From a virus, in the IMG/VR virus record IMGVR_UViG_3300008110_000004, positions 124,001 through 188,000 of that record: a stretch of DNA of 64,000 nt; one strand, 5' to 3'. The notes under the pieces are model-generated. The model worked only from the letters and a program-made list of their open reading frames with translations, searched no databases and was not told the DNA's origin. The position numbers and the translations under genes are program-made. The number at the start of each line of letters is the position of its first letter. Position 1 is the first letter of the stretch. Shown piece by piece: positions 1 to 64,000 of this stretch.

Positions 1-594
1 TTTCCTGAAGAGTACAAAAAGAATCCGGAAAATGATTTTCATGTAGTTAAGAAGCTTTGGGATTTACTGAATGAAGCTGACATAGCTATTGCGCATAACG
101 GCGATAAGTTCGATATGCGTAAAGCTAATGCAAGATTTATTTCCCATAACATGGGTCCAACTTCACCAGTTAGACAAGTTGATACATTAAAGGTTGCTAG
201 AAAATATTTCATGTTTAACAGCAATAGACTAGATCATCTTGGTCAGCATTTGGGAGTTGGCAGAAAAGTTGATACTGGTGGCTTTGAAACTTGGGCTGGT
301 TGTATGCGTGGCGACCTAAAGTGTTGGAAGTTAATGACAAAGTACGCTAAGCAGGACGTAGACCTATTGAGAAACGTCTATATGAAATTGCGCCCATGGA
401 TGAATAATCACCCGAATCTAAACGTATATGAAGGTGAGTGTAATTGCCCAACATGTGGATCCGATGATTTGCAGAAGAGAGGCCAAAGATATACTCAGAC
501 AGGCGCATACCAGCAGTGGTATTGTAATTCTTGTGGAGCTTGGAGTAGAACTCGTTTAATGGAAGATGTAGAGCGCCCAGGGCTTGTTCCCTAA
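1..594 (+). CDS. DEDD-family 3'-5' exonuclease with C-terminal zinc ribbon (5' end cut off)
   Basis: The frame is open from base 1, so the gene starts upstream of the window; 197 residues are visible. The visible part has an Exo II-like motif (AHNGDKFD, about residues 33-40) and an Exo III-like motif (YAKQDVDLL, about 130-138). These are the later acidic motifs of RNase H-fold DEDD exonucleases of the YprB/RNase_H_2 type; Exo I must lie upstream. The C-terminus carries a zinc ribbon with two CxxC pairs (CPTCG and CNSCG) and ends in an Arg-rich stretch. The family trims DNA or RNA 3' ends in repair or replication; the substrate here is unknown. A tRNA follows 7 bp downstream. Confidence 0.8.
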   Translation, partial: FPEEYKKNPENDFHVVKKLWDLLNEADIAIAHNGDKFDMRKANARFISHNMGPTSPVRQVDTLKVARKYFMFNSNRLDHLGQHLGVGRKVDTGGFETWAGCMRGDLKCWKLMTKYAKQDVDLLRNVYMKLRPWMNNHPNLNVYEGECNCPTCGSDDLQKRGQRYTQTGAYQQWYCNSCGAWSRTRLMEDVERPGLVP

Positions 595-601
595 TAGGAC
601 T

Positions 602-692
602 GGAGAGGTGCCAGAGTTCGGTTGAATGGAACATCCTGCTAAGATGTCGACGTTTGAAAGAATGTCCGTGGGTTCAAATCCCACCCTCTCCG
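602..692 (+). tRNA. tRNA-Ser (anticodon GCT)
   Basis: The acceptor stem GGAGAGG (602-608) pairs with CCTCTCC (685-691), with discriminator G692. The anticodon loop CTGCTAA gives GCT at 638-640. There is a long variable arm, as expected for a type II serine tRNA, and a T arm with GTTCAAATC. No CCA is encoded. It reads AGC/AGU codons and is the only tRNA in the window on the + strand. Confidence 0.95.
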
Positions 693-711
693 CAAAATAA
701 AGGATAATATT

Positions 712-1377
712 ATGCAAAGAAATATATATTGTTTTTGGGTTGGACATAATAATACTTTAATGAATCAAAATAGAATTAATGGAATAAAGTCATTAATTAA
801 TAATTCTGGCGTTAATGTTATTCTTGTCAATAACGATAACCTTATTGAATACATACTTCCTGATCATCCACTTCATGAAGGATTTCAGTATTTGTCAGAC
901 GTACATAAAGCTGACTATCTAAGAACATACTTTATGCATCATTACGGCGGTGGCTATAGTGATGTGAAGCCATGTTCATGGAATTGGAATAAATATTTCA
1001 ATGAATTAGAAAATAGTGACGCTTTTGGAATTGGCGCCCCTGAAGATGAGGGTGAATTGAGCGTTACACCAAAACAAAGACCATGGTTAGGTCAGCATTG
1101 GGATAAGTTAATGACAAATGATTTATATATCTTCAAACCAAACACTCAATTTACGAATGAATGGTATAACAATCTTTTGGAAATAATGGATCAAAAATTA
1201 GAAAGACTTAGAGCATATCCTGCAACGTCTCCGAGAGAAGCCGCAGATACAGTTGTTACAAGATACCCAATTGAATGGGGAGAGATTCTATTGGAAATAT
1301 TTCATCCATTGTGTTATAAGTATACTGATCGTTTGATTAAAACAATGCCTTATCCAGTCACAGTAAACTATAGGTAA
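712..1377 (+). CDS. Glycosyltransferase of the GT32/DXD-sugar type
   Basis: 221 residues; ATG follows an AGGATAAT ribosome site. The core motif KADYLRTYFMHHYGGGY (about 62-78) is the signature of the Gly_transf_sug/OCH1-like and capsule-synthesis GT-A fold families, which move a nucleotide-sugar residue onto a glycan or protein. The usual GGxYxDxD ending is D-V-K here (YSDVK), so the second Asp of the metal-binding DXD is replaced by Lys. The gene is first of a four-gene cassette (glycosyltransferase, methyltransferase, DUF616-like, methyltransferase) suited to decorating a glycan or virion protein. Substrate unknown. Confidence 0.75.
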   Translation: MQRNIYCFWVGHNNTLMNQNRINGIKSLINNSGVNVILVNNDNLIEYILPDHPLHEGFQYLSDVHKADYLRTYFMHHYGGGYSDVKPCSWNWNKYFNELENSDAFGIGAPEDEGELSVTPKQRPWLGQHWDKLMTNDLYIFKPNTQFTNEWYNNLLEIMDQKLERLRAYPATSPREAADTVVTRYPIEWGEILLEIFHPLCYKYTDRLIKTMPYPVTVNYR

Positions 1378-1382
1378 ATATT

Positions 1383-1958
1383 ATGAGAATCGAAAGTATC
1401 CCAAAAGGCGATGGAATCAAAGTAGTCATAGGAACTAGAACTTATATAGGTCCAGATTGGATACATGTAGATATAGATCCATTTTATTTACATGCAACAG
1501 ATGGTAAATGTTATGACGTTGACATTGTTGCCGATGCTAGAGACATTCCACTACCTGACAATCATGCAGATATAGTTTTTAGTTCTGAATGTTTAGAACA
1601 TTTTTCTTGGAAAGAATATCAAAGCGCTCTTAAGGAATGGTGTAGAATACTTAAGCCAGGTGGTCTCATCAGAATTGAAGTTCCAGATTTTCTTAATGCC
1701 TGTAGGCAGTTATTGAATTTGAATTCTCTTGAGGGTGATAGAGCAATGCAACAAATATTTTTTGCTGGACAAACAAATCAGTACGACTTTCATTATGTGG
1801 GATTAACTAGTAGAATGTTAATTGATGATTTTAAGAATTTAGGACTTGAAGTTATTAATGTAGTTGAAGCAGATGAGTTTGGCCTACTAAAAGTAGATGC
1901 AGAAAAATCTGTAATTGATCAAGATTATTTATTAAAAATAGATGCAAGAAAGTTATGA
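1383..1958 (+). CDS. Class I SAM-dependent methyltransferase (Methyltransf_11 type)
   Basis: 191 residues, 5 bp after the glycosyltransferase. The Rossmann-like core is recognisable: an acidic loop after the second strand (HVDIDP), DIVADARDIPLPD, then VFSSECLEHF and a late ILKPGGLIRIEVPDF strand. These are typical of small-molecule or sugar methyltransferases. Its place between two glycosyltransferase-like genes suggests O- or N-methylation of a sugar made or attached by the cassette; this is inference. Confidence 0.8.
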   Translation: MRIESIPKGDGIKVVIGTRTYIGPDWIHVDIDPFYLHATDGKCYDVDIVADARDIPLPDNHADIVFSSECLEHFSWKEYQSALKEWCRILKPGGLIRIEVPDFLNACRQLLNLNSLEGDRAMQQIFFAGQTNQYDFHYVGLTSRMLIDDFKNLGLEVINVVEADEFGLLKVDAEKSVIDQDYLLKIDARKL

Positions 1959-1959
1959 T

Positions 1960-2661
1960 ATGGTAGACGATTGGTTTGGGAATACAGTTATTTGTACAGC
2001 CGTAACTGGTGGGTACGACTATGCATTTAGGCAGCCTCCTTTGCTAGGAGTTGATTATATATTCTTTACAGATGGAAATTCCCCTAACGAAATTCCAAGT
2101 CCATGGAAGATAGAATTTTTACCTGAATGTGATAGTCACCTGGACAATAGACGTAGAGCAAAGAGACCTAAGTTAAATCCGCACTCTATTCCGATTCTAA
2201 ATAATTATAAATATATGATTTGGATAGATGGAGAAATGCAAATCATTAATCCAAATTTTGTAGATGAAATAATGCAGTTTATGAATAATGGATTTGTTGC
2301 ATCATTACACCCCGATGCTGCTGTTGAAAATGGAAGATACTGTGCTTATGGCGAAGCTACAATTAGGCCTCCCAAGTATGCAAGTGAACCTCTTGATGCT
2401 CAGTGTGATTTTTATAGATCAGAAGGTTTTCCTGAAAATTACGGACTGTACGCTTGTGGTCTCTCTGCAAGAGATATGACTAATGAAAAGGTTAGACAAA
2501 TTGGTGAGTTGTGGCATGAGCAAAATCTCACATGGTCTTATCAAGATCAAGTAAGTTTCCCATATTGTTTATGGAAATATGATTTCAAGCCAGACATTCT
2601 TCCAAAGACTTTATACCACATGGAATGGTTATCTTTAAATTTACACAAGAAAGAAGATTGA
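1960..2661 (+). CDS. DUF616/TOD1-like glycosyltransferase-like protein
   Basis: About 233 residues. I prefer ATG 1960, just after the preceding stop at 1956-1958; an in-frame ATG at 1942 would overlap that gene by 17 bp. Features match the DUF616 (TOD1/MUCI70) family: CTAVTGGYD near the N-terminus, RRAKRPKLNPH in the middle, and YMIWIDGEMQI, where the strand-DG motif occupies the place of a GT-A metal site. Related proteins are glycosyltransferase-like. Part of the 712-3205 cassette. Confidence 0.65.
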   Translation: MVDDWFGNTVICTAVTGGYDYAFRQPPLLGVDYIFFTDGNSPNEIPSPWKIEFLPECDSHLDNRRRAKRPKLNPHSIPILNNYKYMIWIDGEMQIINPNFVDEIMQFMNNGFVASLHPDAAVENGRYCAYGEATIRPPKYASEPLDAQCDFYRSEGFPENYGLYACGLSARDMTNEKVRQIGELWHEQNLTWSYQDQVSFPYCLWKYDFKPDILPKTLYHMEWLSLNLHKKED

Positions 2662-2662
2662 T

Positions 2663-3205
2663 ATGAGTACATTAAAATTTAATCTAGGCGGTATTGGATG
2701 CAATACAGATTACAAAACAGTAAACCTAGCAGAAGTATGTGATATCAAAGCTAATATTATGGATTTGGATTCATTCTGTCAAGATAATACTGTAGATGAA
2801 TTTTTTCTCTCCCATACGTTAGAGCATATTCCCGTAACAGATTATAAAAAATTTGTACTTCATATGCACAGAAAGCTTAAAGTTGGTGGAACAATTAGAG
2901 TAGTCCAAACAGACATTGGAAGACTAATCCAAATGTGGGTTAACGGTGAAATTTCCTTTAGAGCTATGAGAGCACTAATATTTACACCGGCAAGTAGATG
3001 TGACTCTAACATTCTTCAGCAGCACCAGAGTATGTGGTCCCAGCAAGAGTTAATAAAGGATTTTGAAGCTTTTGGAATGACAGCTGAAGGTTTTGATGCA
3101 GGAGTCTGGCTATACGATATTGATGACGACATTCTTCCTGAAGAAACAAAAAATGACTTTGGAAAACGTATGCCAAACCTTGGTGTACTTGCTACCAAAA
3201 TATAA
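2663..3205 (+). CDS. Predicted SAM-dependent methyltransferase, second in cassette
   Basis: 180 residues, starting 1 bp after the preceding stop. It begins with a nucleotide-binding-like LGGIGCNTDY loop, then NIMDLDSF and FFLSHTLEHIPVTDYKKFVLHMHRKLKVGGTIRVV in order, the layout of predicted SAM-dependent methyltransferases of the sugar-modifying type. The first glycine loop is less canonical than in the 1383-1958 gene. Last gene of the glycan-type cassette. Confidence 0.65.
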   Translation: MSTLKFNLGGIGCNTDYKTVNLAEVCDIKANIMDLDSFCQDNTVDEFFLSHTLEHIPVTDYKKFVLHMHRKLKVGGTIRVVQTDIGRLIQMWVNGEISFRAMRALIFTPASRCDSNILQQHQSMWSQQELIKDFEAFGMTAEGFDAGVWLYDIDDDILPEETKNDFGKRMPNLGVLATKI

Positions 3206-3248
3206 TTACTATACTCCTAGATGTATTAAAAATATGTAAGGAGTTAAA

Positions 3249-3452
3249 ATGGCCGGTAAAAAGCCCGCAAAGAAAAATGTTTCGAATTCACCTGTAGCTA
3301 CTCTTAAAGTAGAACAACCAGGTAAGCCAATCCTATATGTAGGATTAAAGGGTAGATCCTTTACCTGCCCCACATGCAGTAGAGAACTCCAACGTGGTAT
3401 GGTTTATGAGCATAATAATGAAAGATTCTGCTCTAGAAAGTGTATAGGTTGA
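3249..3452 (+). CDS. Small basic zinc-finger protein
   Basis: 67 residues after a strong GTAAGGAG ribosome site. The N-terminal 20 residues are Lys-rich; the C-terminus carries CPTC and CSRKC pairs (about residues 38-66), a four-cysteine zinc knuckle. It could bind nucleic acid or be a minor virion part; function unknown. Confidence 0.7.
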   Translation: MAGKKPAKKNVSNSPVATLKVEQPGKPILYVGLKGRSFTCPTCSRELQRGMVYEHNNERFCSRKCIG

Positions 3453-3459
3453 CGTAAAA

Positions 3460-5025
3460 ATGCCTTTGACAAACTTAGATGAAGTAAAGCAATATTATCC
3501 AAAGGGCTATTCAGCCCCAAATATGAGTGGAAACAATGCATTTGAATCTAATCACTTTGTCAACTCAAAAAATCAAGCACATGGAGTCAATACTAATCAC
3601 GGATGGAAATTACACGCAGATCTTAAGGCGCAGCTCACGGAAGAAGAAGCTTACGCAAAGTTGGGATTAAAACTCAGGGATCCCTCAGGGGGGATAACGA
3701 AAGGCGTTGATGTTGTTGATCAAGAACTTTACTTGAATTTTGAGAAAAGAACAAGTGCTCTTGGAGTTAACCTTAGGAATATGAGTGAAAAAGATCGCCA
3801 AAAATGGTTGTATAAATTCCTCCTAAACGGAGGTAGAGAGAATATTGATGATGTAGCAAAATTTGTTGATCCTAATGATACTTTGAGATTAGTTGAACTA
3901 CTAGGAGAAAATGATATAGGATTTAAAACAAGCTCAAGCTATGGATCAGGACGGCACTTTACCTTCTATGCTCAATCCATAGAAGAAAGAGATAGGATTA
4001 TTGGCGCCTTAGAAGGAAGCGATATCGCTGATCGTCTCGAGGATCAATATGATCCTAATTATCGCAAAACAATAAGAGAAGGCGTTGAAGAAAAAAATGC
4101 CCCCATTTCTCAGAAAACAAGTGGTAGATTCACCACAGATTATCTTAATCCACATTACGTTGATGATAGTGGGCGTCCATATTTAGATTTACAGCATGAT
4201 TCTGAAAGTTTGGAAATAAAAGATCAACCAGGAAGAACTCCCGCCAATCCAGCACAAGTGGAAGAAAATAAAAAGCTGCTGATCAAAGGCACTCTTGACA
4301 CAAAGGATATGGAGGCAGTTGAGCAGGTGAAAAACAATTTTCCAGAAATGGATGAACTCTTACGCGGTAAACCTGGTTACACTACCCCATATTCAACAAT
4401 TGAAGATCAAATAGCATGGCGACAAGCAAATGGAGTAATGGGGTATGATGAACATGAATTTATAAAGCCACGTCCTACGGCAACTACCGGCCCAACTCCA
4501 GGCTCCGTTCCTTCTCAGCCTACGGTGACTACCGGTGAAACTCCAGGCGCAGGTGGGCCACGTCCTACGGCAACTACCGGCCCAACTCCAGGCTCCGTTC
4601 CTTCTCAGCCTACGGTGACTACCGGTGAAACTCCAGGTAGAAAACCAGTTGGCAGACCGGTTACCACTGCAAATACGCCATCGCCACCACCTACAGCAAC
4701 TCAAGCTAGAGAAACAGCAGAAAAAGTTACTAAGTCTGGTAACGCAACACCCCCACCAAAAGCAACAATACAGTCTACCGCCCCAACGCCATCAAGACCA
4801 TCTAGTGGAGCTCCAGTTAAATCCCCAGGCAGACTTAGAACTGCAGCCGATGATTTATCTGCTGCGGTCACACAAGGTCCAAATGGTGCTAGAAATCTTA
4901 AAATGTTAGGAATAGCTGGAGCTCTTGGAGTTGCGGGATTTGGAGTGTCTCGTTTTAGAGGCTCTGCTCAAGACGATGAAGAAACTAGAAGAAGATTAGA
5001 GATGCAAAGAAGGGGCACAATGTAG
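3460..5025 (+). CDS. Unknown 521-residue protein with Pro/Thr-rich repeats and a hydrophobic C-terminus
   Basis: No family recognised. Residues 1-330 look globular and charged. About 335-470 is a low-complexity Pro/Thr/Gly linker containing a 30-residue tandem repeat (see the repeat at 4468-4637). Around 485-505 is a hydrophobic Ala/Gly/Leu-rich segment (MLGIAGALGVAGFGV) followed by an acidic-basic tail, possibly membrane-associated. Its position before small Cys-rich proteins and the fibre genes suggests a virion or injected protein; this is inference only. Confidence 0.6.
   Translation: MPLTNLDEVKQYYPKGYSAPNMSGNNAFESNHFVNSKNQAHGVNTNHGWKLHADLKAQLTEEEAYAKLGLKLRDPSGGITKGVDVVDQELYLNFEKRTSALGVNLRNMSEKDRQKWLYKFLLNGGRENIDDVAKFVDPNDTLRLVELLGENDIGFKTSSSYGSGRHFTFYAQSIEERDRIIGALEGSDIADRLEDQYDPNYRKTIREGVEEKNAPISQKTSGRFTTDYLNPHYVDDSGRPYLDLQHDSESLEIKDQPGRTPANPAQVEENKKLLIKGTLDTKDMEAVEQVKNNFPEMDELLRGKPGYTTPYSTIEDQIAWRQANGVMGYDEHEFIKPRPTATTGPTPGSVPSQPTVTTGETPGAGGPRPTATTGPTPGSVPSQPTVTTGETPGRKPVGRPVTTANTPSPPPTATQARETAEKVTKSGNATPPPKATIQSTAPTPSRPSSGAPVKSPGRLRTAADDLSAAVTQGPNGARNLKMLGIAGALGVAGFGVSRFRGSAQDDEETRRRLEMQRRGTM
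4468..4637 (+). repeat. Two tandem copies of a 90-bp coding repeat
   Basis: The first 80 bases of each 90-bp unit are identical (4468-4547 and 4558-4637). The repeat lies in frame and encodes the motif (P)TATTGPTPGS...PTVTTGETPG. The lack of silent differences indicates a recent duplication that lengthened a flexible linker. Confidence 0.9.
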
Positions 5026-5071
5026 TAATATATTGTTACTATATTTTTATGCAAAAGATCGGAGAATAATA

Positions 5072-5395
5072 ATGTCTATTTATTGGTTAGCAGAATTTTT
5101 AGAAGAAATGGATCAAAAGCTTGCTCCAGCAGAGGCTGAGTATGTAAACGCCATGATAGGTATTGTGGGCAAGTATGGAAAGCTAGCCAATGATGATGGC
5201 AATGGCATTTGGGTTGGGTATGTCCCAGGTATTGAAAATGATAATCTTCCCATAGGGGTTAAGTGTGGTAATTGCGCATTTTATGAGGGTAATGGCATGT
5301 GCAAAATTGTCGCTCAAACTGTCGAAGAGAACGGGTATTGCAGACTTGCTGCAATTTGGCAAGGCGCTGTGAATGGCGGTTCCAAGGATGAGTAA
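5072..5395 (+). CDS. Small Cys-rich (possible iron-sulfur or zinc) phage protein, copy 1
   Basis: 107 residues starting at ATG 5072 after GGAGAATAAT. An upstream in-frame ATG at 5033 lacks a ribosome site. The motif is CGNCAFYEGNGMC-x12-C, i.e. CxxC, a third Cys and a final CRLA. The next gene encodes the same motif, so the two are paralogous modules. The spacing resembles HiPIP-like Cys motifs found in some phage head or protease proteins, but cofactor and role are unknown. Confidence 0.7.
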   Translation: MSIYWLAEFLEEMDQKLAPAEAEYVNAMIGIVGKYGKLANDDGNGIWVGYVPGIENDNLPIGVKCGNCAFYEGNGMCKIVAQTVEENGYCRLAAIWQGAVNGGSKDE

Positions 5396-5762
5396 TTATT
5401 GGCTATCAGAATACTCAAGCGGCGATGATGAGGAAATGCCGGAAGATGAAATGCCCGAAGAAGAACCTGAGGACGAAGAGGATCCAGATGATCCTGAAGA
5501 AAAATTAAATCCTCGTCAAAAAATGATGTATGATCATTATGAACATTTGGTAGAAATGTTTGGTAAATTTGATCAAACAGCCAAAGCAAATGGTGCGCAC
5601 TATGCTCCTGCTAAATTAAATCCTTTTATTAAAGAAGGTATGATTTGTTCTAACTGTGTGTTCTTTATGGGCGGACAGGGATGCGAAATTGTAGCTGGAA
5701 AAATAGAACCTAACGCTATATGTAAGTTATGGATTATTCCTGAAGATCTTATTGTAAAATAA
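5388..5762 (+). CDS. Small Cys-rich phage protein, copy 2, with acidic N-terminal insert
   Basis: 124 residues; ATG 5388 overlaps the previous stop by 8 bp. Both paralogs begin with a short (S)x(Y)WL motif. This copy inserts a very acidic stretch (about residues 10-40, mostly Asp/Glu/Pro), then a helical part, then CSNCVFF...GCEIVAGKIEPNAICKLW with the same C-x2-C...C...C layout. Unknown function; probably translated together with copy 1. Confidence 0.7.
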   Translation: MSNYWLSEYSSGDDEEMPEDEMPEEEPEDEEDPDDPEEKLNPRQKMMYDHYEHLVEMFGKFDQTAKANGAHYAPAKLNPFIKEGMICSNCVFFMGGQGCEIVAGKIEPNAICKLWIIPEDLIVK

Positions 5763-5764
5763 AA

Positions 5765-5953
5765 TCAATCAGAGTCATCCATTTCCTTTTTAATAACAGC
5801 GCCAAATAAAACTATAATTAAAGTAGCTACGCTAATCTTTATACCCCAAGATTGAACATCTCCAGACAAAGTGATGAGAACTAGTATTGTTCCAGCTATT
5901 GTCCAAGCTTGTTCGTAAAGTGCAGCTATTAATTTCTTTAAAAATTTCTTCAT
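5765..5953 (-). CDS. Small two-helix membrane protein
   Basis: 62 residues on the opposite strand to its left neighbours, with an AGGGAGATA ribosome site. It has a basic N-terminus (MKKFLKK), two hydrophobic helices (about 16-32 and 38-54) and a charged tail (KKEMDDSD). Size and topology would fit a class II holin, but no lysin is adjacent (those are near 60226-61301), so the role is open. It lies 16 bp downstream of the large surface protein gene and is probably co-transcribed with it. Confidence 0.6.
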   Translation of the reverse strand: MKKFLKKLIAALYEQAWTIAGTILVLITLSGDVQSWGIKISVATLIIVLFGAVIKKEMDDSD

Positions 5954-5969
5954 TATATCTCCCTGTTTA

Positions 5970-8408
5970 TTATCTTCTTCTTGAAGCTCCAGCTACTGGA
6001 GCAACTGCTATGACTGCACCAGCAGCTATAACGGCTCTTCTTTGTCCTACGTTTATATTTGAACCTAGTGGGACATAAGTGTTTAGACTTCCTGAACCAA
6101 ATATATTTATTTCTTCTTCAAATGAAGAACGGACTTCAGTTGGAGCATCTTGCACCGCAGCAATAATTTCCAAAGCTTGCTCTTCTGTTATTTCTTCTAT
6201 GGGGATCTCAGCAAAAATTTCTGCTGCCTGTTCTCCATCGATAGATGATAGTACCTCTGCGCTGGTCGCAATCTCAGTTGCTTGCTCCTCTGTTATTCCA
6301 TTTTCTATAATTGCATCGACAGCTTCTTGGACTTGCTCATCAGTAACTGTGTCACTACTTAACGCGTCAACTAGATTTTCGAATTGTTCGTCACTTAATG
6401 GTTGATCCAAAACGGCATCAATGACTGCAGTAAATTCTTCATCACTCAGTGGTTCTTCGAACACGGTATCCAAGACTTCAGCAAAGGCTTCGTCACTTAG
6501 TTCTTCTGCGAATACTTGATCAATAACTTCGGTGAATTGTTCTTCCGAAAGGTCTCCTGATAATAATTCTGTAGCAGCTGCAACTAATTCTTCTTCACTG
6601 TCAGCTGAAGTTAGTATTTCGTCTACGGCATTAGCAAATTCTTCTTCAGTTAAATCACCAGATAAAATTTCATCTACTTGATTTTGTATGTCTTCTGGAA
6701 CTGTTTCTTCAGGTTGGGTATCTTCTGGTGTGTTAGGCTCTGGTTCTACTATTTCTGGTTCAGTTGTTGGTGGATCAGTGTCTGGTGGTATAACGACTGG
6801 AGGAGTTGTTTCTGGTTCAGTCACTGGTGGTTCAACTATTTCTGGTTCAGTTGTTGTAGTTGTTTCCGGTTCTGTTGTTGGTGGTTCTGTTGTTGTAGGT
6901 CCAGTCGTTGTGGGCACTGTTGGCATGGAAATTAAAACTTCAGCAACAGATGCTGTCTGTGAGTACACGCCAAACGTGTCATTGTCTGCTCTTACTGAGA
7001 TCGTGTATTCAACATCAAGTCCACCAGTAGATTGAAATAATGAATAATTTAAAATAATTGAAGTATTTAATGCAGTCTGATCGCCCACATTACCAGTAGC
7101 AACACCCCAACCAGAAGTGCCATTACTCCAAGAAACTGCATATCTTTCAGGGGACACTCCAACATTATCATCTGCTGCCTCCCAGCTTATGAGTAAGCCA
7201 TCTTCGGTGAGCAAGGTGGTTAGATTGGCGGGCTGCCCAAGAAACTTTGGTAGTGTAGTGGTTGTGGTAGTAGTTGTGGTGGGCGTTGATGTTCCAAATA
7301 TCTTAATATTAAATCCACACCATTCGCTATTCCAGTTGCTCATGGTTACTCCATTGCTAGTGCCGCCAATGTAAGAAGGGTAGTTATTAACATCATACGG
7401 TTCCAGCCATGCGCTTTGCCCAGGTTCAATGAGTCCGGCAAAAACTGCTGCAGCGCCAAAGTTTGAGTCATCTGTAAACGGTCCACTTCCCCATCCACCA
7501 CCATTTATTGTACCCGTTACATAAATGGGTGAATATGGCCCACAACCTCCACCACTATAACTTCCCTGAGGAATGGTTGTGGTTGTAGTAGTTGTAGTTG
7601 GAGTAGGCGCTGAATATGTAGCAGTGACCGAAAGCCATTTACCGGTGCCTGGACATGGATCACCAAAAACGCTATTGTTCGCACCAATAACTAGAGTATT
7701 TTGTCCAAGAAATTGTGCCTGCTGTTCACCACTTAACGTTGCATGGCAACTTTGATTTACTGCATAGTTTTCATTTTCGCCAGTTGGAGTTCCATAGGAC
7801 ATAAATGTTATGCCAGTAAACACTGATCCTTCTGGCGCCTCTAGTGTTAATATTTGGTTTTCCCAAACTTTTGCGAACATAGAAAGTTCAGTTGTTGTTG
7901 CTATGAGTGATGCATTTTTAATTACTGGCCCATAGCATCCAGCCCAAAAAAGAGAGTCTACGCCAGAAAAAGTAACAGTAACCAGTTCATTTTGTTCTGT
8001 TGTTGTTATTTGTAGAGTAGAAGCTTGAATCACTCCGGCGGTTAATACTCCGGTAGTATCTGACTCATTGGAGTCAGACAGGGTGGCACTGTATGTTCCA
8101 CCCCATTCACTACTAGCAAGAAATGATAGTTCTAAATTGGATGGAGAAGGAACAATAACCTGTTGTGTTACAGAGTTTTGGACATAACTAAATGTTAATT
8201 GAGAAGCCGCCCAAAGCCCTAAGCTTGGAGAGCCACCAGAACATCCTGCTCCGCCGTTGGCTCCGGTCCACCCCCCACCATTTGCTGAAAAATTTCCATT
8301 AATTAAAATGTTTTCCGATGTCGCCCTAACATTCATTGGTGCAAAGAATCCAACAATAGCAATACAAACTGTTGATAATCTAAGTAAATTGCCAATAAAA
8401 TTCCGCAT
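5970..8408 (-). CDS. Large exported surface protein with SUEL lectin, LCCL and Fn3 domains and C-terminal anchor
   Basis: 812 residues. In order: signal peptide (1-29); beta-sandwich carbohydrate-binding-like module (30-170); SUEL/galactose-binding-lectin-like domain (185-266; SYGTP, CHA, FGDPCPGTGKWL); Thr linker; LCCL-like domain (290-371; FTDDSNFGAAAVFAGLIEPG, WCGF); Thr linker; Fn3-like domain (387-492); Pro/Thr/Glu spacer; acidic helical repeats of the LSDEQFxxVxDxVF type (about 580-750); and a hydrophobic C-terminus ending in three Arg after AAGAVIAVAPVAGA. The signal peptide plus C-terminal helix and RRR suggest display on the host envelope rather than incorporation in the virion. It is transcribed against the flanking virion genes. 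Domain calls are from motifs; function (adhesion, receptor masking, aggregation) is inference. Confidence 0.8.
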   Translation of the reverse strand: MRNFIGNLLRLSTVCIAIVGFFAPMNVRATSENILINGNFSANGGGWTGANGGAGCSGGSPSLGLWAASQLTFSYVQNSVTQQVIVPSPSNLELSFLASSEWGGTYSATLSDSNESDTTGVLTAGVIQASTLQITTTEQNELVTVTFSGVDSLFWAGCYGPVIKNASLIATTTELSMFAKVWENQILTLEAPEGSVFTGITFMSYGTPTGENENYAVNQSCHATLSGEQQAQFLGQNTLVIGANNSVFGDPCPGTGKWLSVTATYSAPTPTTTTTTTTIPQGSYSGGGCGPYSPIYVTGTINGGGWGSGPFTDDSNFGAAAVFAGLIEPGQSAWLEPYDVNNYPSYIGGTSNGVTMSNWNSEWCGFNIKIFGTSTPTTTTTTTTTLPKFLGQPANLTTLLTEDGLLISWEAADDNVGVSPERYAVSWSNGTSGWGVATGNVGDQTALNTSIILNYSLFQSTGGLDVEYTISVRADNDTFGVYSQTASVAEVLISMPTVPTTTGPTTTEPPTTEPETTTTTEPEIVEPPVTEPETTPPVVIPPDTDPPTTEPEIVEPEPNTPEDTQPEETVPEDIQNQVDEILSGDLTEEEFANAVDEILTSADSEEELVAAATELLSGDLSEEQFTEVIDQVFAEELSDEAFAEVLDTVFEEPLSDEEFTAVIDAVLDQPLSDEQFENLVDALSSDTVTDEQVQEAVDAIIENGITEEQATEIATSAEVLSSIDGEQAAEIFAEIPIEEITEEQALEIIAAVQDAPTEVRSSFEEEINIFGSGSLNTYVPLGSNINVGQRRAVIAAGAVIAVAPVAGASRRR

Positions 8409-8545
8409 ATAAGACTCCCATCCACTATTAAAATAGTAAGACTTAACTACTTAAATCAAATCAGCTTTAACTAGCGCAAACATAAAAAATATGTTACTAT
8501 TGTTGTATAAAGCGCTTACTTTATCTATGTTTATAGAGGTTTTTA
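8409..8545. promoter_or_regulatory. Divergent intergenic region between surface-protein gene and fibre gene
   Basis: 137 bp of AT-rich DNA separating the two divergent starts, so promoters for both should lie here. A perfect 14-bp palindrome (ACTATTAAAATAGT, 8424-8437) sits 16 bp upstream of the - strand start and could be an operator. No convincing -35/-10 pair was found for either direction. Confidence 0.4.
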
Positions 8546-11500
8546 ATGGCCAATACTCTTGTTCTAAAAAATTCAGGTACCTCTACGTCCGTACCCTCCA
8601 GTTTAACTCATGGTGAAATAGCAATAAACTATAACGATGGAAAAATATTTTATAAAAACGCTTCCAATACTATAGTTACTGCAAAATTAATTACTGGAAT
8701 TACTGGAACAACAGATCAGATTACTGTTACTGAAACCTCTGGTTCTTTTGCGATTAGTTTACCTTCGACAGTTAAATTAACTACTTTATTTATTGATAAT
8801 ATAGAAGTAGATACAACTGGTGCAACTAATGGTCAAGCATTAGTTTATAATGGTACAAAATTTGCACCGGCAACAGCAACTGGCCCTCAGGGAGCACAAG
8901 GAGCACAAGGGGCTCAGGGTCCACAAGGCTCCGCTGGGGCACAGGGTCCCCAGGGGGACGCTGGTCCACAGGGCGCTACAGGTGCCCAGGGGGCAACTGG
9001 CCCACAAGGAGATGTGGGCCCCCAAGGCGCTACAGGTGCCCAAGGCGCTACAGGTGCACAGGGACCACAGGGTGACACCGGCCCTCAGGGAGCTCAAGGT
9101 GCTCAAGGCCCCCAGGGTGCTAGTGGTGTAGCTGGAGCATTGAATGATTTATCTGATGCTGTTATTACGTCTCCTGAAGAGTTCCAAGGTCTTTCTTATA
9201 ATGGCTCATCATGGGTAAACAGTCATCAGCCGTTGGTGTCATATGTCCGTAACGCAGAATCCACAACCATTACGACCGGTACTTGCGTTTATCTATTTGG
9301 CGCCACAGGAGACCATGCCACAGTAAAAAGGGCTGATAACAACAGTGATACTACTTCGGCAAAAACTGTTGGTATAGCCGGTGCTAACATTACCGCTGGC
9401 AACAACGGACCTGTTATTACCCGTGGCTATGTTGATGGTATTGATCTTTCTGTTGGATATACGGCTGGCGATATCTTGTGGTTGGGAGAAAATGGGGCAT
9501 TTACTACTACTAAACCCAGCGCCCCTGACCATTTAGTTTTTATTGGTGTTGTTGTTCGAGCTACTAACAACGGTATTATCTACGTTGCTACTCAAAACGG
9601 TTACGAACTTGATGAACTTCATGACGTAAGTTTGCCTTCACCTAACTCTGGGGAGTTTCTTAAGTACAACGGATCACTGTGGGTTGCTGATGCTATTGAT
9701 CTTGGAACCGATACAACCGGAAATTATATGGTTGATGTATCTGCTGGCACGGGAGTGTCAATAACGCATACGCCATCGGAAGGCAGCACTGCTACAATAG
9801 GTATTGGTCAAGCAGTAGGTACGACCGACAATCCAACTTTTGCTGGAGTCACAGCTGATGCCATTAGAATAGGTGTTACAGCATCTAATGAAATAGATAC
9901 TTCGACTGGTAACTTAACAATTGATTCCGCCGGTGGCACAACAACAATTGATGATAATTTAATTGTATCAGGTGATCTCACAGTATCAGGCACAACAACC
10001 ACAATCAACAGCGAAACAATTAATTTAGCTGATAATATAATTACCCTTAACAGTAACTTTTCTACTGGCTCACCAACAGAAAATTCTGGCATTGCGGTGT
10101 TGCGTGGATCATCTCCAACAGTTTCAATGCGTTGGAATGAAAGTCTAGACAGGTGGGAATATACTGAAGATGGCACAAACTTTGTTCAATTAGACGGAAC
10201 TGGACCCCAGGGTGCTCAGGGTGCAACTGGCCCACAGGGCGATGTTGGTCCCCAAGGGTCAACTGGGGCAACTGGTTCGCAGGGTCCACAGGGAGCAATT
10301 GGAGCTACTGGCCCACAGGGTTCCCAGGGATCCACGGGATCTCAAGGTCCGCAAGGTGATACTGGTCCACAGGGAGCAACTGGAGCCCAAGGTGCTACCG
10401 GTGCCCAAGGGTCACAAGGAGATATTGGCCCCCAGGGCCCACAAGGCGCGCAAGGAGCTCAAGGGGCAACTGGTCCTCAAGGTCCCCAAGGTGATGTTGG
10501 CCCACAAGGAGCTACAGGAGCTCAGGGTTCAACGGGTCCACAAGGAGACATAGGACCCCAAGGAGCTCAAGGACCAATAGGTCCTCAAGGTTCTCAGGGA
10601 GCTACTGGAGCGCAAGGTCCGCAGGGTGCAACTGGCGCCCAAGGTGCAGTTGGCCCACAAGGTGACACTGGCGCCCAAGGCGCAACAGGTCCCCAGGGTT
10701 CCCAGGGAGACACTGGCCCCCAAGGTGCAACCGGTCCACAAGGAGCCACTGGCGCAACTGGATCACAAGGTTCCACAGGCGCCCAAGGAGCTCAAGGAGC
10801 CCAAGGCGCTGCCGGATTATCTTCCAGCTTCTACAACTATACTGCAAAAACTGGAACGACAAGTGGCAATCCTGGTTCTGGATATTTAATTTGGAATAAT
10901 AATAGTCAAACAAGCGCAACACAAATAAATGTTAGTCATTTAGACAACTTGTCAAATGACGTTGATGTGTTCCTTTCTGTTATTAAATCTGGCGACACAA
11001 TAATAATTCAGTCTGTTTCTGATTCAGATGATTATCAAAAATGGACAGTGTCTTCAACTATTACTGTTAATCCAAATAGTTATGTAGAAATACCAGTAAG
11101 TTTAATTACTTCTGGGGGAGACGGCACCACTGGTTTTGCAAATGATGCGGGGTTATTATTCATATTTTCCAGTATTGGCCCTCAAGGTGCTCAGGGAGCA
11201 CAAGGCGCAACCGGAGCGCAAGGCGCTACTGGCTCTACTGGTCCTCAAGGCCCTCAAGGTGACGTTGGTCCCCAAGGGGCTACCGGAGCACAGGGTTCCA
11301 CCGGGGCACAGGGTGCCACTGGAGCACAAGGGGATACTGGTCCCCAGGGAGCAACTGGCCCCCAGGGATCAACTGGCCCTCAGGGTGATATAGGCCCACA
11401 GGGAGCAACTGGCCCCCAGGGAGCAACCGGCCCACAAGGGGCAACTGGCCCGCAGGGAGCTCAGGGTGATACCGGTCCACAAGGAGCCACCGGCCCTCAA

Positions 11501-12730
11501 GGTGACACAGGTCCACAAGGAGCCGCCGGCCCTCAAGGTGCAACCGGCCCTCAGGGCGACATTGGTCCACAGGGGTCTACCGGCGCCCAAGGTGCAACCG
11601 GCGCCCAAGGTGCAACTGGCCCACAGGGAGCTACCGGTCCACAAGGAGATGTTGGTCCCCAAGGTGCTACAGGAGCTACTGGACCACAAGGAGATATGGG
11701 TCCTCAGGGTGCTACAGGAGCCACCGGTGCCCAAGGCCCCCAAGGTGCAACCGGCCCACAAGGAGCAACTGGCCCACAAGGAGCAACTGGAGCTCAGGGT
11801 GCAGAGGGTCCTCAAGGCTCCCAAGGCGCCCAAGGCGCCGAGGGACCTCAGGGCGCTCAAGGTGCAACAGGCCCAGTTGCAGGCTCCGCTAATCAAGTCG
11901 TATACAAAGACGGGACAAATGCTGCCGCAGGCAGTGCAAACCTCACATTTGACGGAACTCGCTTAACTGCTGCAGCATTAACAGTAGATACAAATACACT
12001 ATATGTTGATGCAACAAATAATCGTGTTGGCGTAAATACAGCATCTCCAGCGACAGCTTTTGATGTTATTGGCACTGCGACCATTCGTACGGCAGCCACA
12101 CAGGATGGCGTTGCACTTGCGGGTCGCGCTGGTGGTACGAGTACGTATGAAGTTACGCTAACTCCCACAACACTAACTGCAGATAGAACACTAACTCTTC
12201 CAAATGCTTCTGGAACTGTAGCAACTACAGCAAATTTGGGGCTTGTATATATATCTAGCGGAACATTTTCTGGCGCTACACAAGTAAATTTGCAGTCTGT
12301 TTTTTCTGCTACTTACGAAAACTATCGACTAGTTTTAACTAACTTACAGGCAGCTAGCACAGACTTCTACCTATTCCTCATAAACATGCTATCAAGCAGC
12401 ACTGCAGCTACAACAAGTTACTATTATGCAATGCAAGGGTTGACTTTCGGTGGAACTACTGATAATTACACTGGACAGAACTCTTCACTTGGGGTTTGCG
12501 GCGCAATATCCAACTCCGACATTCACATAGTCATGGATATTTCTCGTCCGAATGTTGCCGATAGGACAATAATTTCAGCACATTGCGCATCAGCGTGGGG
12601 TAATTATACAGCGACTGTGCAGCATACAACGGCAAGTGCGTATGATGGAATACAATTAAATAATTTTAGACTTGGTTCTAGCTCAGTCAATCTATCTGGA
12701 ACCTGGAAACTTTATGGGTACACAAATTAA
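8546..12730 (+). CDS. Collagen-like tail fibre/adhesin protein
   Basis: 1394 residues. The N-terminus ([19 protein letters not shown]) matches a module common at the head of phage fibre proteins. Three collagen-like blocks of uninterrupted Gly-X-Y triplets (about residues 112-195, 552-755 and 877-1112, roughly 170 triplets) alternate with globular beta-rich domains (195-550, 755-877). The C-terminal part (1113-1394) has a [14 protein letters not shown]-type chaperone-like/beta-prism repeat and a terminal domain probably contacting the receptor. Triplets are mostly [12 protein letters not shown] and GDV. Such proteins trimerise into rod-like fibres. The nucleotide repeats make this locus prone to recombination. 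Confidence 0.92.
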
Positions 12731-12742
12731 TAGGAGACAACA

Positions 12743-12928
12743 ATGCCAAGAGTAAGATATGTCTATGATGGCACAAATCAAACTGAAACAACAGGTAATT
12801 TTAGTGCCGGAGAAGAAACAGCGCAAGATGCACAAGACGCTACTAATGAATCAACTTATAAAACTAATTCAAAAGCGGTTAGTCGCGATATAGCTGACAA
12901 TCGTAGATTTATTATGGAGGTAATTTAA
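12743..12928 (+). CDS. Small virion-associated protein of unknown function
   Basis: 61 residues after TAGGAGACAAC. Polar, Thr/Asn/Asp-rich, no recognised domain. The stop overlaps the next start by 1 bp. Location inside the fibre cluster suggests a tail accessory protein. Confidence 0.65.
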   Translation: MPRVRYVYDGTNQTETTGNFSAGEETAQDAQDATNESTYKTNSKAVSRDIADNRRFIMEVI

Positions 12929-13302
12929 TGCCTATTCAAATGAAGAGGTTATCTGGTCCAGACAATTTTGCCTCTGCAGATACCGAAGAAGATTTATATA
13001 CAGTTCCAAGAAATACCGGTTACACAACTACAACTGTTATTAAAGAAATTATCCTCTGCAATACCGCAGCTTCTGCTGCAACTGTCACTTTGTGGTTAAA
13101 GCCAAAAAATGTTACGGTTGCAACGGATCATGTATTTATCAATGCGCTTTCACTAGCGGCAAATGAAACTGTTACTTTATCTACATCTTTAATATTAACA
13201 AATGATGATAATACGGCTGGAGATACATATTCTGATAAAATTCGTGGAAAAGCAAGTGCAACTACAGTAAACTATATAATAAATGGTTATGAAGAGTACT
13301 GA
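12928..13302 (+). CDS. Small beta-rich tail-region protein
   Basis: 124 residues. The pattern of alternating hydrophobic residues (VIKEIILCNTAASAATVTLWL, then KPKNV, NALSLAANETVTLSTSLIL) suggests a beta-sandwich like that of small head-tail or fibre-attachment proteins. No catalytic motif. Sits between fibre-type genes with 1-bp and 5-bp junctions. Confidence 0.65.
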   Translation: MPIQMKRLSGPDNFASADTEEDLYTVPRNTGYTTTTVIKEIILCNTAASAATVTLWLKPKNVTVATDHVFINALSLAANETVTLSTSLILTNDDNTAGDTYSDKIRGKASATTVNYIINGYEEY

Positions 13303-13307
13303 TATTT

Positions 13308-14096
13308 ATGGGAAAGTTTATTAGGGCAAATAATACTACAACAGGAATTAGTTTTGTTGGCGGTACTTCGTCCACACATTCTGACTTACTTACCATGTCA
13401 AACTTAGTTGACGTTCCTGACTCAATTTATGGATCCGCAGCTGATGGATCAGTAACCTTTGATGGCTCAAGTACCGTTTTGTCAATGGCGCCAGCATCTT
13501 CTGTATACACAATGACTAGGGATATATATTGTTACAACTTAACTTTATCGGCAAACGTGCGCTTAAATCCAGCTGGTTATAGAATTTTTGTACAAAATTT
13601 ATTAACATTTGGTAGTGGGTCTACTATTGGTTTTACCACAGGTTTTTCTACCGCTGGATCAATACAACAGGGCGGAGCAGCAAACAATGTTTCGTTGTCG
13701 CCAGTGACACATAGCCTTGGGGGCTCAAGCGCAACATATAATGCGACAGCACCAACAGCAGCTACAGGCGGAACCAACTATTACAAACAACCATTTCAGG
13801 CAATAAAAGGATATTCCATTACTGGGTCTTCGACTACTCCAACATTTTTAAAAGGTGGAGCTGGCGGAACAGCTGGTGCTGGAGGCGGAGTTGTAATCTT
13901 AGCTGCTAGATTTATTGGCGTTTCCAGTGGCACTGGTTACATTAAAGCTCCTGGAACAGCGGGGGCTGGCGGTGGTGGCGGTGGTGTTATTATTATTATT
14001 TCATCTGCAGCAACATTAAATTCTGGTGTTTCCACTGATGTTACTGGTGGGACCAGCTGCGTTGCTGGAACGGTAATTTATTCACAGGTGGCATAG
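13308..14096 (+). CDS. Glycine-rich beta-repeat tail/adhesin protein
   Basis: 262 residues. It begins with a short unordered segment, then a beta-helix-like region (YNLTLSANVRLNPAGYRIFV) and poly-Gly-rich loops (GGAGGTAGAGGGVVILAA, GAGGGGGGVIIII). The strand pattern VRLNPAGYRIFVQNLLTF is shared with the next, larger gene (TLFTNGFRVFVNGTLTNNG), so the two are related. Likely a fibre or surface-decorating protein. Confidence 0.7.
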   Translation: MGKFIRANNTTTGISFVGGTSSTHSDLLTMSNLVDVPDSIYGSAADGSVTFDGSSTVLSMAPASSVYTMTRDIYCYNLTLSANVRLNPAGYRIFVQNLLTFGSGSTIGFTTGFSTAGSIQQGGAANNVSLSPVTHSLGGSSATYNATAPTAATGGTNYYKQPFQAIKGYSITGSSTTPTFLKGGAGGTAGAGGGVVILAARFIGVSSGTGYIKAPGTAGAGGGGGGVIIIISSAATLNSGVSTDVTGGTSCVAGTVIYSQVA

Positions 14097-14098
14097 TT

Positions 14099-15832
14099 AT
14101 GGTTGGCAGGATTCGAAGAATAAATAAAACAATTACACAGCGTGATGATTCAATTTTTGGCGAAGGCACTGACGGTGCTGTGACAATATCTAGTGGTACA
14201 ACATATTTAACAAAAGATATGTATTACACTAATCTAACAATCAACTCTGGCGCAACATTATTTACTAATGGTTTTAGAGTTTTTGTTAATGGAACATTAA
14301 CTAATAATGGAACACTAGGAATGCCAACTTTAACTGCAGCTACTGTAGCAGATGGTTCTGGCACAGTAGCTGGCAGACAAAACGCTCTTAATCCAGCTAA
14401 AGCATGGGGCACAAGCACAGACGCATTATCTGTAACAGATATGCACGATATGGACGATGCTGTATCAGGTTGGTTTATTACTTCAGCTGGGGCAATTACC
14501 AAAATAGGATCAGGCTCACTTGGGGTAGCTGGTTCAAGTGGAAATGTTGCGGCTGCAACTGCTGGTAATTATCCTGGTCATTCCAATACGGTTGGTGCTG
14601 CCGGTGGAACAGGCAATGCGGCGACAGCTGGTACTGGTGGAGCAGGAGGTCTTGGTGGTGGATTGGTTATTGTTTTAGCCAAAAATATCTCTGGCACTGG
14701 TTATATAGTTAGTTATGGATTTGCTGGAAACCCAGGAAATCCTGCGGTGCAAGGTAATCCAGCTCCAAATATTAGCGGATATCATACTGGCGGATTCTAT
14801 CATCATGCTATTAATGGACACAGGATAAGTCCTGCTACTAGTAATCAAAATAGCCCCCATCATAACCATGGAAACCATAATCATAATGCCGGAGTCCTTC
14901 CTGGAAATCCAACAAATGCAACAGGAGTAGTCAATGCTGGGCATCATCCTGCAACTAACAATCACGCACATGCTTCACATGGTACTAATCATAATAGTGG
15001 CAGCAATTTTAGCAATAGTCCTCCTTATGTAATTTACGTATTAGCACATAATGGTGGGACGAATCATAACTCCGGTAACGGTCATCATCATCATCCAGCT
15101 AATGGAAGCAGGCCTTCGCCTCATCAAGCGAATTCAAACGCTGCGCATCATAGCCATGGTTCACATACGCATACTCCAGTTCACATTTTTGGGCATGCGA
15201 CATCAAACCATAATGGATCTCATTCTTGTGATTGTAATCATGGCGCTCATCATCACAATCCTGGACATGGTCATCACGCTGGCAATCATAATGCCGGAAA
15301 TCATCCCTATCCACACGGGGTGGGTGGGCATGGATCTGGGCCTAATCCAACGTCACACAACGCCCACGCTGTAACTCATCCTGGTCATGGCCATCATCAT
15401 ACGGCAGAAACTCCCCATGGTGCATCTAATCCGCATTCATATGGTGGAGCAAAAGGCATACCTCACTCAGCATTGGTTTTGGGTCATAATGGAAGCAATC
15501 CGCATACAAGTGGAAGCCACCCTCATGGAGCTGGAAGTACTGGGCCAAGTCCTAATGCAACCATAACTGCAGGCAGCCACAATGCAGGTGACCACACACA
15601 CACGGCTGCCACAGTAAACCACAGCTCCGGAGCAGTTACCAGCAATAGAACAGCAGCTCCAACTCACACTGCAACAAATGCAAATTATACTGGTGGGTCT
15701 GGAGGTACAGCAAATCCGGGTAATACTGGTGCAACAGGGAGTACCGGTGGTATAATTGTCGTTACAAGAAACGCCGGAAATGCTGCTAATCAACTAGGAC
15801 ATTCTAATTATTCTAAGATACTAGATATCTAA
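14099..15832 (+). CDS. Histidine-rich, glycine-rich tail/adhesin protein
   Basis: 577 residues, 2 bp after the previous gene. Residues 1-225 resemble the 13308 product (beta repeats ending in a Gly-rich, hydrophobic VIVLAKNI segment). Residues about 225-520 are extraordinarily rich in His, Asn, Gly, Ser and Pro, with many short clusters (HHNHGNHNHN, GNGHHHHP, GAHHHNPGHGHH). The C-terminus (520-577) returns to Gly/Thr-rich sequence with GGIIVVTRNAGN. The central domain looks like an insertion between the two halves of a glycine-rich fibre module and could bind Fe, Ni, Zn or Cu. No homologue recognised for the His region. Confidence 0.75.
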   Translation: MVGRIRRINKTITQRDDSIFGEGTDGAVTISSGTTYLTKDMYYTNLTINSGATLFTNGFRVFVNGTLTNNGTLGMPTLTAATVADGSGTVAGRQNALNPAKAWGTSTDALSVTDMHDMDDAVSGWFITSAGAITKIGSGSLGVAGSSGNVAAATAGNYPGHSNTVGAAGGTGNAATAGTGGAGGLGGGLVIVLAKNISGTGYIVSYGFAGNPGNPAVQGNPAPNISGYHTGGFYHHAINGHRISPATSNQNSPHHNHGNHNHNAGVLPGNPTNATGVVNAGHHPATNNHAHASHGTNHNSGSNFSNSPPYVIYVLAHNGGTNHNSGNGHHHHPANGSRPSPHQANSNAAHHSHGSHTHTPVHIFGHATSNHNGSHSCDCNHGAHHHNPGHGHHAGNHNAGNHPYPHGVGGHGSGPNPTSHNAHAVTHPGHGHHHTAETPHGASNPHSYGGAKGIPHSALVLGHNGSNPHTSGSHPHGAGSTGPSPNATITAGSHNAGDHTHTAATVNHSSGAVTSNRTAAPTHTATNANYTGGSGGTANPGNTGATGSTGGIIVVTRNAGNAANQLGHSNYSKILDI

Positions 15833-15871
15833 AAATAATATGATATAATTGTACAAACTTAAGGAGAAAAA

Positions 15872-16117
15872 ATGTCATTTTTTAATTCAATTAGTTCAGA
15901 AAGAAAACTTCAAATTGTTGAAGCAAGAATATCTTCATTAAAAGAACAACTATGGACACTTTTAATCGACGCAGAAATTGACCCAGACACATTAGATGTT
16001 AATACTTTTGATGCAGCTATTGATATAGCTGAAAAGTTCTCTTATTTAAGAGAACAGTATGTAAATTTAACATCTATTATTGAAAAAATGGAACAAGTAA
16101 AATCAGGATTAGAATAA
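15872..16117 (+). CDS. Small helical protein of unknown function
   Basis: 81 residues after AAGGAGAAAAA. Mostly helical and acidic. The segment LWTLLIDAEIDPDTLDVNTFD is reminiscent of the 83-residue product at 19923-20174 (IMVGIDPEELEMVDGKF), so the two may be distant paralogs, each directly upstream of an oxygenase gene. Confidence 0.65.
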   Translation: MSFFNSISSERKLQIVEARISSLKEQLWTLLIDAEIDPDTLDVNTFDAAIDIAEKFSYLREQYVNLTSIIEKMEQVKSGLE

Positions 16118-16120
16118 TTT

Positions 16121-16711
16121 ATGAAATTTAAAGAACACGCTACGTGTGTAGTTGAATATGAAAATGTTTTTGACGCACAAAAATTTATAATTCTTCTAGA
16201 AGAAGAATGCAGTGAATCATGGGGATATTTGTCTTGGCAAAGATCTACTGTTGGCACTGGTCAAGTTTCTGATATTAGAACATCTCTAAGTTGTGAGCTA
16301 GAGCCAATTAATAGCAAAGATATTCAAATAGAGCGAGTAAAGCCACTTGCCGCTGAATGGATCTCTATGTGGGAGAAAGTGGACCCCATAGTATGGGACT
16401 ATAGAAATTATTTTGAGCTAGACCTAGATGCCGACGAAGGATATAGGGTGTTAAAATATTCTGCAGGAGCGGAATATGGCATTCATCACGATCATGCTCC
16501 AATGAACGCAAGAACGTTAAGTTTAGTTGCCTTTTTGAATGATGATTATACTGGAGGCAATTTAGTATTTCCTAAGTTTAATATTTCAATTAAGCCAAAA
16601 GCTGGAAGTGTTATTCTTTTTCCATCCAACTTTCCATACGCTCACATCGCAGAACCAGTAGGTGAAGTTGATGGTACAACTAAATATTCATTAGTTACAT
16701 GGTTTAGATGA
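16121..16711 (+). CDS. 2OG-Fe(II) dioxygenase (prolyl-hydroxylase-like), copy 1
   Basis: 196 residues. The double-stranded beta-helix core has iron ligands H122 and D124 (motif HHD) and distal H175 (AHIAEP), with a late PKAGSVILFPS strand typical of P4H-like enzymes. The family hydroxylates proteins or small molecules using 2-oxoglutarate, O2 and Fe(II). The stop overlaps the next start (ATGA-type). First oxygenase of the 16121-22598 enzyme cluster. Confidence 0.85.
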   Translation: MKFKEHATCVVEYENVFDAQKFIILLEEECSESWGYLSWQRSTVGTGQVSDIRTSLSCELEPINSKDIQIERVKPLAAEWISMWEKVDPIVWDYRNYFELDLDADEGYRVLKYSAGAEYGIHHDHAPMNARTLSLVAFLNDDYTGGNLVFPKFNISIKPKAGSVILFPSNFPYAHIAEPVGEVDGTTKYSLVTWFR

Positions 16712-16965
16712 TTGAGGAAATAATGGGATATAATCTGCAAAAAGATTTTGAATATGTACAAAGTAAACTGTGTGAAATAATAATTTTTATTGGTGGAGAA
16801 ACTGATGTGATTTCTTCTTATAATATAAATACATTATTGCAGATGTGCGTAGATGTATATGGCCAAAATAACTACAATGACGCAGAATTGCTTAGCTTAC
16901 AGCAGAGTCTTAGAAGACTTTGGTATATGTATACCGTATTAAAATGGAGATTAGAAAATGTCTGA
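16708..16965 (+). CDS. Small unknown protein in the oxygenase/halogenase operon
   Basis: 85 residues, overlapping both neighbours by 4 and 8 bp, so translationally coupled. Predicted helical with two Cys; no motif recognised. Confidence 0.65.
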   Translation: MIEEIMGYNLQKDFEYVQSKLCEIIIFIGGETDVISSYNINTLLQMCVDVYGQNNYNDAELLSLQQSLRRLWYMYTVLKWRLENV

Positions 16966-17665
16966 AAATTATGCTAATCCAGAAATATCTAATATTTATT
17001 CAAAAACCAAAAGTTTTGAGCTATCGCACGATGATTTAAGACAATCTTTTTTAAATGTTCTTGATAGCGAAATACAGACTGGGGTAGATAGAAGTAACGA
17101 TGCAAGAGGTATGTCTCAGCAGCTGAACTGGCACTCTGCGGTATTGGGAAATTTATGTCACGACAACAGCTCTGGACTAGATGCTGAGTTATTTGTTAGA
17201 TCTTTAGCTGAGTTTGTAACTAGGTTAAAAAATCCAAATACAGCTTTGTGTGGGACAATATGCCATCTAGTTATGGCGGAGATAAAAAAAATTGTTCCAA
17301 ATATTGACTATATAAATACAGTGCACCTAGATTATTTAGAAAAATATTTGAATGAGTCTATCGATAGCAGCAATGTCATCCTAATGCAGGATATTGAAAC
17401 TTCTTCGTTAGATAAGTTTTATGATCTTATTTTTATAGACTTTGAAATATTTAGTCACGATCTGTCTTTAGTAGACAATCTTTGGGCAAAAGTAGCCCCA
17501 AATGGCTTAATGTGTTTATGGAATGTTAATGATTTTCACAAAGTCTATCAAAGAGGCACTGGGCATGCCTGGACTCAATACCTAATGTCATTAACTGAGC
17601 GTGAAGACATGTACACTTTCCACATTCCAATTCTAACAGGATTTACGTTGGTTATTAAAAGATGA
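16958..17665 (+). CDS. Methyltransferase-like protein (divergent Rossmann fold)
   Basis: 235 residues. The C-terminal half has a class I methyltransferase layout: DLIFIDFEIFSHDLSLVDNLWAKVAPNGLMCLWNV, i.e. an acidic strand then a PxG loop and final strand. The N-terminal SAM loop is not obvious, so the assignment is partial. It ends in a 4-bp overlap with the halogenase gene, pointing to a shared pathway. Confidence 0.5.
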   Translation: MSENYANPEISNIYSKTKSFELSHDDLRQSFLNVLDSEIQTGVDRSNDARGMSQQLNWHSAVLGNLCHDNSSGLDAELFVRSLAEFVTRLKNPNTALCGTICHLVMAEIKKIVPNIDYINTVHLDYLEKYLNESIDSSNVILMQDIETSSLDKFYDLIFIDFEIFSHDLSLVDNLWAKVAPNGLMCLWNVNDFHKVYQRGTGHAWTQYLMSLTEREDMYTFHIPILTGFTLVIKR

Positions 17666-19137
17666 ATCAAAAAAAAATTATAGTAGTAGGTTCAGGAACA
17701 GCTGGGCTTGTAACTGGATTAATTATTAAATCTTATTTTAAAGATTATAGTGTAATCAATATATCTTCCAGTAAACGTGGTATTATTGGAGTAGGAGAAG
17801 GCTCAACTGAGCATTGGCGCATATTTCAAGATATCATCGGCATTCATCCTCATGATATGATTAAAAATGTAGACATTACCCATAAGTATGGAATTAGATA
17901 TGAAAATTGGACAAATCATACTCCTGATTATTTTCATAGCGTTGGTGGCACTGGGGTTCATTTTGGTAGCTTTTGGGCCGGATACGCAACTGCGCTAGAG
18001 AACAATAGATTGTTAACAAACACCTATTCTTGGCGCGGAATAGTAGAAGATAAAATTATTGATCTTGGTGAAAAAACACATTATGGATCTAATCAATATC
18101 ATTTTGATACATTTAAGTTAAATGAGTATCTAATTAAATTGTCTAAAGAAAAAGGAATTATTTTTATAGACGATGATGTAATTGATGTTTTTGTATCAGA
18201 AAATGGATACATTGAAAGTGTACTTACTAAAGAAAATAATCAAAATATATCTGCAGATTTTTTCGTCGATGCAACTGGATTTCATAGGCAGGTTTTAAGC
18301 AAAATTGCCGACCAAACATTTATTCCGTATAGAAAATATTTACCGTGCGATAAGGCAATAGCCTTTCCTACAGAAGCTGATCCATCAGGAAGAATACGTC
18401 CATATACTAGAGCACGAGCGCTAAAAAATGGTTGGATGTGGGAGATACCAACGTTAAGCCGTAGAGGAAATGGTTATGTATTTTCTTCTGATTTTTGTTC
18501 AACCGAACAAGCTATCAAAGAGGCTTCTGAAATTCATGAATTTGAAGTTACTCCAGCAAAAGTTATAGATTTTACTTCTGGATATTTTAAAGAAACATGG
18601 AAGAATAACTGTATTGCTGTCGGACTTGCTGCGGGATTTGTTGAACCATTAGAGGCTACTTCAATTTCTACAACAATTCAACAAGCAAGAGTTCTATGCT
18701 CATATCTTCCAACCTTCTCTGAGAATAGAACATATGGGATAAAAGAATATCATAGAATAATGGATTCTATTATGAATAATATTCTATGTATGATTTCTCT
18801 GCATTATATTTCAGATAGATCAGATACAGAAATGTGGAGAGCTCAACAGTCAGCAGAAAAACCAGAATTGTTACAGCATCTTATTGAGTTGTGGAGTATA
18901 CGTTGTCCGGAAACGCACGATGTGCCATCTACAGGATATGAATTATTTGGCGCACCACATTTATGGCATGTTGCTCAGGGGCAAGGTGTGCTAAAATCAG
19001 ATATTGCATCAATGCAATTGGATGCTTACGGTGCTAGATCATCTGGAATTGAAAATATAAAAAATATAGCTAAAGAATTTTTATCTCATAAATTGGTGGA
19101 TCATGGTGAAGAACTCAGAAAAATTAAAAATAGTTAG
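17662..19137 (+). CDS. Flavin-dependent tryptophan halogenase family protein
   Basis: 491 residues, close to the family's usual length. It has the FAD-binding GxGxxG loop (GSGTAG, 10-15), the GEGS motif (45-48), and the halogenase-specific WxWxIP motif (WMWEIP, about 258-263) that keeps these enzymes from acting as monooxygenases. K75 aligns with the catalytic Lys of PrnA and E331 (EPLEATS) with its catalytic Glu. With FADH2 from a reductase these enzymes add Cl or Br to an indole or other aromatic ring. Related genes are known as auxiliary genes in marine cyanophages. No flavin reductase is seen nearby. Substrate unknown. Confidence 0.88.
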   Translation: MNQKKIIVVGSGTAGLVTGLIIKSYFKDYSVINISSSKRGIIGVGEGSTEHWRIFQDIIGIHPHDMIKNVDITHKYGIRYENWTNHTPDYFHSVGGTGVHFGSFWAGYATALENNRLLTNTYSWRGIVEDKIIDLGEKTHYGSNQYHFDTFKLNEYLIKLSKEKGIIFIDDDVIDVFVSENGYIESVLTKENNQNISADFFVDATGFHRQVLSKIADQTFIPYRKYLPCDKAIAFPTEADPSGRIRPYTRARALKNGWMWEIPTLSRRGNGYVFSSDFCSTEQAIKEASEIHEFEVTPAKVIDFTSGYFKETWKNNCIAVGLAAGFVEPLEATSISTTIQQARVLCSYLPTFSENRTYGIKEYHRIMDSIMNNILCMISLHYISDRSDTEMWRAQQSAEKPELLQHLIELWSIRCPETHDVPSTGYELFGAPHLWHVAQGQGVLKSDIASMQLDAYGARSSGIENIKNIAKEFLSHKLVDHGEELRKIKNS

Positions 19138-19921
19138 TCCAAAAGTATTCAATGACATTCCAAAAATAAAAGAAGGTCAAGTATTTCTTTCTCCTCAAAT
19201 CATGCAATTGATGGATGATGATTGTAGACCTTATGTCAATCTTGGTAATTGGCCAGATTGGTGGAAAGAATTAAGTGGAAGCGAGGGCAGCCTGAAGAGA
19301 TGTTCTGGCACATCGGATTATCTTGCTACAGGATTTACGATCCCTTTGTGGGCTAAGGCAATGTTTAGGCCATCAGTTGATTATAAGTCGTGGGAAGCGC
19401 AATTTGATCTATCTAATGATATTGGAAATTTTGGTATAGAAAGCTTTAACTATGGACAAACGGGAGAATGTCCGGTAACAAAAGTTAGAAAAATTGAAAA
19501 AGCTAATTATGTAAAAATAATAAATCCATGGCTAACTAAAACAGCACCAGGATGGTCAAGCCTATTCTTGCCACCATTATGGGATCCTAACCCAAACTAC
19601 ACAATGCTACCAGCCGTAGTGAATACTGATTACTATCATAATGCCCACATGGTTATTAATATCTTAACAGATCAACCATTTGAATTAGAAATCGGTAGAC
19701 CAATGTGGCACGTAATTCCATTTAAAAGAACAAAGTCTTTAGAGGCTATTTGGGGAGATGAGTCTGCATATAACCTATTGAGATATAGGGGTTTCGGTGG
19801 GCCTTTTTCCCCAAAAAGACAAAAAAGTAAATATAAAAAACTTCAAAGAGAAATAGATGAATCTATTGTTTCTGAAAAGAAAAAACTATTAAATAAAATT
19901 TTTAATAAAAATAGGAGTTGA
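19103..19921 (+). CDS. Unknown protein coupled to the halogenase (DUF6065-like?)
   Basis: 272 residues; start overlaps the halogenase by 35 bp. Trp/Pro-rich, with WPDWWKEL near residue 49, FLPPLWDPNP, a VVNTDYYHNAHMVINIL stretch and IGRPMWHVIPFKR. The order resembles a small beta-barrel (cupin-like) family often seen beside halogenases and oxygenases, possibly DUF6065; that name is from memory and uncertain. Lys-rich C-terminal tail. May be an accessory or second-step enzyme. Confidence 0.6.
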   Translation: MVKNSEKLKIVSPKVFNDIPKIKEGQVFLSPQIMQLMDDDCRPYVNLGNWPDWWKELSGSEGSLKRCSGTSDYLATGFTIPLWAKAMFRPSVDYKSWEAQFDLSNDIGNFGIESFNYGQTGECPVTKVRKIEKANYVKIINPWLTKTAPGWSSLFLPPLWDPNPNYTMLPAVVNTDYYHNAHMVINILTDQPFELEIGRPMWHVIPFKRTKSLEAIWGDESAYNLLRYRGFGGPFSPKRQKSKYKKLQREIDESIVSEKKKLLNKIFNKNRS

Positions 19922-19922
19922 A

Positions 19923-20174
19923 ATGGACTTCATATTATCTGACAATGAAAAAATGGCACTTAAGTTAAGTGCTCGTAAAAAATTAGAACTAGAAATATAT
20001 TCAGCTGCTATAATGGTGGGAATAGATCCAGAGGAATTGGAGATGGTTGATGGTAAATTTACATGGACACCAGTTTTTTCCGGAAATGAAGTAATGGGAG
20101 ACTCTTGGAAAACTATTACTGAAAAACGTTTAAAGCAAGTTTTAAATGCATATGAAAAATTGATAGGTTCCTGA
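19923..20174 (+). CDS. Small unknown protein
   Basis: 83 residues after AGGAGTTGAA. Helix-rich; GIDPEELEMVDGKFTWTPVF may form a small beta-hairpin. Possible distant relative of the 15872-16117 product. Lies between the halogenase partner and the second oxygenase. Confidence 0.65.
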   Translation: MDFILSDNEKMALKLSARKKLELEIYSAAIMVGIDPEELEMVDGKFTWTPVFSGNEVMGDSWKTITEKRLKQVLNAYEKLIGS

Positions 20175-20188
20175 TAATAAGGATTGAT

Positions 20189-20899
20189 ATGGATCAAGCT
20201 AGTTTCTATTGGCCAGCTGGCACAGCTTCTGCAATAATGGTTGCAGACAATATTGTTGATAAAGAAATATGTGATTTAACTTTAAGTGAGTTAAAAAAAT
20301 ATTATAGTCAAGTCGCTTCACCAGGCCCAACCATTAGTGGGCTAATGCCATCTATTAAAAGTAGCATGGATATAAACTGGTCACATCAAGCGATGGTTTG
20401 TCAAAATATTCCAACTGATAAATTGGATGCATGTGAAGTCCATATTGTTGAAAAACTATTTCTCTGCATTGCTAAGTATAGGGAGCAGTTTAGGTGGCTA
20501 TGGGAATGGAATGATATATCTGATACAGGATTTAGAGTGCAAGAATACAAAAAAGGTGTTGGATACTACAGAGAGCATATAGATGGTGGTATGGGTGATA
20601 AGACTTATACCAGAGACAGAATTCTTGCTGCTATAATATATCTAAACGATGTTGAAATGGGTGGGGAAACATACTTTAGGGAGCATGAGTTGAGAGTTCC
20701 AGCAAAAGCTGGTTCGATATGTTTATTTCCAACACATTGGACATACCCGCATCAAGGATGTCTTCCAATATCAAATGACAAGTGGATCATATCAACCTTT
20801 ATACAAACACAAGCTAATGATATAGTTGAGTCTCTTGATGCACAAGAGGAAAAAGAAATTGTATTATCTTCTACGAAAATGCCAAAAAATGACAAGTAA
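20189..20899 (+). CDS. 2OG-Fe(II) dioxygenase (prolyl-hydroxylase-like), copy 2
   Basis: 236 residues after AAGGATTGAT. Iron ligands H130 and D132 (REHID) and H188 (YPHQG), with LNDVEMGGETYFREHELRVP and PAKAGSICLFP in the standard P4H order. It differs strongly in sequence from copy 1, so it is not a recent duplicate. The end overlaps the next gene by 11 bp. Confidence 0.85.
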   Translation: MDQASFYWPAGTASAIMVADNIVDKEICDLTLSELKKYYSQVASPGPTISGLMPSIKSSMDINWSHQAMVCQNIPTDKLDACEVHIVEKLFLCIAKYREQFRWLWEWNDISDTGFRVQEYKKGVGYYREHIDGGMGDKTYTRDRILAAIIYLNDVEMGGETYFREHELRVPAKAGSICLFPTHWTYPHQGCLPISNDKWIISTFIQTQANDIVESLDAQEEKEIVLSSTKMPKNDK

Positions 20900-21539
20900 A
20901 ACCGTATACGATTATTTTACTGGTAGACTATTGACAGTTAGACCAGACCCATTTGTGTTAGATAATGTATTATCTGAAGAAGATTTTAATAGTCTTAAGT
21001 ATGATATTGAATTAGAAAAAAATAACTCAAACTTAAACTATGATCGCACCATGGGTAGATTCACTATTTCTGATGAAAAATTATTTCAAAAAGAAAAAGA
21101 AAAACTTACCAGCCTTGCTAGAAAAATATTTAACTCAGAAACATTAGTTCCATCATATTGTTTGTACGCTGTTTATAGAGGTCACCGGGCAAATTTGCCT
21201 CACCACATAGATGATAATGCCTGCACATATACTATTGATTTATGCATTTCATACAAAACGCAGTGGCCCATTTATGTAAACGATATTGAGTTTAAATTAG
21301 AGCCGAATCAAGCAGTGTGCTATTATGGGGAAGATCAGTATCATTGGAGAAATAAATTTCCTGATCCAGCGAACAACGAAGTTGAAATGATTTTTTTTCA
21401 TTTTATTGAACCAGATCATTGGTCAATAATAAATGGTCAAGAATATAGAAAAGAAATATTAGGCAACTGCATTCAACATCAAAAAAAGGTTCTAAAATAC
21501 TTACTTAATAGCCCAAAGGTAAATAGTGATGGTAGATAA
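20889..21539 (+). CDS. 2OG-Fe(II) dioxygenase-like protein, copy 3
   Basis: 216 residues; I chose ATG 20889 because the longer frame from 20826 overlaps the previous gene heavily. The putative iron triad is H106, D108 (HHIDD) and H152 (YHWRN), with LEPNQAVCYYGEDQYHW replacing the usual KAGSxxLFP. It is more divergent than copies 1 and 2, but HxD...H spacing and order are kept. Confidence 0.65.
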   Translation: MTSKTVYDYFTGRLLTVRPDPFVLDNVLSEEDFNSLKYDIELEKNNSNLNYDRTMGRFTISDEKLFQKEKEKLTSLARKIFNSETLVPSYCLYAVYRGHRANLPHHIDDNACTYTIDLCISYKTQWPIYVNDIEFKLEPNQAVCYYGEDQYHWRNKFPDPANNEVEMIFFHFIEPDHWSIINGQEYRKEILGNCIQHQKKVLKYLLNSPKVNSDGR

Positions 21540-21828
21540 TATTAAAATATTTTTTTCTAAAGTTATAGACGCAGTAAAAGAAATGTCCAATAAATCCTAT
21601 TGGAATAAACCTAACTCTGTTGAGGCTTGGGGTTTTGCTACAAAAATAGCTATTATATTTCCTGGCTTATTATTTGGCAAACAGTGGTGGTGGTTGTATA
21701 TTTTCGCCATTGCGTCAAGCCTAAGTTTAATATGGTCTTCTACTAAAAAAACCCTTCCAACAATTATTATCTTTAATCTATTATGGGTCGCCTTAGCTAG
21801 TGCAGCGATAATTAAACACTTTGTATGA
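21529..21828 (+). CDS. Small membrane protein, two to three helices
   Basis: 99 residues from ATG 21529 (a GTG lies 3 bp upstream). Hydrophobic segments at about 35-55, 57-72 and 78-96, N-terminal region polar. Overlaps both neighbours, so part of the same operon. May anchor a glycan intermediate for the following GT2 enzyme; speculative. Confidence 0.65.
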   Translation: MVDNIKIFFSKVIDAVKEMSNKSYWNKPNSVEAWGFATKIAIIFPGLLFGKQWWWLYIFAIASSLSLIWSSTKKTLPTIIIFNLLWVALASAAIIKHFV

Positions 21829-22598
21829 TTTCAATAATAACACCTACGTATAACACAGATAAAAATGTGCTTGCCCGCACATGGGCTTCTCTAAAGGGGC
21901 AAACATTTAAGGATTGGGAGTGGGTCATTATAGATGACTCAACCAACGACAACGTTTGGCATCAAGTCTATGGTTTTGCTTCTGATGAAAGATACAAAAT
22001 CCAGATGCACAAAAGTCATGTTCATTCTGGAAATATAGGTCGCAATAAAAGACGTGGATTCATGCTCTCAGAGGGCTCAATATTAGTTGAGCTAGATCAT
22101 GACGATGAGCTAACTCCAGACGCTCTGACAGAGATTTACGAGGCGTTCCGGGCAAATCCTGAGGTTGGCTTTGTTTACTCGGACTGGTGCGAAATACTGC
22201 CCGATGGTCAATCGGGTATTTATCCTAAAGGTTGGGCTTTTGGCTATGGTTCAGAGTACTGGTCTCAAGAGTATGGCGTTTGGGTTATGTCTTCTCCGGA
22301 AATAAATCCAACCACCATGAAGCATATTGTTTCTGCTCCCAACCACGTTAGGGCATGGAGAGCTAACGTATATCATCAGTTGGGTGGGCATAATCCAGAT
22401 TATGAAATTGCCGATGACTACGAATTAGTCGTGAGAACTTTTCTAGCCACTAATTTTTATCATATTAAGAAACTATTGTACAAACAATATACTAGTCCAG
22501 CCACAGCGCAGCGTCAAAAGAATGATCTCATACAAAAGTATGTTGCTGAGATATCAGCTAGATATTCTAGCGATATAGATAAAAAATTTGGTATATAA
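21825..22598 (+). CDS. GT2-family glycosyltransferase
   Basis: 257 residues, 4-bp overlap with the membrane protein. It begins ISIITPTYNT, has VIIDDS and the metal-binding LVELDHDDELTPDAL stretch (DxD at D92/D94 approx.), then a SAPNHVRAWR acceptor region and DDYELVVRTF near the ED(Y) motif of inverting GT-A enzymes. It transfers a sugar from a nucleotide donor. Last + strand gene before the genome switches to - strand genes. Confidence 0.88.
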   Translation: MISIITPTYNTDKNVLARTWASLKGQTFKDWEWVIIDDSTNDNVWHQVYGFASDERYKIQMHKSHVHSGNIGRNKRRGFMLSEGSILVELDHDDELTPDALTEIYEAFRANPEVGFVYSDWCEILPDGQSGIYPKGWAFGYGSEYWSQEYGVWVMSSPEINPTTMKHIVSAPNHVRAWRANVYHQLGGHNPDYEIADDYELVVRTFLATNFYHIKKLLYKQYTSPATAQRQKNDLIQKYVAEISARYSSDIDKKFGI

Positions 22599-22599
22599 G

Positions 22600-22761
22600 T
22601 TATTTTTTTTGAGAGTGCTCTTGAACAAAACGTTCAACAGCTCTATTAATTTTTTGTGTTAAATTTTCTACTGGTGTGACCATTTCTGAGCAGTCAATAT
22701 CATAGTATTCCTCAGCGCTAGTAGCGTACGGATCTGAGCAGTATAGTGTACCTTGGTTCAT
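22600..22761 (-). CDS. Small acidic/helical unknown protein (53 aa)
   Basis: Found by reading the - strand: ATG at 22761 after AAAAGGAATAAA, 53 codons, stop TAA at 22600-22602. Begins MNQGTLYCSDPY, has two Cys and ends with a charged helix (INRAVERFVQEH). It is convergent with the GT2 gene, 1 bp apart. The 85 bp upstream hold no gene. Confidence 0.6.
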   Translation of the reverse strand: MNQGTLYCSDPYATSAEEYYDIDCSEMVTPVENLTQKINRAVERFVQEHSQKK

Positions 22762-22846
22762 TTTATTCCTTTTCCAAAACTAAACTTTTTTCAAAAATGA
22801 AAACGGGCCTCAAAATTTTTTTCCAAATTTACCCTATATAGGGATT

Positions 22847-23173
22847 TCAGTCCATAGGGGGTCTACGAATTTGTAGGGAACTACTGCGACCACCCATCCC
22901 AAAAAGACCTCTTTTAGTATCTGTTCTTAAGAAGCTTGGATTGTCATAGGTTGTAGTGGATCCAAACATCCCACCTCGACCACGTGGAGTTCTTGTCATC
23001 ATTGTATTGGGGCTCATGGGTGTTCTTGGCATTTTCCTGGACTGAGCTGCTGTTTGACCTAAAAAGTCGTTAATAGCGCTTCCTCCGCGACCTCCAGGTG
23101 ACATAGTGTCTTGAAATGCCCCTAACATTCTCATTCCAGCTCTTGATAATCTGCTATTTCCAAAACCAGGCAT
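22847..23173 (-). CDS. Small basic Gly/Arg/Met-rich protein
   Basis: 108 residues after GGAGAAAGACAA. Rich in Gly, Arg, Ser, Met and Pro with RGRGGMFGS and GMGGRSSS; predicted disordered and strongly basic, so it may bind nucleic acid or be a minor virion part. No family recognised. Confidence 0.6.
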   Translation of the reverse strand: MPGFGNSRLSRAGMRMLGAFQDTMSPGGRGGSAINDFLGQTAAQSRKMPRTPMSPNTMMTRTPRGRGGMFGSTTTYDNPSFLRTDTKRGLFGMGGRSSSLQIRRPPMD

Positions 23174-23195
23174 TTGTCTTTCTCCTTAAGTAAAA

Positions 23196-23534
23196 TTAAC
23201 TTATACTATAATCTATAGTAACGACATTTCCGTCGGTAAACTTTCCTATAAAATCTATATAGTGAACGATATCGCCATCCCTATATGTTGTATAAAAATT
23301 CAAAAATCCATGAAAATTAGCGTCTTTATACGAAGATAGCTCAATTGTTTGCTTGTCTAGCCAGCTAAATTCTTTATATAAAAGTCTTCCAGAATCAGCT
23401 ATCAAATAACTGTCTAGCATACAGTGCAGGTCTTTTGTCTGAAACTCATGACCAGGGGAAAATGATACTTTTTTATTTTCCAAGGTTATTTCTGGAAGAT
23501 TATATTCTACGTATATTGAATCATACATTCCCAT
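23196..23534 (-). CDS. Conserved-looking small phage protein, MGMYDSI type
   Basis: 112 residues. The opening MGMYDSIYVEYNLPEI and the FQTKDLHC segment are familiar from uncharacterised phage proteins of 90-130 residues with a mixed alpha/beta pattern. Function unknown. Confidence 0.65.
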   Translation of the reverse strand: MGMYDSIYVEYNLPEITLENKKVSFSPGHEFQTKDLHCMLDSYLIADSGRLLYKEFSWLDKQTIELSSYKDANFHGFLNFYTTYRDGDIVHYIDFIGKFTDGNVVTIDYSIS

Positions 23535-23615
23535 TGGGGCCCCGATCTTAGGTCTATTTTTTTTTAAAAATATATATATGTAATTATAATGCTTTTTTGT
23601 ATGAATAATAAAAGT

Positions 23616-23693
23616 TTATTCTTTGGACATAATTAAATATGGAATAAGTATCATCATTGCTGCTAGAAAGAAACCAATTATAACATCAAACAT
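23616..23693 (-). CDS. Single-helix membrane micropeptide (25 aa)
   Basis: ATG at 23693, stop at 23616-23618, overlapping the end of the preceding gene by 8 bp. The product is almost one transmembrane helix (FDVIIGFFLAAMMILIPYLI) plus MSKE. An AAGGAA lies 13 bp upstream. One of several micro-membrane proteins in this region; low certainty because of its size. Confidence 0.4.
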   Translation of the reverse strand: MFDVIIGFFLAAMMILIPYLIMSKE

Positions 23694-23979
23694 TCTGTTC
23701 AATTCCTTTAATGTTGTTTTTAGTGTTAATTCTAGAAAATAAAAGTTTAGATTGGGAGAAAATGCAACCAAAATTGATTGGCATATCTACAAAGTCTTCA
23801 CGGAAAAGAGGTCGACCTAAACGTTTTTCAAAGCAGCTAACACAAAGCATTTCAAACTTTGAAGCTACAGAACACCATATTTTATCGTGAAGCATATAGT
23901 ATTCGTTTTTGATGAAAGTATTTTCTTGACAATCTGCACAATCAAATCCTTCTAAGAAGTAATCGTCTAGATTAGTCAT
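23686..23979 (-). CDS. Small zinc-binding phage protein
   Basis: 97 residues. CADC (about 15-18), NEYYMLHDKIW, then CVSCFEKRLGRPL and DF. This is a recurring small phage family with two Cys pairs around a YMLxDxxW motif, probably a zinc-stabilised fold. Function unknown. AGAGGA ribosome site lies inside the upstream 42-residue gene. Confidence 0.7.
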   Translation of the reverse strand: MTNLDDYFLEGFDCADCQENTFIKNEYYMLHDKIWCSVASKFEMLCVSCFEKRLGRPLFREDFVDMPINFGCIFSQSKLLFSRINTKNNIKGIEQNV

Positions 23980-24100
23980 TAGTTATAGGTCCTCTACAGG
24001 TTTTTTTATTTAATTCTTTTTTGAGATCCGGAATAGTTTTTGCACGTAATTTTTGAGTGCGGAAAAGAAAAAGGTCATGTTTAGTCCATTTTCTGGTCAT
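23972..24100 (-). CDS. Small basic protein (42 aa)
   Basis: ATG at 24100, stop at 23972-23974, overlapping both neighbours (8 bp and 20 bp). Basic, helical: FRTQKLRAKTIPDLKKEL. Coupled translation with the zinc protein is likely. Confidence 0.5.
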   Translation of the reverse strand: MTRKWTKHDLFLFRTQKLRAKTIPDLKKELNKKTCRGPITND

Positions 24101-24218
24101 TATTAATATCTTCTTTAAAGACAGAGGATAATATTTTTATAAGTATTCCAGATGTAAAAAGAATAGCAAAAAATGTTAAAAACATACTAAACAAATTGGG
24201 TGCTTGCTGAGCGATCAT
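24081..24218 (-). CDS. Small single-helix membrane protein (45 aa)
   Basis: ATG at 24218 after AAAGGATGGTATT, stop at 24081-24083. A hydrophobic helix (FSMFLTFFAILFTSGILI, about 10-27) is followed by an acidic tail. First gene after the promoter at 24248. Confidence 0.55.
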   Translation of the reverse strand: MIAQQAPNLFSMFLTFFAILFTSGILIKILSSVFKEDINNDQKMD

Positions 24219-24247
24219 AATACCATCCTTTACATAAAGATAGTAAC

Positions 24248-24256
24248 ATTATATCA
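24248..24256 (-). promoter_or_regulatory. Extended -10 promoter element (TGATATAAT)
   Basis: On the - strand the element reads TGATATAAT, a perfect extended -10, 30 bp upstream of the 45-residue membrane protein start. No good -35 is present. It overlaps the end of the DUF4314 gene by 3 bp. Confidence 0.45.
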
Positions 24257-24469
24257 CAGTGTTTGACTTTGATAGGGAATTATTTCAAACTCGTCAATTT
24301 CGGGAATAATTCCCAATATAGATCCAGAATCCCAGTTAACATGAATTGTTTCTAGGTCATCAATAAAATGTATTGTACCGCATTCGCCAGATTTGATACG
24401 AGTATATGGATCATTTATTTGAATTGCCCGAACTCTCTGGCCAACTCTCAAATTTTTCACTAAGTTCAT
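24254..24469 (-). CDS. DUF4314 family protein
   Basis: 71 residues. The order VGQRVRAIQINDPYTRIKSG, CGTIHFIDDLETIHVNWDSG and GIIPEIDEFE matches DUF4314, a small beta-barrel family widespread in phages and mobile elements with unknown function. The only ATG (24469) lies 59 bp inside the preceding gene; a GTG at 24460 is an alternative start. Confidence 0.75.
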   Translation of the reverse strand: MNLVKNLRVGQRVRAIQINDPYTRIKSGECGTIHFIDDLETIHVNWDSGSILGIIPEIDEFEIIPYQSQTL

Positions 24470-24626
24470 CTTGGTTTAGCAAAACCTTTAAATTATAATA
24501 AAGTGGATGAATACCATCAAGATACTCAGGGTACATTGTCGCATACAAGGACATCGTTGTAGCCTCCTCCGGCGTTTCCGCTTCTACAACGAGTGTCCTT
24601 GTAATGCTTATTACATATTTAGTCAT
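24411..24626 (-). CDS. Small unknown protein
   Basis: 71 residues. Starts with MTKYVISITRTLVVEAETPEEA, a beta-strand/helix pattern often found in small phage proteins; Ser/Asn-rich tail. Its last 59 bp overlap the DUF4314 gene. Confidence 0.6.
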   Translation of the reverse strand: MTKYVISITRTLVVEAETPEEATTMSLYATMYPEYLDGIHPLYYNLKVLLNQDELSEKFESWPESSGNSNK

Positions 24627-24678
24627 ATATCTTCCCTAAATTAGAGATTCAAGAAAGATAGTAATGACAAACATGCGA

Positions 24679-25020
24679 TCAGCCAAGCATGACCCAAAGA
24701 TCAAACATCTTTGTATTCTCATTGTAAAGAGAAGCTGTTGAAAGGGTCAAGTTGTCTTTTTTGGCGCGGGTATAAAGAGATACACGCAAGGAGGAAAGCT
24801 GTTCTTTTGACGTAACAGGTATGTTCACATGGAACCACTGATTACGATTAGTGATAAGCTCATTATATATATTGGTGATTACCGGGTTGCGACGGCGACC
24901 TTTACCACTATTCATGGGAGGCTCACCTTTAATTCTGGTGAGAAGCTTTGTAGGCTCGGCAATAGCAAACTTACGAGGGTTTGCTTCTATCTGAGTTTCA
25001 AGACTAGGACGAACAGGCAT
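24679..25020 (-). CDS. Small basic protein, possible DNA-mimic or WYL-like fold, unknown
   Basis: 113 residues after AAGGAGAAAATA. Basic centre (GKGRRRNP) followed by strand-helix-strand (QWFHVNIPVTSKEQLSSLRVSLYTRAKKDNLTL). The second half resembles small regulators that handle nucleic acids, but I recognise no family. Confidence 0.6.
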   Translation of the reverse strand: MPVRPSLETQIEANPRKFAIAEPTKLLTRIKGEPPMNSGKGRRRNPVITNIYNELITNRNQWFHVNIPVTSKEQLSSLRVSLYTRAKKDNLTLSTASLYNENTKMFDLWVMLG

Positions 25021-25074
25021 TATTTTCTCCTTGTAAATTGGTTTGTTCAGATTTTTGTTTAAACAATAATGTAA

Positions 25075-25251
25075 TTAAACTCTCTTTTTAAGAAGATCAA
25101 GAATTTCATTAAGTATTATTTTGATTTCCTTAAGGTTGTCATTAACCTGATTTAAGGGAGCTGTTGTGGAATGATAAGCAATGCTTTCTTGGCGAATTCT
25201 GTCATTTGCACGAGCTGCAGCATCCTTTTCAGCCTGTCTAAATGCGTTCAT
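25075..25251 (-). CDS. Small coiled-coil protein (58 aa)
   Basis: ATG at 25251, stop at 25075-25077. The start overlaps the stop of the upstream 35-residue gene by 4 bp (ATGA). Helical, with a C-terminal leucine-rich amphipathic stretch (LKEIKIILNEILDLLKKRV). Confidence 0.55.
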   Translation of the reverse strand: MNAFRQAEKDAAARANDRIRQESIAYHSTTAPLNQVNDNLKEIKIILNEILDLLKKRV

Positions 25252-25355
25252 TTCTTATTGCTCCAAAAATCATCTTTGCCCAAAAAATGCTTGATAACAA
25301 AAATATTAGCAAGCACTATTGTTGTACCGAAAAAGAATCCAGCAAAAAAACTCAT
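25248..25355 (-). CDS. Single-helix membrane micropeptide (35 aa)
   Basis: ATG at 25355 after a TAGGAGATTATA ribosome site, stop TGA overlapping the next ATG. One hydrophobic helix (FFAGFFFGTTIVLANIFVI) with a charged tail. The clean ribosome site and ATGA coupling support expression. Confidence 0.55.
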   Translation of the reverse strand: MSFFAGFFFGTTIVLANIFVIKHFLGKDDFWSNKK

Positions 25356-25364
25356 TATAATCTC

Positions 25365-26009
25365 CTAATCTTTTTTCCAAGGGGCCACATCTTGATCTCC
25401 AATAACAAGCGCTTTTTCAATAACGATATCAGCTTTTGAAGAATAATAGCCTTGGCGAACAACTTTTGCTGGAGCACCATGAGGAGACCAAGAGTCATGG
25501 TAATAGTGATAAACAGAAACTTCTTCGCCTAATTCACCAATGCGCTCAATTCCAAGCTTAGTTAAGTTATGGGTTAACGTACCATAAGCTTGTTTATATA
25601 TATCACTATAATCATAGCCATTATGATTATCACCAAGATCAATTCCTTGCTCAAGCTCTTGATGATGTTTAATCAACATGCGCAAAAGATCCCAACGAGC
25701 TACTTCAATTTCTGCATCTAAAGCTTTTCTGCGATGAGATATTAAATCAACAATAGTATTTTTATATTTTTCAATATCTTGTTTTTGCTGCTCTATGGTT
25801 TGAAGAGCATCTTCTAAAGCTTGAGAAAGAATAGAATTTGTTTCCATAACTTCAGCTGCATTATCAATAATAGCAGTCGTTGGATACTTGGGGAAGACCA
25901 TTGCTTTGCCATCTTTAGTGCAGGCATCGGACGTGCAATATCTAAAAAGGCGTTCTGGATGAATATTTGGTTTACCGCAATAAACACATGTTAAATATGT
26001 TTCAGTCAT
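25365..26009 (-). CDS. GrpE-like protein with N-terminal zinc finger
   Basis: 214 residues from ATG 26009 (an in-frame ATG at 26087 would overlap the upstream gene). Residues 8-30 contain C8, C11, C25 and C30. A long coiled coil (about 55-130) includes HRRKALDAEIEVARWDLLRML, like the NYRKR region of GrpE. The C-terminus has GIERIGELGEE...VVRQGYYSS...IEKALVIG, which follows the order of the GrpE beta domain (GxxxI, GxxFDP, VxQxGY, RPAxV). GrpE is the nucleotide-exchange factor of DnaK; a phage copy could retune host DnaK. The FDPxxHEAV core is not conserved, so the call is moderate. No dnaK or dnaJ in the window. Confidence 0.5.
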   Translation of the reverse strand: MTETYLTCVYCGKPNIHPERLFRYCTSDACTKDGKAMVFPKYPTTAIIDNAAEVMETNSILSQALEDALQTIEQQKQDIEKYKNTIVDLISHRRKALDAEIEVARWDLLRMLIKHHQELEQGIDLGDNHNGYDYSDIYKQAYGTLTHNLTKLGIERIGELGEEVSVYHYYHDSWSPHGAPAKVVRQGYYSSKADIVIEKALVIGDQDVAPWKKD

Positions 26010-26010
26010 A

Positions 26011-26208
26011 TTATGATTTGATGGCCTCTGCGTATAAAGTATTATATTGTTTTGCGAGCTTATGTATCTCTTCTTGAGGTGCGCCACCCTCTATTGCCAT
26101 AGCTAGTTGAGATCCAAGAACACCTATTCTTTGCCATTTTTTAACTAAGAAGTCTGGAGGTATAGGTTGTGGTTTATCGTACTTTGAAGGATATTTACTA
26201 TAAGCCAA
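26011..26208 (-). CDS. Small unknown protein with TTG start
   Basis: 65 residues. The only sensible start is TTG at 26208, immediately after the upstream TAA and 8 bp downstream of GAGGAT. Contains a helical region (RIGVLGSQLAMAIEGGAPQEEIHKLAKQY). Ends 1 bp before the GrpE-like gene. Confidence 0.6.
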   Translation of the reverse strand: MAYSKYPSKYDKPQPIPPDFLVKKWQRIGVLGSQLAMAIEGGAPQEEIHKLAKQYNTLYAEAIKS

Positions 26209-26427
26209 TTAGTTATCCTCAAATATTTCTTTATATATTAAAGACATTTCGTGATCGATAACTTCTTGAGTTATAGGAGCGTCATGAAGATCTTCATACC
26301 ACATAGTAAAATATCTCTCGGCTACTTGTTGCCAGCGACTAGATTCTCTTTCCCAATACTTTAAATCTTGTTGAGCGCGAGAAAGAGAAACTTGAAGATC
26401 TTGAATAATAGCATGAGACTCACTCAC
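26209..26427 (-). CDS. Small coiled-coil protein with GTG start
   Basis: 72 residues from GTG 26427, which forms a GTGA overlap with the upstream stop and follows AAGGAG by 8 bp; a TTG at 26457 lacks this. Gln/Glu/Arg-rich helix (LSRAQQDLKYWERESSRWQQVAERYF). Confidence 0.6.
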   Translation of the reverse strand: MSESHAIIQDLQVSLSRAQQDLKYWERESSRWQQVAERYFTMWYEDLHDAPITQEVIDHEMSLIYKEIFEDN

Positions 26428-26693
26428 CAGGCTACTCCTTGAGCTACTTCTTTGCAAGTTTCATACTCTGCATCTGCATATTCTTTTTTGCCAAGTTGTG
26501 TAGCGAGATTTTCTGCGACTTCTTTCCATAAATTACGGTCAGCTCGCATGCTGTCAAACATTTCTTTTAGAGCATGAAAGTCATTTTCACAGTCTTGAAT
26601 ATCACTGATCAAAGAAGAGATTATTGCAGACTGATCTTCAGCTGGAATTATCGGGTTGATGTACTCTGGCTCATCAATTGGTTCACGGAACAT
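26424..26693 (-). CDS. Small acidic helical protein
   Basis: 89 residues from ATG 26693 (AAAGGAG six bases upstream; the longer frame to 26726 has no site). Acidic, helical, containing SLISDIQDCENDFHALKEMF and DRNLWKEVAENLA. It shares the WK.VAE. pattern with the next product, so the two may be related. Confidence 0.6.
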   Translation of the reverse strand: MFREPIDEPEYINPIIPAEDQSAIISSLISDIQDCENDFHALKEMFDSMRADRNLWKEVAENLATQLGKKEYADAEYETCKEVAQGVAW

Positions 26694-26722
26694 CAATTCT
26701 CCTTTATAGTGGACTATATTAT

Positions 26723-27034
26723 TCAATCGTTATACCTACTGACTAGATTAATTATTTGATTGTGAAGATCTGCAACTTTATCAACTGTCGACAAATCGTT
26801 AGTATATCTAGTGTAAATTTTAAGAACTTCACGAGAGTAAGCTATGTCACCTTGTGAAACGAAAAGATCATTGTCATGTGAATTCAGCCAAATATGCAGA
26901 GCAGCAGCAAGAGCATTCATTATAATATTAGAGTCTTCTATTTGTATAAAATAGTTTTTATTATTTTCTTCCAAAATAGAAACCTTATGTGAGAGAGCAT
27001 TAACCATGGCTGTTTTCATTGCGAGATGATCCAT
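26723..27034 (-). CDS. Small helical unknown protein
   Basis: 103 residues. Start overlaps the upstream stop by 1 bp after AAGGAGTAC. Helical throughout, with ALSHKVSILEENNKNYF forming a likely coiled coil. No family recognised. Confidence 0.6.
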   Translation of the reverse strand: MDHLAMKTAMVNALSHKVSILEENNKNYFIQIEDSNIIMNALAAALHIWLNSHDNDLFVSQGDIAYSREVLKIYTRYTNDLSTVDKVADLHNQIINLVSRYND

Positions 27035-27144
27035 TAGTACTCCTTAGCGGTAGCGATCAGGCGAATAGTAACAGTAGATACTAGCAGAATAATCGCTGAA
27101 ATAAAAGCAAAGGAGTAAAACTTTTGGGCGCTATTTTCAGTCAT
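27034..27144 (-). CDS. Single-helix membrane micropeptide (36 aa)
   Basis: ATG at 27144, stop at 27034-27036. One hydrophobic helix (FYSFAFISAIILLVSTVTI) with short polar ends. It overlaps the upstream gene by 8 bp and the downstream start by 1 bp, and carries the AAGGAG for that gene. Confidence 0.5.
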   Translation of the reverse strand: MTENSAQKFYSFAFISAIILLVSTVTIRLIATAKEY

Positions 27145-27391
27145 CAGGAGTAACCTCCATTAAAAATCTAGTTTTCCAACGTTCTGTAGCCATTTGTGTG
27201 GCCGGATGTTCATATTGAACTATAGGCCACTGGTCTGTATCAATTAAAGCAGTGATAGCTTCCTCTTGGCCACAATCGGAACAAATTTCAGTTTTATTAT
27301 CTATACGAGATATGGCTCCTGGATATTCTCCAGCAAAAGCATTACTTGGAATAAACCCCAAACAACGAGGGCAAACAGGTTTAGTTAACAT
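27137..27391 (-). CDS. Small zinc-ribbon phage protein
   Basis: 84 residues from ATG 27391, which has GGAGG nine bases upstream (ATG 27409 lacks a site). CPRC and CSDCG pairs frame a conserved-looking EYPGAISRIDNKTEIC block. This arrangement is familiar in small actinophage zinc proteins of unknown role. Confidence 0.7.
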   Translation of the reverse strand: MLTKPVCPRCLGFIPSNAFAGEYPGAISRIDNKTEICSDCGQEEAITALIDTDQWPIVQYEHPATQMATERWKTRFLMEVTPDD

Positions 27392-27879
27392 ATTTGAAAA
27401 CCTCCACAATCAAATAAAAATTGTGAAAAATTAGATATATTATCTAAAGTAAGAAAGTAAGAAGATTCGAAATTAGGAGCTTGACCGGTACCTTTGCACT
27501 GATGACATTCGGGTTTCGGTGCTTTAGTTTCAGACTTGGGAAATGGTATTTCTCCCGCAAAATCATAAGATTCAAAAAGAGAAACGCCAGTACAAAAACA
27601 TGTTTGAGTAGGAAGATTATCTATATACTCTTGACGTTCATCTATATATTTTTGAGCAGCGCCTGAATCTATTGATTTACGTAAAGCAAAAGCAAGTTTG
27701 CGAGAATCAACAAAACCAAGACCATCACCATCATTACTATGAGCATTTTCGACTTTTCCGGCTACATCGGGAAGAACGTGAACACAGTACTCCCATAAAG
27801 GATGCCAATACCAAACGTTATTACGAAAATAAGCTCCGACTTCTGTTTTTGGCTTTTTGCCATAAACATCCATTCCCAT
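27385..27879 (-). CDS. MGMDVYG-type phage protein with zinc motif
   Basis: 164 residues from ATG 27879 (GGAGG five bases upstream). The start MGMDVYGKKP and YFRNNVWYWHPLWEY are hallmarks of an uncharacterised phage family. A CHQCKGTG motif (DnaJ-like CxxCxGxG half-site) lies near residue 128. Function unknown. Confidence 0.7.
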   Translation of the reverse strand: MGMDVYGKKPKTEVGAYFRNNVWYWHPLWEYCVHVLPDVAGKVENAHSNDGDGLGFVDSRKLAFALRKSIDSGAAQKYIDERQEYIDNLPTQTCFCTGVSLFESYDFAGEIPFPKSETKAPKPECHQCKGTGQAPNFESSYFLTLDNISNFSQFLFDCGGFQIC

Positions 27880-27898
27880 AATTACCTCCAATGTTGTG

Positions 27899-27971
27899 CT
27901 CCGAGAGCAGGGCTCGAACCTGCGACCCGCTGATTAACAGTCAGCTGCTCTGCCAACTGAGCTATCTCGGA
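27899..27971 (-). tRNA. tRNA-Asn (anticodon GTT)
   Basis: Read on the - strand: acceptor TCCGAGA pairs with TCTCGGA, discriminator G, anticodon loop CTGTTAA, T arm GCAGG-TTCGAGC-CCTGC. No CCA encoded. 73 nt. Confidence 0.95.
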
Positions 27972-27977
27972 AAGATT

Positions 27978-28268
27978 TCACAATGCTTGATCGTATGCTT
28001 CAGCTAAACTATTGTATGGATTAACACAGTCATGAGCTACGATAAGTACGTCATGATTGTTTTGCTTAGGAGAGCATTCCATGCATTCGATACGAGATAT
28101 GTTTTGCTGCGGCACGGGGAGCATAAGGTATAGTGAGCATTCGTAGACTGGATAATCATCTGGCAAGTTAAACTTGTCAACCATATTAATCCAGGCGCGA
28201 ATATCGCCTAGTCTTATGTCTTTGCCGTTAGAGGGACTAACGGCAATGTCGATATTAATTTCTGTCAT
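27978..28268 (-). CDS. Small unknown protein
   Basis: 96 residues, six bases from the tRNA-Asn 5' end. Mixed alpha/beta with GDIRAWINMVDKFNLPDDYPVYE and a CMEC pair. The strand-helix spacing (LYLML..., VLIVAHDCV) is typical of small phage alpha/beta proteins. No family recognised. Confidence 0.6.
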   Translation of the reverse strand: MTEINIDIAVSPSNGKDIRLGDIRAWINMVDKFNLPDDYPVYECSLYLMLPVPQQNISRIECMECSPKQNNHDVLIVAHDCVNPYNSLAEAYDQAL

Positions 28269-28294
28269 TAGTCCTCAATAATATTAGAATAAGT

Positions 28295-28444
28295 TTATGA
28301 AAAAGAAATTTTTTTACGAGTAAGATAAATCATAATTATGGAAGCAAGAGTTTCCATAAGCTTAAGTAGAGATTGAAACTCTTTAATACTTTTCATCAAT
28401 CTGGTTAAAAATAATTTAAATTTTGACGAAAAGTTTTTAAACAT
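28295..28444 (-). CDS. Small basic amphipathic protein (49 aa)
   Basis: ATG at 28444 after AAAGGATAAA, stop at 28295-28297. Lys/Ser/Leu-rich with a hydrophobic C-terminal third (LMETLASIIMIYLTRKK); probably membrane-associated. Confidence 0.5.
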   Translation of the reverse strand: MFKNFSSKFKLFLTRLMKSIKEFQSLLKLMETLASIIMIYLTRKKISFS

Positions 28445-28458
28445 TTTATCCTTTGTGA

Positions 28459-28839
28459 CTATTCAATTCTCTGCATGGTTTTAACACTAACAGTATTAGG
28501 TGTGCAACGATGAGTAGGGACAGCATTTAAAGGTAAATACATTACAAGAGTAGCATTGCATCCTGGACATTGCCATTTAGAACCCTTCTTAGTGGATTCG
28601 CGGAGATCCAAATAATCAGAAGATCTAGGATGAAGCTGACGATGAACTTTAGAAACAGATAAATCGGAAATTTCCGAATTAAGTACCTTGGGTTCAGATT
28701 GTTGAACTTGAGGTTCAGATATTTTTATAGATGTACTCTCTAAAGAAGAGCATTTAGGGCATAGCAGTGGTTTTCTTCCACGGAGTTTTGTTCTTTTCCA
28801 AGTGGAAGAGCAAGAAGTGCAAGTAAGTTCTTCCTCCAT
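28459..28839 (-). CDS. Double zinc-ribbon protein
   Basis: 126 residues. Two metal sites: CTSC/CPKC (about 7-30) and CPGC with HRC (about 95-115), joined by a polar linker. The layout suggests a nucleic-acid-binding or scaffold protein; unknown role. Confidence 0.65.
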   Translation of the reverse strand: MEEELTCTSCSSTWKRTKLRGRKPLLCPKCSSLESTSIKISEPQVQQSEPKVLNSEISDLSVSKVHRQLHPRSSDYLDLRESTKKGSKWQCPGCNATLVMYLPLNAVPTHRCTPNTVSVKTMQRIE

Positions 28840-28852
28840 AAGAATCCTTTAA

Positions 28853-29236
28853 CTAACGAGAAAACGATATCTTTTCCTTTGATATTACCATGGCCTTGGG
28901 TATGTTTATGACCATGCAAAAATAATCATCTTCAGTAATAGTAGAAGCTATTGTGTAATAATTAGATTTTCCATTATCAGAAATAAGGTATCCAATCGTA
29001 TGGCAGAGATAATCTTCTCTTTCTATGGAGGAACTATCGTGCCACTCATCAGTTTCAGAAAAAGCGTCTCTCCAAATAATATAATATACAGGAGCATTTT
29101 TTACTAGTGGTTTTGTATTGTCTTTTTTAGTAAAAGATTTTATCTTTTTTTCTTTTACCTGTTCAATTTCTTTTACCTGTTCAAGAGGAATGGCTTCATT
29201 CGCAGGAGACTGCGATATTTCAACTCTCTTTGACAT
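28853..29236 (-). CDS. Unknown protein with charged N-terminal tail
   Basis: 127 residues after TAGGAGATTAAT. The first 45 residues are Lys/Glu-rich (repeat EQVKEIEQVKE), followed by a beta-rich domain (YYIIWRDAFSETDEW, GYLISDNGKSNYYTIAST) resembling a small regulatory or anti-restriction-type fold. First gene after the promoter at 29272. Confidence 0.6.
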   Translation of the reverse strand: MSKRVEISQSPANEAIPLEQVKEIEQVKEKKIKSFTKKDNTKPLVKNAPVYYIIWRDAFSETDEWHDSSSIEREDYLCHTIGYLISDNGKSNYYTIASTITEDDYFCMVINIPKAMVISKEKISFSR

Positions 29237-29271
29237 ATTAATCTCCTAGGCTAATATAGCTACAGGAATAC

Positions 29272-29303
29272 ATTATAGCATCAAGTTAGTAGGTTTTTGT
29301 CAA
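29272..29303 (-). promoter_or_regulatory. Promoter: TTGACA ... TGCTATAAT
   Basis: On the - strand TTGACA (29298-29303) and TATAAT (29272-29277) are both consensus, and the -10 carries an upstream TG (extended -10). Spacing is 20 bp, longer than ideal, so the extended -10 may do most of the work. It lies 36 bp upstream of the 28853-29236 start. Confidence 0.5.
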
Positions 29304-29444
29304 AGATTCATAATTTATATAATGAGTTGTGCCAAAAACAGACACTGCTATATCGTGAATTTGATCAGAATCACTAAAGTTTAAAGAGGGAAGATGAGGG
29401 TGATGATATTTAGATTTGTTCTTGTTTTTTCGCTTCTTGCTCAA
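29286..29444 (-). CDS. Small unknown protein with TTG start (52 aa)
   Basis: Read from TTG 29444 (GGTGA five bases upstream) to TAA 29286. It overlaps the end of the KTSC gene by 35 bp. A Lys/Asn-rich head is followed by a protein-like DSDQIHDIAVSVFGTTHYI stretch. The frame fills what would otherwise be a 170-bp gap. Confidence 0.5.
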   Translation of the reverse strand: MSKKRKNKNKSKYHHPHLPSLNFSDSDQIHDIAVSVFGTTHYINYESLTKTY

Positions 29445-29694
29445 TGTTCACCGGCCCATGATTCTCAGATGCAAAAGATAGTCTTTCGCAAGAATAAATA
29501 TCTCTTATAGATATATTGAAATAATTACCCATGGACTGAGAAGTAATAAGAGAGTTATAAACGTTTTGAGGAACTCTGTGATAAGCCCAAACAGAACCGC
29601 TCTTGAACTCTATGACTAATGTCATAGCAACAGAGCTCCAGCCAACTGATTTTATAAAAGAACTATCTTTAGTTTGATGAGTATAAATAGTCAC
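29410..29694 (-). CDS. KTSC-domain protein
   Basis: 94 residues. The segment S-x-IKSVGWSS...LVIEFKSGSVWAYHRVPQNVY...SMGNYFNISIRDIY follows the KTSC domain, a small beta-rich domain found in phages and fused to tRNA synthetases and RNA-handling proteins. Role unknown. C-terminal Gln/Glu/Lys tail. Confidence 0.8.
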   Translation of the reverse strand: MTIYTHQTKDSSFIKSVGWSSVAMTLVIEFKSGSVWAYHRVPQNVYNSLITSQSMGNYFNISIRDIYSCERLSFASENHGPVNIEQEAKKQEQI

Positions 29695-29702
29695 TTAAAA
29701 TC

Positions 29703-30170
29703 CTATGGGTAATTGTGCAAAGTTTTAGTTGTGTGATCAACATATAAAACTCTTTGATATATTTCAAACGGAGAAACGTATTCGCCATTAATTACTTTGA
29801 CATCCTGACGAACTTGATAAGCTAAACCATTAGACCAAGAAAAACCTTCAACAACATAACCTTCCTTTTTTCTAACAGCGTAGTAGGGAGAAGGTGAACC
29901 ATCTTCCAACATTATATAACGAAAAGTAAAAAGGGGTATTGGTGAAAGTAAATATTGACCAGATTTGTCTTGAACTTTGCCAAAAAATAAACAAAATTCA
30001 GAAGACATTTTATCAAGTTCATCAAAAGTATATATATCTGGAGCACTATATCTGTAGTACAAATAATTGTTTAGATAATTGTGCTGAAGATAAACGTACG
30101 AATCCTCTTCATCTATATCAGATTCAACAAGATGCACGGTATGCAATGTTCTAATGAGAGGATCTGTCAT
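29703..30170 (-). CDS. Unknown protein
   Basis: 155 residues. Beta-rich with many Tyr (YLQHNYLNNYLYYRYSAPDIY). No Cys cluster, no catalytic motif seen. Packed 8 bp from the KTSC gene and 4 bp from its upstream neighbour, so same transcript. Confidence 0.6.
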   Translation of the reverse strand: MTDPLIRTLHTVHLVESDIDEEDSYVYLQHNYLNNYLYYRYSAPDIYTFDELDKMSSEFCLFFGKVQDKSGQYLLSPIPLFTFRYIMLEDGSPSPYYAVRKKEGYVVEGFSWSNGLAYQVRQDVKVINGEYVSPFEIYQRVLYVDHTTKTLHNYP

Positions 30171-30174
30171 AGTT

Positions 30175-30546
30175 TTACTCTGATGAAATAATAAGTTTTA
30201 CATATAAAGTTTTACGTTCGATGGCTGTAAGAAATTTTATAGCGTTATTTCGCCACTGATTCTCTTCAATGATATACTCTTCAATTTGATCTTGGGAAGC
30301 ATAGTTGTCACGCATATTTTTAACTTCAGCTTTAGTATTTGCTTTGAACTGAGTAAGCTGAAGTTCTAGTTCTCTACGAAGGTTACGGAGACAAAAAAGC
30401 CAAAGATCAAGATTATTAAGAAGTATAGTTTTTTCTTCAGAGGTACAAGGTTTATTTTTTACGTCACGCAAAACTATTTCTTGAAAAGATTTAAGTTCAG
30501 TATCTGTTAGATCAGATACTTGAGATGTACTCCATATGTCGGTCAT
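30175..30546 (-). CDS. Helical unknown protein
   Basis: 123 residues. Long amphipathic helices (LDLWLFCLRNLRRELELQLTQF; VKNMRDNYASQDQIEEYI) suggest a coiled coil. No family recognised. Upstream of it is the uracil-DNA glycosylase-like gene. Confidence 0.6.
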   Translation of the reverse strand: MTDIWSTSQVSDLTDTELKSFQEIVLRDVKNKPCTSEEKTILLNNLDLWLFCLRNLRRELELQLTQFKANTKAEVKNMRDNYASQDQIEEYIIEENQWRNNAIKFLTAIERKTLYVKLIISSE

Positions 30547-30554
30547 AGCTTACC

Positions 30555-31289
30555 TTACCGCTTATGTATAAAATCATAAGCTTGTTTTATGTCAATAGAA
30601 AAGTGTTCCGGTGTATTTCCACCAGACTTTAGTATATACATTGGAGAATATGTAACAAGTATTGGCCAGTATCCTAGCCACATAATATTTCCTCTTGACT
30701 CTTTAATTTTTATTTGAGAGCCAAAAAGAACAGAAGCTGGCGTAGAGCCGAGACATAAGATCAACTTAGGATTTAACAATTGAAGCTCTAAATGAAGATA
30801 TGGAGAACAGTTAATTATTTCTTGTTCTTCATACTTTCTTCTTACTGGGCATCTATTTACGTAAGTTAAGCAAAGTTGATCTGAAGAAAATCCAGACTCT
30901 TTAAAAGCGTTAACCATTAACGTTATCGCCTCAGGAGATATAGAAGGTGAGTCAACAACTATAGCAACATCTGGATTTTCAACATTCCATTTTGGCAGCT
31001 CAGGGACAGTATCAATCTTGCATTTTCTACAATTTTTAGTGACAGTATGTAAGTCTTTAATATTTGTAGAAATTTTTCTAGACAAAATATCTACACGAAT
31101 ATCATGAAATAATTGAGTTATTTCAGATATACTCATTCTATTCTCTAAACGAGAATATATTGTAGATAATATGTCTGTTTCGGCAAGTCCTAGATATGCC
31201 TCTGAGCTACCAAATGGATGCTGATTCGGCTTTTGGGCTAACGCACTTTCGATAAGCTTTTGAAGATCTAGCTCATCGAAATCTTCCAT
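30555..31289 (-). CDS. Uracil-DNA glycosylase superfamily protein (family 4-like)
   Basis: 244 residues. Four Cys at C87, C90, C147 and C161 fit the 4Fe-4S site of family 4 enzymes. PKLILCLGSTPASVLFG (about 170-186), ESRG and a late LVTYSPMYIL follow the order of the UDG fold (GxxA helix; HPS-type motif, here YSP). The usual active-site block GEAPG is replaced by VVDSPS, so catalysis on uracil is uncertain. The 1-bp overlap with the ssb gene supports a DNA replication/repair role. Confidence 0.7.
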   Translation of the reverse strand: MEDFDELDLQKLIESALAQKPNQHPFGSSEAYLGLAETDILSTIYSRLENRMSISEITQLFHDIRVDILSRKISTNIKDLHTVTKNCRKCKIDTVPELPKWNVENPDVAIVVDSPSISPEAITLMVNAFKESGFSSDQLCLTYVNRCPVRRKYEEQEIINCSPYLHLELQLLNPKLILCLGSTPASVLFGSQIKIKESRGNIMWLGYWPILVTYSPMYILKSGGNTPEHFSIDIKQAYDFIHKR

Positions 31290-31714
31290 CAGAAGCTCGA
31301 AGGAATAGAAGCGCTAGACTGAGGAGCGGAAGCCTTCGGTGTAGAATCGGAAGAAGTCTTAGCAGATCTACCAGAGTAGGTGAGATGCTCAGCAACTATC
31401 ACGATTCTGGAACGAGCTTGATCGTCCTGCTTCCAACGCTCTTGAACAAGTCTGCCTACAATAGAAATTGTAGAACCCTTCTTGAGCTTGGACTGATCAA
31501 GCTGAGTGCCAACAAAAGAGGCATTCTTGCTAACAAATCCAGAATTATCCTTCAAGTAGTAAACTACATCAAAGTAACCGGAATTGTTATCGGTATCTTT
31601 ATCTGAACCGGAGTAATCGACGCCTATTCTGATCTTGAGTATTTTTCCGTTAACGAGTTCTGGATCTGCGACCAGACCTCCTGTAATATTAATTAAGTTG
31701 TTGGGGTCTATCAT
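31289..31714 (-). CDS. ssb: Single-stranded DNA-binding protein (OB fold)
   Basis: 141 residues. Starts NLINITGGLVADPEL, then IGVDYSG, FDVVYYLKD and GSTISIVGRLVQERW, the strand order of a bacterial-type SSB (ITGRLVxDPEL; GxxVxVxGRL). The tail is Ser/Pro/Ala-rich and ends PSSF, so the terminal Phe is kept but the acidic DDDIPF-type tip is not. It would coat ssDNA in replication. Directly coupled to the UDG-like gene. Confidence 0.8.
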   Translation of the reverse strand: MIDPNNLINITGGLVADPELVNGKILKIRIGVDYSGSDKDTDNNSGYFDVVYYLKDNSGFVSKNASFVGTQLDQSKLKKGSTISIVGRLVQERWKQDDQARSRIVIVAEHLTYSGRSAKTSSDSTPKASAPQSSASIPSSF

Positions 31715-31947
31715 GGTTTCTCCTGTTCATTGGTTTGTATTGCTTTCTCAAAGTGATCGACAATCTGTTTGAGATAATTAACTGATATTGCTACAGCTTT
31801 TTCTGGACCATGTTCCATTATATTATGATTGATCATGGAAACAAATAAATTGTAAATACCAGATTTAAGATCCATAATTATATCAGTAGGAACATAGTCA
31901 GACTGTTCGTCTATCAGAGAATATTTTTGATCTTCGTTTTGCTCCAT
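31711..31947 (-). CDS. Small acidic unknown protein
   Basis: 78 residues; overlaps the ssb start by 4 bp and the upstream stop by 1 bp. Acidic N-terminus, then a helical part (DLKSGIYNLFVSMINHNIM). It could be an SSB partner, given the coupling. Confidence 0.6.
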   Translation of the reverse strand: MEQNEDQKYSLIDEQSDYVPTDIIMDLKSGIYNLFVSMINHNIMEHGPEKAVAISVNYLKQIVDHFEKAIQTNEQEKP

Positions 31948-32243
31948 TATTTAACTCTTTTCGAAAGGGCATTGTCAATCATTTGGCCTAAAGCTTTTAT
32001 ATCATTATAGCCTTTATCATAAAGTATGGATATGATAGGCTTAGGATCAACATGATTATAGGTTATTAGCTGAAGATTGAATATATCGTTAAGAGTATAA
32101 ATTCTATAATTGTTTAAATCTCTACGAGGAGGAGGATACTTTTTATTTTTCTCTCTGTTAGAAACGGTAAGAGTTGTAACATTGAGAATTTGAGCAACCT
32201 CAGATCTTGTAAAGATTGGTTCTGAAGTGTTTATTTTAGTCAA
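31947..32243 (-). CDS. MerR-like helix-turn-helix DNA-binding protein
   Basis: 98 residues from TTG 32243, 10 bases after AAAGG; the longer frame to 32288 has no site. The N-terminal IFTRSEVAQILNVTTLTVSNR is a winged HTH of the MerR/excisionase type, with KKYPPPRRDLNNYRIYTLNDI as the wing. C-terminal helices may dimerise. Lies immediately downstream of the E2-like block and upstream of ssb, so it may regulate this region. Confidence 0.65.
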   Translation of the reverse strand: MTKINTSEPIFTRSEVAQILNVTTLTVSNREKNKKYPPPRRDLNNYRIYTLNDIFNLQLITYNHVDPKPIISILYDKGYNDIKALGQMIDNALSKRVK

Positions 32244-32308
32244 GTTTTTTCTACCTTTATTTATGTTTATATAAATATATAGTAGCAAAAAATAGGAAAT
32301 AATTCAAG

Positions 32309-33442
32309 TCAAATGAGAGAAGAAAGATTCAGAAAAACATCAGACACAGCTTTATCAAAAGATATAGAAACGTCAAAATTTGTATGAGAATTATCTATAA
32401 ATCTTTGGACAGCCTCACTAAAAGTCAAGGGAGGAGACTGAAGTTTTCGAAGATATTTATAGTATTTTGTTTCACTATAATTGTATAAATTGCCAGTTTC
32501 TTCTTGTTCCTGGGAAGAAACACGAACGTCATCTGGATCAATACCATAATAATCAAAATAATCCAAAAGCTTTTCTGTGCCTATGAGCTGTATTTCGGAA
32601 TGAACTCTTTCAGAAATACAAGGATTAGGCCAAGGAATAGAAGAGATATCATTTATAGATATCTTCTCCCAGTTTGAGAAAGCATTCTGTATATAAGAAA
32701 AGTCAATGTAAAAAGTTAGAGGATTTATAGGACCAGGAAGATCATAAAAAGGATTAGTGGAAAAATTAGGATTTTTATGGATCTGGAACAAACATTCAGG
32801 AATATTCATTGTTAAATCAAGATTGGAACCAGAATTCCAAATCCAATTATACGCAGCGTTGATTATTCCCGAAACATTGTTCTCATATCGTGTAATCTCA
32901 TCCATGCTGTCAAACATGGGATTACACAGAGTAGCATTATTATAGAAGTTAAGAAGTGGTGGCAAATACACTTGAGCGGAAGAAAAATCTACACCTTGAA
33001 GTGAATGCGACATAAAATACATGGTTATCTGATTAGGATAATGAACATCATTATATACAGAATAAGAAACTAGATAAACAGTCCAAGGCATTGGAAGTCT
33101 GTATATGTAGTTTTTAGAATTATCATAATCTATATTGTCAACCACAGCTGGTATTACTTGAATATTATGATAAGTAGGAGGACGTTCAAAAATTACAAGT
33201 TTATTATCAACATGAATTAGTCCGGGAGGAACAATTCCAGTATCAGAGTGAATAGTGCCTTTGGTAAAAGCAGTTTGAAGATGTTTAATAATAGGATTAA
33301 TTAAATCTTTTGAAATTGTCGTTTCAGAACCATTAACGTTTAAGCCATTTCTAGAATCTAAAATAGATATTACATCTTCGTAATGAGGATGTTTTATGTT
33401 TGAATAGTTATGAGATGATGAAATATAATTAAAGTTTGACAT
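32309..33442 (-). CDS. Prokaryotic E2 family D-like (PRTRC B-like) protein 1
   Basis: 377 residues from ATG 33442 (AGGA five bases upstream). The core reads LVIFERPPTY...LPMPWTVYL...MYFMSHSL...LPPLLNFYNNATLCNP (about 75-185). This RPP, PWTxY, then P-L-N...(D/N)G...C order is what I know from prokaryotic E2 family D proteins of PRTRC and related ubiquitin-like systems, where the Cys after the loop is the putative thioester site. The downstream half is unique. Family call is from motif order only. Confidence 0.5.
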   Translation of the reverse strand: MSNFNYISSSHNYSNIKHPHYEDVISILDSRNGLNVNGSETTISKDLINPIIKHLQTAFTKGTIHSDTGIVPPGLIHVDNKLVIFERPPTYHNIQVIPAVVDNIDYDNSKNYIYRLPMPWTVYLVSYSVYNDVHYPNQITMYFMSHSLQGVDFSSAQVYLPPLLNFYNNATLCNPMFDSMDEITRYENNVSGIINAAYNWIWNSGSNLDLTMNIPECLFQIHKNPNFSTNPFYDLPGPINPLTFYIDFSYIQNAFSNWEKISINDISSIPWPNPCISERVHSEIQLIGTEKLLDYFDYYGIDPDDVRVSSQEQEETGNLYNYSETKYYKYLRKLQSPPLTFSEAVQRFIDNSHTNFDVSISFDKAVSDVFLNLSSLI

Positions 33443-35012
33443 ATTCATCCTGAGAAATTATTTGATAAGAGGAAGTGGATGAAAGTGGGAGAAAATAATT
33501 ATTATCTGTATAAGCTTTCAACATTTCCAAATACATTTGATGAGGGGTCATTTCAGAGGTAGCAAAATATATAGCGCTATCGGGGTAGTTATAAATGATA
33601 GTGGGATAATTTTGAGAATTTAAAACAGCTTCGTTTATGTCTAAGCCTTTAGAGTATCTTAAAAGATTTCTAAAGTGAGTCATAGGATTGCTATGAGCAG
33701 GAGAATTAGCAAAAATAATATTTTTACTAAAAGAAGTATATTCGGAGAAAATCATATTATCAGCACAAGATTTGTTAATAATTCCACGAATATAATTAGA
33801 GTTTAAAGTGTAAGAAGAAGAGAGTTGTTTGGTAGAAATTTGCTTAAATGTATAAGTATAAGCGGAGAGATGATTGAAATCATTAATAAAGTATATTGAA
33901 TTTTTAGCTTTGGCGGATAAATCTTTAGCAATGATATCATATTCCTCTTGACAAGCTAGAACTTCAGTAAGAGAAAATGTAGAAATGATAGATAAGAAAG
34001 CGTAATGAAAATATTCGTGACCAAGATAACTAAAGAATTTTTTAGCACCGTAGTTTTTGTATACATTATAGATTTTAGTAATTTTATTTAATCCGGACTT
34101 TTCAATTGTTTCAGAGTCAGGAAAAAACAACTTATGCAAATGAGGAATAGTTGAAAATATTTCTGAAGATTTTTCTTTATTTAGCAAAGAACAAAGAATT
34201 GAACTATAGAGATGTGACCAAGGATTCATAAGATCTGAATTCCAAGATCCAGCAAAGAACTCGTTGATCATATAAGAATACATAGAAGCAGGAGTTAGAT
34301 TGCTTTGATCTAAGGGGAGATCATTTAAGCTATTTGAATAACATATTCTTCCATCTTGATAGGTATTGGGAAGAAAAGTCGGATAATAGTTATCTGACAT
34401 TGAAGTCAAAGACTTGTGAGAAAAATACATGTAAGAACTTGAACCAGGATAAAGTGGATTAAAAGAGTAAATAGTCCAAGGTATCCATATTGTTATAGGT
34501 GGAAGCTTTTTCCTGTAGCTACTTGCACCAGATGGTTTATAGTCTACAGTGGCTTGAAAAGGTGGACGCTCAACAAAAATAGTTCCATCAGAAGAAACAT
34601 ATCTAGTAGCAATAGGATAAGAAGAAGTAGGACAAACAGACTGTAAAGATTTAGAATAGTTTTCAGAAAATTTTTCCATAGATATTGAAGCAGAAAGAAC
34701 AGCTTTTGCCTCAATAAAATGAGGAGTGGAATAACAGTAGCCTGAAACAGAATCTATATTTAGTTGTTCAGGAACACTAGAAAAGATTTTGTCTACGGCA
34801 TCGAAGTCATAAGGACCGGAATTGTATGAAAAAAAATCTTTTGGAGTGTAACGATTATCCCATTTGGCAACAGAAGATGCGGAAGAAAAAGCGTAACGAG
34901 AAAGTATAGAACTTTCTCCAAATCCATCGGAGTACTCTATCTGATAAGATGAAAGAGAGTCTGAATTAATAATGCTGTGATCGACATGGGAGTATTGAGA
35001 ATCTAAATACAT
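33429..35012 (-). CDS. Prokaryotic E2 family D-like protein 2
   Basis: 527 residues; its end overlaps the next gene by 14 bp. Same core as protein 1: DGTIFVERPPFQ...ITIWIPWTIYSF...YMYFSHKSL...FLPNTYQDGRICYS (about 152-232). The C-terminal 250 residues are Ser/Tyr-rich and helical with no recognised domain. Clear paralog of protein 1 despite low overall identity, suggesting old duplication and fast divergence. Confidence 0.5.
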   Translation of the reverse strand: MYLDSQYSHVDHSIINSDSLSSYQIEYSDGFGESSILSRYAFSSASSVAKWDNRYTPKDFFSYNSGPYDFDAVDKIFSSVPEQLNIDSVSGYCYSTPHFIEAKAVLSASISMEKFSENYSKSLQSVCPTSSYPIATRYVSSDGTIFVERPPFQATVDYKPSGASSYRKKLPPITIWIPWTIYSFNPLYPGSSSYMYFSHKSLTSMSDNYYPTFLPNTYQDGRICYSNSLNDLPLDQSNLTPASMYSYMINEFFAGSWNSDLMNPWSHLYSSILCSLLNKEKSSEIFSTIPHLHKLFFPDSETIEKSGLNKITKIYNVYKNYGAKKFFSYLGHEYFHYAFLSIISTFSLTEVLACQEEYDIIAKDLSAKAKNSIYFINDFNHLSAYTYTFKQISTKQLSSSYTLNSNYIRGIINKSCADNMIFSEYTSFSKNIIFANSPAHSNPMTHFRNLLRYSKGLDINEAVLNSQNYPTIIYNYPDSAIYFATSEMTPHQMYLEMLKAYTDNNYFLPLSSTSSYQIISQDEYVKL

Positions 35013-35013
35013 T

Positions 35014-36198
35014 TTAACCTACTAAGAGAGAGTTAATATAGCTTTCTTTTTCCAAATCTTTTGTTGAATCAGAAATGTTACTCTTTTCATTTTCTGAAAC
35101 AGTATGAAAGTTAGAAAGATACGGATTGATATACTCATGATATACAGTGGTAGCTTCGGTAAGACACTGGTCATAAGAGTACGAATAAGGATAGACTAAG
35201 ACATTAACATCTTCATTAATGGTATTATTTGTTATAGCAAACATGTGCTTGCCTGAACAGGTTAACGAATATGTCAAAGAAAAATCTATTTCAGAAGAAG
35301 AATGATCTGAAGAAATTTTATTAGATAAAAGTTCAGTTTTTAGAGGAGAGTAAGAAGGGCAGGATGAAAGAGAATTAAAGTTAAAACATTGAGAAGAAGA
35401 TTGAGATAGAACAGGATGAGAACATGAATGCATGCCGCTAACAACATTAGCGTATTTGTAATGAGAAGAAATTACAACAGGTACGGAATTGTCAATAGAT
35501 TGATGAGTGTAATATTCACAGATAGGAAGATCTTTAGGAGTGGGATTATAATTAAAGAACTTCTCTAGAGGAAAAGACCAAGCTATTGAGTCAGGATTTG
35601 TGGGAGACTTGCAGGTGACAGCATAAGATAATTTAACTGAAGTGTATCCTATTGGAAGGGTGGGATTAATAAAATCACCTGCATTTAAATAACTACGATA
35701 CAATTTACTTAAAGTAGGTAGAGCGTGGTTGATGTGAACGTAAGACATGTTACAGAAGAGCTCACCTGAATTGACATAATCTATAACGATAACATTTGGA
35801 GGCAAAGAAGGATCGTGATTAATAAAAAGATTAAGATCAAGAGGTGTGCCTTCGGGAGAAACAAAAGGCTGTATTGTTGTTTTGTATACATTGGAGGAAA
35901 CAGGAACAACTGGATATTCAGACATGGTAATATTTGCCTTTTGAGGATAAGTATATTCGGGTAAAGAAAATAGTTTTTCAGGTTCTGAAAGCTGTTGTAT
36001 GTCAACGTTAACAGATTCAAAAACAAAAGGATTAGAAGTTAAAATCTTCTTTAACTCATCAATACTGTTTTGGGTAACAGATTTTTTTATGTAAGAAGAA
36101 ATAAGTTTATTATATTTTTCGAGGCTTTCTGATGTGAAGCCTTCTGAAGGATAATTTTCGGAAACAGGATGATCTTCAGACATAAATATCAGTACCAA
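35014..36198 (-). CDS. Ser/Tyr-rich unknown protein in E2-like block
   Basis: 394 residues, 1 bp from protein 2. It shares composition and general layout with its two downstream neighbours (N-terminal helices, central NVIVIDYVNSGELFCNMSY...LPTLSKLYRSYLNAGDFINP), but the PWTxY and terminal Cys of the E2-like motif are not clear. A diverged or inactive member of the same family is possible. Confidence 0.6.
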   Translation of the reverse strand: MVLIFMSEDHPVSENYPSEGFTSESLEKYNKLISSYIKKSVTQNSIDELKKILTSNPFVFESVNVDIQQLSEPEKLFSLPEYTYPQKANITMSEYPVVPVSSNVYKTTIQPFVSPEGTPLDLNLFINHDPSLPPNVIVIDYVNSGELFCNMSYVHINHALPTLSKLYRSYLNAGDFINPTLPIGYTSVKLSYAVTCKSPTNPDSIAWSFPLEKFFNYNPTPKDLPICEYYTHQSIDNSVPVVISSHYKYANVVSGMHSCSHPVLSQSSSQCFNFNSLSSCPSYSPLKTELLSNKISSDHSSSEIDFSLTYSLTCSGKHMFAITNNTINEDVNVLVYPYSYSYDQCLTEATTVYHEYINPYLSNFHTVSENEKSNISDSTKDLEKESYINSLLVG

Positions 36199-36731
36199 GT
36201 TATAAGTTTAGAGTTTTGAATTTGAGAAAGAAGATCAGCGTTTTGCTGCTCAAGTTCAAAGCATTTTGACTCTAATGATTTAATGTAATCAATGTAATAT
36301 TGATTATCGGCAGACACATTGGAAAAGTTATCCATGATCTGATTAAGTATTTTAATATTATCTATATTAGAACCGTTGTTGATTGAATCAAATAGTTCTT
36401 CGGTAAATGGTATAAAATGTATGAGAACTATTGATCCAGAAGCTTCACGGATAATATTAAATATCTTTAAGTTGTTATAAAATCTTTTGTAAAGAACGTT
36501 GGGAAGATGAGGATGAACGTTTTTTCTGTAAGAAGTTTTAGAACAAGTATAAAGATAAAAAGGGTATGGAGACTGAGATACTTCATTAATAATAGATGAA
36601 TGAAGGGAATAGGTCTCAGCATAAAGTTGAACATTGTCTTCATTAAGCTTTATGGGATTACCGGAAGATAAAGATGATTCAACATAATTGAAAAGATGAG
36701 TTGAATCATTAAAGCGTTGTATCATGGTCAT
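36189..36731 (-). CDS. Unknown protein
   Basis: 180 residues; starts with ATGA overlap at 36731. A beta-rich segment (GSIVLIHFIPFTEELF) is followed by a C-terminal coiled coil (DYIKSLESKCFELEQQNADLLSQI). In the same transcript as the E2-like genes. Confidence 0.6.
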   Translation of the reverse strand: MTMIQRFNDSTHLFNYVESSLSSGNPIKLNEDNVQLYAETYSLHSSIINEVSQSPYPFYLYTCSKTSYRKNVHPHLPNVLYKRFYNNLKIFNIIREASGSIVLIHFIPFTEELFDSINNGSNIDNIKILNQIMDNFSNVSADNQYYIDYIKSLESKCFELEQQNADLLSQIQNSKLITWY

Positions 36732-37015
36732 GAGTTTACCTCTATGGAATATAGTTCAACTTTACCAGTTTTTATGAACTCTTGAAGAGTAGTTGAAGCT
36801 ACGTGCAAGGACGTGATTGTGGGATAGAAAGACTTAGCCAAAGGATATATTTGGCTAAGATAAGTTATATTTTTTAATATAGTATTAGAATAGTTATCTA
36901 CAAATAAAACGCAAGAAGAATCAGGCGTTTGTATCAGATAGCTTTTCTGAAGCCAAGTTGTTAACGGCTGAGGCAACTCTCGGATTTTCGTCAGCCAAGA
37001 TTCCTTTTGATGCAT
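36728..37015 (-). CDS. Small unknown protein
   Basis: 95 residues if ATG 37015 is used, giving a 95-bp overlap with the upstream gene. A shorter start inside is possible (CTG near 36940), so the N-terminus is uncertain. Content: SSCVLFVDNYSNTILKN and a Thr/Val-rich beta region. Confidence 0.5.
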   Translation of the reverse strand: MHQKESWLTKIRELPQPLTTWLQKSYLIQTPDSSCVLFVDNYSNTILKNITYLSQIYPLAKSFYPTITSLHVASTTLQEFIKTGKVELYSIEVNS

Positions 37016-37307
37016 TCTGCATTACCTCTAGCATTTGTTTGCGCGATTGCTGCAAAGTTTCATGGAAAGCTCTACGAGCCTCATCGGTAGCAAAAGCAAT
37101 CTGACCAACTAAGGCTTCAGTAAAAACTGCTTGCTCACCATAGCTAAGAACAAGTGTGGCGACTTGTTTCTCTATGGCTTCGAGAGATGTTTCAAGGTTT
37201 TTAAGACGGTCTTCAACCTGAGCTGCTAGACCGTTTATAATATCTTGAAAAAATTTTGTAAGAAACTCTGCGGTTGTTTTATCTAGGTATTCGTTGCTAT
37301 CTGTCAT
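36921..37307 (-). CDS. Helical coiled-coil protein
   Basis: 128 residues, 4-bp overlap with the upstream gene. Nearly all helical (VEDRLKNLETSLEAIEKQVATLVL; ARRAFHETLQQSRKQMLEVM). Resembles a small structural or scaffolding coiled coil; could oligomerise a complex. Confidence 0.6.
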   Translation of the reverse strand: MTDSNEYLDKTTAEFLTKFFQDIINGLAAQVEDRLKNLETSLEAIEKQVATLVLSYGEQAVFTEALVGQIAFATDEARRAFHETLQQSRKQMLEVMQNASKGILADENPRVASAVNNLASEKLSDTNA

Positions 37308-37945
37308 ATTTCATACCAATCCTGATTGTTAGTGACATAAGAAACTAAAGATAAGTCCATAAGATATGAAATGGAACAAATATCTTGACGAGTTACCTTA
37401 ATCTGATCAACAGATAAAGGAGACTTCATATCTGGAATAAAAGCTCCACTGTCAGATTTGCGGGCAGCAAAGTGACCGCATTTCCAAACAAAAGCGGTAC
37501 TGTCGTATGACTCACTGGACTGCCAATAGTGTGCTTTAAATATTCTAGATATAGGCTTACCGTCGATAACGGCTCCGCCGTAAGAAACAAAACCTTCGTT
37601 TGTAGGAACGCCCATCTTTTCGTTTTGAGGATAATTAGTTACAGCATTTCCGGTGGCAATAGACTTTAAATAAGCGGAGAAATCTATTGCATCAACAAAA
37701 ACAGCAGTACTGCTAATAAGCTTACCCTCAGGAGAAGTCTTGCCAATATCAATCTTCATCTTCAAAGCTTGATGCCAAGGACGAATAGCTAAAAATCCTG
37801 ATTGAGTCTTAGATCTAAACCACTTTTTATAAAGTTCTTGATGAAATTCTTTATTATCAGAATTCTTCAAAGTATCAGTAGGAGAGCCGTCTTCGTCAAG
37901 AGAAGATAGAAAATCTTCCACATTACTGTAAGCGTTATCAGTCAT
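37304..37945 (-). CDS. Unknown protein upstream of E2-like genes
   Basis: 213 residues. Acidic N-terminus, then a beta-rich core (AIRPWHQALKMKIDIGKTSPEGKLISSTAVFVDAIDF; EGFVSYGGAVIDGKPISRIFK; STAFVWKCGHFAARK). The pattern is single-domain and conserved-looking; no family recognised. Lies between the AAA ATPase and coiled-coil gene of the Ub-like cluster. Confidence 0.65.
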   Translation of the reverse strand: MTDNAYSNVEDFLSSLDEDGSPTDTLKNSDNKEFHQELYKKWFRSKTQSGFLAIRPWHQALKMKIDIGKTSPEGKLISSTAVFVDAIDFSAYLKSIATGNAVTNYPQNEKMGVPTNEGFVSYGGAVIDGKPISRIFKAHYWQSSESYDSTAFVWKCGHFAARKSDSGAFIPDMKSPLSVDQIKVTRQDICSISYLMDLSLVSYVTNNQDWYEI

Positions 37946-37957
37946 TTTTTCTCCTTT

Positions 37958-39562
37958 TTATTTCCATGTTACTGAGGCTGGCTGTTTTTGGGGTGATGTT
38001 TTCGAAAGCATTATTATAGCATCATTCATCTGCTCTGTGGATGCCCAATCCCACTGCTCTAAGGCATACTTGTACATTGAGACAACTGTTTCATTGTGTT
38101 TCATCCATATGATATTCTTCATTTTTGGAGCATAAGTAAGAATATCATTAGTTTCAATGGGTCTTAGGGATTCGGAAACAACATAAAACTTTGTTTCTCT
38201 GATAAGAGAAACTATCTCTGCACCAGTCATATACTGGGTGGCTTGAGCAAGAGAATCATAATCATAAGAATGATCAGTATCAATCTTGGAAAGATGTATT
38301 TGGAAGATGTGTTTGCGCTCTTCAAAAGAAGGTAGACCAACAAACATAATTTTGTCAAAGCGATCAGCACGAAGCATCTCTGGTCTCAAGGAATCAAGAG
38401 AGTTTGCGGCACACAACAAGAAGGTGTCCTCTGGAAGTTCTTGCAAGCCGGTAAGAAACTCGCCATGGACACGATCAGTAGTGCCACCATCTACATGAGA
38501 AGAGCTGGATCCACCGGAAAGGTCACGACCAAACTCGTCAATCCAAACACATAGAGGAGACATAGCTTTAATTTGCTTGAAGACAGAACGCATATTGGCC
38601 TCTGATTGACCAATGAAAGAATTCATCACTTGACTAATGCCGGTTCTGGCAAGATCAAGATCGAGTTCTTTAGCAGTTGCTTGACAGATGGCCGATTTGC
38701 CAGTGCCCGGTACTCCAACCATAAGAAGTCTTCTAATTGGAGTAACACCAAAGGAGGCGGTGCGTTGCTGATCTTTGCGCAACACAGAGGTACGGCGAAT
38801 GATATCTTTAATATTATCAAGGCCACCAATATCAGCAAAAGATATTGCAGGCTTAACTATTTCAAGAATACCATTCTTCTTTATATTGGCCATCTTGACG
38901 TCATAAATATATTTGGGATCAATCTTAGAATGATTGACGACAGACATCAAGCAAAGGTCAATAAATTGAGATTCAGAGAGACCAATGCCAGCGTTCACGA
39001 CATCTTTTATTGAAGTATCAGGTAAAAGACGGTCATGAGCTGCTTCATTGATATGGGTAACAATCGTAGAAAGTTCTTGAGGAGTTGGATAAGAATCTTC
39101 TAAGATTGTAAAAAGATGGGCAAAGTCTTCTGGGCATTCGAGAGCAGAAACAAATATAAACTGCAGAGGCATTGCAGCAATATCGTCAGACCAAAACGCT
39201 GTACGATAAAGAGATTTGAAATGAGAAAGTACAGAAGAATAAGGTGAAATGGCCTCAGCGGGGGAAGAAGGAATATTGACAATATAAGTAGAACGAGTAA
39301 TGGACTTATCTGTCATAAGATAATGTAAGGCTACTTGGGGATCAAATGTAGTTGTGTGAGACTCAGTACTCATATCAGGAAAAGCAGGATTTGGTACAAG
39401 CACAGGTTTCCATTGTCCATCAACAAACTTAGAAAAGCCGTTAACAAAATCTATAGAATAAAAGTTGCGAGATATAGTAGATGTAATGATATCAGTAACT
39501 CTTGAAGGATCAGAAGACTGAATCCAAAGGTTAGGATATCCGAGTTTAATTTTGTCGAACAT
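37958..39562 (-). CDS. Ycf46-like AAA ATPase
   Basis: 534 residues. Residues 1-235 match the order of the Ycf46 N-terminal domain, including GLSESQFIDLCLMSVV and IKKNGILEIV, then a SFADIGGLDNIKDII linker. The AAA core has Walker A GVPGTGKS (283-290), pore-loop region, Walker B CVWIDEFG (338-345), DGGTTDRVHGEFL (358-370) and an arginine-finger region RADRFD (398-403). Ycf46-type ATPases occur in chloroplasts and cyanobacteria with little known function. Here it is encoded in the same run as Ub-like, E1 and JAMM genes, so it may unfold or remodel modified proteins. This link is inference. Confidence 0.85.
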   Translation of the reverse strand: MFDKIKLGYPNLWIQSSDPSRVTDIITSTISRNFYSIDFVNGFSKFVDGQWKPVLVPNPAFPDMSTESHTTTFDPQVALHYLMTDKSITRSTYIVNIPSSPAEAISPYSSVLSHFKSLYRTAFWSDDIAAMPLQFIFVSALECPEDFAHLFTILEDSYPTPQELSTIVTHINEAAHDRLLPDTSIKDVVNAGIGLSESQFIDLCLMSVVNHSKIDPKYIYDVKMANIKKNGILEIVKPAISFADIGGLDNIKDIIRRTSVLRKDQQRTASFGVTPIRRLLMVGVPGTGKSAICQATAKELDLDLARTGISQVMNSFIGQSEANMRSVFKQIKAMSPLCVWIDEFGRDLSGGSSSSHVDGGTTDRVHGEFLTGLQELPEDTFLLCAANSLDSLRPEMLRADRFDKIMFVGLPSFEERKHIFQIHLSKIDTDHSYDYDSLAQATQYMTGAEIVSLIRETKFYVVSESLRPIETNDILTYAPKMKNIIWMKHNETVVSMYKYALEQWDWASTEQMNDAIIMLSKTSPQKQPASVTWK

Positions 39563-39613
39563 TGTCGTATCACCGTAATACTAGTTGTAGGCTTTCTAAA
39601 AAATATAGTGAGT

Positions 39614-39678
39614 GGGGGGAGGGCACTCATAAAGAGTAACCCTCCCCCCGCCGAACAGCGTTATAAAACAGCTGTTCG
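39614..39678 (-). terminator. Two tandem strong hairpins after the Ub-like gene
   Basis: On the - strand an 8-bp hairpin (39652-39659 with 39671-39678) is followed by a perfect 10-bp GC hairpin (39614-39623 with 39640-39649). A TATATTTTTT tract lies about 6 bases further downstream. They sit between the Ub-like gene stop (39690) and the AAA start (39562). They could partly terminate transcription, setting the Ub-like protein at a higher level than the genes below, or mark an RNA processing site. Confidence 0.55.
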
Positions 39679-39689
39679 TAGATGGGTAA

Positions 39690-39944
39690 TCAGCCCTTCT
39701 CGCCAGCACGACGATGGAACTCGACGTTCTGGCCAGGCTGGACTACCGCGTTCTCGTCAAGCTTATCCTTGCCACAGTAGGCGACAGCATCGCTTGGGAT
39801 ACCCCAAATCTTGCTGAACTGCTCGCGGATTTCCTTGATTGACTTACCAGCAATGTTGCTGGGCTGGTTGTAAACACCATAGCGGATATTAGCCATTCCG
39901 GTGGGACGATTTGGCTGAGCTCCGCTGTTGCTTGAGGTTTCCAT
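39690..39944 (-). CDS. Ubiquitin-like beta-grasp protein ending in GEKG
   Basis: 84 residues after TAGGAGATAAC. A 16-residue polar tail precedes ANIRYGVYNQPSNIAGKSIKE (beta1-beta2), IREQFSKIWGIPSDAVAYCGKDKLD (helix and beta3) and VVQPGQNVEFHRRAGEKG (beta4-5 and C-terminus). This follows small beta-grasp proteins such as PRTRC protein C and MoaD/ThiS, and the very end is a free Gly as needed for adenylation by an E1. The gene is 20 bp downstream of the E1-like gene, followed by two strong hairpins. Its base composition is richer in G+C than neighbours, as seen by eye. Confidence 0.7.
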   Translation of the reverse strand: METSSNSGAQPNRPTGMANIRYGVYNQPSNIAGKSIKEIREQFSKIWGIPSDAVAYCGKDKLDENAVVQPGQNVEFHRRAGEKG

Positions 39945-39964
39945 TTTGTTATCTCCTATTTATA

Positions 39965-40729
39965 TTATACGGTAACTGTTTCATTTAGGGCTGAATGCAT
40001 TCTATTGTAGGGTTCAGATTTGCCTATGCCCAAATCGAAGAAGATCTCTGTCTCTTCTGGACTCTGGTTGGACACTATTGTTTTCTGAACTCTACCTAGA
40101 ATGAAAGATGCAACCGCCATGTTAGTGGCAAGAAGCTGTGTTCCACCTTCAATTTCAGAACGCTGTTGGCAGCTGAGTTCACCAGGATTCTTGTCCGGAG
40201 GATTATGATATTCTGGATGGAATTCAGCAGGGTGAGAAGTAATCTCTACGCCGTCACGCTTCTGATAATGATAGATAGAACCAAACAAGGCGTCGTCATT
40301 ACCGCCTGTAAACACATCAATATTATTAAGTTTTGCTGCAGCGTCAAATAAAATCTTTCTTGCAGCAAAATTATCTACAACTGCAAAGACAACATCGTTT
40401 TCTCGAATGAGATCACTTGCTTTAATTTTGGGACTTTCTTCGTCTGCAACACCAGAAAAGTTGTCATCTACAACCCACTTTGCAACAGGGATAATAGTAG
40501 TTTTTGGGAACTGAGGAACTAGCTCAGTAGCTTTAACTACAGCTTTGTTGCCAAGTTTAGTAAAGTCTTGACGTTCTTTATTCTTCTCTTCATATGTGTC
40601 ACCATCTACAATAATGAGAGCAGAATTAGGAAACTTCCATTCAAGAAGACGAACAAGGCCAGCGGCAAGCCAAGTGCCGATGCCTCCAGCTCCAACAAGA
40701 ATAAAACGCTTGCTATCAGTAGGATTCAT
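39965..40729 (-). CDS. ThiF/E1-like adenylyltransferase
   Basis: 254 residues from ATG 40729, overlapping the JAMM gene end by 14 bp. ATP site GAGGIG (13-18), acidic VDGD (41-44), ERQDF with R53/Q54 (E1-type NxxRQ position), and VVDNFAARK with D119. The single Cys (C187, in GELSCQQRSEIEGG) lies where PRTRC ThiF-like enzymes have a conserved Cys and could form the thioester. The family activates the C-terminal Gly of a Ub-like protein by adenylation. Partner is almost certainly the 39690 product. Confidence 0.85.
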   Translation of the reverse strand: MNPTDSKRFILVGAGGIGTWLAAGLVRLLEWKFPNSALIIVDGDTYEEKNKERQDFTKLGNKAVVKATELVPQFPKTTIIPVAKWVVDDNFSGVADEESPKIKASDLIRENDVVFAVVDNFAARKILFDAAAKLNNIDVFTGGNDDALFGSIYHYQKRDGVEITSHPAEFHPEYHNPPDKNPGELSCQQRSEIEGGTQLLATNMAVASFILGRVQKTIVSNQSPEETEIFFDLGIGKSEPYNRMHSALNETVTV

Positions 40730-42416
40730 AAGTATCTCTTTCATAAATATATTCTGAATAAATTGTGCATCCATCAGAAGTTATGGTGTCAGCATAGTGT
40801 TCCGGTTCTTTGTCTTTAGGTGAAGATATGTAATTGACAATTCTGGAAGAATACCTAGGACAAATTGCAGTATAATAATGTTCGCACTTGTAGCAATCAG
40901 AATCTTTTGAGTAAACATCATATTTACCCATAAAATTATCAAAATCAAATGCGTCTAAAGATGTTACTTGAATGGCGCAATAACAATCTTCTTTTTTCTG
41001 AGAGCAGCAAAGAGTAAGTTGCTCATCATTAGTGGGTAGATCTTTATCTAACCATTGGTCCTGCAAATAAGAGCTTATTAGATCTGGGGTAAGTCTAAGA
41101 AGCATAAAGTTGTTTTCTATGTCTTTGGTAAGCATGTAAAGTGCTGCATCCTCAGAGATATTTCTGTCTCGACAGTACTCAGACATGTTATAAACTACTT
41201 GGTCTACTGGCGTGTCCGGTTCACATAAGGGAACGTCACAAAGAGCGCAACAGTGGTCAACATAGATAGAATTAATAGGGACATACGCAAAACAGGATGG
41301 GCAGCTAAACTTGCCTTTTTCGCTAGAAGGGTTTGCTTCGCAAACAAGAACGACTTGATTTTCATATCCTATAGCCTCTTCTATCATATCTAATATATGA
41401 GTAGAATAATTTATGAAACCAATTAATTGAGTATTAGTGCGTCCAGCCGCTGTAGTAGTTTGAGTACGCGCCTGGGGCTGGGGCAGTACCTGTCCATGAA
41501 GATCCGTGCGAGTACCCCCCATATTGGGGGGGCTGACTTTTTTTACTTTATCAGTCCACCCTACAACTTCAGCATCGGGAGCTTTATCAAGTGTGTATCC
41601 TTCAAATACATCTTCGGGATCAAGCTTGTAAGCTTTACCTGCCATCTGCATTTCGATATAATACTGAGTAGCACCGTTGTTAACAGACTTCTGCCAACCA
41701 AAGGTAATATGAATTCCGTCAAAGTCAGCTTGATCAGCGTGATCAGTTCCCGAAGCGTAGGCGCTCATTCCGGGATGACTGTGAACAGATCCAACAATTA
41801 GAACATTGTCAGGCTTAATCTGAGCGATGCTATCTGGATCATAGTTGCAATGAACAGAAGTATTGGTTTGGTCAGGAACGAGAATTCCCCATCCATCAGA
41901 ACCTTCTTTATTCTGATCAAAGGTCAACATGACGATAGACTCAGTGCCGTGCTGAGCCTCTACAAGCCTAAAGAATTGATCAAGCTTATCTATAAGAATA
42001 TAGGGAATTGGTGGCATATCATAGATAGCTTCTTCTTCGACACTAATGAAGTCAGAGCCTAGTTCTGGACGAGCAATAGTTACTGTGCGACCAACAAAAT
42101 TGTTGACAACTCTATAAATTTGAGAAGACTTAACAATAACAGGGGGAGGAGCAACAGTGGCAGTCTTGTTGTTGTTATTGTAAGTAACAGTGCCTGTATT
42201 AGAGGAGGGGGTGTTTGTGGGTTTAATTTCTTTTTCCTCGTTGGCAATAATATAATATATATTAAAACCAAAAGATTCGATGCATTCGCAGATATCAGAT
42301 CTATCTGCTACGAAAGTAGGAAGACCATCAGATGTAATCCAAAGTGGATTAAGGTCTTCTAGTGTAAGATATTCTTCCTCATTTTCTTCGAGAGGAAGAG
42401 TCTGTTGATCGGACAT
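40716..42416 (-). CDS. JAMM/JAB-domain metalloprotease with C-terminal zinc motif
   Basis: 566 residues after TAGGAGAAATA. Residues 125-300 form a JAB domain with all ligands: E159 (GTES), then H212-S-H214-P and S222/D225 in the exact HxHPx6SxxD spacing. Such enzymes cleave isopeptide or peptide bonds after a Ub-like Gly. The N-terminal 120 residues include an Asn/Thr linker; the C-terminal 200 contain a zinc site (CPSC...HCCALC). Together with the E1 and Ub-like genes in direct coupling it should mature or deconjugate the modifier. Confidence 0.88.
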   Translation of the reverse strand: MSDQQTLPLEENEEEYLTLEDLNPLWITSDGLPTFVADRSDICECIESFGFNIYYIIANEEKEIKPTNTPSSNTGTVTYNNNNKTATVAPPPVIVKSSQIYRVVNNFVGRTVTIARPELGSDFISVEEEAIYDMPPIPYILIDKLDQFFRLVEAQHGTESIVMLTFDQNKEGSDGWGILVPDQTNTSVHCNYDPDSIAQIKPDNVLIVGSVHSHPGMSAYASGTDHADQADFDGIHITFGWQKSVNNGATQYYIEMQMAGKAYKLDPEDVFEGYTLDKAPDAEVVGWTDKVKKVSPPNMGGTRTDLHGQVLPQPQARTQTTTAAGRTNTQLIGFINYSTHILDMIEEAIGYENQVVLVCEANPSSEKGKFSCPSCFAYVPINSIYVDHCCALCDVPLCEPDTPVDQVVYNMSEYCRDRNISEDAALYMLTKDIENNFMLLRLTPDLISSYLQDQWLDKDLPTNDEQLTLCCSQKKEDCYCAIQVTSLDAFDFDNFMGKYDVYSKDSDCYKCEHYYTAICPRYSSRIVNYISSPKDKEPEHYADTITSDGCTIYSEYIYERDTYESY

Positions 42417-42470
42417 TATTTCTCCTAAATATTAATATTTCCAGTTATTTGTATATTTATGTTTTTTAAA

Positions 42471-43838
42471 TTAGAAAGGTGATTCATTATCTTGTGCATC
42501 ATCTGCATTTTGGCAGGATTGACATATGCCAGAATATTTTTCGCTCATGATAAAGGTATCAAATTCGGGATGGGTATAATAAATACCATTATCACACTCT
42601 CCACAATATTTATATGATACACCAGGCTCAGATGGTAGATAAATCCACACATCAGAAAGAGACAACCAAAGAACACTGCCACCTTCAGGGTGATGATATT
42701 CGTTAGTATTTATGGCTAAAACATAACCTTCAAAACAAGAATCGCATATGAAAGGTGAATGAGCAGAAGAATTAGGACATATGTCTGTTGTGAAATATTC
42801 TTCACAGTCTTCACAGCTCCAACAGTTTTCTGAATCTTCTTCTTCATCAACGAAAACAGGTGCAGCAGTACTCTGGTTTAGTTTAACGTTTTCAGAATTT
42901 TCAATAACATTGATAACAGGAGGCTGAGTAGTAGAAGAATTGTAAGCCATTTTAAACCAATCAAATACTTTTGCCGCAGGAAGTGTGTAGTCGGAACGAA
43001 GTATTTGATTAACAGGCTTAGGGATTGTTGTATCAGTATAATATGCTTGATAGTTGCCGGAGATGGCATCTGCCAAAGTTAATGGCTGACCATTGGAATA
43101 ATGCTTATCTTGATGGTCGCGATCTTTAACTAAAACTGGAATCCAAATATTAGGATCTAAAGTCCATTCGTATCCATTTTTATCAGAATAGTTTTGCCAT
43201 GCTATAGGATCGTGAAGATGCAACTCTTTACTATTCTCGCGGTAAAATCGAGGGCCATCAGTTTCGCTCATATTCTGATCGTTATAAGCTTCTGTTCCAG
43301 AGCAACGATCAAGAACTTTTGCTAGCTTTTCACCGAAAGGATACTTGGATATATCTTCGTTGTGATACAAACAAATCCAACCAACACCATTGCCACGATA
43401 GCCTTTGCAGTTGATGTTTGGAAGATTAACATGATACAAGGGAGCATGAGGATATGTGATGGGAACTGGGGAATAAAACGTTCTAGCACCATAAATATTG
43501 CCGTCCATAAGATCGGCAATAACTATTCTGTATGGTTGAGCAACATAATATTTTGTGGCATTTTTGTCACCTTCGTATTGTCCCCAGTTAATGTAATACA
43601 TTCCGGGTTTGTGTTGATAAACAATTTGAGTGTGATTGCCAGCAGAACGAAGAGCTAACAAACCTGAGCCATCAACAGGCATGAGACCAGTATCAATGTA
43701 GGAATAGTTAGAAAAAGAAGTGTAAAAAGAAGTCAGATCTTTATCAGTGACATGATCTAAACCAAAAGAATTAACTGAAGAACGGAAAGTAAGATTTCCC
43801 TCTTCAGTGTTAATGAAAGAGTATTGAACGTTGCTCAT
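42471..43838 (-). CDS. E2-like protein with C-terminal Cys-rich (treble-clef/RING-like?) region
   Basis: 455 residues after AAGGATTTAACA. Core: YRIVIADLMDGNIYGARTFYSP...LYHVNLPNINCKGY...GVGWICLYHNED (about 100-165). This fits a divergent E2-like fold, with C156 or nearby as a putative site. The C-terminal 130 residues contain three Cys pairs (CWSCEDC, CDSC, CGEC, CQSC) that probably bind zinc. A fused E2-like and zinc module, encoded beside JAMM and E1, might act as conjugating plus substrate-binding part; the E2 call rests on motif order and context. Confidence 0.45.
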   Translation of the reverse strand: MSNVQYSFINTEEGNLTFRSSVNSFGLDHVTDKDLTSFYTSFSNYSYIDTGLMPVDGSGLLALRSAGNHTQIVYQHKPGMYYINWGQYEGDKNATKYYVAQPYRIVIADLMDGNIYGARTFYSPVPITYPHAPLYHVNLPNINCKGYRGNGVGWICLYHNEDISKYPFGEKLAKVLDRCSGTEAYNDQNMSETDGPRFYRENSKELHLHDPIAWQNYSDKNGYEWTLDPNIWIPVLVKDRDHQDKHYSNGQPLTLADAISGNYQAYYTDTTIPKPVNQILRSDYTLPAAKVFDWFKMAYNSSTTQPPVINVIENSENVKLNQSTAAPVFVDEEEDSENCWSCEDCEEYFTTDICPNSSAHSPFICDSCFEGYVLAINTNEYHHPEGGSVLWLSLSDVWIYLPSEPGVSYKYCGECDNGIYYTHPEFDTFIMSEKYSGICQSCQNADDAQDNESPF

Positions 43839-43859
43839 TGTTAAATCCTTAGATATAGT

Positions 43860-44264
43860 TTATTCTTCTATTTCTTTGAAGATGCTGTCGATACTTTCGT
43901 CAACGTCTTTGGAGAAATCACCAAAAGCCCAAGCAAACCAATGCGGGTCATCATTAATGACTTTGATTAGGCTAAGCTTGCCTTCTAAAGTTTCGTGAAT
44001 TTCAACGAGATCAGCAAGACGAGATAGGGCTTTGGAAAGTTTTTTGAGATCATTCTTATTTCCGCCAAGCATAAGAATATTCTTGAGAACAGGAATACCA
44101 GATATGTAGAACTTTTCAGATTCTACAATAGCTGTAATTCTATCTGTGATGGCATCGTAAGATTCTTGTATTTCATTGCTAGCTTTACCGGCCATGGAAA
44201 ATGAAAAGTTAAAATTGTCCATACCAATTTTAGAGGATGGAGAAAATTTATCAGGATACGTCAC
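43860..44264 (-). CDS. Helical unknown protein
   Basis: 134 residues. Long helices (KNDLKKLSKALSRLADLVEIHETLEGKL) and an acidic tail with SKDVDESIDSIFKEIEE. End of the Ub-like cluster region; unknown role. Confidence 0.6.
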   Translation of the reverse strand: MTYPDKFSPSSKIGMDNFNFSFSMAGKASNEIQESYDAITDRITAIVESEKFYISGIPVLKNILMLGGNKNDLKKLSKALSRLADLVEIHETLEGKLSLIKVINDDPHWFAWAFGDFSKDVDESIDSIFKEIEE

Positions 44265-44526
44265 GTTTGACTCCCTTAGTAAGTTTACGAAGAACTATAA
44301 AATCTTTGACTTCTAGGATAGACCACCATACTGTAGCTGAACCTATCGCTAGCTTTGTAAGAACCCTAGCTAGATATTGTTCATCTATAGAAGAAGCTGT
44401 TCCAGGAGTAAGACCTTGGACATCAAAATAAGAGTCTTCTAGAAGATCAGATATTTTAGTACGAATTTTCTCTCTTTCGTGTTGACGTTTCAATTTCATC
44501 TTTGATGTCTTCATTAAATTCCCCAA
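44251..44526 (-). CDS. Small membrane-associated protein
   Basis: 91 residues (alternative ATGs at 44514 and 44499). Basic N-terminus overlapping the upstream gene by 71 bp, then one hydrophobic segment (VLTKLAIGSATVWWSILEV). No family recognised. It is flanked by the membrane protease gene group. Confidence 0.5.
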   Translation of the reverse strand: MGNLMKTSKMKLKRQHEREKIRTKISDLLEDSYFDVQGLTPGTASSIDEQYLARVLTKLAIGSATVWWSILEVKDFIVLRKLTKGVKRDVS

Positions 44527-44665
44527 AGTGTTGTGGTGTTACTGTCGTGAAAAAACTGGCTAGTATAATATCAATCTGTTTTTCTGGGGTTTTGTTCTTT
44601 AATCTATTATTAATAACTTTAGCGCTGAGGCCAAGTAAAACAACTGGAAGTATTAAGAGGTGCAT
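44456..44665 (-). CDS. Small protein with N-terminal membrane helix
   Basis: 69 residues: hydrophobic start (LLILPVVLLGLSAKVI) then a polar helix. Overlaps the protease gene by 13 bp, so coupled to it. Possibly an accessory of the membrane protease. Confidence 0.55.
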   Translation of the reverse strand: MHLLILPVVLLGLSAKVINNRLKNKTPEKQIDIILASFFTTVTPQHFGEFNEDIKDEIETSTRKRENSY

Positions 44666-45114
44666 AATGCAATATTCCTTTTTGCGGATCGGTATTTTGC
44701 GCCATCAGTTCCTACAAAATTTAGGAAAAGTTCACTAAGAGCTAATATACCGAGACCTAGTGTATTGGTGAAGTTAAAAATAATATTTAAAAGGAACAAA
44801 GTAAAAGCGGTTAAGAATCCTACGATAGGACCCGAAAGAGCAACTTTTATTTTTGACTCATTGGATAAACCAGGAGCCTTAACAAATGCTACAGCAAATA
44901 ATGGAAATGGAATAAAAATAGGCAATGATGCTTTAGAGCCAAGTTTTCTGGCCATAAAATAGTGAGATATCTCATGAGCAAAAAGAACTAGTATGGCAAA
45001 GAAAACAAAAGAACTATGAACTATAGAGTAGTTGATTGCAGCTACAGCAGATGCGCTAGCTATAGTCCATGTGATTTTTGGTATCTTACGAAAAAAAGAT
45101 TTTATCTTGTTCAT
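44653..45114 (-). CDS. Site-2-protease-type (M50) membrane metalloprotease
   Basis: 153 residues, short for the family. A transmembrane helix carries the zinc motif HEISH (47-51). A downstream FVGTDGAKYR segment (D137) matches the LDG-type third ligand. Four hydrophobic helices in all. Site-2 proteases cut proteins inside the membrane, commonly to release regulators such as sigma factors; Ub-like or WhiB neighbours may be targets but nothing here shows it. Confidence 0.75.
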   Translation of the reverse strand: MNKIKSFFRKIPKITWTIASASAVAAINYSIVHSSFVFFAILVLFAHEISHYFMARKLGSKASLPIFIPFPLFAVAFVKAPGLSNESKIKVALSGPIVGFLTAFTLFLLNIIFNFTNTLGLGILALSELFLNFVGTDGAKYRSAKRNIALCTS

Positions 45115-45884
45115 TTATTGACCACAAGGTTGAAGGGAATATTGTAGAAATCGGCAATGTCTTTGAGAAGACCATCGTTTGCCATATCAATAAATGCATT
45201 AGCATACATAGTAGATAGGTGTTCATCTGAAACAGATTCGTTAAGTTGAACCAAAAACTTATCTGGATCAGTAATGTAAGTATCATCAATCAAATCTTGA
45301 TTAATAGGAAGGTTAAGCTTTTCGCCCAAATGCTTGTAAATTAGTCTGTCAACATTTAAGCAAAAGAGTGAAATGTTGACACTGGAAAGATAGAATGTTT
45401 TAACATGATCAAAAGAATATTCCATTTTAAGAATATCAAAAAGTTCTTTGAGAACATTTTCGTCAGGATCAGTACTAGAAAAAATTTTGTTCATCATTGA
45501 AAGATAACGAAGTCTTTGAAGTATAAGAGCTTCTTTATGATTGAACATTTGAATTTTAGAAAAGTCTCCATTGGTTAAAGTATTGAGAACAATGGAGATA
45601 GATTTCATGTAAGAAGGAGCCTGAATCTTTTGATAATAAGCTGCAGTAGCCTCATGGAAGCTAGCAGCAAGCTTTACCTTTTGTTCGTCAATAGGAGAAT
45701 TATTATCTAAAGAAATTTCATCTACAAATTTCTTAGCAGAAGAAATAAAATCTTCTACATTTTTATTTCTATTGGAAGATGATGGAGCGTAAGCTTCAGA
45801 TTGGAGTGAAACAGAAGAGGTATCTTCAGTATCTGTTTCTGGATCATAATCAAAAAGATCATCATCATTCTGAGGGTGATTCAT
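45111..45884 (-). CDS. Unknown acidic helical protein
   Basis: 257 residues from ATG 45884 (AAGAAAG site; the longer frame to 46064 runs against the WhiB gene). Starts with an acidic low-complexity region (NDDDLFDYDPETDTED) and continues helical. Start overlaps the WhiB stop by 20 bp and the end overlaps the protease start by 4 bp. No family recognised. Confidence 0.6.
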   Translation of the reverse strand: MNHPQNDDDLFDYDPETDTEDTSSVSLQSEAYAPSSSNRNKNVEDFISSAKKFVDEISLDNNSPIDEQKVKLAASFHEATAAYYQKIQAPSYMKSISIVLNTLTNGDFSKIQMFNHKEALILQRLRYLSMMNKIFSSTDPDENVLKELFDILKMEYSFDHVKTFYLSSVNISLFCLNVDRLIYKHLGEKLNLPINQDLIDDTYITDPDKFLVQLNESVSDEHLSTMYANAFIDMANDGLLKDIADFYNIPFNLVVNK

Positions 45885-46326
45885 CTTTCTTTGCAGCCTT
45901 TCTGTAGTATCTGCGCTTAGGATTAAGAAGTCTAAAGTTTTCAACTCTGGCCATTTGAACAAACTGTTTAGCTTTTTCAATGGTAAGATTAAGAAGATCG
46001 TTATCAAGATACTGTCTGATGAAATATAAACGCTGGCGATATATCGTGCCACCCCAAACGCCATCGTAATTATATTTCATTGCTTCGTAAAGACAGTCAA
46101 CTTGAACAGGGCAAGCTGTGCACATGCCAATTGCTTTAACAGCAGAAGAAGCAGATTTTCTATCACTGTTGATGGAAAAGAAGTCCTCCATAGTAAGAGA
46201 ACTATTTCTACACAAAGCCTTGTCTCTCCATTGAGAAGTCAAATCATCAAAACATTCATAAATATTGGCAACGTTTTTGGGGGAGCCCCTACGAGAAGTA
46301 ACAGGAGAACCAGGATTAGAAGTCAT
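45865..46326 (-). CDS. WhiB-family iron-sulfur transcription factor
   Basis: 153 residues. WRDKALC with C39, then C69, C72 and C78 (GMCTACPVQVDC) and GVWGG (89-93), followed by a basic-aromatic stretch: the full WhiB signature of four Cys plus G[VI]WGG. WhiB proteins bind a 4Fe-4S cluster and the main sigma factor and occur only in Actinobacteria and their phages, so this gene identifies the host group. The extra C-terminal 55 residues are unusual. Likely controls phage or host transcription. Confidence 0.9.
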   Translation of the reverse strand: MTSNPGSPVTSRRGSPKNVANIYECFDDLTSQWRDKALCRNSSLTMEDFFSINSDRKSASSAVKAIGMCTACPVQVDCLYEAMKYNYDGVWGGTIYRQRLYFIRQYLDNDLLNLTIEKAKQFVQMARVENFRLLNPKRRYYRKAAKKDESPSE

Positions 46327-46597
46327 TAAGTTCCGATCTAAAAACTATTGAAGATTTAATTTTTTCTAAAGAAGATAAAAGCTCAGAAGATAAAGATGAT
46401 AAAACGGATAGCTCGTCTAGAAAATGAGAGACTTCATCAACAGATAGCTTGTTATTTTTATCGACAGCTTTGATTCTTTTTTGTATGCTCTGTATCTTTC
46501 CATAAATGTCATGAGATTGCATGAGAATTGAAAGAACTGTGTTTATAGATTTGTTAAATGAAGAATACTCCTCATCAAAATATTGAAGTGGATCCAT
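46316..46597 (-). CDS. Helical unknown protein starting inside a tRNA end
   Basis: 93 residues. Ser/Leu/Asp-rich helices (LSSELLSSLEKIKSS). Its ATG (46597-46595) shares a base with the CCA of the upstream tRNA-Ile gene and its end overlaps the WhiB start by 11 bp. Confidence 0.6.
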   Translation of the reverse strand: MDPLQYFDEEYSSFNKSINTVLSILMQSHDIYGKIQSIQKRIKAVDKNNKLSVDEVSHFLDELSVLSSLSSELLSSLEKIKSSIVFRSELNDF

Positions 46598-46671
46598 GGT
46601 ACCCCCGGGTGGAATCGAACCACCTTTGAGACTTTATAAGAGTCTTGTCCTAACCAGTAGACGACGAGGGC
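46597..46671 (-). tRNA. tRNA-Ile (anticodon TAT), CCA encoded
   Basis: Read on the - strand: acceptor GCCCTCG pairs with CGGGGGT (two G-U pairs), discriminator A46600, then CCA 46599-46597. The anticodon stem AGACT/AGTCT encloses CTTATAA, giving TAT. T arm GGTGG-TTCGATT-CCACC. It reads AUA directly, avoiding the need for lysidine. The A of CCA is the first base of the next gene's ATG. Confidence 0.9.
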
Positions 46672-46682
46672 TAGCAAATGTT

Positions 46683-46940
46683 TTAAATGCTAGCCTGGGA
46701 TATTCGGTCGTCTTTGAAATAGATATATTTAACATTAGAAACAGAAACTCCACAACGGAAGTTTTCCTCTTTATTCCAATAATAATAAAAAGGTGCTTCT
46801 TCGTCAGGCCATTCTGCGTTATCATCAAAATATAGAAGCTCATCAAATTTAACAATGGAATTATCCATTAAAAATAGATAACCTGGTTTACGATGAGAAA
46901 CGATAGATGGATGATTAGGTGCGTCAGTAATAACAATCAT
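46683..46940 (-). CDS. Small acidic unknown protein
   Basis: 85 residues. Asp/Glu/Tyr-rich; strand-rich (YLFLMDNSIVKFDELLYFDDN, GVSVSNVKYIYF). Overlaps its upstream neighbour by 4 bp (ATGA). No family. Confidence 0.6.
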   Translation of the reverse strand: MIVITDAPNHPSIVSHRKPGYLFLMDNSIVKFDELLYFDDNAEWPDEEAPFYYYWNKEENFRCGVSVSNVKYIYFKDDRISQASI

Positions 46941-47149
46941 TGAGAAATACTTTCTTTAGCGTGAGCTAAAAATGAACCATATAAATACCTATTGTCGAGA
47001 AGAACACATTTAACATAATGGTTTTTCTCTTCTTTTAGTATAGAGATAATAGTGCGAAAATGCAAGTCAGCAGAAGGATTGTTTTGGATGTATTGAACAA
47101 GCCATGCAATAGTTCTTTTGTAGGGTGTAGATTGGATAAAATTTTCCAT
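46937..47149 (-). CDS. Small unknown protein
   Basis: 70 residues. Mixed helix/strand; RTIISILKEEKNHYVKCVLL. No motif recognised. 46 bp upstream lies the end of the first lipoprotein gene; that gap shows nothing. Confidence 0.6.
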   Translation of the reverse strand: MENFIQSTPYKRTIAWLVQYIQNNPSADLHFRTIISILKEEKNHYVKCVLLDNRYLYGSFLAHAKESISQ

Positions 47150-47195
47150 TAGAAATTAAGCTTAGAGTGAGAATTAGTTAAATGAATAATCATTA

Positions 47196-47672
47196 TTATT
47201 CCTCAGGAAGAAAAGATCTAAGTGCGATCTCTTCAGACTTATGAGATTGACTAGGGCAAAGCTCTAATATAGCAGCATTTACAATTGAAAAGTGCATATG
47301 GGCATCGTCGTTATCAATAGCACCTTCATGGATTCTATTGATAACATCGTCAGGTTGCATGCCGTCAATTAGTAAATCACACCACTGCTCACCAAATTCC
47401 ATAACAACCTGATCAGAAACTGATGGAGTTCCTTGATAAAAGAACTCAACAGTTTTAATATAATCATTGTTTATAGTTCCAGTAAGAGATGGAATAATTT
47501 GTGGAGGAGTAATAACCACGGTAACATTAGTGGGACGCATGGGCTTTACTGTAGTACTTGATTCGTTTTGTGTGACAGCGCAGCCAGTTAAAAGTATAAT
47601 AGCTGCTATAAGAAAAAATATAAAAGCAACAGCGTAAAGAATTTTATTTAAAATAGAATCAACTTTGTTCAC
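47196..47672 (-). CDS. DUF732-like lipoprotein 1
   Basis: 158 residues. Signal/lipobox LLTGC at about 28-32, Thr/Pro-rich spacer, then a DUF732-type helical domain: GEQWCDLLIDGMQPDDVINRIHEGA...IVNAAILELCPSQ with two Cys that probably pair. Such proteins are exported and tethered to the actinobacterial membrane. Same domain occurs in the three products at 48135-49425. Role unknown; surface blocking of other phages is one idea. Confidence 0.75.
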   Translation of the reverse strand: MNKVDSILNKILYAVAFIFFLIAAIILLTGCAVTQNESSTTVKPMRPTNVTVVITPPQIIPSLTGTINNDYIKTVEFFYQGTPSVSDQVVMEFGEQWCDLLIDGMQPDDVINRIHEGAIDNDDAHMHFSIVNAAILELCPSQSHKSEEIALRSFLPEE

Positions 47673-48123
47673 TATGAACTTCCTGGTTAGCTAAATAATT
47701 TTTCATTTTATAAATGGCGAGAACGATGCTATCGACAATAGCACCTTCGGGATTCATCTGAACTTCTTCAATGGGTTGGCCCATAATCTGATATGAATTT
47801 AGAATACTTTCACCATTAAGATAAGTGAAAGAACGAACTCGCATTTTTTCAGGATGCTGAGAAGGACGAGTATACTCACCGGTATACTTATCAGGCTCCT
47901 CATAAGGCGCTGCCCATCCATGGACTACATACATAGCTTTACCATGGTAGCCATGGACGACAAGCGTTGGAATTAAATCATATGGATCTCCATAAGAGTC
48001 TTCAACACACTGCCATTCAGATTGATCGTCATTCCAAAACCAAACGGAAGCGGGACTATCCCATCCATCTGTTTTAGTATAGCAATCAGAAAATGCGTGG
48101 AAGATATCCAATAGAGTATTCAT
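47659..48123 (-). CDS. Unknown protein within the lipoprotein cluster
   Basis: 154 residues from ATG 48123 (AAAGGATAATTA upstream). Trp/Tyr-rich globular domain: ASVWFWNDDQSEWQCVEDSY, AMYVVHGWAAPYEEP. No signal peptide, so cytoplasmic. No family recognised. Overlaps lipoprotein 1 by 14 bp. Confidence 0.65.
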   Translation of the reverse strand: MNTLLDIFHAFSDCYTKTDGWDSPASVWFWNDDQSEWQCVEDSYGDPYDLIPTLVVHGYHGKAMYVVHGWAAPYEEPDKYTGEYTRPSQHPEKMRVRSFTYLNGESILNSYQIMGQPIEEVQMNPEGAIVDSIVLAIYKMKNYLANQEVHSEQS

Positions 48124-48134
48124 ATAATTATCCT

Positions 48135-48584
48135 TTAGATATCTACATTCGGACAAAAGTATAAAATAGCTGATGAAACAATTGCACGCTGAAGAGCAGC
48201 GTCGTCGTTATCAACTGCGCCTTCATTAATACGTTCTTCAATATCTGATGATTTCATACCAAGATTAATGGCATCGCACCATAAGAGGCCGTAACCTACA
48301 ATATCTTGATCAGATAATGGAGTGAAAGAGCTACCATATATCTGCTTAGTTTTTGCAAGGAAATAGACTTGCAGTTCTTCTCCGGATATGCCAACAGGTA
48401 GATCTTCCAAAGAAGGAACTGCAGTAGTAGTCGGAGCAGAGTTAGTTAAAGTGTTAAGAGGGGTAAGGCTGGTAGTAGTAGTAGATGAATTGACAGAGTC
48501 AATAGAGGTTAAAAATAAAAGAGCCATTGTTGTAACAACAGTGGCAAAGAACAATGGAAATATAATAAAAAGATACTTTTTCAA
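48135..48584 (-). CDS. DUF732-like exported protein 2
   Basis: 149 residues. Basic start and hydrophobic helix (FIIFPLFFATVVTTMALLFL) as signal anchor, no lipobox Cys; Thr/Ser-rich linker; then GLLWCDAINLGMKSSDIEERINEGAVDNDDAALQRAIVSSAILYFCP, the DUF732-like unit with two Cys. Probably anchored by its N-terminal helix. Confidence 0.75.
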   Translation of the reverse strand: MKKYLFIIFPLFFATVVTTMALLFLTSIDSVNSSTTTTSLTPLNTLTNSAPTTTAVPSLEDLPVGISGEELQVYFLAKTKQIYGSSFTPLSDQDIVGYGLLWCDAINLGMKSSDIEERINEGAVDNDDAALQRAIVSSAILYFCPNVDI

Positions 48585-48595
48585 TTCCTTATCCT

Positions 48596-49009
48596 TTAAA
48601 GGGGAAAGTTAAGAGAAATATATTCTGCGTTTGCTATATGAGAACGACACAGAGTTGTAGTAGCAGCTATGGCGATGGAAAAATCAATTCGTCGTTGATG
48701 AGCATCTGTGCCAGCTTCATTGATTCTTTCTACAATATCTTTATCTGTCATTCCTTCGTCCATTAATTGACACAAAAGATAACCAGTTTCAAGCATTATA
48801 ATCTTTTGTTCGGGACTAGGATTAATAGAATAATAATATTCTGCGTCATCAAAAAAAGCATACTCTACAGGAGTATAGGTAATGTCTTCATAAGGAAGAG
48901 TATTAACAAAATTGCTAGATGTTGATGTATTGTTTAGAGTGGTTCCCTCCTCGCTGATTGCCCCCGACGAGCAACCAGCGAGGAGAAGAATCGAGAGAAC
49001 TCGTTTCAT
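48596..49009 (-). CDS. DUF732-like lipoprotein 3
   Basis: 137 residues. Lipobox LLAGC (about 9-13) after a short basic start; Thr/Ser/Asn spacer; DUF732-like unit GYLLCQLMDEGMTDKDIVERINEAGTD...AIAATTTLCRS. 1-bp overlap with lipoprotein 4, so one transcript. Confidence 0.78.
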   Translation of the reverse strand: MKRVLSILLLAGCSSGAISEEGTTLNNTSTSSNFVNTLPYEDITYTPVEYAFFDDAEYYYSINPSPEQKIIMLETGYLLCQLMDEGMTDKDIVERINEAGTDAHQRRIDFSIAIAATTTLCRSHIANAEYISLNFPL

Positions 49010-49425
49010 CAGAGTCCGTTGAACTTATAAGCTTGACTGGGGCAGAAGTTTGCCACTGCGGACAAAGCCACCAACTGAACAAACTCAAGGTCTCCACCAG
49101 CGTTTTCAATAGCCCATACAACCTCTTGTCCCGTCATTCCATCAAGCAGAGATTGACAAACCACTCGACCAGTCTCAATCATTTGGTCACGACCAACATA
49201 GATAGTTCCCGAATAGTTGCTCTCGATGTCGTAGATAAACTCGTCTTCTTCTGTGTAGACAGGTTCAGGAGCAGGAGTTGCAATGGGTGCGTCAGTTGTC
49301 TTGACAACCGTGGTAGTTTTTTCGGGGCTATTGGGTACTTCGGTGTCTGTTACATAGACAGTTTTTGTTCCACCACATGCAGCAAGGGCGAGAACAGTAA
49401 TTGTTCCAATAATAATTCTTTTCAT
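49009..49425 (-). CDS. DUF732-like lipoprotein 4
   Basis: 138 residues. Lipobox LALAAC (about 12-17); Thr/Pro/Glu-rich spacer; DUF732-like unit GRVVCQSLLDGMTGQEVVWAIENAGGD...LSAVANFCPSQ. A possible -10 (TATAAT, 49485-49490) lies about 60 bp upstream and may drive the lipoprotein run. Confidence 0.78.
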   Translation of the reverse strand: MKRIIIGTITVLALAACGGTKTVYVTDTEVPNSPEKTTTVVKTTDAPIATPAPEPVYTEEDEFIYDIESNYSGTIYVGRDQMIETGRVVCQSLLDGMTGQEVVWAIENAGGDLEFVQLVALSAVANFCPSQAYKFNGL

Positions 49426-49543
49426 TTTGTTTTATCCTTTCAAGATAAAGACAGTAGTCGTGCGGAGGATATGTGTCCACCAACATTATACACGATTTTG
49501 TCGTTCCCACTCATCCAGTAAGTAGATGTTGGCTACTGTCTAG

Positions 49544-49615
49544 AGCCGGATCTCAGGATTGAACTGAGGACCTACCGCTTACAAGGCGGTTGCTCTACCA
49601 CTGAGCTAATCCGGC
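49544..49615 (-). tRNA. tRNA-Thr (anticodon TGT)
   Basis: Read on the - strand: acceptor GCCGGAT/ATCCGGC, discriminator T, anticodon stem ACCGC/GCGGT with loop CTTGTAA, T arm CTCAG-TTCAATC-CTGAG. No CCA encoded. 72 nt. Reads ACA. Confidence 0.93.
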
Positions 49616-49622
49616 TAGGAGA

Positions 49623-49733
49623 CTATTTGTTATTGTTTTGTTTATCGTCAGTATTTTCGGGAGAAACCTTCGGTGAAGGGGGGTTTGGCTTCTTATTGCC
49701 TTTAAATACTTTTCTAAATTTGGCAAGTGACAT
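49623..49733 (-). CDS. Small basic Pro/Asn-rich protein (36 aa)
   Basis: ATG at 49733 after TAGGAGATTAT, stop TAG at 49623-49625, ending seven bases before the tRNA-Thr. Basic head (LAKFRKVFKGNKK) and disordered tail. The clean ribosome site is the main support. Confidence 0.5.
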   Translation of the reverse strand: MSLAKFRKVFKGNKKPNPPSPKVSPENTDDKQNNNK

Positions 49734-49748
49734 ATAATCTCCTAAAGT

Positions 49749-49922
49749 TTAGCTATTGCAAGAACGCTGCAGTTCTATTATAAATATTACTTTCGCCCTA
49801 GGCTTCTTCATATATTTAACAGGATTTACGCATTTTGCAATAGCAGGGAAATATTGTAGACTGCATTTCCACAACTCTTGATTAGTCTTTATAAAAAAGA
49901 AAATCTCATGTGGGTGTGGCAT
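49749..49922 (-). CDS. Small Cys-containing unknown protein (57 aa)
   Basis: Read from ATG 49922 (TTGGAA eight bases upstream) to TAA 49749. Balanced, protein-like composition: MPHPHEIFFFIKTNQELWKC, then FPAIAKCV and a basic VIFIIEL end. Together with the 36-residue gene it fills the space between tRNA-Thr and tRNA-Met. The remaining 49923-50043 shows no supported gene. Confidence 0.5.
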   Translation of the reverse strand: MPHPHEIFFFIKTNQELWKCSLQYFPAIAKCVNPVKYMKKPRAKVIFIIELQRSCNS

Positions 49923-50043
49923 CGAATATTTCCAAAGTTAAGGATGCCATTATGATGCGAGCGCCCCGTAGTAGGCTCAACCGTGCAATAGTAGTTGTGT
50001 TTACTTGCGCTCTTATTTTTTTTGATATCATAATAGCATCCAG

Positions 50044-50117
50044 TGGGACGAGCAGGAATTGAACCCGCGACCCGGGGATTATGAGTCCCATGCTCTAACC
50101 AACTGAGCTATCGTCCC
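50044..50117 (-). tRNA. tRNA-Met (anticodon CAT)
   Basis: Read on the - strand: acceptor GGGACGA/TCGTCCC, discriminator A, anticodon loop CTCATAA, T arm GCGGG-TTCAATT-CCTGC. A CAT anticodon can also mark tRNA-Ile2, but a dedicated tRNA-Ile(TAT) exists here, so Met (elongator) is preferred. No CCA encoded. Confidence 0.88.
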
Positions 50118-50187
50118 ATGAAATACAGATTCCATGTCTCTGCATAAGATTAATCTGCAAAAGAACAGTATGAATTTTTAATAACAT

Positions 50188-50379
50188 TTATTGCATTGAG
50201 GCGAGCATATCTGTAAGATACTCAGATTCATTTTTAAATACTTCAATATCATATTTAATGTGTTCACGAATCTGAGGAGATAAATTATCAAGAGCTTGAG
50301 AAATTGTATCTACCATAACACGGATGTTGGTAATTTGCTCTTGTTCTTGCTGAGTGATTACAAAAATGGAATCAGGCAT
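50188..50379 (-). CDS. Small helical unknown protein
   Basis: 63 residues. Helical, acidic; VMVDTISQALDNLSPQIREHIKYDIEVF. Overlaps the upstream gene by 8 bp. No family. Confidence 0.55.
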   Translation of the reverse strand: MPDSIFVITQQEQEQITNIRVMVDTISQALDNLSPQIREHIKYDIEVFKNESEYLTDMLASMQ

Positions 50380-50584
50380 TTTGAATTTTTCCTGTTATTA
50401 CTTTGTACATTCTAATATCAAGTTCTTCAATAGGAAGAACATCATCCATATCGTCATCGTCAAATTCTACACCAACATAAAGCTGGTCACGAAGGACTCG
50501 ATTAATGAGCTTAACAGCATCATGATCGTCCTGGAATTCTCCAGGAATATGCATAACAAGATCTAAGTTTACTTTAACTTTCAT
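50372..50584 (-). CDS. Small acidic unknown protein
   Basis: 70 residues, coupled by ATGA to the upstream gene. Begins with strand MKVKVNLDLVMHIPG and has a run of Asp (EFDDDDMDD). Possibly a single beta-alpha-beta fold. Confidence 0.55.
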   Translation of the reverse strand: MKVKVNLDLVMHIPGEFQDDHDAVKLINRVLRDQLYVGVEFDDDDMDDVLPIEELDIRMYKVITGKIQNA

Positions 50585-50751
50585 ACAGTTAGCTCCTTTG
50601 AAGATTCTTGGTCAAGCATGATATGCAAACGAATGTCTAAAAGTAGGTCTGTCATTTCATCAGTAGAAATAAGTTTTCTACCAGAAATTTCATTGATTGC
50701 TTTATCAACAAGATCTGTTATTTGTTTGACTGTAGAACTATTCATTTTCAT
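50581..50751 (-). CDS. Small helical unknown protein (56 aa)
   Basis: ATG at 50751 (or 50745), stop TGA at 50581-50583, overlapping both neighbours. Acidic helical (VKQITDLVDKAINEI; EMTDLLLDIRLHIML) and carrying AAGGAG for the next gene. Confidence 0.55.
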   Translation of the reverse strand: MKMNSSTVKQITDLVDKAINEISGRKLISTDEMTDLLLDIRLHIMLDQESSKELTV

Positions 50752-50920
50752 ACCATTCAGTTGCTAGTTGGACAGCTGGGTCATAGTTATCCCAAGTGTC
50801 ATCGTCACCAGTTTGTATTCCATATGGAACAACACCGGTTTGACATAAATAATTAAAAGCTTCTTCGATGAGCTTATTCTGCTCATCTTCAGGTAAATTG
50901 ATAAATTCCTTTTTGTTCAT
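50738..50920 (-). CDS. Small unknown protein between tRNA-Lys and the 56-aa gene
   Basis: 60 residues from ATG 50920; the longer frame to 51067 runs through tRNA genes and is an artefact. FINLPEDEQNKLIEEAFNYLC with an acidic Trp-rich tail. Starts 2 bp after the tRNA-Lys 3' end, so it needs no leader of its own or is translated from a processed transcript. Confidence 0.55.
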   Translation of the reverse strand: MNKKEFINLPEDEQNKLIEEAFNYLCQTGVVPYGIQTGDDDTWDNYDPAVQLATEWYENE

Positions 50921-50922
50921 AG

Positions 50923-50995
50923 TGCCCCCTGCAGGGCTCGAACCTGCGACCAATGGATTAAAAGTCCACTGCTCTACCAACTGAGCTAAAGGGGC
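50923..50995 (-). tRNA. tRNA-Lys (anticodon TTT)
   Basis: Read on the - strand: acceptor GCCCCTT/AGGGGGC, discriminator A, anticodon loop CTTTTAA, T arm GCAGG-TTCGAGC-CCTGC. 73 nt; CCA not encoded. Reads AAA. Confidence 0.95.
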
Positions 50996-51000
50996 AGGGC

Positions 51001-51038
51001 GGGCAGCGGAGCCAGAAAGGAGTAGAACTCCGCTGCCC
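51001..51038 (-). other. 10-bp hairpin in the spacer between tRNA-Leu and tRNA-Lys
   Basis: GGGCAGCGGA (51001-51010) is perfectly complementary to TCCGCTGCCC (51029-51038), loop 18. It fills the 45-nt spacer between two co-oriented tRNAs and likely separates or guides processing of the two tRNA precursors. Confidence 0.6.
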
Positions 51039-51040
51039 TG

Positions 51041-51113
51041 TGGGCCTGGTGGGTTTCGAACCCACACTGGAAGGATTTTAAGTCCTCTGCCTCTGCCGTT
51101 GGGCTACAGGCCC
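51041..51113 (-). tRNA. tRNA-Leu (anticodon TAA), short variable arm
   Basis: Read on the - strand: acceptor GGGCCTG/CAGGCCC, discriminator A, anticodon stem GAGGA/TCCTT with loop CTTAAAA giving TAA, T arm GTGGG-TTCGAAA-CCCAC. The variable region is only about five bases, whereas bacterial leucine tRNAs normally have a long variable arm. Decodes UUA if charged with Leu. 73 nt. Confidence 0.88.
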
Positions 51114-51134
51114 GAGACCCTTGAAACCCTTAAA

Positions 51135-51359
51135 TCATTCCTGATAAGTAGGGAATGAATTAGGATCAGTAAGAAGATTGTGAATGCCAGTATACCAAGT
51201 AATAATATTATCCAACTTTTCTGAATCAATATTATTATCGTTAGGCATTGAGAGAACACTGTCGGAAACAATGTTCTTTGTAAATTTTAGAAGTTCAATA
51301 GTGTTTTGAATATTAGTGATATCCTCAACTTCTGAACCAATGATTACTGCAAGTGACAT
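51135..51359 (-). CDS. Small unknown protein
   Basis: 74 residues. Hydrophobic start LAVIIGSEVEDI then helical Asn/Ser-rich; ends in PTYQE. No family recognised. Confidence 0.55.
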   Translation of the reverse strand: MSLAVIIGSEVEDITNIQNTIELLKFTKNIVSDSVLSMPNDNNIDSEKLDNIITWYTGIHNLLTDPNSFPTYQE

Positions 51360-51415
51360 GATATTTTTCCTTATTGTTGTTTTGTTTGTTACCCCCTCTC
51401 TTGTCTTTGAATGTA

Positions 51416-51589
51416 CTAATCGATATCCTTGCCTTGGCGTATTTGGGCAAGAAGATTACTAGTTAAACAATCTAAGCAAAGACTTTTTTTAAATCTGTTA
51501 GAATAATAGACTTCCTTACTTTTTAATGAACAATCAGAACATTGTCTGATCTTATTAAATGTCCTTGGAATATTGTCTGGAATTTTCAT
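51416..51589 (-). CDS. Small zinc-ribbon protein
   Basis: 57 residues from ATG 51589 (the longer frame uses a TTG at 51610). CSDC (about 17-20) and CLDC (about 38-41) form one metal site, with a basic stretch between. Similar in kind to other tiny zinc proteins of the window. Confidence 0.6.
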   Translation of the reverse strand: MKIPDNIPRTFNKIRQCSDCSLKSKEVYYSNRFKKSLCLDCLTSNLLAQIRQGKDID

Positions 51590-52010
51590 ATATTTTTGTA
51601 ACCTGTTCAACTATATGATATGGAACAGAATGAAAATTATCATCATGCATTTGGGCTTTATAGTTATAAGAACCAAAAATTAAAACATCTCCATAAACAG
51701 CATCAGTAACTGTTGCGCCAAAATAAGTAGAGAAAGAATATCTCAATAATTGAGTCGCAACATGATTAGCATAAAATATAGAATACTGCAATAGAGGATC
51801 AAAGCATATCAAAAAATCTGGATGGGGATGTATAATTTTTATTTTCTCTGAAGGGAAAACATATGAAAGAGCATTTTGATAAGTGTCGTGTATAACATTT
51901 GGTACATATTTTATTGATGGAGATATATGTAAAGACTTTATCTTACCAGAACTATCATAAGATTCTGGAGATATGATTGGGTGAGGTAGATTATACGGCA
52001 CAAGAATCAC
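51555..52010 (-). CDS. Unknown protein, possibly DUF3846-like
   Basis: 151 residues. An N-terminal strand-rich half is followed by FYANHVATQLLRYSFSTYFG and DAVYGDVLIFGSYNY...VPYHIVEQVTKIYEN, which resembles the NxxA...GxVLxxG layout of DUF3846 phage proteins. The resemblance is partial. Confidence 0.4.
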   Translation of the reverse strand: MILVPYNLPHPIISPESYDSSGKIKSLHISPSIKYVPNVIHDTYQNALSYVFPSEKIKIIHPHPDFLICFDPLLQYSIFYANHVATQLLRYSFSTYFGATVTDAVYGDVLIFGSYNYKAQMHDDNFHSVPYHIVEQVTKIYENSRQYSKDI

Positions 52011-52425
52011 AGAGTGTTTTGCGCCAATAGGAAGAAGTTAATCTACCTGGTTCTCCACATTGTTCACAAGTATGTGAAGATAAATTTTCAGCGTTTGCAA
52101 TAAGTATGCGAACAATATGAGAAGGAACATAATCATCTTTATGAAAAGATAAATCTATATAATATCTCAAAGTTCCAAATTTCTGTTTTATTTGAGCGAT
52201 CTTATAATGAGGATCAATATATGATATTTGCTCGTTTAAATCAGAAATAATATAAATCCAACCTGGACCTATATCTAGAGACATAGGAAAATCAGGATTA
52301 AATCTTGACAATAAGTCAAGAATAGATTTATTATGGATATGTAATTGTTGACGTAAAGTTATAGAATCAACACGAGATAAATATGATTGCCAGTATTCTT
52401 CATGAGTCATGAGTGTGAGGTTCAT
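51991..52425 (-). CDS. Phage protein with C-terminal zinc motif
   Basis: 144 residues (ATG 52425; ATG 52410 possible). Contains DIGPGWIYIISDLNEQI, QIKQKFGTLRYYIDL and NAENLSSHTCEQCGEPGRLTSSYWRKTLCDSC: an uncharacterised family shared by phages and bacteria with a terminal CxxC...CxxC ribbon and a QxKxKFGxLRxY motif. Confidence 0.7.
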   Translation of the reverse strand: MNLTLMTHEEYWQSYLSRVDSITLRQQLHIHNKSILDLLSRFNPDFPMSLDIGPGWIYIISDLNEQISYIDPHYKIAQIKQKFGTLRYYIDLSFHKDDYVPSHIVRILIANAENLSSHTCEQCGEPGRLTSSYWRKTLCDSCAV

Positions 52426-52888
52426 CTTTCCAGGTAATCATATCAGTGTAGAATGATGAACCAATATTATCGTTTGTTGTAAAAACAACTCTAGATATTC
52501 CGGCTTCAGCTATTTCTTGCATACACCAAGAACATGGTCTAGCTAAAGCAGGAATATCTTTTGAACGTAGACGAGCAACATAGAGAGTTGCTCCTCGTAC
52601 GTTACGTGTGTTTTTAAGAACCCGAATTTCGGCATGTGTGCTCACTCTGTTTGGAGGGGTGCTAGGTGAAATCTTTGGCATGTTTACATCAGCACCCAAT
52701 ACTCTACCCGACTTAACAACCATAGCTGCAATACGAAAACGATATTGAGAAGTTGTAGCAATCTTAGCAGTAGCTGATAAAAAAGAAATATCGTTATTAC
52801 TGAGTGTATCTTGAATGAAAAGATAATCAGTATAAGGATTATTTACTTGACGAGAATAATAGTTTGTAAACCTTGACATGTATTCCAT
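52400..52888 (-). CDS. Cytidine/deoxycytidylate deaminase-family protein
   Basis: 162 residues. The zinc-deaminase motif is intact: H85-A-E87 and P118-C119-S-W-C122 (HAE...PCxxC). The N-terminus has FRIAAMVVKSGRVLGADVN typical of dCMP/CMP deaminase folds. It likely deaminates dCMP or a related base to adjust nucleotide pools. A TATAAT with upstream TG overlaps its start (52887-52892), so a leaderless transcript starting near ATG 52879 is possible. Confidence 0.85.
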   Translation of the reverse strand: MEYMSRFTNYYSRQVNNPYTDYLFIQDTLSNNDISFLSATAKIATTSQYRFRIAAMVVKSGRVLGADVNMPKISPSTPPNRVSTHAEIRVLKNTRNVRGATLYVARLRSKDIPALARPCSWCMQEIAEAGISRVVFTTNDNIGSSFYTDMITWKDEPHTHDS

Positions 52889-52897
52889 TATATCAGA

Positions 52898-54571
52898 TTA
52901 CCACTTAGATCGTGAATATTTAATTTTGTTATCCAACCATGCTGGACGAGGATTAGCTTCATAATATTTAGAAATAATTTGGCTAGCAGTTCCCTTAGTC
53001 ATATCAGATGTGACAGGAACACCAATTCTTTTAAGAAGCTTTTTCTGTGCGTCAGTTGGACCATCAGATCTCCAAGCTGCATCGGAATCAATAAGCTTTG
53101 TATCAAATCTTTTCATTATCCATTTGTCGCTACGAACAAAGGCGTCTCGCATATCTTCAGGATGTCCAAGAAAAGTTGCTTTTAATCCTTCAGAATTACG
53201 GAGCCTATGTTCAACAGTCCATCTTCCAAGAGTATCAACATAAATTCTAAGAGAATTATTATTATCAATACCAAGATGGTAATCGTTTTCTGCAACCTCG
53301 GCCCACACAAAACGAGAATATTGTTGAACAAATTCGTTTGGTGGAGGCGGCATGAAAAGATTAATACGCTTATAAGCTAATTCTATGTCTTCTGGTTGCA
53401 ATACTCTAACAGCTTCACCTGGACAATAGTCTTCAAGTTCTCTATATTTCTTTGCTACGTCTGTTAAGGATTGGCCTTGTAAATCGAACTCTGGAGGTAG
53501 ACCTAGAAGAGAAGGTAGGCCAATAGGTTTGCGACCCTTTGTGGTGTCGGCAAAATCCAAAATAGTACAATGGGGCTTCCCTTCATATAGCCGAGTGCCT
53601 CGGCCTACAATTTGAGTATACAATAATGTAGAGCGCGTAGGTCTAGCAAGTAAAATTGCTTCTACGGAAGGTTCGTCGAATCCTTCCGTAAGTACTCCAA
53701 CGTTGATGAGCACACGTGTTTGACCGCTAGCAAAACGCGCCAGAATATCTCTACGAGCATCTGAGTCAGTATCACCTAGAATTACCTCTGTAGCTATTTG
53801 CGCTTGCCCAAAGGATAGGGCCAAGTTGTTTGCGTGTTTGACTCCGGCAGCGAAAACAATGGCTTTCGCATTAGGGACCAAATCATTGTAAGCAGCAACA
53901 ATGGTAGCGTTACGGCTAGGATTATCAATAGCATCTTGAAGTTGTGATTGAACGTAGTCTCCGTCATTTGTTTGCACTCCTGAAATATCTGTATCGGTTT
54001 TAATTCTATATCCTACCAAAGGTGATAGGTATCCGTCTTCAATTAAATCTTGAATAGTTTTATAATAAACTATTTCTTGAAAGACGTCTGTAAGTCTAAC
54101 ACTGTCGCTGCGCTGAGGAGTTGCAGTAACACCAAGAATAAATTCTGTAGAAAAATAATCTATAATACGTCGATAAGACGGAGCTGCTGCATGATGAGCT
54201 TCGTCAATGACAATAGACTTAAAATAATCTTTAGGATATTTTTCTATGCGTGTTGATTGAGATCTTCCAAGAGTGGGAACACTAGCTACAACAACGTCGG
54301 CATAACCTGCGTAATTTTCACCTTGTTCAATTTCAATAGAAATATCAGGATTAGACCATGATATTTTATCTTTAGCCTGGTGCAGTAGTTCTTCTCTATG
54401 AGCAAGAACTAGCATAGGGAGGCTGTTTTGTTTAAACTGTGGAAGGTGGGAAAAGATGACGGTTTTGCCTGCACCGGTTGGGAGGACAACAAGTTGACGG
54501 ACTGTTCCCTTATTAGCAAAAGAAACAATAGATTCTAGTGCTTCTTGCTGGTATGGTCTAAGCTGCAACAT
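52898..54571 (-). CDS. SF2 DEAD/DEAH-type helicase (RadD/UvsW-like)
   Basis: 557 residues from ATG 54571 (AAGGGGGG seven bases upstream). Q-like LRPYQQEALE, Walker A GAGKT (33-37), DEAH (123-126), GVTATPQRSD (motif III), and a second RecA lobe with VLTEGFDEPSVEAILLARPTRSTLLYTQIVGRGTR (motifs V and VI). A C-terminal part includes a Zn-free RadD-like region (AQKKLLKRIGVP). Such helicases act on branched DNA in recombination or replication restart. Confidence 0.88.
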   Translation of the reverse strand: MLQLRPYQQEALESIVSFANKGTVRQLVVLPTGAGKTVIFSHLPQFKQNSLPMLVLAHREELLHQAKDKISWSNPDISIEIEQGENYAGYADVVVASVPTLGRSQSTRIEKYPKDYFKSIVIDEAHHAAAPSYRRIIDYFSTEFILGVTATPQRSDSVRLTDVFQEIVYYKTIQDLIEDGYLSPLVGYRIKTDTDISGVQTNDGDYVQSQLQDAIDNPSRNATIVAAYNDLVPNAKAIVFAAGVKHANNLALSFGQAQIATEVILGDTDSDARRDILARFASGQTRVLINVGVLTEGFDEPSVEAILLARPTRSTLLYTQIVGRGTRLYEGKPHCTILDFADTTKGRKPIGLPSLLGLPPEFDLQGQSLTDVAKKYRELEDYCPGEAVRVLQPEDIELAYKRINLFMPPPPNEFVQQYSRFVWAEVAENDYHLGIDNNNSLRIYVDTLGRWTVEHRLRNSEGLKATFLGHPEDMRDAFVRSDKWIMKRFDTKLIDSDAAWRSDGPTDAQKKLLKRIGVPVTSDMTKGTASQIISKYYEANPRPAWLDNKIKYSRSKW

Positions 54572-54588
54572 GTTGCCCCCCTTCCGGT

Positions 54589-54756
54589 TCAACTATATTC
54601 TAATTCTGTTAAATAATATTCAGAGTCCATCAGACGCTTAATTTTTTCTTCAAACTCTTCATCTAAAACAACATGTGATTTTACCACATGAGGAGTCTGA
54701 TATTTGTTTGCGCTGCAATTAGTTACAGCAATGTATTTAATATTTTTGTCTTTCAT
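54589..54756 (-). CDS. Small unknown protein (55 aa)
   Basis: ATG at 54756, stop at 54589-54591, ending 17 bases before the helicase start. Strand plus acidic helix (KYIAVTNCSANKY; EEFEEKIKRLMDSEY). Ribosome site is weak. Confidence 0.5.
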   Translation of the reverse strand: MKDKNIKYIAVTNCSANKYQTPHVVKSHVVLDEEFEEKIKRLMDSEYYLTELEYS

Positions 54757-54770
54757 GTTTATTTTCTATA

Positions 54771-55367
54771 TTATTCATAGACTGCACTATAATATGCAAT
54801 CTTTAGGGAATCAAATATCTGGAGAGATGCTCCAGAATAGCTAAGATAGGATAGGCACTCGTGCACTGTATAGGCAGAAGAGTCTAAGTGGGTAAACATA
54901 AAAAAGAGATTAATCATATCTCTGGTTGCACCTTCATAGTTTGTAGAAAGAAGATTTTCAGTTTCAAACTGATCAGTGCACCATGTAATAGTATTATCAT
55001 CATTTTTGATGTAGGGGAGCTGAATGATGTGACCTTGATATTCAGAAACAACAAAAATCTGTAGACAATCAAGAGTTTGATTTTCAGAATTTTGAATGAT
55101 TGAATCTAAAGAAATGATAGCACAACTTGAATCTAAACAGGGGTAAAGATACAGTGCTTCAGCAATTTTAGAAAGAGTGTCAGGAAAAGACTGTTGAGGA
55201 GCTGGAGTAACAGCTACTTGACGAGTATTTTCATTTTTAAAGAATGTTATCATAGGATGATATTTTGCATTACGAGATGTAACTTCCATTAAAACATTCT
55301 GAAGAATATTAATTTCTTCATCAATGATGGAACATTCTTGTTTAATTTTTTCAAGATCGTATGTCAT
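54771..55367 (-). CDS. Unknown protein with N-terminal coiled coil
   Basis: 198 residues from ATG 55367 (AGGAAAAG upstream; frame to 55451 overlaps the neighbouring gene). A helical start (DLEKIKQECSIIDEEINILQ) precedes a mixed alpha/beta domain (FPDTLSKIAEALYLYPCLDSSCAIISLD). No family recognised. Confidence 0.6.
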   Translation of the reverse strand: MTYDLEKIKQECSIIDEEINILQNVLMEVTSRNAKYHPMITFFKNENTRQVAVTPAPQQSFPDTLSKIAEALYLYPCLDSSCAIISLDSIIQNSENQTLDCLQIFVVSEYQGHIIQLPYIKNDDNTITWCTDQFETENLLSTNYEGATRDMINLFFMFTHLDSSAYTVHECLSYLSYSGASLQIFDSLKIAYYSAVYE

Positions 55368-55374
55368 ACTTTTC

Positions 55375-55689
55375 CTATAAAAGAACCATAGCAGCACTAA
55401 AAAGTGCGTAGGTTCCATAAAGATAAAGAAATAGAGCGGAGAAGAAAACAAGAGGAGTAGGAGCTGTTAACATGATGACAGCAAAAAGGACAGTTTCTAC
55501 TGCCCAATAGCTAATCATGGAAGCTGCTTTTGTTTCGTCTTTGCGAAAGAAGGCTACAGACTTTCCTAGAGCTTTACCAAGTTTGTGAAAAATACCTTTC
55601 TTTTTCTGAGCAACAGGAATAGCATATGTGTATTTGTTGTCAGAGAAAATAAGAGGTAAATATATAGATATCGAAGAATCGATACTCAC
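55375..55689 (-). CDS. Membrane protein with GTG start
   Basis: 104 residues. GTG at 55689 overlaps the upstream TGA and follows AAAGGA. Basic centre (KKKGIFHKLGKALGK), two hydrophobic helices near the C-terminus (WAVETVLFAVIMLTAPTPLVFFSALFLYLYG). Inner-membrane role unknown. Confidence 0.65.
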   Translation of the reverse strand: MSIDSSISIYLPLIFSDNKYTYAIPVAQKKKGIFHKLGKALGKSVAFFRKDETKAASMISYWAVETVLFAVIMLTAPTPLVFFSALFLYLYGTYALFSAAMVLL

Positions 55690-55889
55690 GAAATATCCTT
55701 TCGTTTTTCAATAATTATTTCGTTCAAAGGAAGCCATCCAAACCAGTTTGTTTTAAGGCTTCTGAGAAGAATAGATCCCGGACGATTTGAATTTTCAATG
55801 AATTCAAAATCGGGACCTGTTTCATTAATTCTATTACGGGTACGGCCACTAGCCGTTTGGCCATTCTTCTTGATTGTTAAAATTTTCAT
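55686..55889 (-). CDS. Small basic unknown protein
   Basis: 67 residues from ATG 55889; the longer frame is out of phase with an overlapping gene. Gly/Arg/Asn-rich middle (TASGRTRNRINETGPDFEF) and a LRSLKTNWFGWLPLNE motif. Overlaps neighbours. Confidence 0.5.
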   Translation of the reverse strand: MKILTIKKNGQTASGRTRNRINETGPDFEFIENSNRPGSILLRSLKTNWFGWLPLNEIIIEKRKDIS

Positions 55890-56313
55890 GTAAAATTTGA
55901 TTGAAGGTTTTTCGTTCTTGCTGTTTACGAGTAATGATTTCATTAATGCCTTCATGAAGTTCTTTAAGATCATCATAAAGTTCATCAGGAATTTCGATGT
56001 CTTTATCAAGTTCATCAATATAATTTTGACGCTGCTGATCGTTCATGTTAATCATCTCATCATATTCGTCAAGCCAAAGGCCAATGCCTAGAGCATGAGA
56101 AAGATCTTCGTCGGTCATTCCACATTCCTGTTGAAGATATTCGAAAGACCTAATAATAGGTTGTTTCTTGCGAAAATCATCTGGATCAGTAAGATCAACT
56201 TCAAGCAAGAGTTGACGAAAAATCTCTTGCTTGCGACGATAAAGATATAGCATCTTAAATGCATTCATTTTATCTTCATCGAAGTTATTTGGAATATATC
56301 CATTAATGTCCAT
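55849..56313 (-). CDS. Acidic helical unknown protein
   Basis: 154 residues. Acidic, helical; LYRRKQEIFRQLLLEVDL; CGMTDEDLSHALGIGLWLDEYDEM. Unknown; preceded by the oxygenase-like gene 1 bp upstream. Confidence 0.6.
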   Translation of the reverse strand: MDINGYIPNNFDEDKMNAFKMLYLYRRKQEIFRQLLLEVDLTDPDDFRKKQPIIRSFEYLQQECGMTDEDLSHALGIGLWLDEYDEMINMNDQQRQNYIDELDKDIEIPDELYDDLKELHEGINEIITRKQQERKTFNQILHENFNNQEEWPNG

Positions 56314-56314
56314 T

Positions 56315-56923
56315 TTAATATCCTGCTACTTTATAGTCGAGCTGTTCTTCTGTGAGATTTCCATTGGCGCGATCTTGCATAAATTGCTCGTATTCATCAC
56401 GAGTATTTTTAGAGATCTGCCAAACATTAATTCCCCATCGTTCTGGATGAGCATTCTCTACCCAATGAGGATTTTTAGTGTTAAACATGAATACTTCACC
56501 GCCGGTCAAATCATAACGAGCCGGAGGGACAGACTCGTATAGATTTGGCTGCCAAAAATATTGGTCATTAGAACGCTCATAATACCATGTAACTTTACCA
56601 AGGTTAATGGACATTCCTTGGTAATCGGCGTAACGCGCATCACGATGACGCTTGATATTACCACCTTTAGTTACAAGGACTGCTTCAGGAGTAAATCCTT
56701 CAGGTGCAATAGAACGAACGTAATTCATAATACGCTCATCTTCGTATCCAACGTGCCATTGAGCGCTAGAGTTAAGAGGAGGAGCAGTTTGTATCCACAA
56801 CTGACGACGACCTTTAGCGGAACCTTTGGGATTAATAATCATATGAGGTAAAATATTTTGATTAAGATAATCAATAATAAGGTTTTGATTTTGCAAAGAA
56901 ATTGTCTTAATATATTGTTCCAT
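56315..56923 (-). CDS. 2OG-Fe(II)-oxygenase-like/asparaginyl-hydroxylase-type protein
   Basis: 202 residues. HRD motif (H93, D95) after KGGNIKRHRDARYADYQGMSINLG, then GGEVFMFNTKNPHW (H153) and ERWGINVW with R162: the order HxD...H...R of double-stranded beta-helix oxygenases of the Asp/Asn beta-hydroxylase type. Fourth such protein in the window, but in the - strand region away from the other three. Confidence 0.6.
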   Translation of the reverse strand: MEQYIKTISLQNQNLIIDYLNQNILPHMIINPKGSAKGRRQLWIQTAPPLNSSAQWHVGYEDERIMNYVRSIAPEGFTPEAVLVTKGGNIKRHRDARYADYQGMSINLGKVTWYYERSNDQYFWQPNLYESVPPARYDLTGGEVFMFNTKNPHWVENAHPERWGINVWQISKNTRDEYEQFMQDRANGNLTEEQLDYKVAGY

Positions 56924-56969
56924 GATTTAGGTCCTAAGGTCTATTGTTTATTTTTTAAATAAGATTGAG

Positions 56970-57013
56970 AAAAGTGTGGAGGGACCCGATAGGGCGAGTC
57001 CCTCCACACTTTT
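56970..57013 (-). terminator. Strong intrinsic terminator after the 860-aa gene
   Basis: A perfect 16-bp stem (56970-56985 with 56998-57013), loop 12, lies 17 bases downstream of the stop at 57030. On the - strand the stem is flanked by an A-tract and ends in CTTTTC, with a later ATTTAAAAAAT. By symmetry it could work in both directions, but no + strand gene precedes it. Confidence 0.8.
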
Positions 57014-57029
57014 GTATGGACAATGTCGC

Positions 57030-59612
57030 TTAGTACAGCGACTTTTCCAGCTTTGTGGAAACAGGCTTGGGGCTGACGAAGACGATAGGAGACTGTTCTG
57101 CGTGAATCTGTTGGAATTCAAGCGGATCAGTGTATTCGACTTCGATGCCTTCGGCATTCTTCCAGAGCCAGCTCTTCTTGATGTCCGTGACAATAGTCAT
57201 GCGATCTTTGACAAGCTCGCGACGAACAGAAGACGCCATTCCATAGTATTGAAGAGCTTCTTCAAGATACGGAAAGACGAATCGGTTCATCACAACCTGA
57301 TCAGTGATCTTACCAGTAGAGGTGGGATTCTTGATGGATTCCGAATAGAGAGCAATAACAAAGTCATACGAGTCGAGAATTCGCTCATATGAATTGATCT
57401 TGTCAACAATATTGGAATACAAATGTTCCCACGAAGAGCGCTGGATTGCTCCAGAGCTCTTTGTTACCTCTGTGGAATTGGTATTGTACAGATTCATTCT
57501 GAACTGACGCAAAACTGGATAAGCATGATGGCGAAGACGATTACCAAGCTTGTGAATCATCTCATCAGGACGTGCGTTCTTCTGAGACCAATCACGAATG
57601 CTGTTGACATAACGCTTGAAGTAAACGTCACATAACGCATTAAGCTGCGAGATCTTACCTTGATAAAGCTCAACGGTTTCACCACGCTTGAGGAATCGCT
57701 TCATTCCACGCTTGTACCAGAAGTCCTCGTCAATCGGTTTGCCGGATTTGATGACTTCACGCATCATCTGTTCGGCTTCACGATCAATAGCGAGGACGTC
57801 TGCGGCATTGTCGGGGTTGATGCACTTATCGATTGCAGTTTCCAAAGTGCACAATTGGACAGGTCGATGCTTACCAATGACCATGGAATGGGCCATTGAG
57901 GCATTGACGAATCCACCGACGTTGCCACCAGCCATAGCAATCTTGATATCACGAATGACATCATCTTGGGTGTATGGTCCAGTGCGCTTGATCTTAGGCG
58001 CTGCTTCGGAAGGCAATCCAGTATACTGGATCTTGTTCGCAAAGATCGAACTAGACAAGCGAGTGGGCCAGCCACGACCGTTAACTTCGGGGAACATGAC
58101 GGGAGTGCCATCAGCCTTATGCCATGTCGGAGCCCAAGAGCCTTCGACATAGCGGAAGATGGTGTACTCGCCATAGCCGTTCGGTGAACGAGTAGCTACG
58201 ACGACTTTCTCTCCGTCAAATTCACCACCTTGCATGGTACGGTAGAAGAGTTTGAAGAAATCATCCTCATCCATGCCACCATGGCTCTCATACATTTCGA
58301 GCCAATCAAGGTCATTAACGACGTGACAACCAAGTTCGTTGCAACGAACGATTGTTTCTTCTTCAACGATCATATCATAACCAGCCATGCGAGCAAGGCT
58401 TTCGGGAATGATCTGCTCATATACTGAACAAGGAATAACAATCTTAGATTCCAACGGCTTTGCGTGACTAATAGCAACGGTTTCGAACAACCAAGGAGAT
58501 TGAGTAACCTTAAATCCAGCAGCAGTCCAACGATAGCCTACATAGGCCATACGGGCTCGAGCTTCATGCTCTTCTGCTAAATCAACGTTAGACTCGGCCT
58601 TCTTGGGGTCCTGCCACTTGCGTTGATAGATGTACTTCCAGTTGGTAAGGAGGTTTCCGCTGGTAGCTTGAGCAAACAGCTTCTTGTACTCCTCTGCAAG
58701 CCACATTTCCATGTCACTCTTGCGGAACAATTTAGGAAGGTTGATGACCGTTTGGTCATCTGTAATTACCCGAGACTTAGGTCCTTGCGGTTCTGCGAGG
58801 AACCGATAACCATTGTCGTAGGTAACTTCCTTCTTGATGTTCTCGCGTGAGGTAATGACGTCAATTCCTTCGGGCAAGTCTGCAATAAATGCATTACCCT
58901 TGAGAATTCCGTCAGCGAAAATGAGTCGAGCATTAACAGCAGTCGAATTGAGAAGATCGTTTACCATCTGCTGGTAAACACGAGGATCATAATAATAATC
59001 ATGATCTTCCATCTTATCCATGGAAAGGTGGAACGGAATGTTCTTAACCGATTCCTGGATAATTCGACGGCTGATAACAAAGCCACCATCTAGAAGTCGC
59101 GCAACGGTCTCAGGCTTAGACAGCCAAGAAGCAACACCGTTTTCGGCGTTGGGATCTTGGAAATCGTAGCGACAATATTCGGTAGACTCAACATAACGAA
59201 TGTTAAGAGTATCGAAGTGAGCGTTGAGCAAAGTGGGGCGATGAAAGGACTTCAATCGCTTGTTAGTCTTGTCGCCGGCATGAACGTTGTAACCAAGTTC
59301 ATTGATAGCGCTCATCCAACCAGTATGGTTGTCCAAGGTGACAAAGACAAGTTTGTTCTTGTCAACAAGGGCATACTGAACCTTAGGGTTGTGGATGAGA
59401 GATACAGCGTAGTCAAACTGCTTCTCATTTGTAGGAATGGGAAGAGTATGAACCTTGTATCCACAAGGGGTTCCTGTAGCTTCAGAAATGTGATCAACTA
59501 CTTGACGAAGGACTCCAGCGTCATAGAAGCCGAAACGATAACGTTCCCCTCCACGGAGAGGACCGTTATATTCGGACTGAAGACGCAGCTTAGGTGTGTA
59601 GATTTCTTCCAT
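57030..59612 (-). CDS. Large conserved-looking protein, candidate two-barrel polymerase-like enzyme
   Basis: 860 residues after AAGGGGC. No family securely recognised. Base composition is higher in G+C than neighbours. Residues about 425-480 contain RCNELGCHVVNDLDWLEMYESHGGMDEDDFF and VVVATRSPNGYGEY; the DEDD cluster plus following RSPxG strand are reminiscent of YonO/QDE-1-like two-barrel RNA polymerases with a DxDGD motif, but DGD itself is not seen, so this is only a lead. C-terminal 250 residues are helical. It is flanked by terminators on both sides, so it forms its own transcription unit. Confidence 0.6.
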   Translation of the reverse strand: MEEIYTPKLRLQSEYNGPLRGGERYRFGFYDAGVLRQVVDHISEATGTPCGYKVHTLPIPTNEKQFDYAVSLIHNPKVQYALVDKNKLVFVTLDNHTGWMSAINELGYNVHAGDKTNKRLKSFHRPTLLNAHFDTLNIRYVESTEYCRYDFQDPNAENGVASWLSKPETVARLLDGGFVISRRIIQESVKNIPFHLSMDKMEDHDYYYDPRVYQQMVNDLLNSTAVNARLIFADGILKGNAFIADLPEGIDVITSRENIKKEVTYDNGYRFLAEPQGPKSRVITDDQTVINLPKLFRKSDMEMWLAEEYKKLFAQATSGNLLTNWKYIYQRKWQDPKKAESNVDLAEEHEARARMAYVGYRWTAAGFKVTQSPWLFETVAISHAKPLESKIVIPCSVYEQIIPESLARMAGYDMIVEEETIVRCNELGCHVVNDLDWLEMYESHGGMDEDDFFKLFYRTMQGGEFDGEKVVVATRSPNGYGEYTIFRYVEGSWAPTWHKADGTPVMFPEVNGRGWPTRLSSSIFANKIQYTGLPSEAAPKIKRTGPYTQDDVIRDIKIAMAGGNVGGFVNASMAHSMVIGKHRPVQLCTLETAIDKCINPDNAADVLAIDREAEQMMREVIKSGKPIDEDFWYKRGMKRFLKRGETVELYQGKISQLNALCDVYFKRYVNSIRDWSQKNARPDEMIHKLGNRLRHHAYPVLRQFRMNLYNTNSTEVTKSSGAIQRSSWEHLYSNIVDKINSYERILDSYDFVIALYSESIKNPTSTGKITDQVVMNRFVFPYLEEALQYYGMASSVRRELVKDRMTIVTDIKKSWLWKNAEGIEVEYTDPLEFQQIHAEQSPIVFVSPKPVSTKLEKSLY

Positions 59613-59661
59613 AATAGCCCCTTAAATGTAGTGTCTTGTATTTTGTATGAACAAATAAATA

Positions 59662-60123
59662 CTATGCTTGGTTACGGGAAAGATGGCGAGCTTTAAAAGC
59701 ACGATACTTTTCCATATAAATGCGAAGCTTCTCAAGGATAGAACGAGAAGCCCAAATAGGGAAAGTGATGATTCTTAAAATCTTGTAGATAAGATGAAGA
59801 GTATCTTTGGTGACAGTCTTGGTTTTGTCAGAGTAATACTTGATAAGGTTACCGCCTTTGGCTTGGGCTTCTGGAGAATCATAAGCCCATTCCAATACGG
59901 CATAACCAGGAACTGCGATGACAGTAGAAATGATTGCTGCAGACATGGCAATAAGGCCAGCTGCACCGAACATTATACCCAAGACAAATGACAAAGAAAT
60001 AGAGATTGCAAGGTTGACAGCTTTGTTCTTCTTTGCTGCTCTGCGCCAAGCGGGAAACTTGGATGCAAAGGTAAGCTCCACAACCGCTGAAGCGATTGCG
60101 AGCATCATCATAAATGCGAACAT
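59662..60123 (-). CDS. Membrane protein, three helices
   Basis: 153 residues, ATG 60123 after GGAGATCA. Hydrophobic helices at about 3-20, 36-56 and 58-75, then a Lys/Arg-rich cytoplasmic tail (ILEKLRIYMEKYRAFKARHL). Located between two terminator structures and the lysozyme-like genes; holin-like role possible but topology and length are not decisive. Confidence 0.6.
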   Translation of the reverse strand: MFAFMMMLAIASAVVELTFASKFPAWRRAAKKNKAVNLAISISLSFVLGIMFGAAGLIAMSAAIISTVIAVPGYAVLEWAYDSPEAQAKGGNLIKYYSDKTKTVTKDTLHLIYKILRIITFPIWASRSILEKLRIYMEKYRAFKARHLSRNQA

Positions 60124-60161
60124 TGATCTCCGATCATAAGTGGTGTTTTTTTGGATATAGA

Positions 60162-60208
60162 AAAAGACGAGGACATCCCCCTCAGTGAGAGGGCTATCCT
60201 CGTCTTTT
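60162..60208 (-). terminator. Intrinsic terminator after lysozyme-like genes
   Basis: Stem 60162-60173/60197-60208 (12 bp perfect) with an inner stem of the loop; on the - strand it ends in CTTTTTC. It follows the stop at 60226 by 18 bases and separates the lysis-type genes from the downstream membrane gene. Confidence 0.8.
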
Positions 60209-60225
60209 GTTTGAACTGTGGATTA

Positions 60226-60732
60226 CTATTTACATCTTGTTGACCATGGTCGCCATCCACAACCGTTACGTTCTTGACTGTATTGCCACATTGCCCATCC
60301 TGCACGCAGATTGGTGTATGGATCAAACAGATCTTCACAGTTGTTTAATATGGATTTTTGTTGCAGCCAACCGTTAGGGTTGTACTTATTCTTTCTGCAC
60401 CAATATCCATTTATTTGGATGAGACCACGACTACCTCCATTGGGATCAGACTTATTGAAGGAAAAGGTATTACAGCGAGATTCACGATACATTACTTTAC
60501 TAAGGGTTGGCCATTGAGATTCTGGCCATCCTGCCTGAATAGCAAGGTCGTGATATTCGCCACATTTTCCATAAATAAGTCTGCCTAATTCAGTCCAATT
60601 TACTTGAGAAAAGTCAATCGGAGGATTTGAATTTGCTGGAGAGTAAGCAGATGTGGATTGGTTTGATGTAAATAAAATTCCGGTAGATAATATCAATGCG
60701 GAAATGATTACCACTAATTTGTTGTTAGTCAT
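60226..60732 (-). CDS. Exported lysozyme-like/transglycosylase protein 1
   Basis: 168 residues from ATG 60732 (GGTGA site; a TTG at 60738 is less likely). N-terminal hydrophobic segment (LVVIISALILSTGILF) is a signal/anchor. The SLT/lysozyme-fold domain has YGKCGEYHDLAIQAGWPESQWP, the catalytic E84 in MYRESRC, and SRGLIQING and NLRAGWAMWQYS motifs. It would cut peptidoglycan from outside, for host lysis. Clear paralog of the next gene. Confidence 0.85.
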   Translation of the reverse strand: MTNNKLVVIISALILSTGILFTSNQSTSAYSPANSNPPIDFSQVNWTELGRLIYGKCGEYHDLAIQAGWPESQWPTLSKVMYRESRCNTFSFNKSDPNGGSRGLIQINGYWCRKNKYNPNGWLQQKSILNNCEDLFDPYTNLRAGWAMWQYSQERNGCGWRPWSTRCK

Positions 60733-60734
60733 AA

Positions 60735-61301
60735 TCAATCACCCCATGTTGTTCCAGAAAATCTCCAGGGCTTCCATCCTGAGGTTTGCCACAGGCGGAG
60801 AGCAAATGTTAGATTATACTCTGGGTTAAACATATCGTTGGGGTGGGTCCATCCCATGTCGGAAAGCCACTCTGAATGGATCTGATTAATCTGGGTTAAA
60901 CCAGCATCGTGTCCATTCCATGCTTCAGTTGTGCAACGTGACTCACGCCACATTACTTGCTGAAGACGAGGCCATTCCTCTTCAGGCCAGCCAACTTTAA
61001 TGGCAAGATCGTGGTATTCACCACACTTGCCGTATGTTGCTCTGGCCAATGCAACGAAATCTACGCCAGATAAATCTGGAAGTGTAGTCGTTGTTTGTGG
61101 TGGGATGGTTGTTGTTTGTATAGGCGGATTTGTTGTGGTTGTGGCAGGGACTGTTGAAACTGAAGTTAGGGTTTCGCTGGAACCTTTGTCTGAAGAAAAA
61201 GAGACCAGCGTAACAGCAGTTAACAGGACTGCCATGAGACAAGCAAATCCTAATCTATACTGTGATATGTATTGATATATGTGTTTGAACCGAATATCCA
61301 T
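60735..61301 (-). CDS. Exported lysozyme-like/transglycosylase protein 2
   Basis: 188 residues after AAAGGAGCGAACC. Signal/anchor helix (LGFACLMAVLLTAVTLVSF), Thr/Pro linker, then the same fold: YGKCGEYHDLAIKVGWPEEEWP, catalytic E120 (MWRESRC), AGLTQINQIHSEW and NLTFALRLWQTSG. Linker and fold resemble actinobacterial Rpf/transglycosylase-type enzymes. The stop almost touches the next gene, so both are made together. Confidence 0.85.
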   Translation of the reverse strand: MDIRFKHIYQYISQYRLGFACLMAVLLTAVTLVSFSSDKGSSETLTSVSTVPATTTTNPPIQTTTIPPQTTTTLPDLSGVDFVALARATYGKCGEYHDLAIKVGWPEEEWPRLQQVMWRESRCTTEAWNGHDAGLTQINQIHSEWLSDMGWTHPNDMFNPEYNLTFALRLWQTSGWKPWRFSGTTWGD

Positions 61302-61470
61302 GGTTCGCTCCTTTCGGTAAGCGGTTCTCGGAACTTCCGAGGACCGTATATCGCAGGTTGCGAAACAAGGTCTACATGCCTAGCTAATTGGCAGCGGTAA
61401 GTTTTTCCTCATTTCACAAGTATCCTTGTTACATGTGGGAATTAGTATCCCGTGCCCGTTAGGGCATGTG
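61302..61470 (-). promoter_or_regulatory. Structured 5' leader of lysozyme-like genes
   Basis: The promoter at 61473 leaves a leader of about 165 nt. It contains three hairpins on the - strand: CATGCCC...GGGCACG near its start, ACAAG-GATA-CTTGT in the middle, and CGGTCCTCGG...CCGAGAACCG directly upstream of the AAAGGAG ribosome site. This could gate translation of the lysis enzymes. No known riboswitch recognised. Confidence 0.5.
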
Positions 61471-61472
61471 TT

Positions 61473-61501
61473 ATTATATCATGGATTAGGTGGTGTAACA
61501 A
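61473..61501 (-). promoter_or_regulatory. Promoter for lysozyme-like genes
   Basis: On the - strand TTGTTA (61496-61501), a 17-bp spacer and TATAAT (61473-61478) preceded by TGA, i.e. extended -10. It overlaps the 3' end of the 61479-61664 gene. Confidence 0.65.
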
Positions 61502-61664
61502 CGTTTTCAGTGGAGTTCTCCTTGTTAAGATTTGTACGGAGAATATCATTAACTTCACTGATTTCAGCAGTGAGGTCTTCAATTCTCTTAGAGATCAACA
61601 CTAAAGACTTTAGCAAATTGGTAAAGTCTTCTCTGAATGCTTTAGTGCTAAAGTAATCAGTCAT
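61479..61664 (-). CDS. Small coiled-coil protein
   Basis: 61 residues. Helical (LLKSLVLISKRIEDLTAEISEVNDIL), Asn/Pro tail. Just upstream of the lysozyme-like operon; it could be a lysis accessory but nothing shows it. Confidence 0.55.
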   Translation of the reverse strand: MTDYFSTKAFREDFTNLLKSLVLISKRIEDLTAEISEVNDILRTNLNKENSTENVVTPPNP

Positions 61665-61694
61665 GTTGCTTCCTTATGTACAAATCAGTAGAAA

Positions 61695-61759
61695 GGAGTG
61701 GCATAAGGGTTCCGCCCGCTTATGCACAGCCACTCCTGCGCTTCGTCTTTTTTGAGACG
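61695..61759 (-). terminator. Large and small hairpins between HTH gene and coiled-coil gene
   Basis: A two-part stem (61695-61707 with 61719-61736) and a smaller hairpin (61744-61748 with 61755-61759, T-rich loop) lie downstream of the 61792 stop. No clear U-tract follows the main stem, so factor-independent termination is uncertain; could be an RNA end-protection or processing structure. Confidence 0.5.
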
Positions 61760-61791
61760 ATAGCACAAATAGTACTGAATATATTAGATTA

Positions 61792-62016
61792 TTACCAGTC
61801 GTGCTGGGTTGTGTTTGGTGTTATTGTGTTGGATGTCACAGCAGCGCGGACAGTGTAGGTTCCACGCTTAACCTTCTCGAAGCGAGAAGGGTTATTCTTG
61901 ATATATGACAACACAGTTGGAAGACTGCACTTTGTAGCCTGCACAAGTGCATTAGTTGTGACAGTCGCTCCAACAATTGTATTGATATACTCTTCAATAA
62001 CTTGCTGCTTGGACAT
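61792..62016 (-). CDS. Small winged-helix-like DNA-binding protein
   Basis: 74 residues after AAGGAGTATTT. Reads as a compact HTH: VTTNALVQATKCSLPTVLSYIKNNP (helix-turn-helix) then KVKRGTYTV wing. Similar idea to the C-terminal domain of the 62595 gene. Possible regulator of the neighbouring genes. Confidence 0.55.
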   Translation of the reverse strand: MSKQQVIEEYINTIVGATVTTNALVQATKCSLPTVLSYIKNNPSRFEKVKRGTYTVRAAVTSNTITPNTTQHDW

Positions 62017-62178
62017 AAATACTCCTTAAGTAGGTATATAAGGTTGTATAAAATTGCAAGTGTAATTATAAAGTTTATCAAATTTGTTGCGATATTTATA
62101 TATGTTGATTACAAATTATATATTTATATGTATGTTAGAGGTTGAACATATATAAATCTGAGCACTCAACAAATTTTG
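62017..62178. promoter_or_regulatory. Very AT-rich intergenic region
   Basis: About 160 bp, no gene. On the - strand it includes TATAAT-like blocks and an imperfect inverted repeat (ATTTATATGT...ACATATATAAAT, about 62121-62157), so it could carry the promoter and operator for the 61792 regulator. Confidence 0.45.
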
Positions 62179-62424
62179 TCATTTGTATTCACTGTCATGA
62201 CACTCACAAAGAACTCGAAAAAGTTCGGCGGTCTTTAAGTTCATGTCATTCATGATGTTAAGTAGAGAGTAAAATGTCTTCCTAAAGTTAACAGCTGCGT
62301 CAGTGTCAGATGTGAAATTCAGAAGATGAGAATACTGTTGAAGCAAAGATGCTTTATCAGCAATCTGAGAAATGGAATCATAGAAAGTAGATTCTGATTC
62401 CATGAGGGTCATATCGTTTACCAT
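62179..62424 (-). CDS. Helical unknown protein downstream of structured RNA
   Basis: 81 residues after GAAAGGTTCTT. Helical (SISQIADKASLLQQYSHLL; FYSLLNIMNDMNLKTAELFRVL). The 170-bp upstream gap holds the four-way-junction RNA, which may be its leader. Confidence 0.6.
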   Translation of the reverse strand: MVNDMTLMESESTFYDSISQIADKASLLQQYSHLLNFTSDTDAAVNFRKTFYSLLNIMNDMNLKTAELFRVLCECHDSEYK

Positions 62425-62466
62425 AAGAACCTTTCTGATTCACATGTTTGTATGAACCAGAGCTGC

Positions 62467-62582
62467 CGGTTGGTCCCTGCTTGCTTAATGAGAAGCAAAA
62501 TGATCTTCGTAAAAGGAGGCTAAACTTAGATCATGAGCATTCTCGCTGGGGGGCAGTGGAGAACGCTCACAGAGACCAACCG
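62467..62582 (-). ncRNA. Candidate four-way-junction structured RNA
   Basis: A 13-bp closing stem (62467-62479 with 62570-62582, one mismatch) encloses three hairpins with almost no unpaired junction bases: 62481-62486/62493-62498; 62501-62506/62528-62533; 62534-62544/62559-62569 (10 of 11 paired). This cloverleaf-like layout lies in a gene-free stretch between two - strand genes. It is not a tRNA (no anticodon or T loop). It may be the 5' leader of the 62179 gene or an independent small RNA; strand is assigned from the neighbours. Confidence 0.6.
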
Positions 62583-62594
62583 ACATCTGTTATG

Positions 62595-63155
62595 TCAAGC
62601 CTTCTTACCGCTGAGAATGGTAGATGCATTCACGTCAGCGGGAGTCTTGGCAAGGGGGTTGATAGCTTTGGGAGAGTAAGAACGCTTGCGCGGTCGATAC
62701 TTCTTGTTGGGGACAGACACCAAGGTGTAAGTATGGTTGACAGGGTTGGGAGAACGGTCGTCAACCGTAATGACAGCGCCAGCGCTAGAGAGAAATTTAA
62801 TCATATTAATGATGCTAGCATAGCTGGACTTGGAAGTCTTGGTGATTTGTGAAATACTGTGAGGCTTTCCGTCGACAAGCATTTCGGCAGCATAACGGGT
62901 TCGTCCGTGAGCGCTGTTAAGGTTGGACTTGTAGACGTAAAGGCTTGCAATGAAGAGACGAGCGTTGTAAACTTCGCCTTCAATGGCAGAAGCAATGCTA
63001 GAAGCAGGTGCTTCCTTGCTGGTAACAGTAGGGAGTGACAAGGAAATAGGCTGAGAGATTTGCAGAAGCATGGTAACAATGCTCTGCAGTTCAGCCTGTG
63101 TTCCTTCGATGGTGATCTTGGTGCTGGTGTTTGGGATGTTTAGGGTGATGTTCAT
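62595..63155 (-). CDS. HTH-containing DNA-binding protein
   Basis: 186 residues. N-terminal beta segment (NITLNIPNTSTKITIEGTQ), middle linker, then a winged-helix-like domain (RYAAEMLVDGKPHSISQI; SSYASIINMIKFLSSAGAVITVDD) and a basic tail (KKYRPRKRSY). The tail and HTH suggest DNA binding. Base composition is richer in G+C than its neighbours. Confidence 0.55.
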   Translation of the reverse strand: MNITLNIPNTSTKITIEGTQAELQSIVTMLLQISQPISLSLPTVTSKEAPASSIASAIEGEVYNARLFIASLYVYKSNLNSAHGRTRYAAEMLVDGKPHSISQITKTSKSSYASIINMIKFLSSAGAVITVDDRSPNPVNHTYTLVSVPNKKYRPRKRSYSPKAINPLAKTPADVNASTILSGKKA

Positions 63156-63616
63156 GAAGTGGCTTTCTTGTTCTTGAAATTCTTCAGGGACTGGTTTACT
63201 TTGAGTGTTTGAGGGTCTTGCTTCTTGGTAGTAGACAAGAGGGCTTTCTTCTGAGCTTGCTTAGTTTCGTGCTCGGAGATTGTGAACTTATAGTTCTTGT
63301 CTCCACGACGAATGATGATGTAAGCATCTCGGGACTTGACAAGCTTAACTCCCATTACTTCGATGTCTTCGAAAGGCATAGCAGTCAGCTTGATGGGGTT
63401 TTCGGGATCGGAAAGATCAAAGACGCCAATGTGAGTGGCGTTCTTGGTGAACCTAATTCCGTATCGGGAAGAGCCCTTTGCTCCAAGAAATTTACCGTTG
63501 AAGTCGTTGGAAAGTTCCACGAGAGTGAAAGCTTTGACGACTTGCATCGTCTTATCAGGGTTGATGTAATAGTGAACGAGATAACAGTTTTTAAATGCTT
63601 CTGAAAGATGAGACAT
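63152..63616 (-). CDS. Beta-rich unknown protein
   Basis: 154 residues after TAGGAGATAATC, overlapping the next gene by 4 bp. Strands such as LVHYYINPDKTMQVVKAFTLVEL and AYIIIRRGDKNYKFTI; Lys-rich tail. No family recognised. Confidence 0.6.
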   Translation of the reverse strand: MSHLSEAFKNCYLVHYYINPDKTMQVVKAFTLVELSNDFNGKFLGAKGSSRYGIRFTKNATHIGVFDLSDPENPIKLTAMPFEDIEVMGVKLVKSRDAYIIIRRGDKNYKFTISEHETKQAQKKALLSTTKKQDPQTLKVNQSLKNFKNKKATS

Positions 63617-63709
63617 GATTATCTCCTATTTATAATGTTTACAATGATGTTGTTTAAGTTTGTGTTGGCGTATAAGACGCCAGATTTTTGTATATACAGT
63701 TTCTTCGAG

Positions 63710-63783
63710 CGCTCCCGGTACGATTCGAACGTACGACCGATGGATTAGAAGTCCATTGCTCTATCCAGCTGAGCTACGGAAGC
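63710..63783 (-). tRNA. tRNA-Arg (anticodon TCT)
   Basis: Read on the - strand: acceptor GCTTCCG/CGGGAGC, discriminator G, anticodon loop CTTCTAA, T arm GTACG-TTCGAAT-CGTAC. 74 nt, no CCA encoded. Reads AGA. Confidence 0.95.
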
Positions 63784-63792
63784 AACCGGTAT

Positions 63793-63801
63793 ATTATACC
63801 A
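63793..63801 (-). promoter_or_regulatory. Extended -10 promoter element (TGGTATAAT)
   Basis: On the - strand the element reads TGGTATAAT, a perfect extended -10, 10 bp upstream of the tRNA-Arg 5' end. The 17-bp-spaced -35 position reads TTCTAA (weak). It should drive the tRNA and genes below. Confidence 0.5.
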
Positions 63802-63815
63802 GATTTGCAGAAAAT

Positions 63816-64000
63816 TTAGAAGGGGGATTCTTCAGAATTTTCTGGAGTTTCAGTGTTGGAAAGGTATTTGATTGACTTCTCCACAATGTCAGCCAAAGAC
63901 TTGGTAAAGTCTAGAAGCTGGACTTTGTCTTGGAAGAAGTAAGTGATAGTGTTATCAGCGCAGTTTATAGAGATAGTTGTGAATTCACTTGGGGCAGTGT
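63816..64000 (-). CDS. Unknown protein (N-terminus beyond the window)
   Basis: Open from the right edge to TAA 63816-63818; 61 codons visible. Ends with a beta strand pair and helix (FTTISINCADNTITYFF; LLDFTKSLADIVEKSIKYL) and an acidic, Pro-rich tail. No family recognised. Confidence 0.6.
   Translation of the reverse strand, partial: TAPSEFTTISINCADNTITYFFQDKVQLLDFTKSLADIVEKSIKYLSNTETPENSEESPF

Follow-up and report, generated by a model that had tools for sequence, protein, structure and literature searches.

A phage-borne relative of PRTRC-type gene sets, with three E2-like proteins, as a probable ubiquitin-like conjugation system

Results

The window analysed here (64,000 nt; positions 124,001–188,000 of IMGVR_UViG_3300008110_000004, with all coordinates below given within the window) probably encodes a ubiquitin-like conjugation system that is reversible and specific to phages. 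The system would be a divergent relative, with several E2s, of the PRTRC-type class (row 6d of Iyer 2006). It is found in a family of large viruses of bacteria, all uncultured. Reading of the open reading frames at 32309–43838 gives a minus-strand run of genes for a ubiquitin-like protein (Ubl), a ThiF/E1 enzyme, a JAMM protease, three E2-like paralogs and a AAA ATPase. A sequence-only reading had proposed such a run, and its positions, motifs and near-contiguous ends were all confirmed: the ORFs lie where they had been placed, most have a good RBS, and their ends mostly overlap or nearly touch. Profile searches of the genome itself returned exactly one Ubl, one E1, one JAMM and three E2s; a separate E3 was not recognised. 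Family and fold support the identities of the Ubl, the E1, the JAMM deconjugase and the three E2-like proteins. The genes, their families, the predicted ubiquitin fold, the conserved catalytic residues, the synteny and the purifying selection are observed or computed; from these we infer every reaction of the pathway and its replication or repair targets, whether phage or host.

The Ubl (39690–39944, minus strand; 84 aa) ends in EFHRRAGEKG, and its AF2 model is a beta-grasp with a core pLDDT of about 90. Foldseek places ubiquitin and its variants, SUMO, NEDD8 and FAT10 at the top of the matches (best 2e-4, prob 1.0). The prediction of a beta-grasp modifier ending in a free glycine was thus borne out, in predicted structure as in motif. 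The evidence for its kinship with PRTRC C is mixed: no family HMM, TIGR03738 included, matches the Ubl, whereas hhalign against a PRTRC_C-type set gave 63% (E 7e-5; controls ≤1.5%), a score that is not independent of the GxKG motif because the 11 sequences of the set were picked for GxKG-like ends. An earlier comparison with three sequences only had given 3%. In addition, the Ubl profile scores the Ubl repeats of Bacillus phage KLEB27-3 at 1.1e-9 summed, and those repeats match TIGR03738 above its cut-off. The Ubl homologues have GxKG at the C-terminus, followed by a tail of 0–2 residues; the few with 1–2 residues beyond the motif resemble ubiquitin precursors.

The E1-like enzyme (39965–40774, minus strand; 269 aa) carries GAGGIG, VDGD and, as had been noted, a single cysteine, which is C202 of the full ORF (C187 when counted from Met16); it lies within GELSCQ and is invariant in the E1 family alignment. 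The protein matches Pfam ThiF (PF00899, 1.9e-12) and, below cut-off, TIGR03736 (4e-6, 26 bits against 145), while hhalign aligns it to PRTRC ThiF over nearly its full length with the SC motif in register (99.7%, E 4e-25). The JAMM/JAB metalloprotease (40716–42416, minus strand; 566 aa) has the exact motif, HSHPx6SxxD, together with an invariant E159 and C-terminal CxxC pairs at residues 372–393. It matches Prok-JAB (7.5e-6), falls far under the cut-off of TIGR03735 PRTRC_A (2.5e-4) and reaches 98.2% with plasmid PRTRC_A in hhalign. By profile comparison, the suggested relation to the PRTRC B and ThiF families is real and extends to PRTRC A, while the link to C is less secure.

ThiF proteins, JAMM proteases and small beta-grasp proteins also serve sulfur metabolism (Iyer 2006, PMC1779556), and ThiF/MoeB-type NCBIfam models weakly match the E1. 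These parts could in principle form a sulfur-carrier pathway (ThiS/MoaD/CysO-like), in which the ThiF protein thiocarboxylates the Ubl and the product is released by the JAMM, along the lines of the CysO/Mec+ route of actinobacteria. We regard this as highly improbable. Sulfur carriers such as ThiS and MoaD end in GG and work with sulfurtransferase partners, whereas the window Ubl ends in GxKG, the module proteins scanned gave no sulfurtransferase, rhodanese or cysteine-synthase match, and three E2-like proteins with an invariant cysteine accompany them.

These three, E2a, E2b and E2c, share the residue order P(W/Y)..., (L)PN..., C. Several proteins had been credited with this order; it stands for the 32309, 33429 and 42471 products. 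The 35014–36198 product is not E2-like and, like the 36189 product, was ruled out as an extra E2 by hhalign comparison. E2b (32309–33448, minus strand; 379 aa) has C175 followed by N209-x-D211, with N167, C175, N209 and D211 invariant across 32 sequences, and scores 96.7% (E 3e-10) against PRTRC_B in hhalign. E2c (33429–35012, minus strand; 527 aa) has its active cysteine in LPNTYQDGRICYS, again followed by N-x-D, and has hhalign scores of 95.9% (E 5e-9) against PRTRC_B and 99.7% against E2b. The window's own E2b and E2c have no family HMM match; their relatives match Prok-E2_D (PF14460, best 9e-9) and TIGR03737.

E2a (42471–43838, minus strand; 455 aa), of Prok-E2_D/PRTRC_B type, has an invariant C156 in HVNLPNINCKGYRGNGVGWICLY, Y-N-D downstream (185–187) and zinc-finger-like CxxC pairs near the C-terminus, a region that is possibly an E3-type part. 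Its hhalign score rose from 43% with the first PRTRC_B set to 81% with a larger one and 96.5% (E 1e-9; controls ≤2.1%) once E2b/E2c were merged in, the best alignment stopping at the NLPN motif, just short of C156. The hhalign controls for E2a and the Ubl were reversed, shuffled and unrelated profiles, and scored at most about 2%. Within its own genome, E2a is the third and last significant match of the E2 profile (2.4e-6). Structure prediction did not bear out the fold expected of it: a PDB structure search with the AF2 model (pLDDT 72) returned no E2, and E2a is therefore kept as an E2 on profile evidence only. PDB sequence searches with the E1, E2b/c and Ubl profiles gave nothing useful.

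The classical AAA+ ATPase (37958–39562, minus strand; 534 aa) is confirmed as part of the gene run (PF00004, 2e-23; phrog_8638, 3e-65), and the gene is present in every close-family locus whose contig reaches there. Among solved AAA domains, those of Cdc48/p97 and PAN are the closest, Cdc48/p97 D2 in particular (PDB Cdc48, 3e-55); unlike these proteins, it has a single AAA domain, another N-terminal region and no HbYX at its C-terminus, so proteasome docking by that route was rejected. Many phages have relatives of the AAA; four of these loci were read, and no Ubl gene was found within about 6 kb. Because such relatives exist without Ubl genes nearby, its membership of the Ubl pathway is uncertain. 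Thus, of the full modification, deconjugation and remodelling pathway that had been proposed, the first two parts are supported, by family and fold, through the Ubl, E1, JAMM and three E2-like proteins, whereas the remodelling part shares the uncertainty of the AAA. Directly after the AAA gene lies a conserved 213-aa protein (37304–37945, minus strand), retained in close-family loci that extend (dN/dS 0.03–0.06) and with no significant match in the HMM scans; a relationship to the post-AAA genes of other phages was rejected.

The E1 is carried by 48 viral loci and one MAG contig, at 50–95% identity within the close family, and in most of these loci gene order is nearly identical wherever the contig extends. 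Catalytic residues are invariant across the relatives' alignments. Core genes have dN/dS of 0.05–0.13, with E1, Ubl and AAA under strong purifying selection; E2b and E2c are the fastest-evolving parts of the module, E2c reaching 0.37–0.46. Given this synteny in dozens of viral contigs, the invariant catalytic residues, the low dN/dS and the low control scores, the block is not a chance assembly. Conserved minus-strand neighbours are a MerR-like HTH protein (31947–32288; MerR_1 3.9e-4, slightly under cut-off), a single-strand DNA-binding protein (SSB, 31289–31714; PF00436 9e-7), which is a candidate functional context, and a uracil-DNA glycosylase (UDG) superfamily protein (30555–31289; PF03167 1.6e-12). 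The sharing of the run with SSB and UDG suggests a replication or repair role for the system. Module relatives are common on plasmids, several of them near replication genes, an association read from a few plasmid loci chosen by hand and taken without a background count.

This genomic setting bears on two other functions. Anti-phage defence in bacteria employs Ubl conjugation (PMC10097602), and the phage enzymes could accordingly modify host immune proteins, or the JAMM and E1 could disturb host CBASS/Bil-type Ubl systems; the weak likeness of the E1 to PADLOC E1-E2 proteins (1.5e-5) and the fast evolution of E2b/E2c fit this. Yet a run kept in synteny with SSB and UDG over the long term, and a core under strong purifying selection, look more like a lasting function of the phage than like an anti-defence gene of patchy occurrence. 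The plasmid relatives are common, several of them close to replication genes, and altogether a role in countering or mimicking host defence is unlikely. In a PADLOC search for defence-type E1-E2 with partner genes, the E1 protein alone resembled E1-E2 proteins, and weakly; the one other match was a generic AAA match. For phage tails, Iyer 2006 (PMC1779556) describes a Ubl with a JAB, and in phage Arash the homologues of E1 and E2 bear the annotation 'structural protein', in line with a system for the maturation of structural proteins such as has been suggested for lambda TAPI/TAPK. We consider such a virion or assembly function quite unlikely, since those portal, DNA polymerase and tail-fibre genes that were recognised lie on the opposite strand and the module adjoins SSB/UDG.

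Discussion

The closest known counterpart of the conjugation system proposed here is PRTRC/type 6d, in which a GxKG-like Ubl, a JAMM (A, TIGR03735), a Prok-E2_D E2 (B, TIGR03737) and a ThiF E1 (TIGR03736) are likewise clustered, C being TIGR03738. Several differences were found, however. First, PRTRC/6d has one E2 and the window module three. Second, the module is phage-borne, has CxxC domains on E2a and the JAMM, and has AAA, SSB, UDG and MerR neighbours; its proteins score below the NCBIfam cut-offs for PRTRC, hhalign against E/F of plasmid loci found no E/F counterparts, and no ParB match was seen among the module proteins scanned. Third, the type 6d E2 has a conserved His downstream of the Cys (Iyer 2006); the window E2s, inspected visually, have N-x-D or N-D at roughly this position instead, as do phage and Gram-positive relatives.

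Bacterial Ubl systems such as CBASS Cap2/Cap3, Bil and Bub work in defence and share the E1-E2-JAMM logic, though there the E1 and E2 are often fused or the E2 belongs to a different family. Phage-borne Ubl/E2/JAB/E1 cassettes also occur in Salmonella phage Arash, KLEB27-3, Acinetobacter phage ME3 (less complete within this analysis) and Vibrio phage D69. Arash, KLEB27-3 and D69, likewise large phages, have simpler versions; a single E2 was found in each, and no relative of the AAA in its vicinity. KLEB27-3 and D69 have tandem Ubl repeats ending in GxKG beside PRTRC-type E1/E2/JAB, whereas the window Ubl is single, and no relatives of the KLEB polyUbl were found among the viral contigs. PRTRC-type genes are already partly annotated in public phage genomes (KLEB27-3, ME3), so the window is not alone in having a phage-borne system; the layout with three E2s was not found in the literature searched. 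Ubl kits are known from bacteria and plasmids; the multi-enzyme viral version looks undescribed.

The mechanism we propose would begin at the E1, which would adenylate the Ubl on the last Gly of its GxKG end and perhaps hold it as a thioester on C202. The Ubl would then move onto the Cys of one of the three E2-like proteins, which would join it to target amines; the CxxC domain of E2a may serve as a built-in E3-like part, and the fast-evolving E2b and E2c may determine target choice. The JAMM would trim Ubl precursors having a short tail and strip the Ubl from targets. Finally, and as the weakest step, the AAA ATPase may work like Cdc48 and disassemble complexes that carry the modification. 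An extended form of this scheme, which we put forward as a speculation and rather doubt, is a phage ubiquitin-type code that acts on SSB or other proteins of the replication machinery. It would comprise one modifier, three dedicated E2s that differ in their targets, a deconjugase and a segregase resembling Cdc48, in a viral parallel to the SUMO/ubiquitin control of PCNA with Cdc48.

If active, the module would bring complete Ubl conjugation and deconjugation to bacterial viruses, its E2s having expanded to three, and would offer a compact model of how E2 specificity diversifies. Moreover, the long-open function of plasmid-borne PRTRC-type systems becomes directly testable through cultured phages with simpler versions, such as Arash and KLEB27-3.

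Results

A putative PRTRC-related conjugation module

All of the open reading frames named by the sequence-only reading, which had proposed a complete ubiquitin-like (Ubl) conjugation pathway here, are present on the minus strand, with close or overlapping ends. The Pfam domains detected in the module were ThiF, Prok-JAB and AAA, and the nearest NCBIfam models were PRTRC_ThiF for the E1 (39965–40774) and PRTRC_A for the JAMM protease (40716–42416), both far under cut-off. For each family, an alignment was made from viral relatives and then compared with PRTRC-type proteins of plasmids and phages. In these profile comparisons, the E1 family matched PRTRC ThiF at 99.7% and the JAMM family matched PRTRC_A at 98.2%.

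Two of the E2-like paralogs, E2b (32309–33448) and E2c (33429–35012), matched PRTRC_B at 96.7 and 95.9%, respectively, with the cysteine aligned in both; HMM matches in their relatives were at best 9e-9 for Prok-E2_D and 1.5e-4 for PRTRC_B. For E2a (42471–43838), the match to PRTRC_B was 43% with the first set, 81% with a larger set, and 96.5% when the PRTRC_B profile was merged with those of E2b and E2c, with all controls (shuffled, reversed and unrelated) at or below 2.1%. The 96.5% alignment stops at the NLPN motif, just short of the cysteine; it was in the weaker first alignment (43%) that C156 paired with the PRTRC_B cysteine. Because a PDB structure search with the predicted E2a model (pLDDT 72) returned no E2, the E2 assignment rests on the profiles together with the conserved N..C and the downstream N–D residues.

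The AlphaFold2 model of the Ubl protein (39690–39944) adopts a beta-grasp fold with a core pLDDT of about 90, and the top Foldseek matches in the PDB were ubiquitin and its variants, SUMO, NEDD8 and FAT10. Its C-terminus reads EFHRRAGEKG. The GxKG is retained across the 44 loci scanned (43 viral and one MAG contig), followed by zero, one or two residues (SL, NI, SK, LA, C, F). This pattern is as expected for precursors trimmed to the functional glycine, a step that we infer. PRTRC_C-type proteins frequently share such ends (AGPKG, AGVKG, or VGTKG ahead of an extension).

Distribution, gene order and selection

The profile scan found 48 viral loci, several of them on near-duplicate contigs, and one bacterial MAG contig (10.4 kb). 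In the mapped loci of the close family, wherever the contig reaches and allowing for a few missed or split genes, the order is g43860, E2a, JAMM, E1, Ubl, AAA (37958–39562), the 37304 family (213 aa, 37304–37945), two further E2s, MerR (31947–32288), SSB (31289–31714) and UDG (30555–31289). One mapped locus has an extra E2, and one clade carries a few additional genes between Ubl and AAA. Two distant loci, L101 and L102 (E1 31–32%), have at least two E2s, JAMM, E1 and Ubl, without the AAA; RadC-like ORFs were recognised by eye near both operons. A 267-kb contig, IMGVR_UViG_3300042868_009074, holds two divergent module copies (L015 and L017), which means that one phage carries two systems or that the assembly is chimeric.

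The dN/dS was 0.05–0.13 for E1, Ubl, AAA, JAMM and E2a, 0.15–0.22 for E2b and 0.37–0.46 for E2c. These values are approximate: the comparison used two close relatives, for which dS was frequently close to 1 or higher.

Ubl cassettes in other phages and plasmids

Salmonella phage Arash has genes for E2, JAMM and E1, and upstream of them an unannotated 66-aa Ubl ORF (L047:107–307) ending RRTGTKG; its E1 and E2 are annotated 'structural protein'. Two uncultured Arash relatives have two-repeat Ubl ORFs (L063:4364–4753 and L064:4283–4723), and Vibrio phage D69 has three Ubl-like repeats, each closed by TGTKG (L066:3385–4176). The D69 E1 gene looks interrupted. In Bacillus phage KLEB27-3, gp199 (L045:4733–5440) is polyubiquitin-like, with four tandem Ubl repeats that match PRTRC_C over cut-off, each closing with AGVKG. 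Between repeats the DNA differs by 16–21% although the encoded proteins are almost the same, evidence against an artefact of assembly. Two Gram-positive plasmid relatives have Ubl-like stretches fused ahead of the JAMM domain (L043:6551–7933 and L044:6986–7948), the two parts meeting at GKKG or KKKG.

The source virus

The IMG/VR record is 193,906 bases long, the window covering its positions 124001–188000. Genes for a portal, a DNA polymerase, a tail fibre and an SSB identify it as a tailed phage. Just upstream of the module lie genes for an M50 peptidase-like protein (44653–45114) and a WhiB-like protein (45865–46326), the latter suggesting an actinobacterial host. Elsewhere, the window encodes a tryptophan halogenase-like protein (17662–19137; phrog_2928, 2.6e-96) and, in a GC-richer stretch, a 1394-aa collagen-like tail fibre (8546–12730).

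Discussion

A term search of a 2021 jumbo-phage survey (PMC7824862) gave no hit for a Ubl conjugation system. Our literature search, with most subscription papers and preprints outside its scope, found no phage Ubl conjugation system beyond the tail-assembly Ubl of Iyer et al. 2006.

The AAA domain is nearest to Cdc48 D2 among solved structures, and its C-terminus is without HbYX. Around AAA relatives in phages JP1, RcTiptonus, YungJamal and HJ05, Ubl genes were not found within about 6 kb. SSB and UDG stand in the module's run in nearly all loci that reach far enough, and, of the plasmid loci read, many have within about 12 kb a gene for DnaN, SSB, Rad52, DnaX, Pol III or a helicase. We take this proximity to replication genes as a lead only, the plasmid loci being a small hand-picked set and such genes being abundant on large plasmids.

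Bacterial operons combining Ubl, JAB, E1, E2 and an alpha-helical protein were described by Iyer et al. 2006 (row 6d; PMC1779556). Compared with these, the phage module is without recognisable E, F and ParB partners, and N/D stands where a downstream His was given for the 6d E2. It differs further in its E2 count, its CxxC domains and its AAA/SSB/UDG setting.
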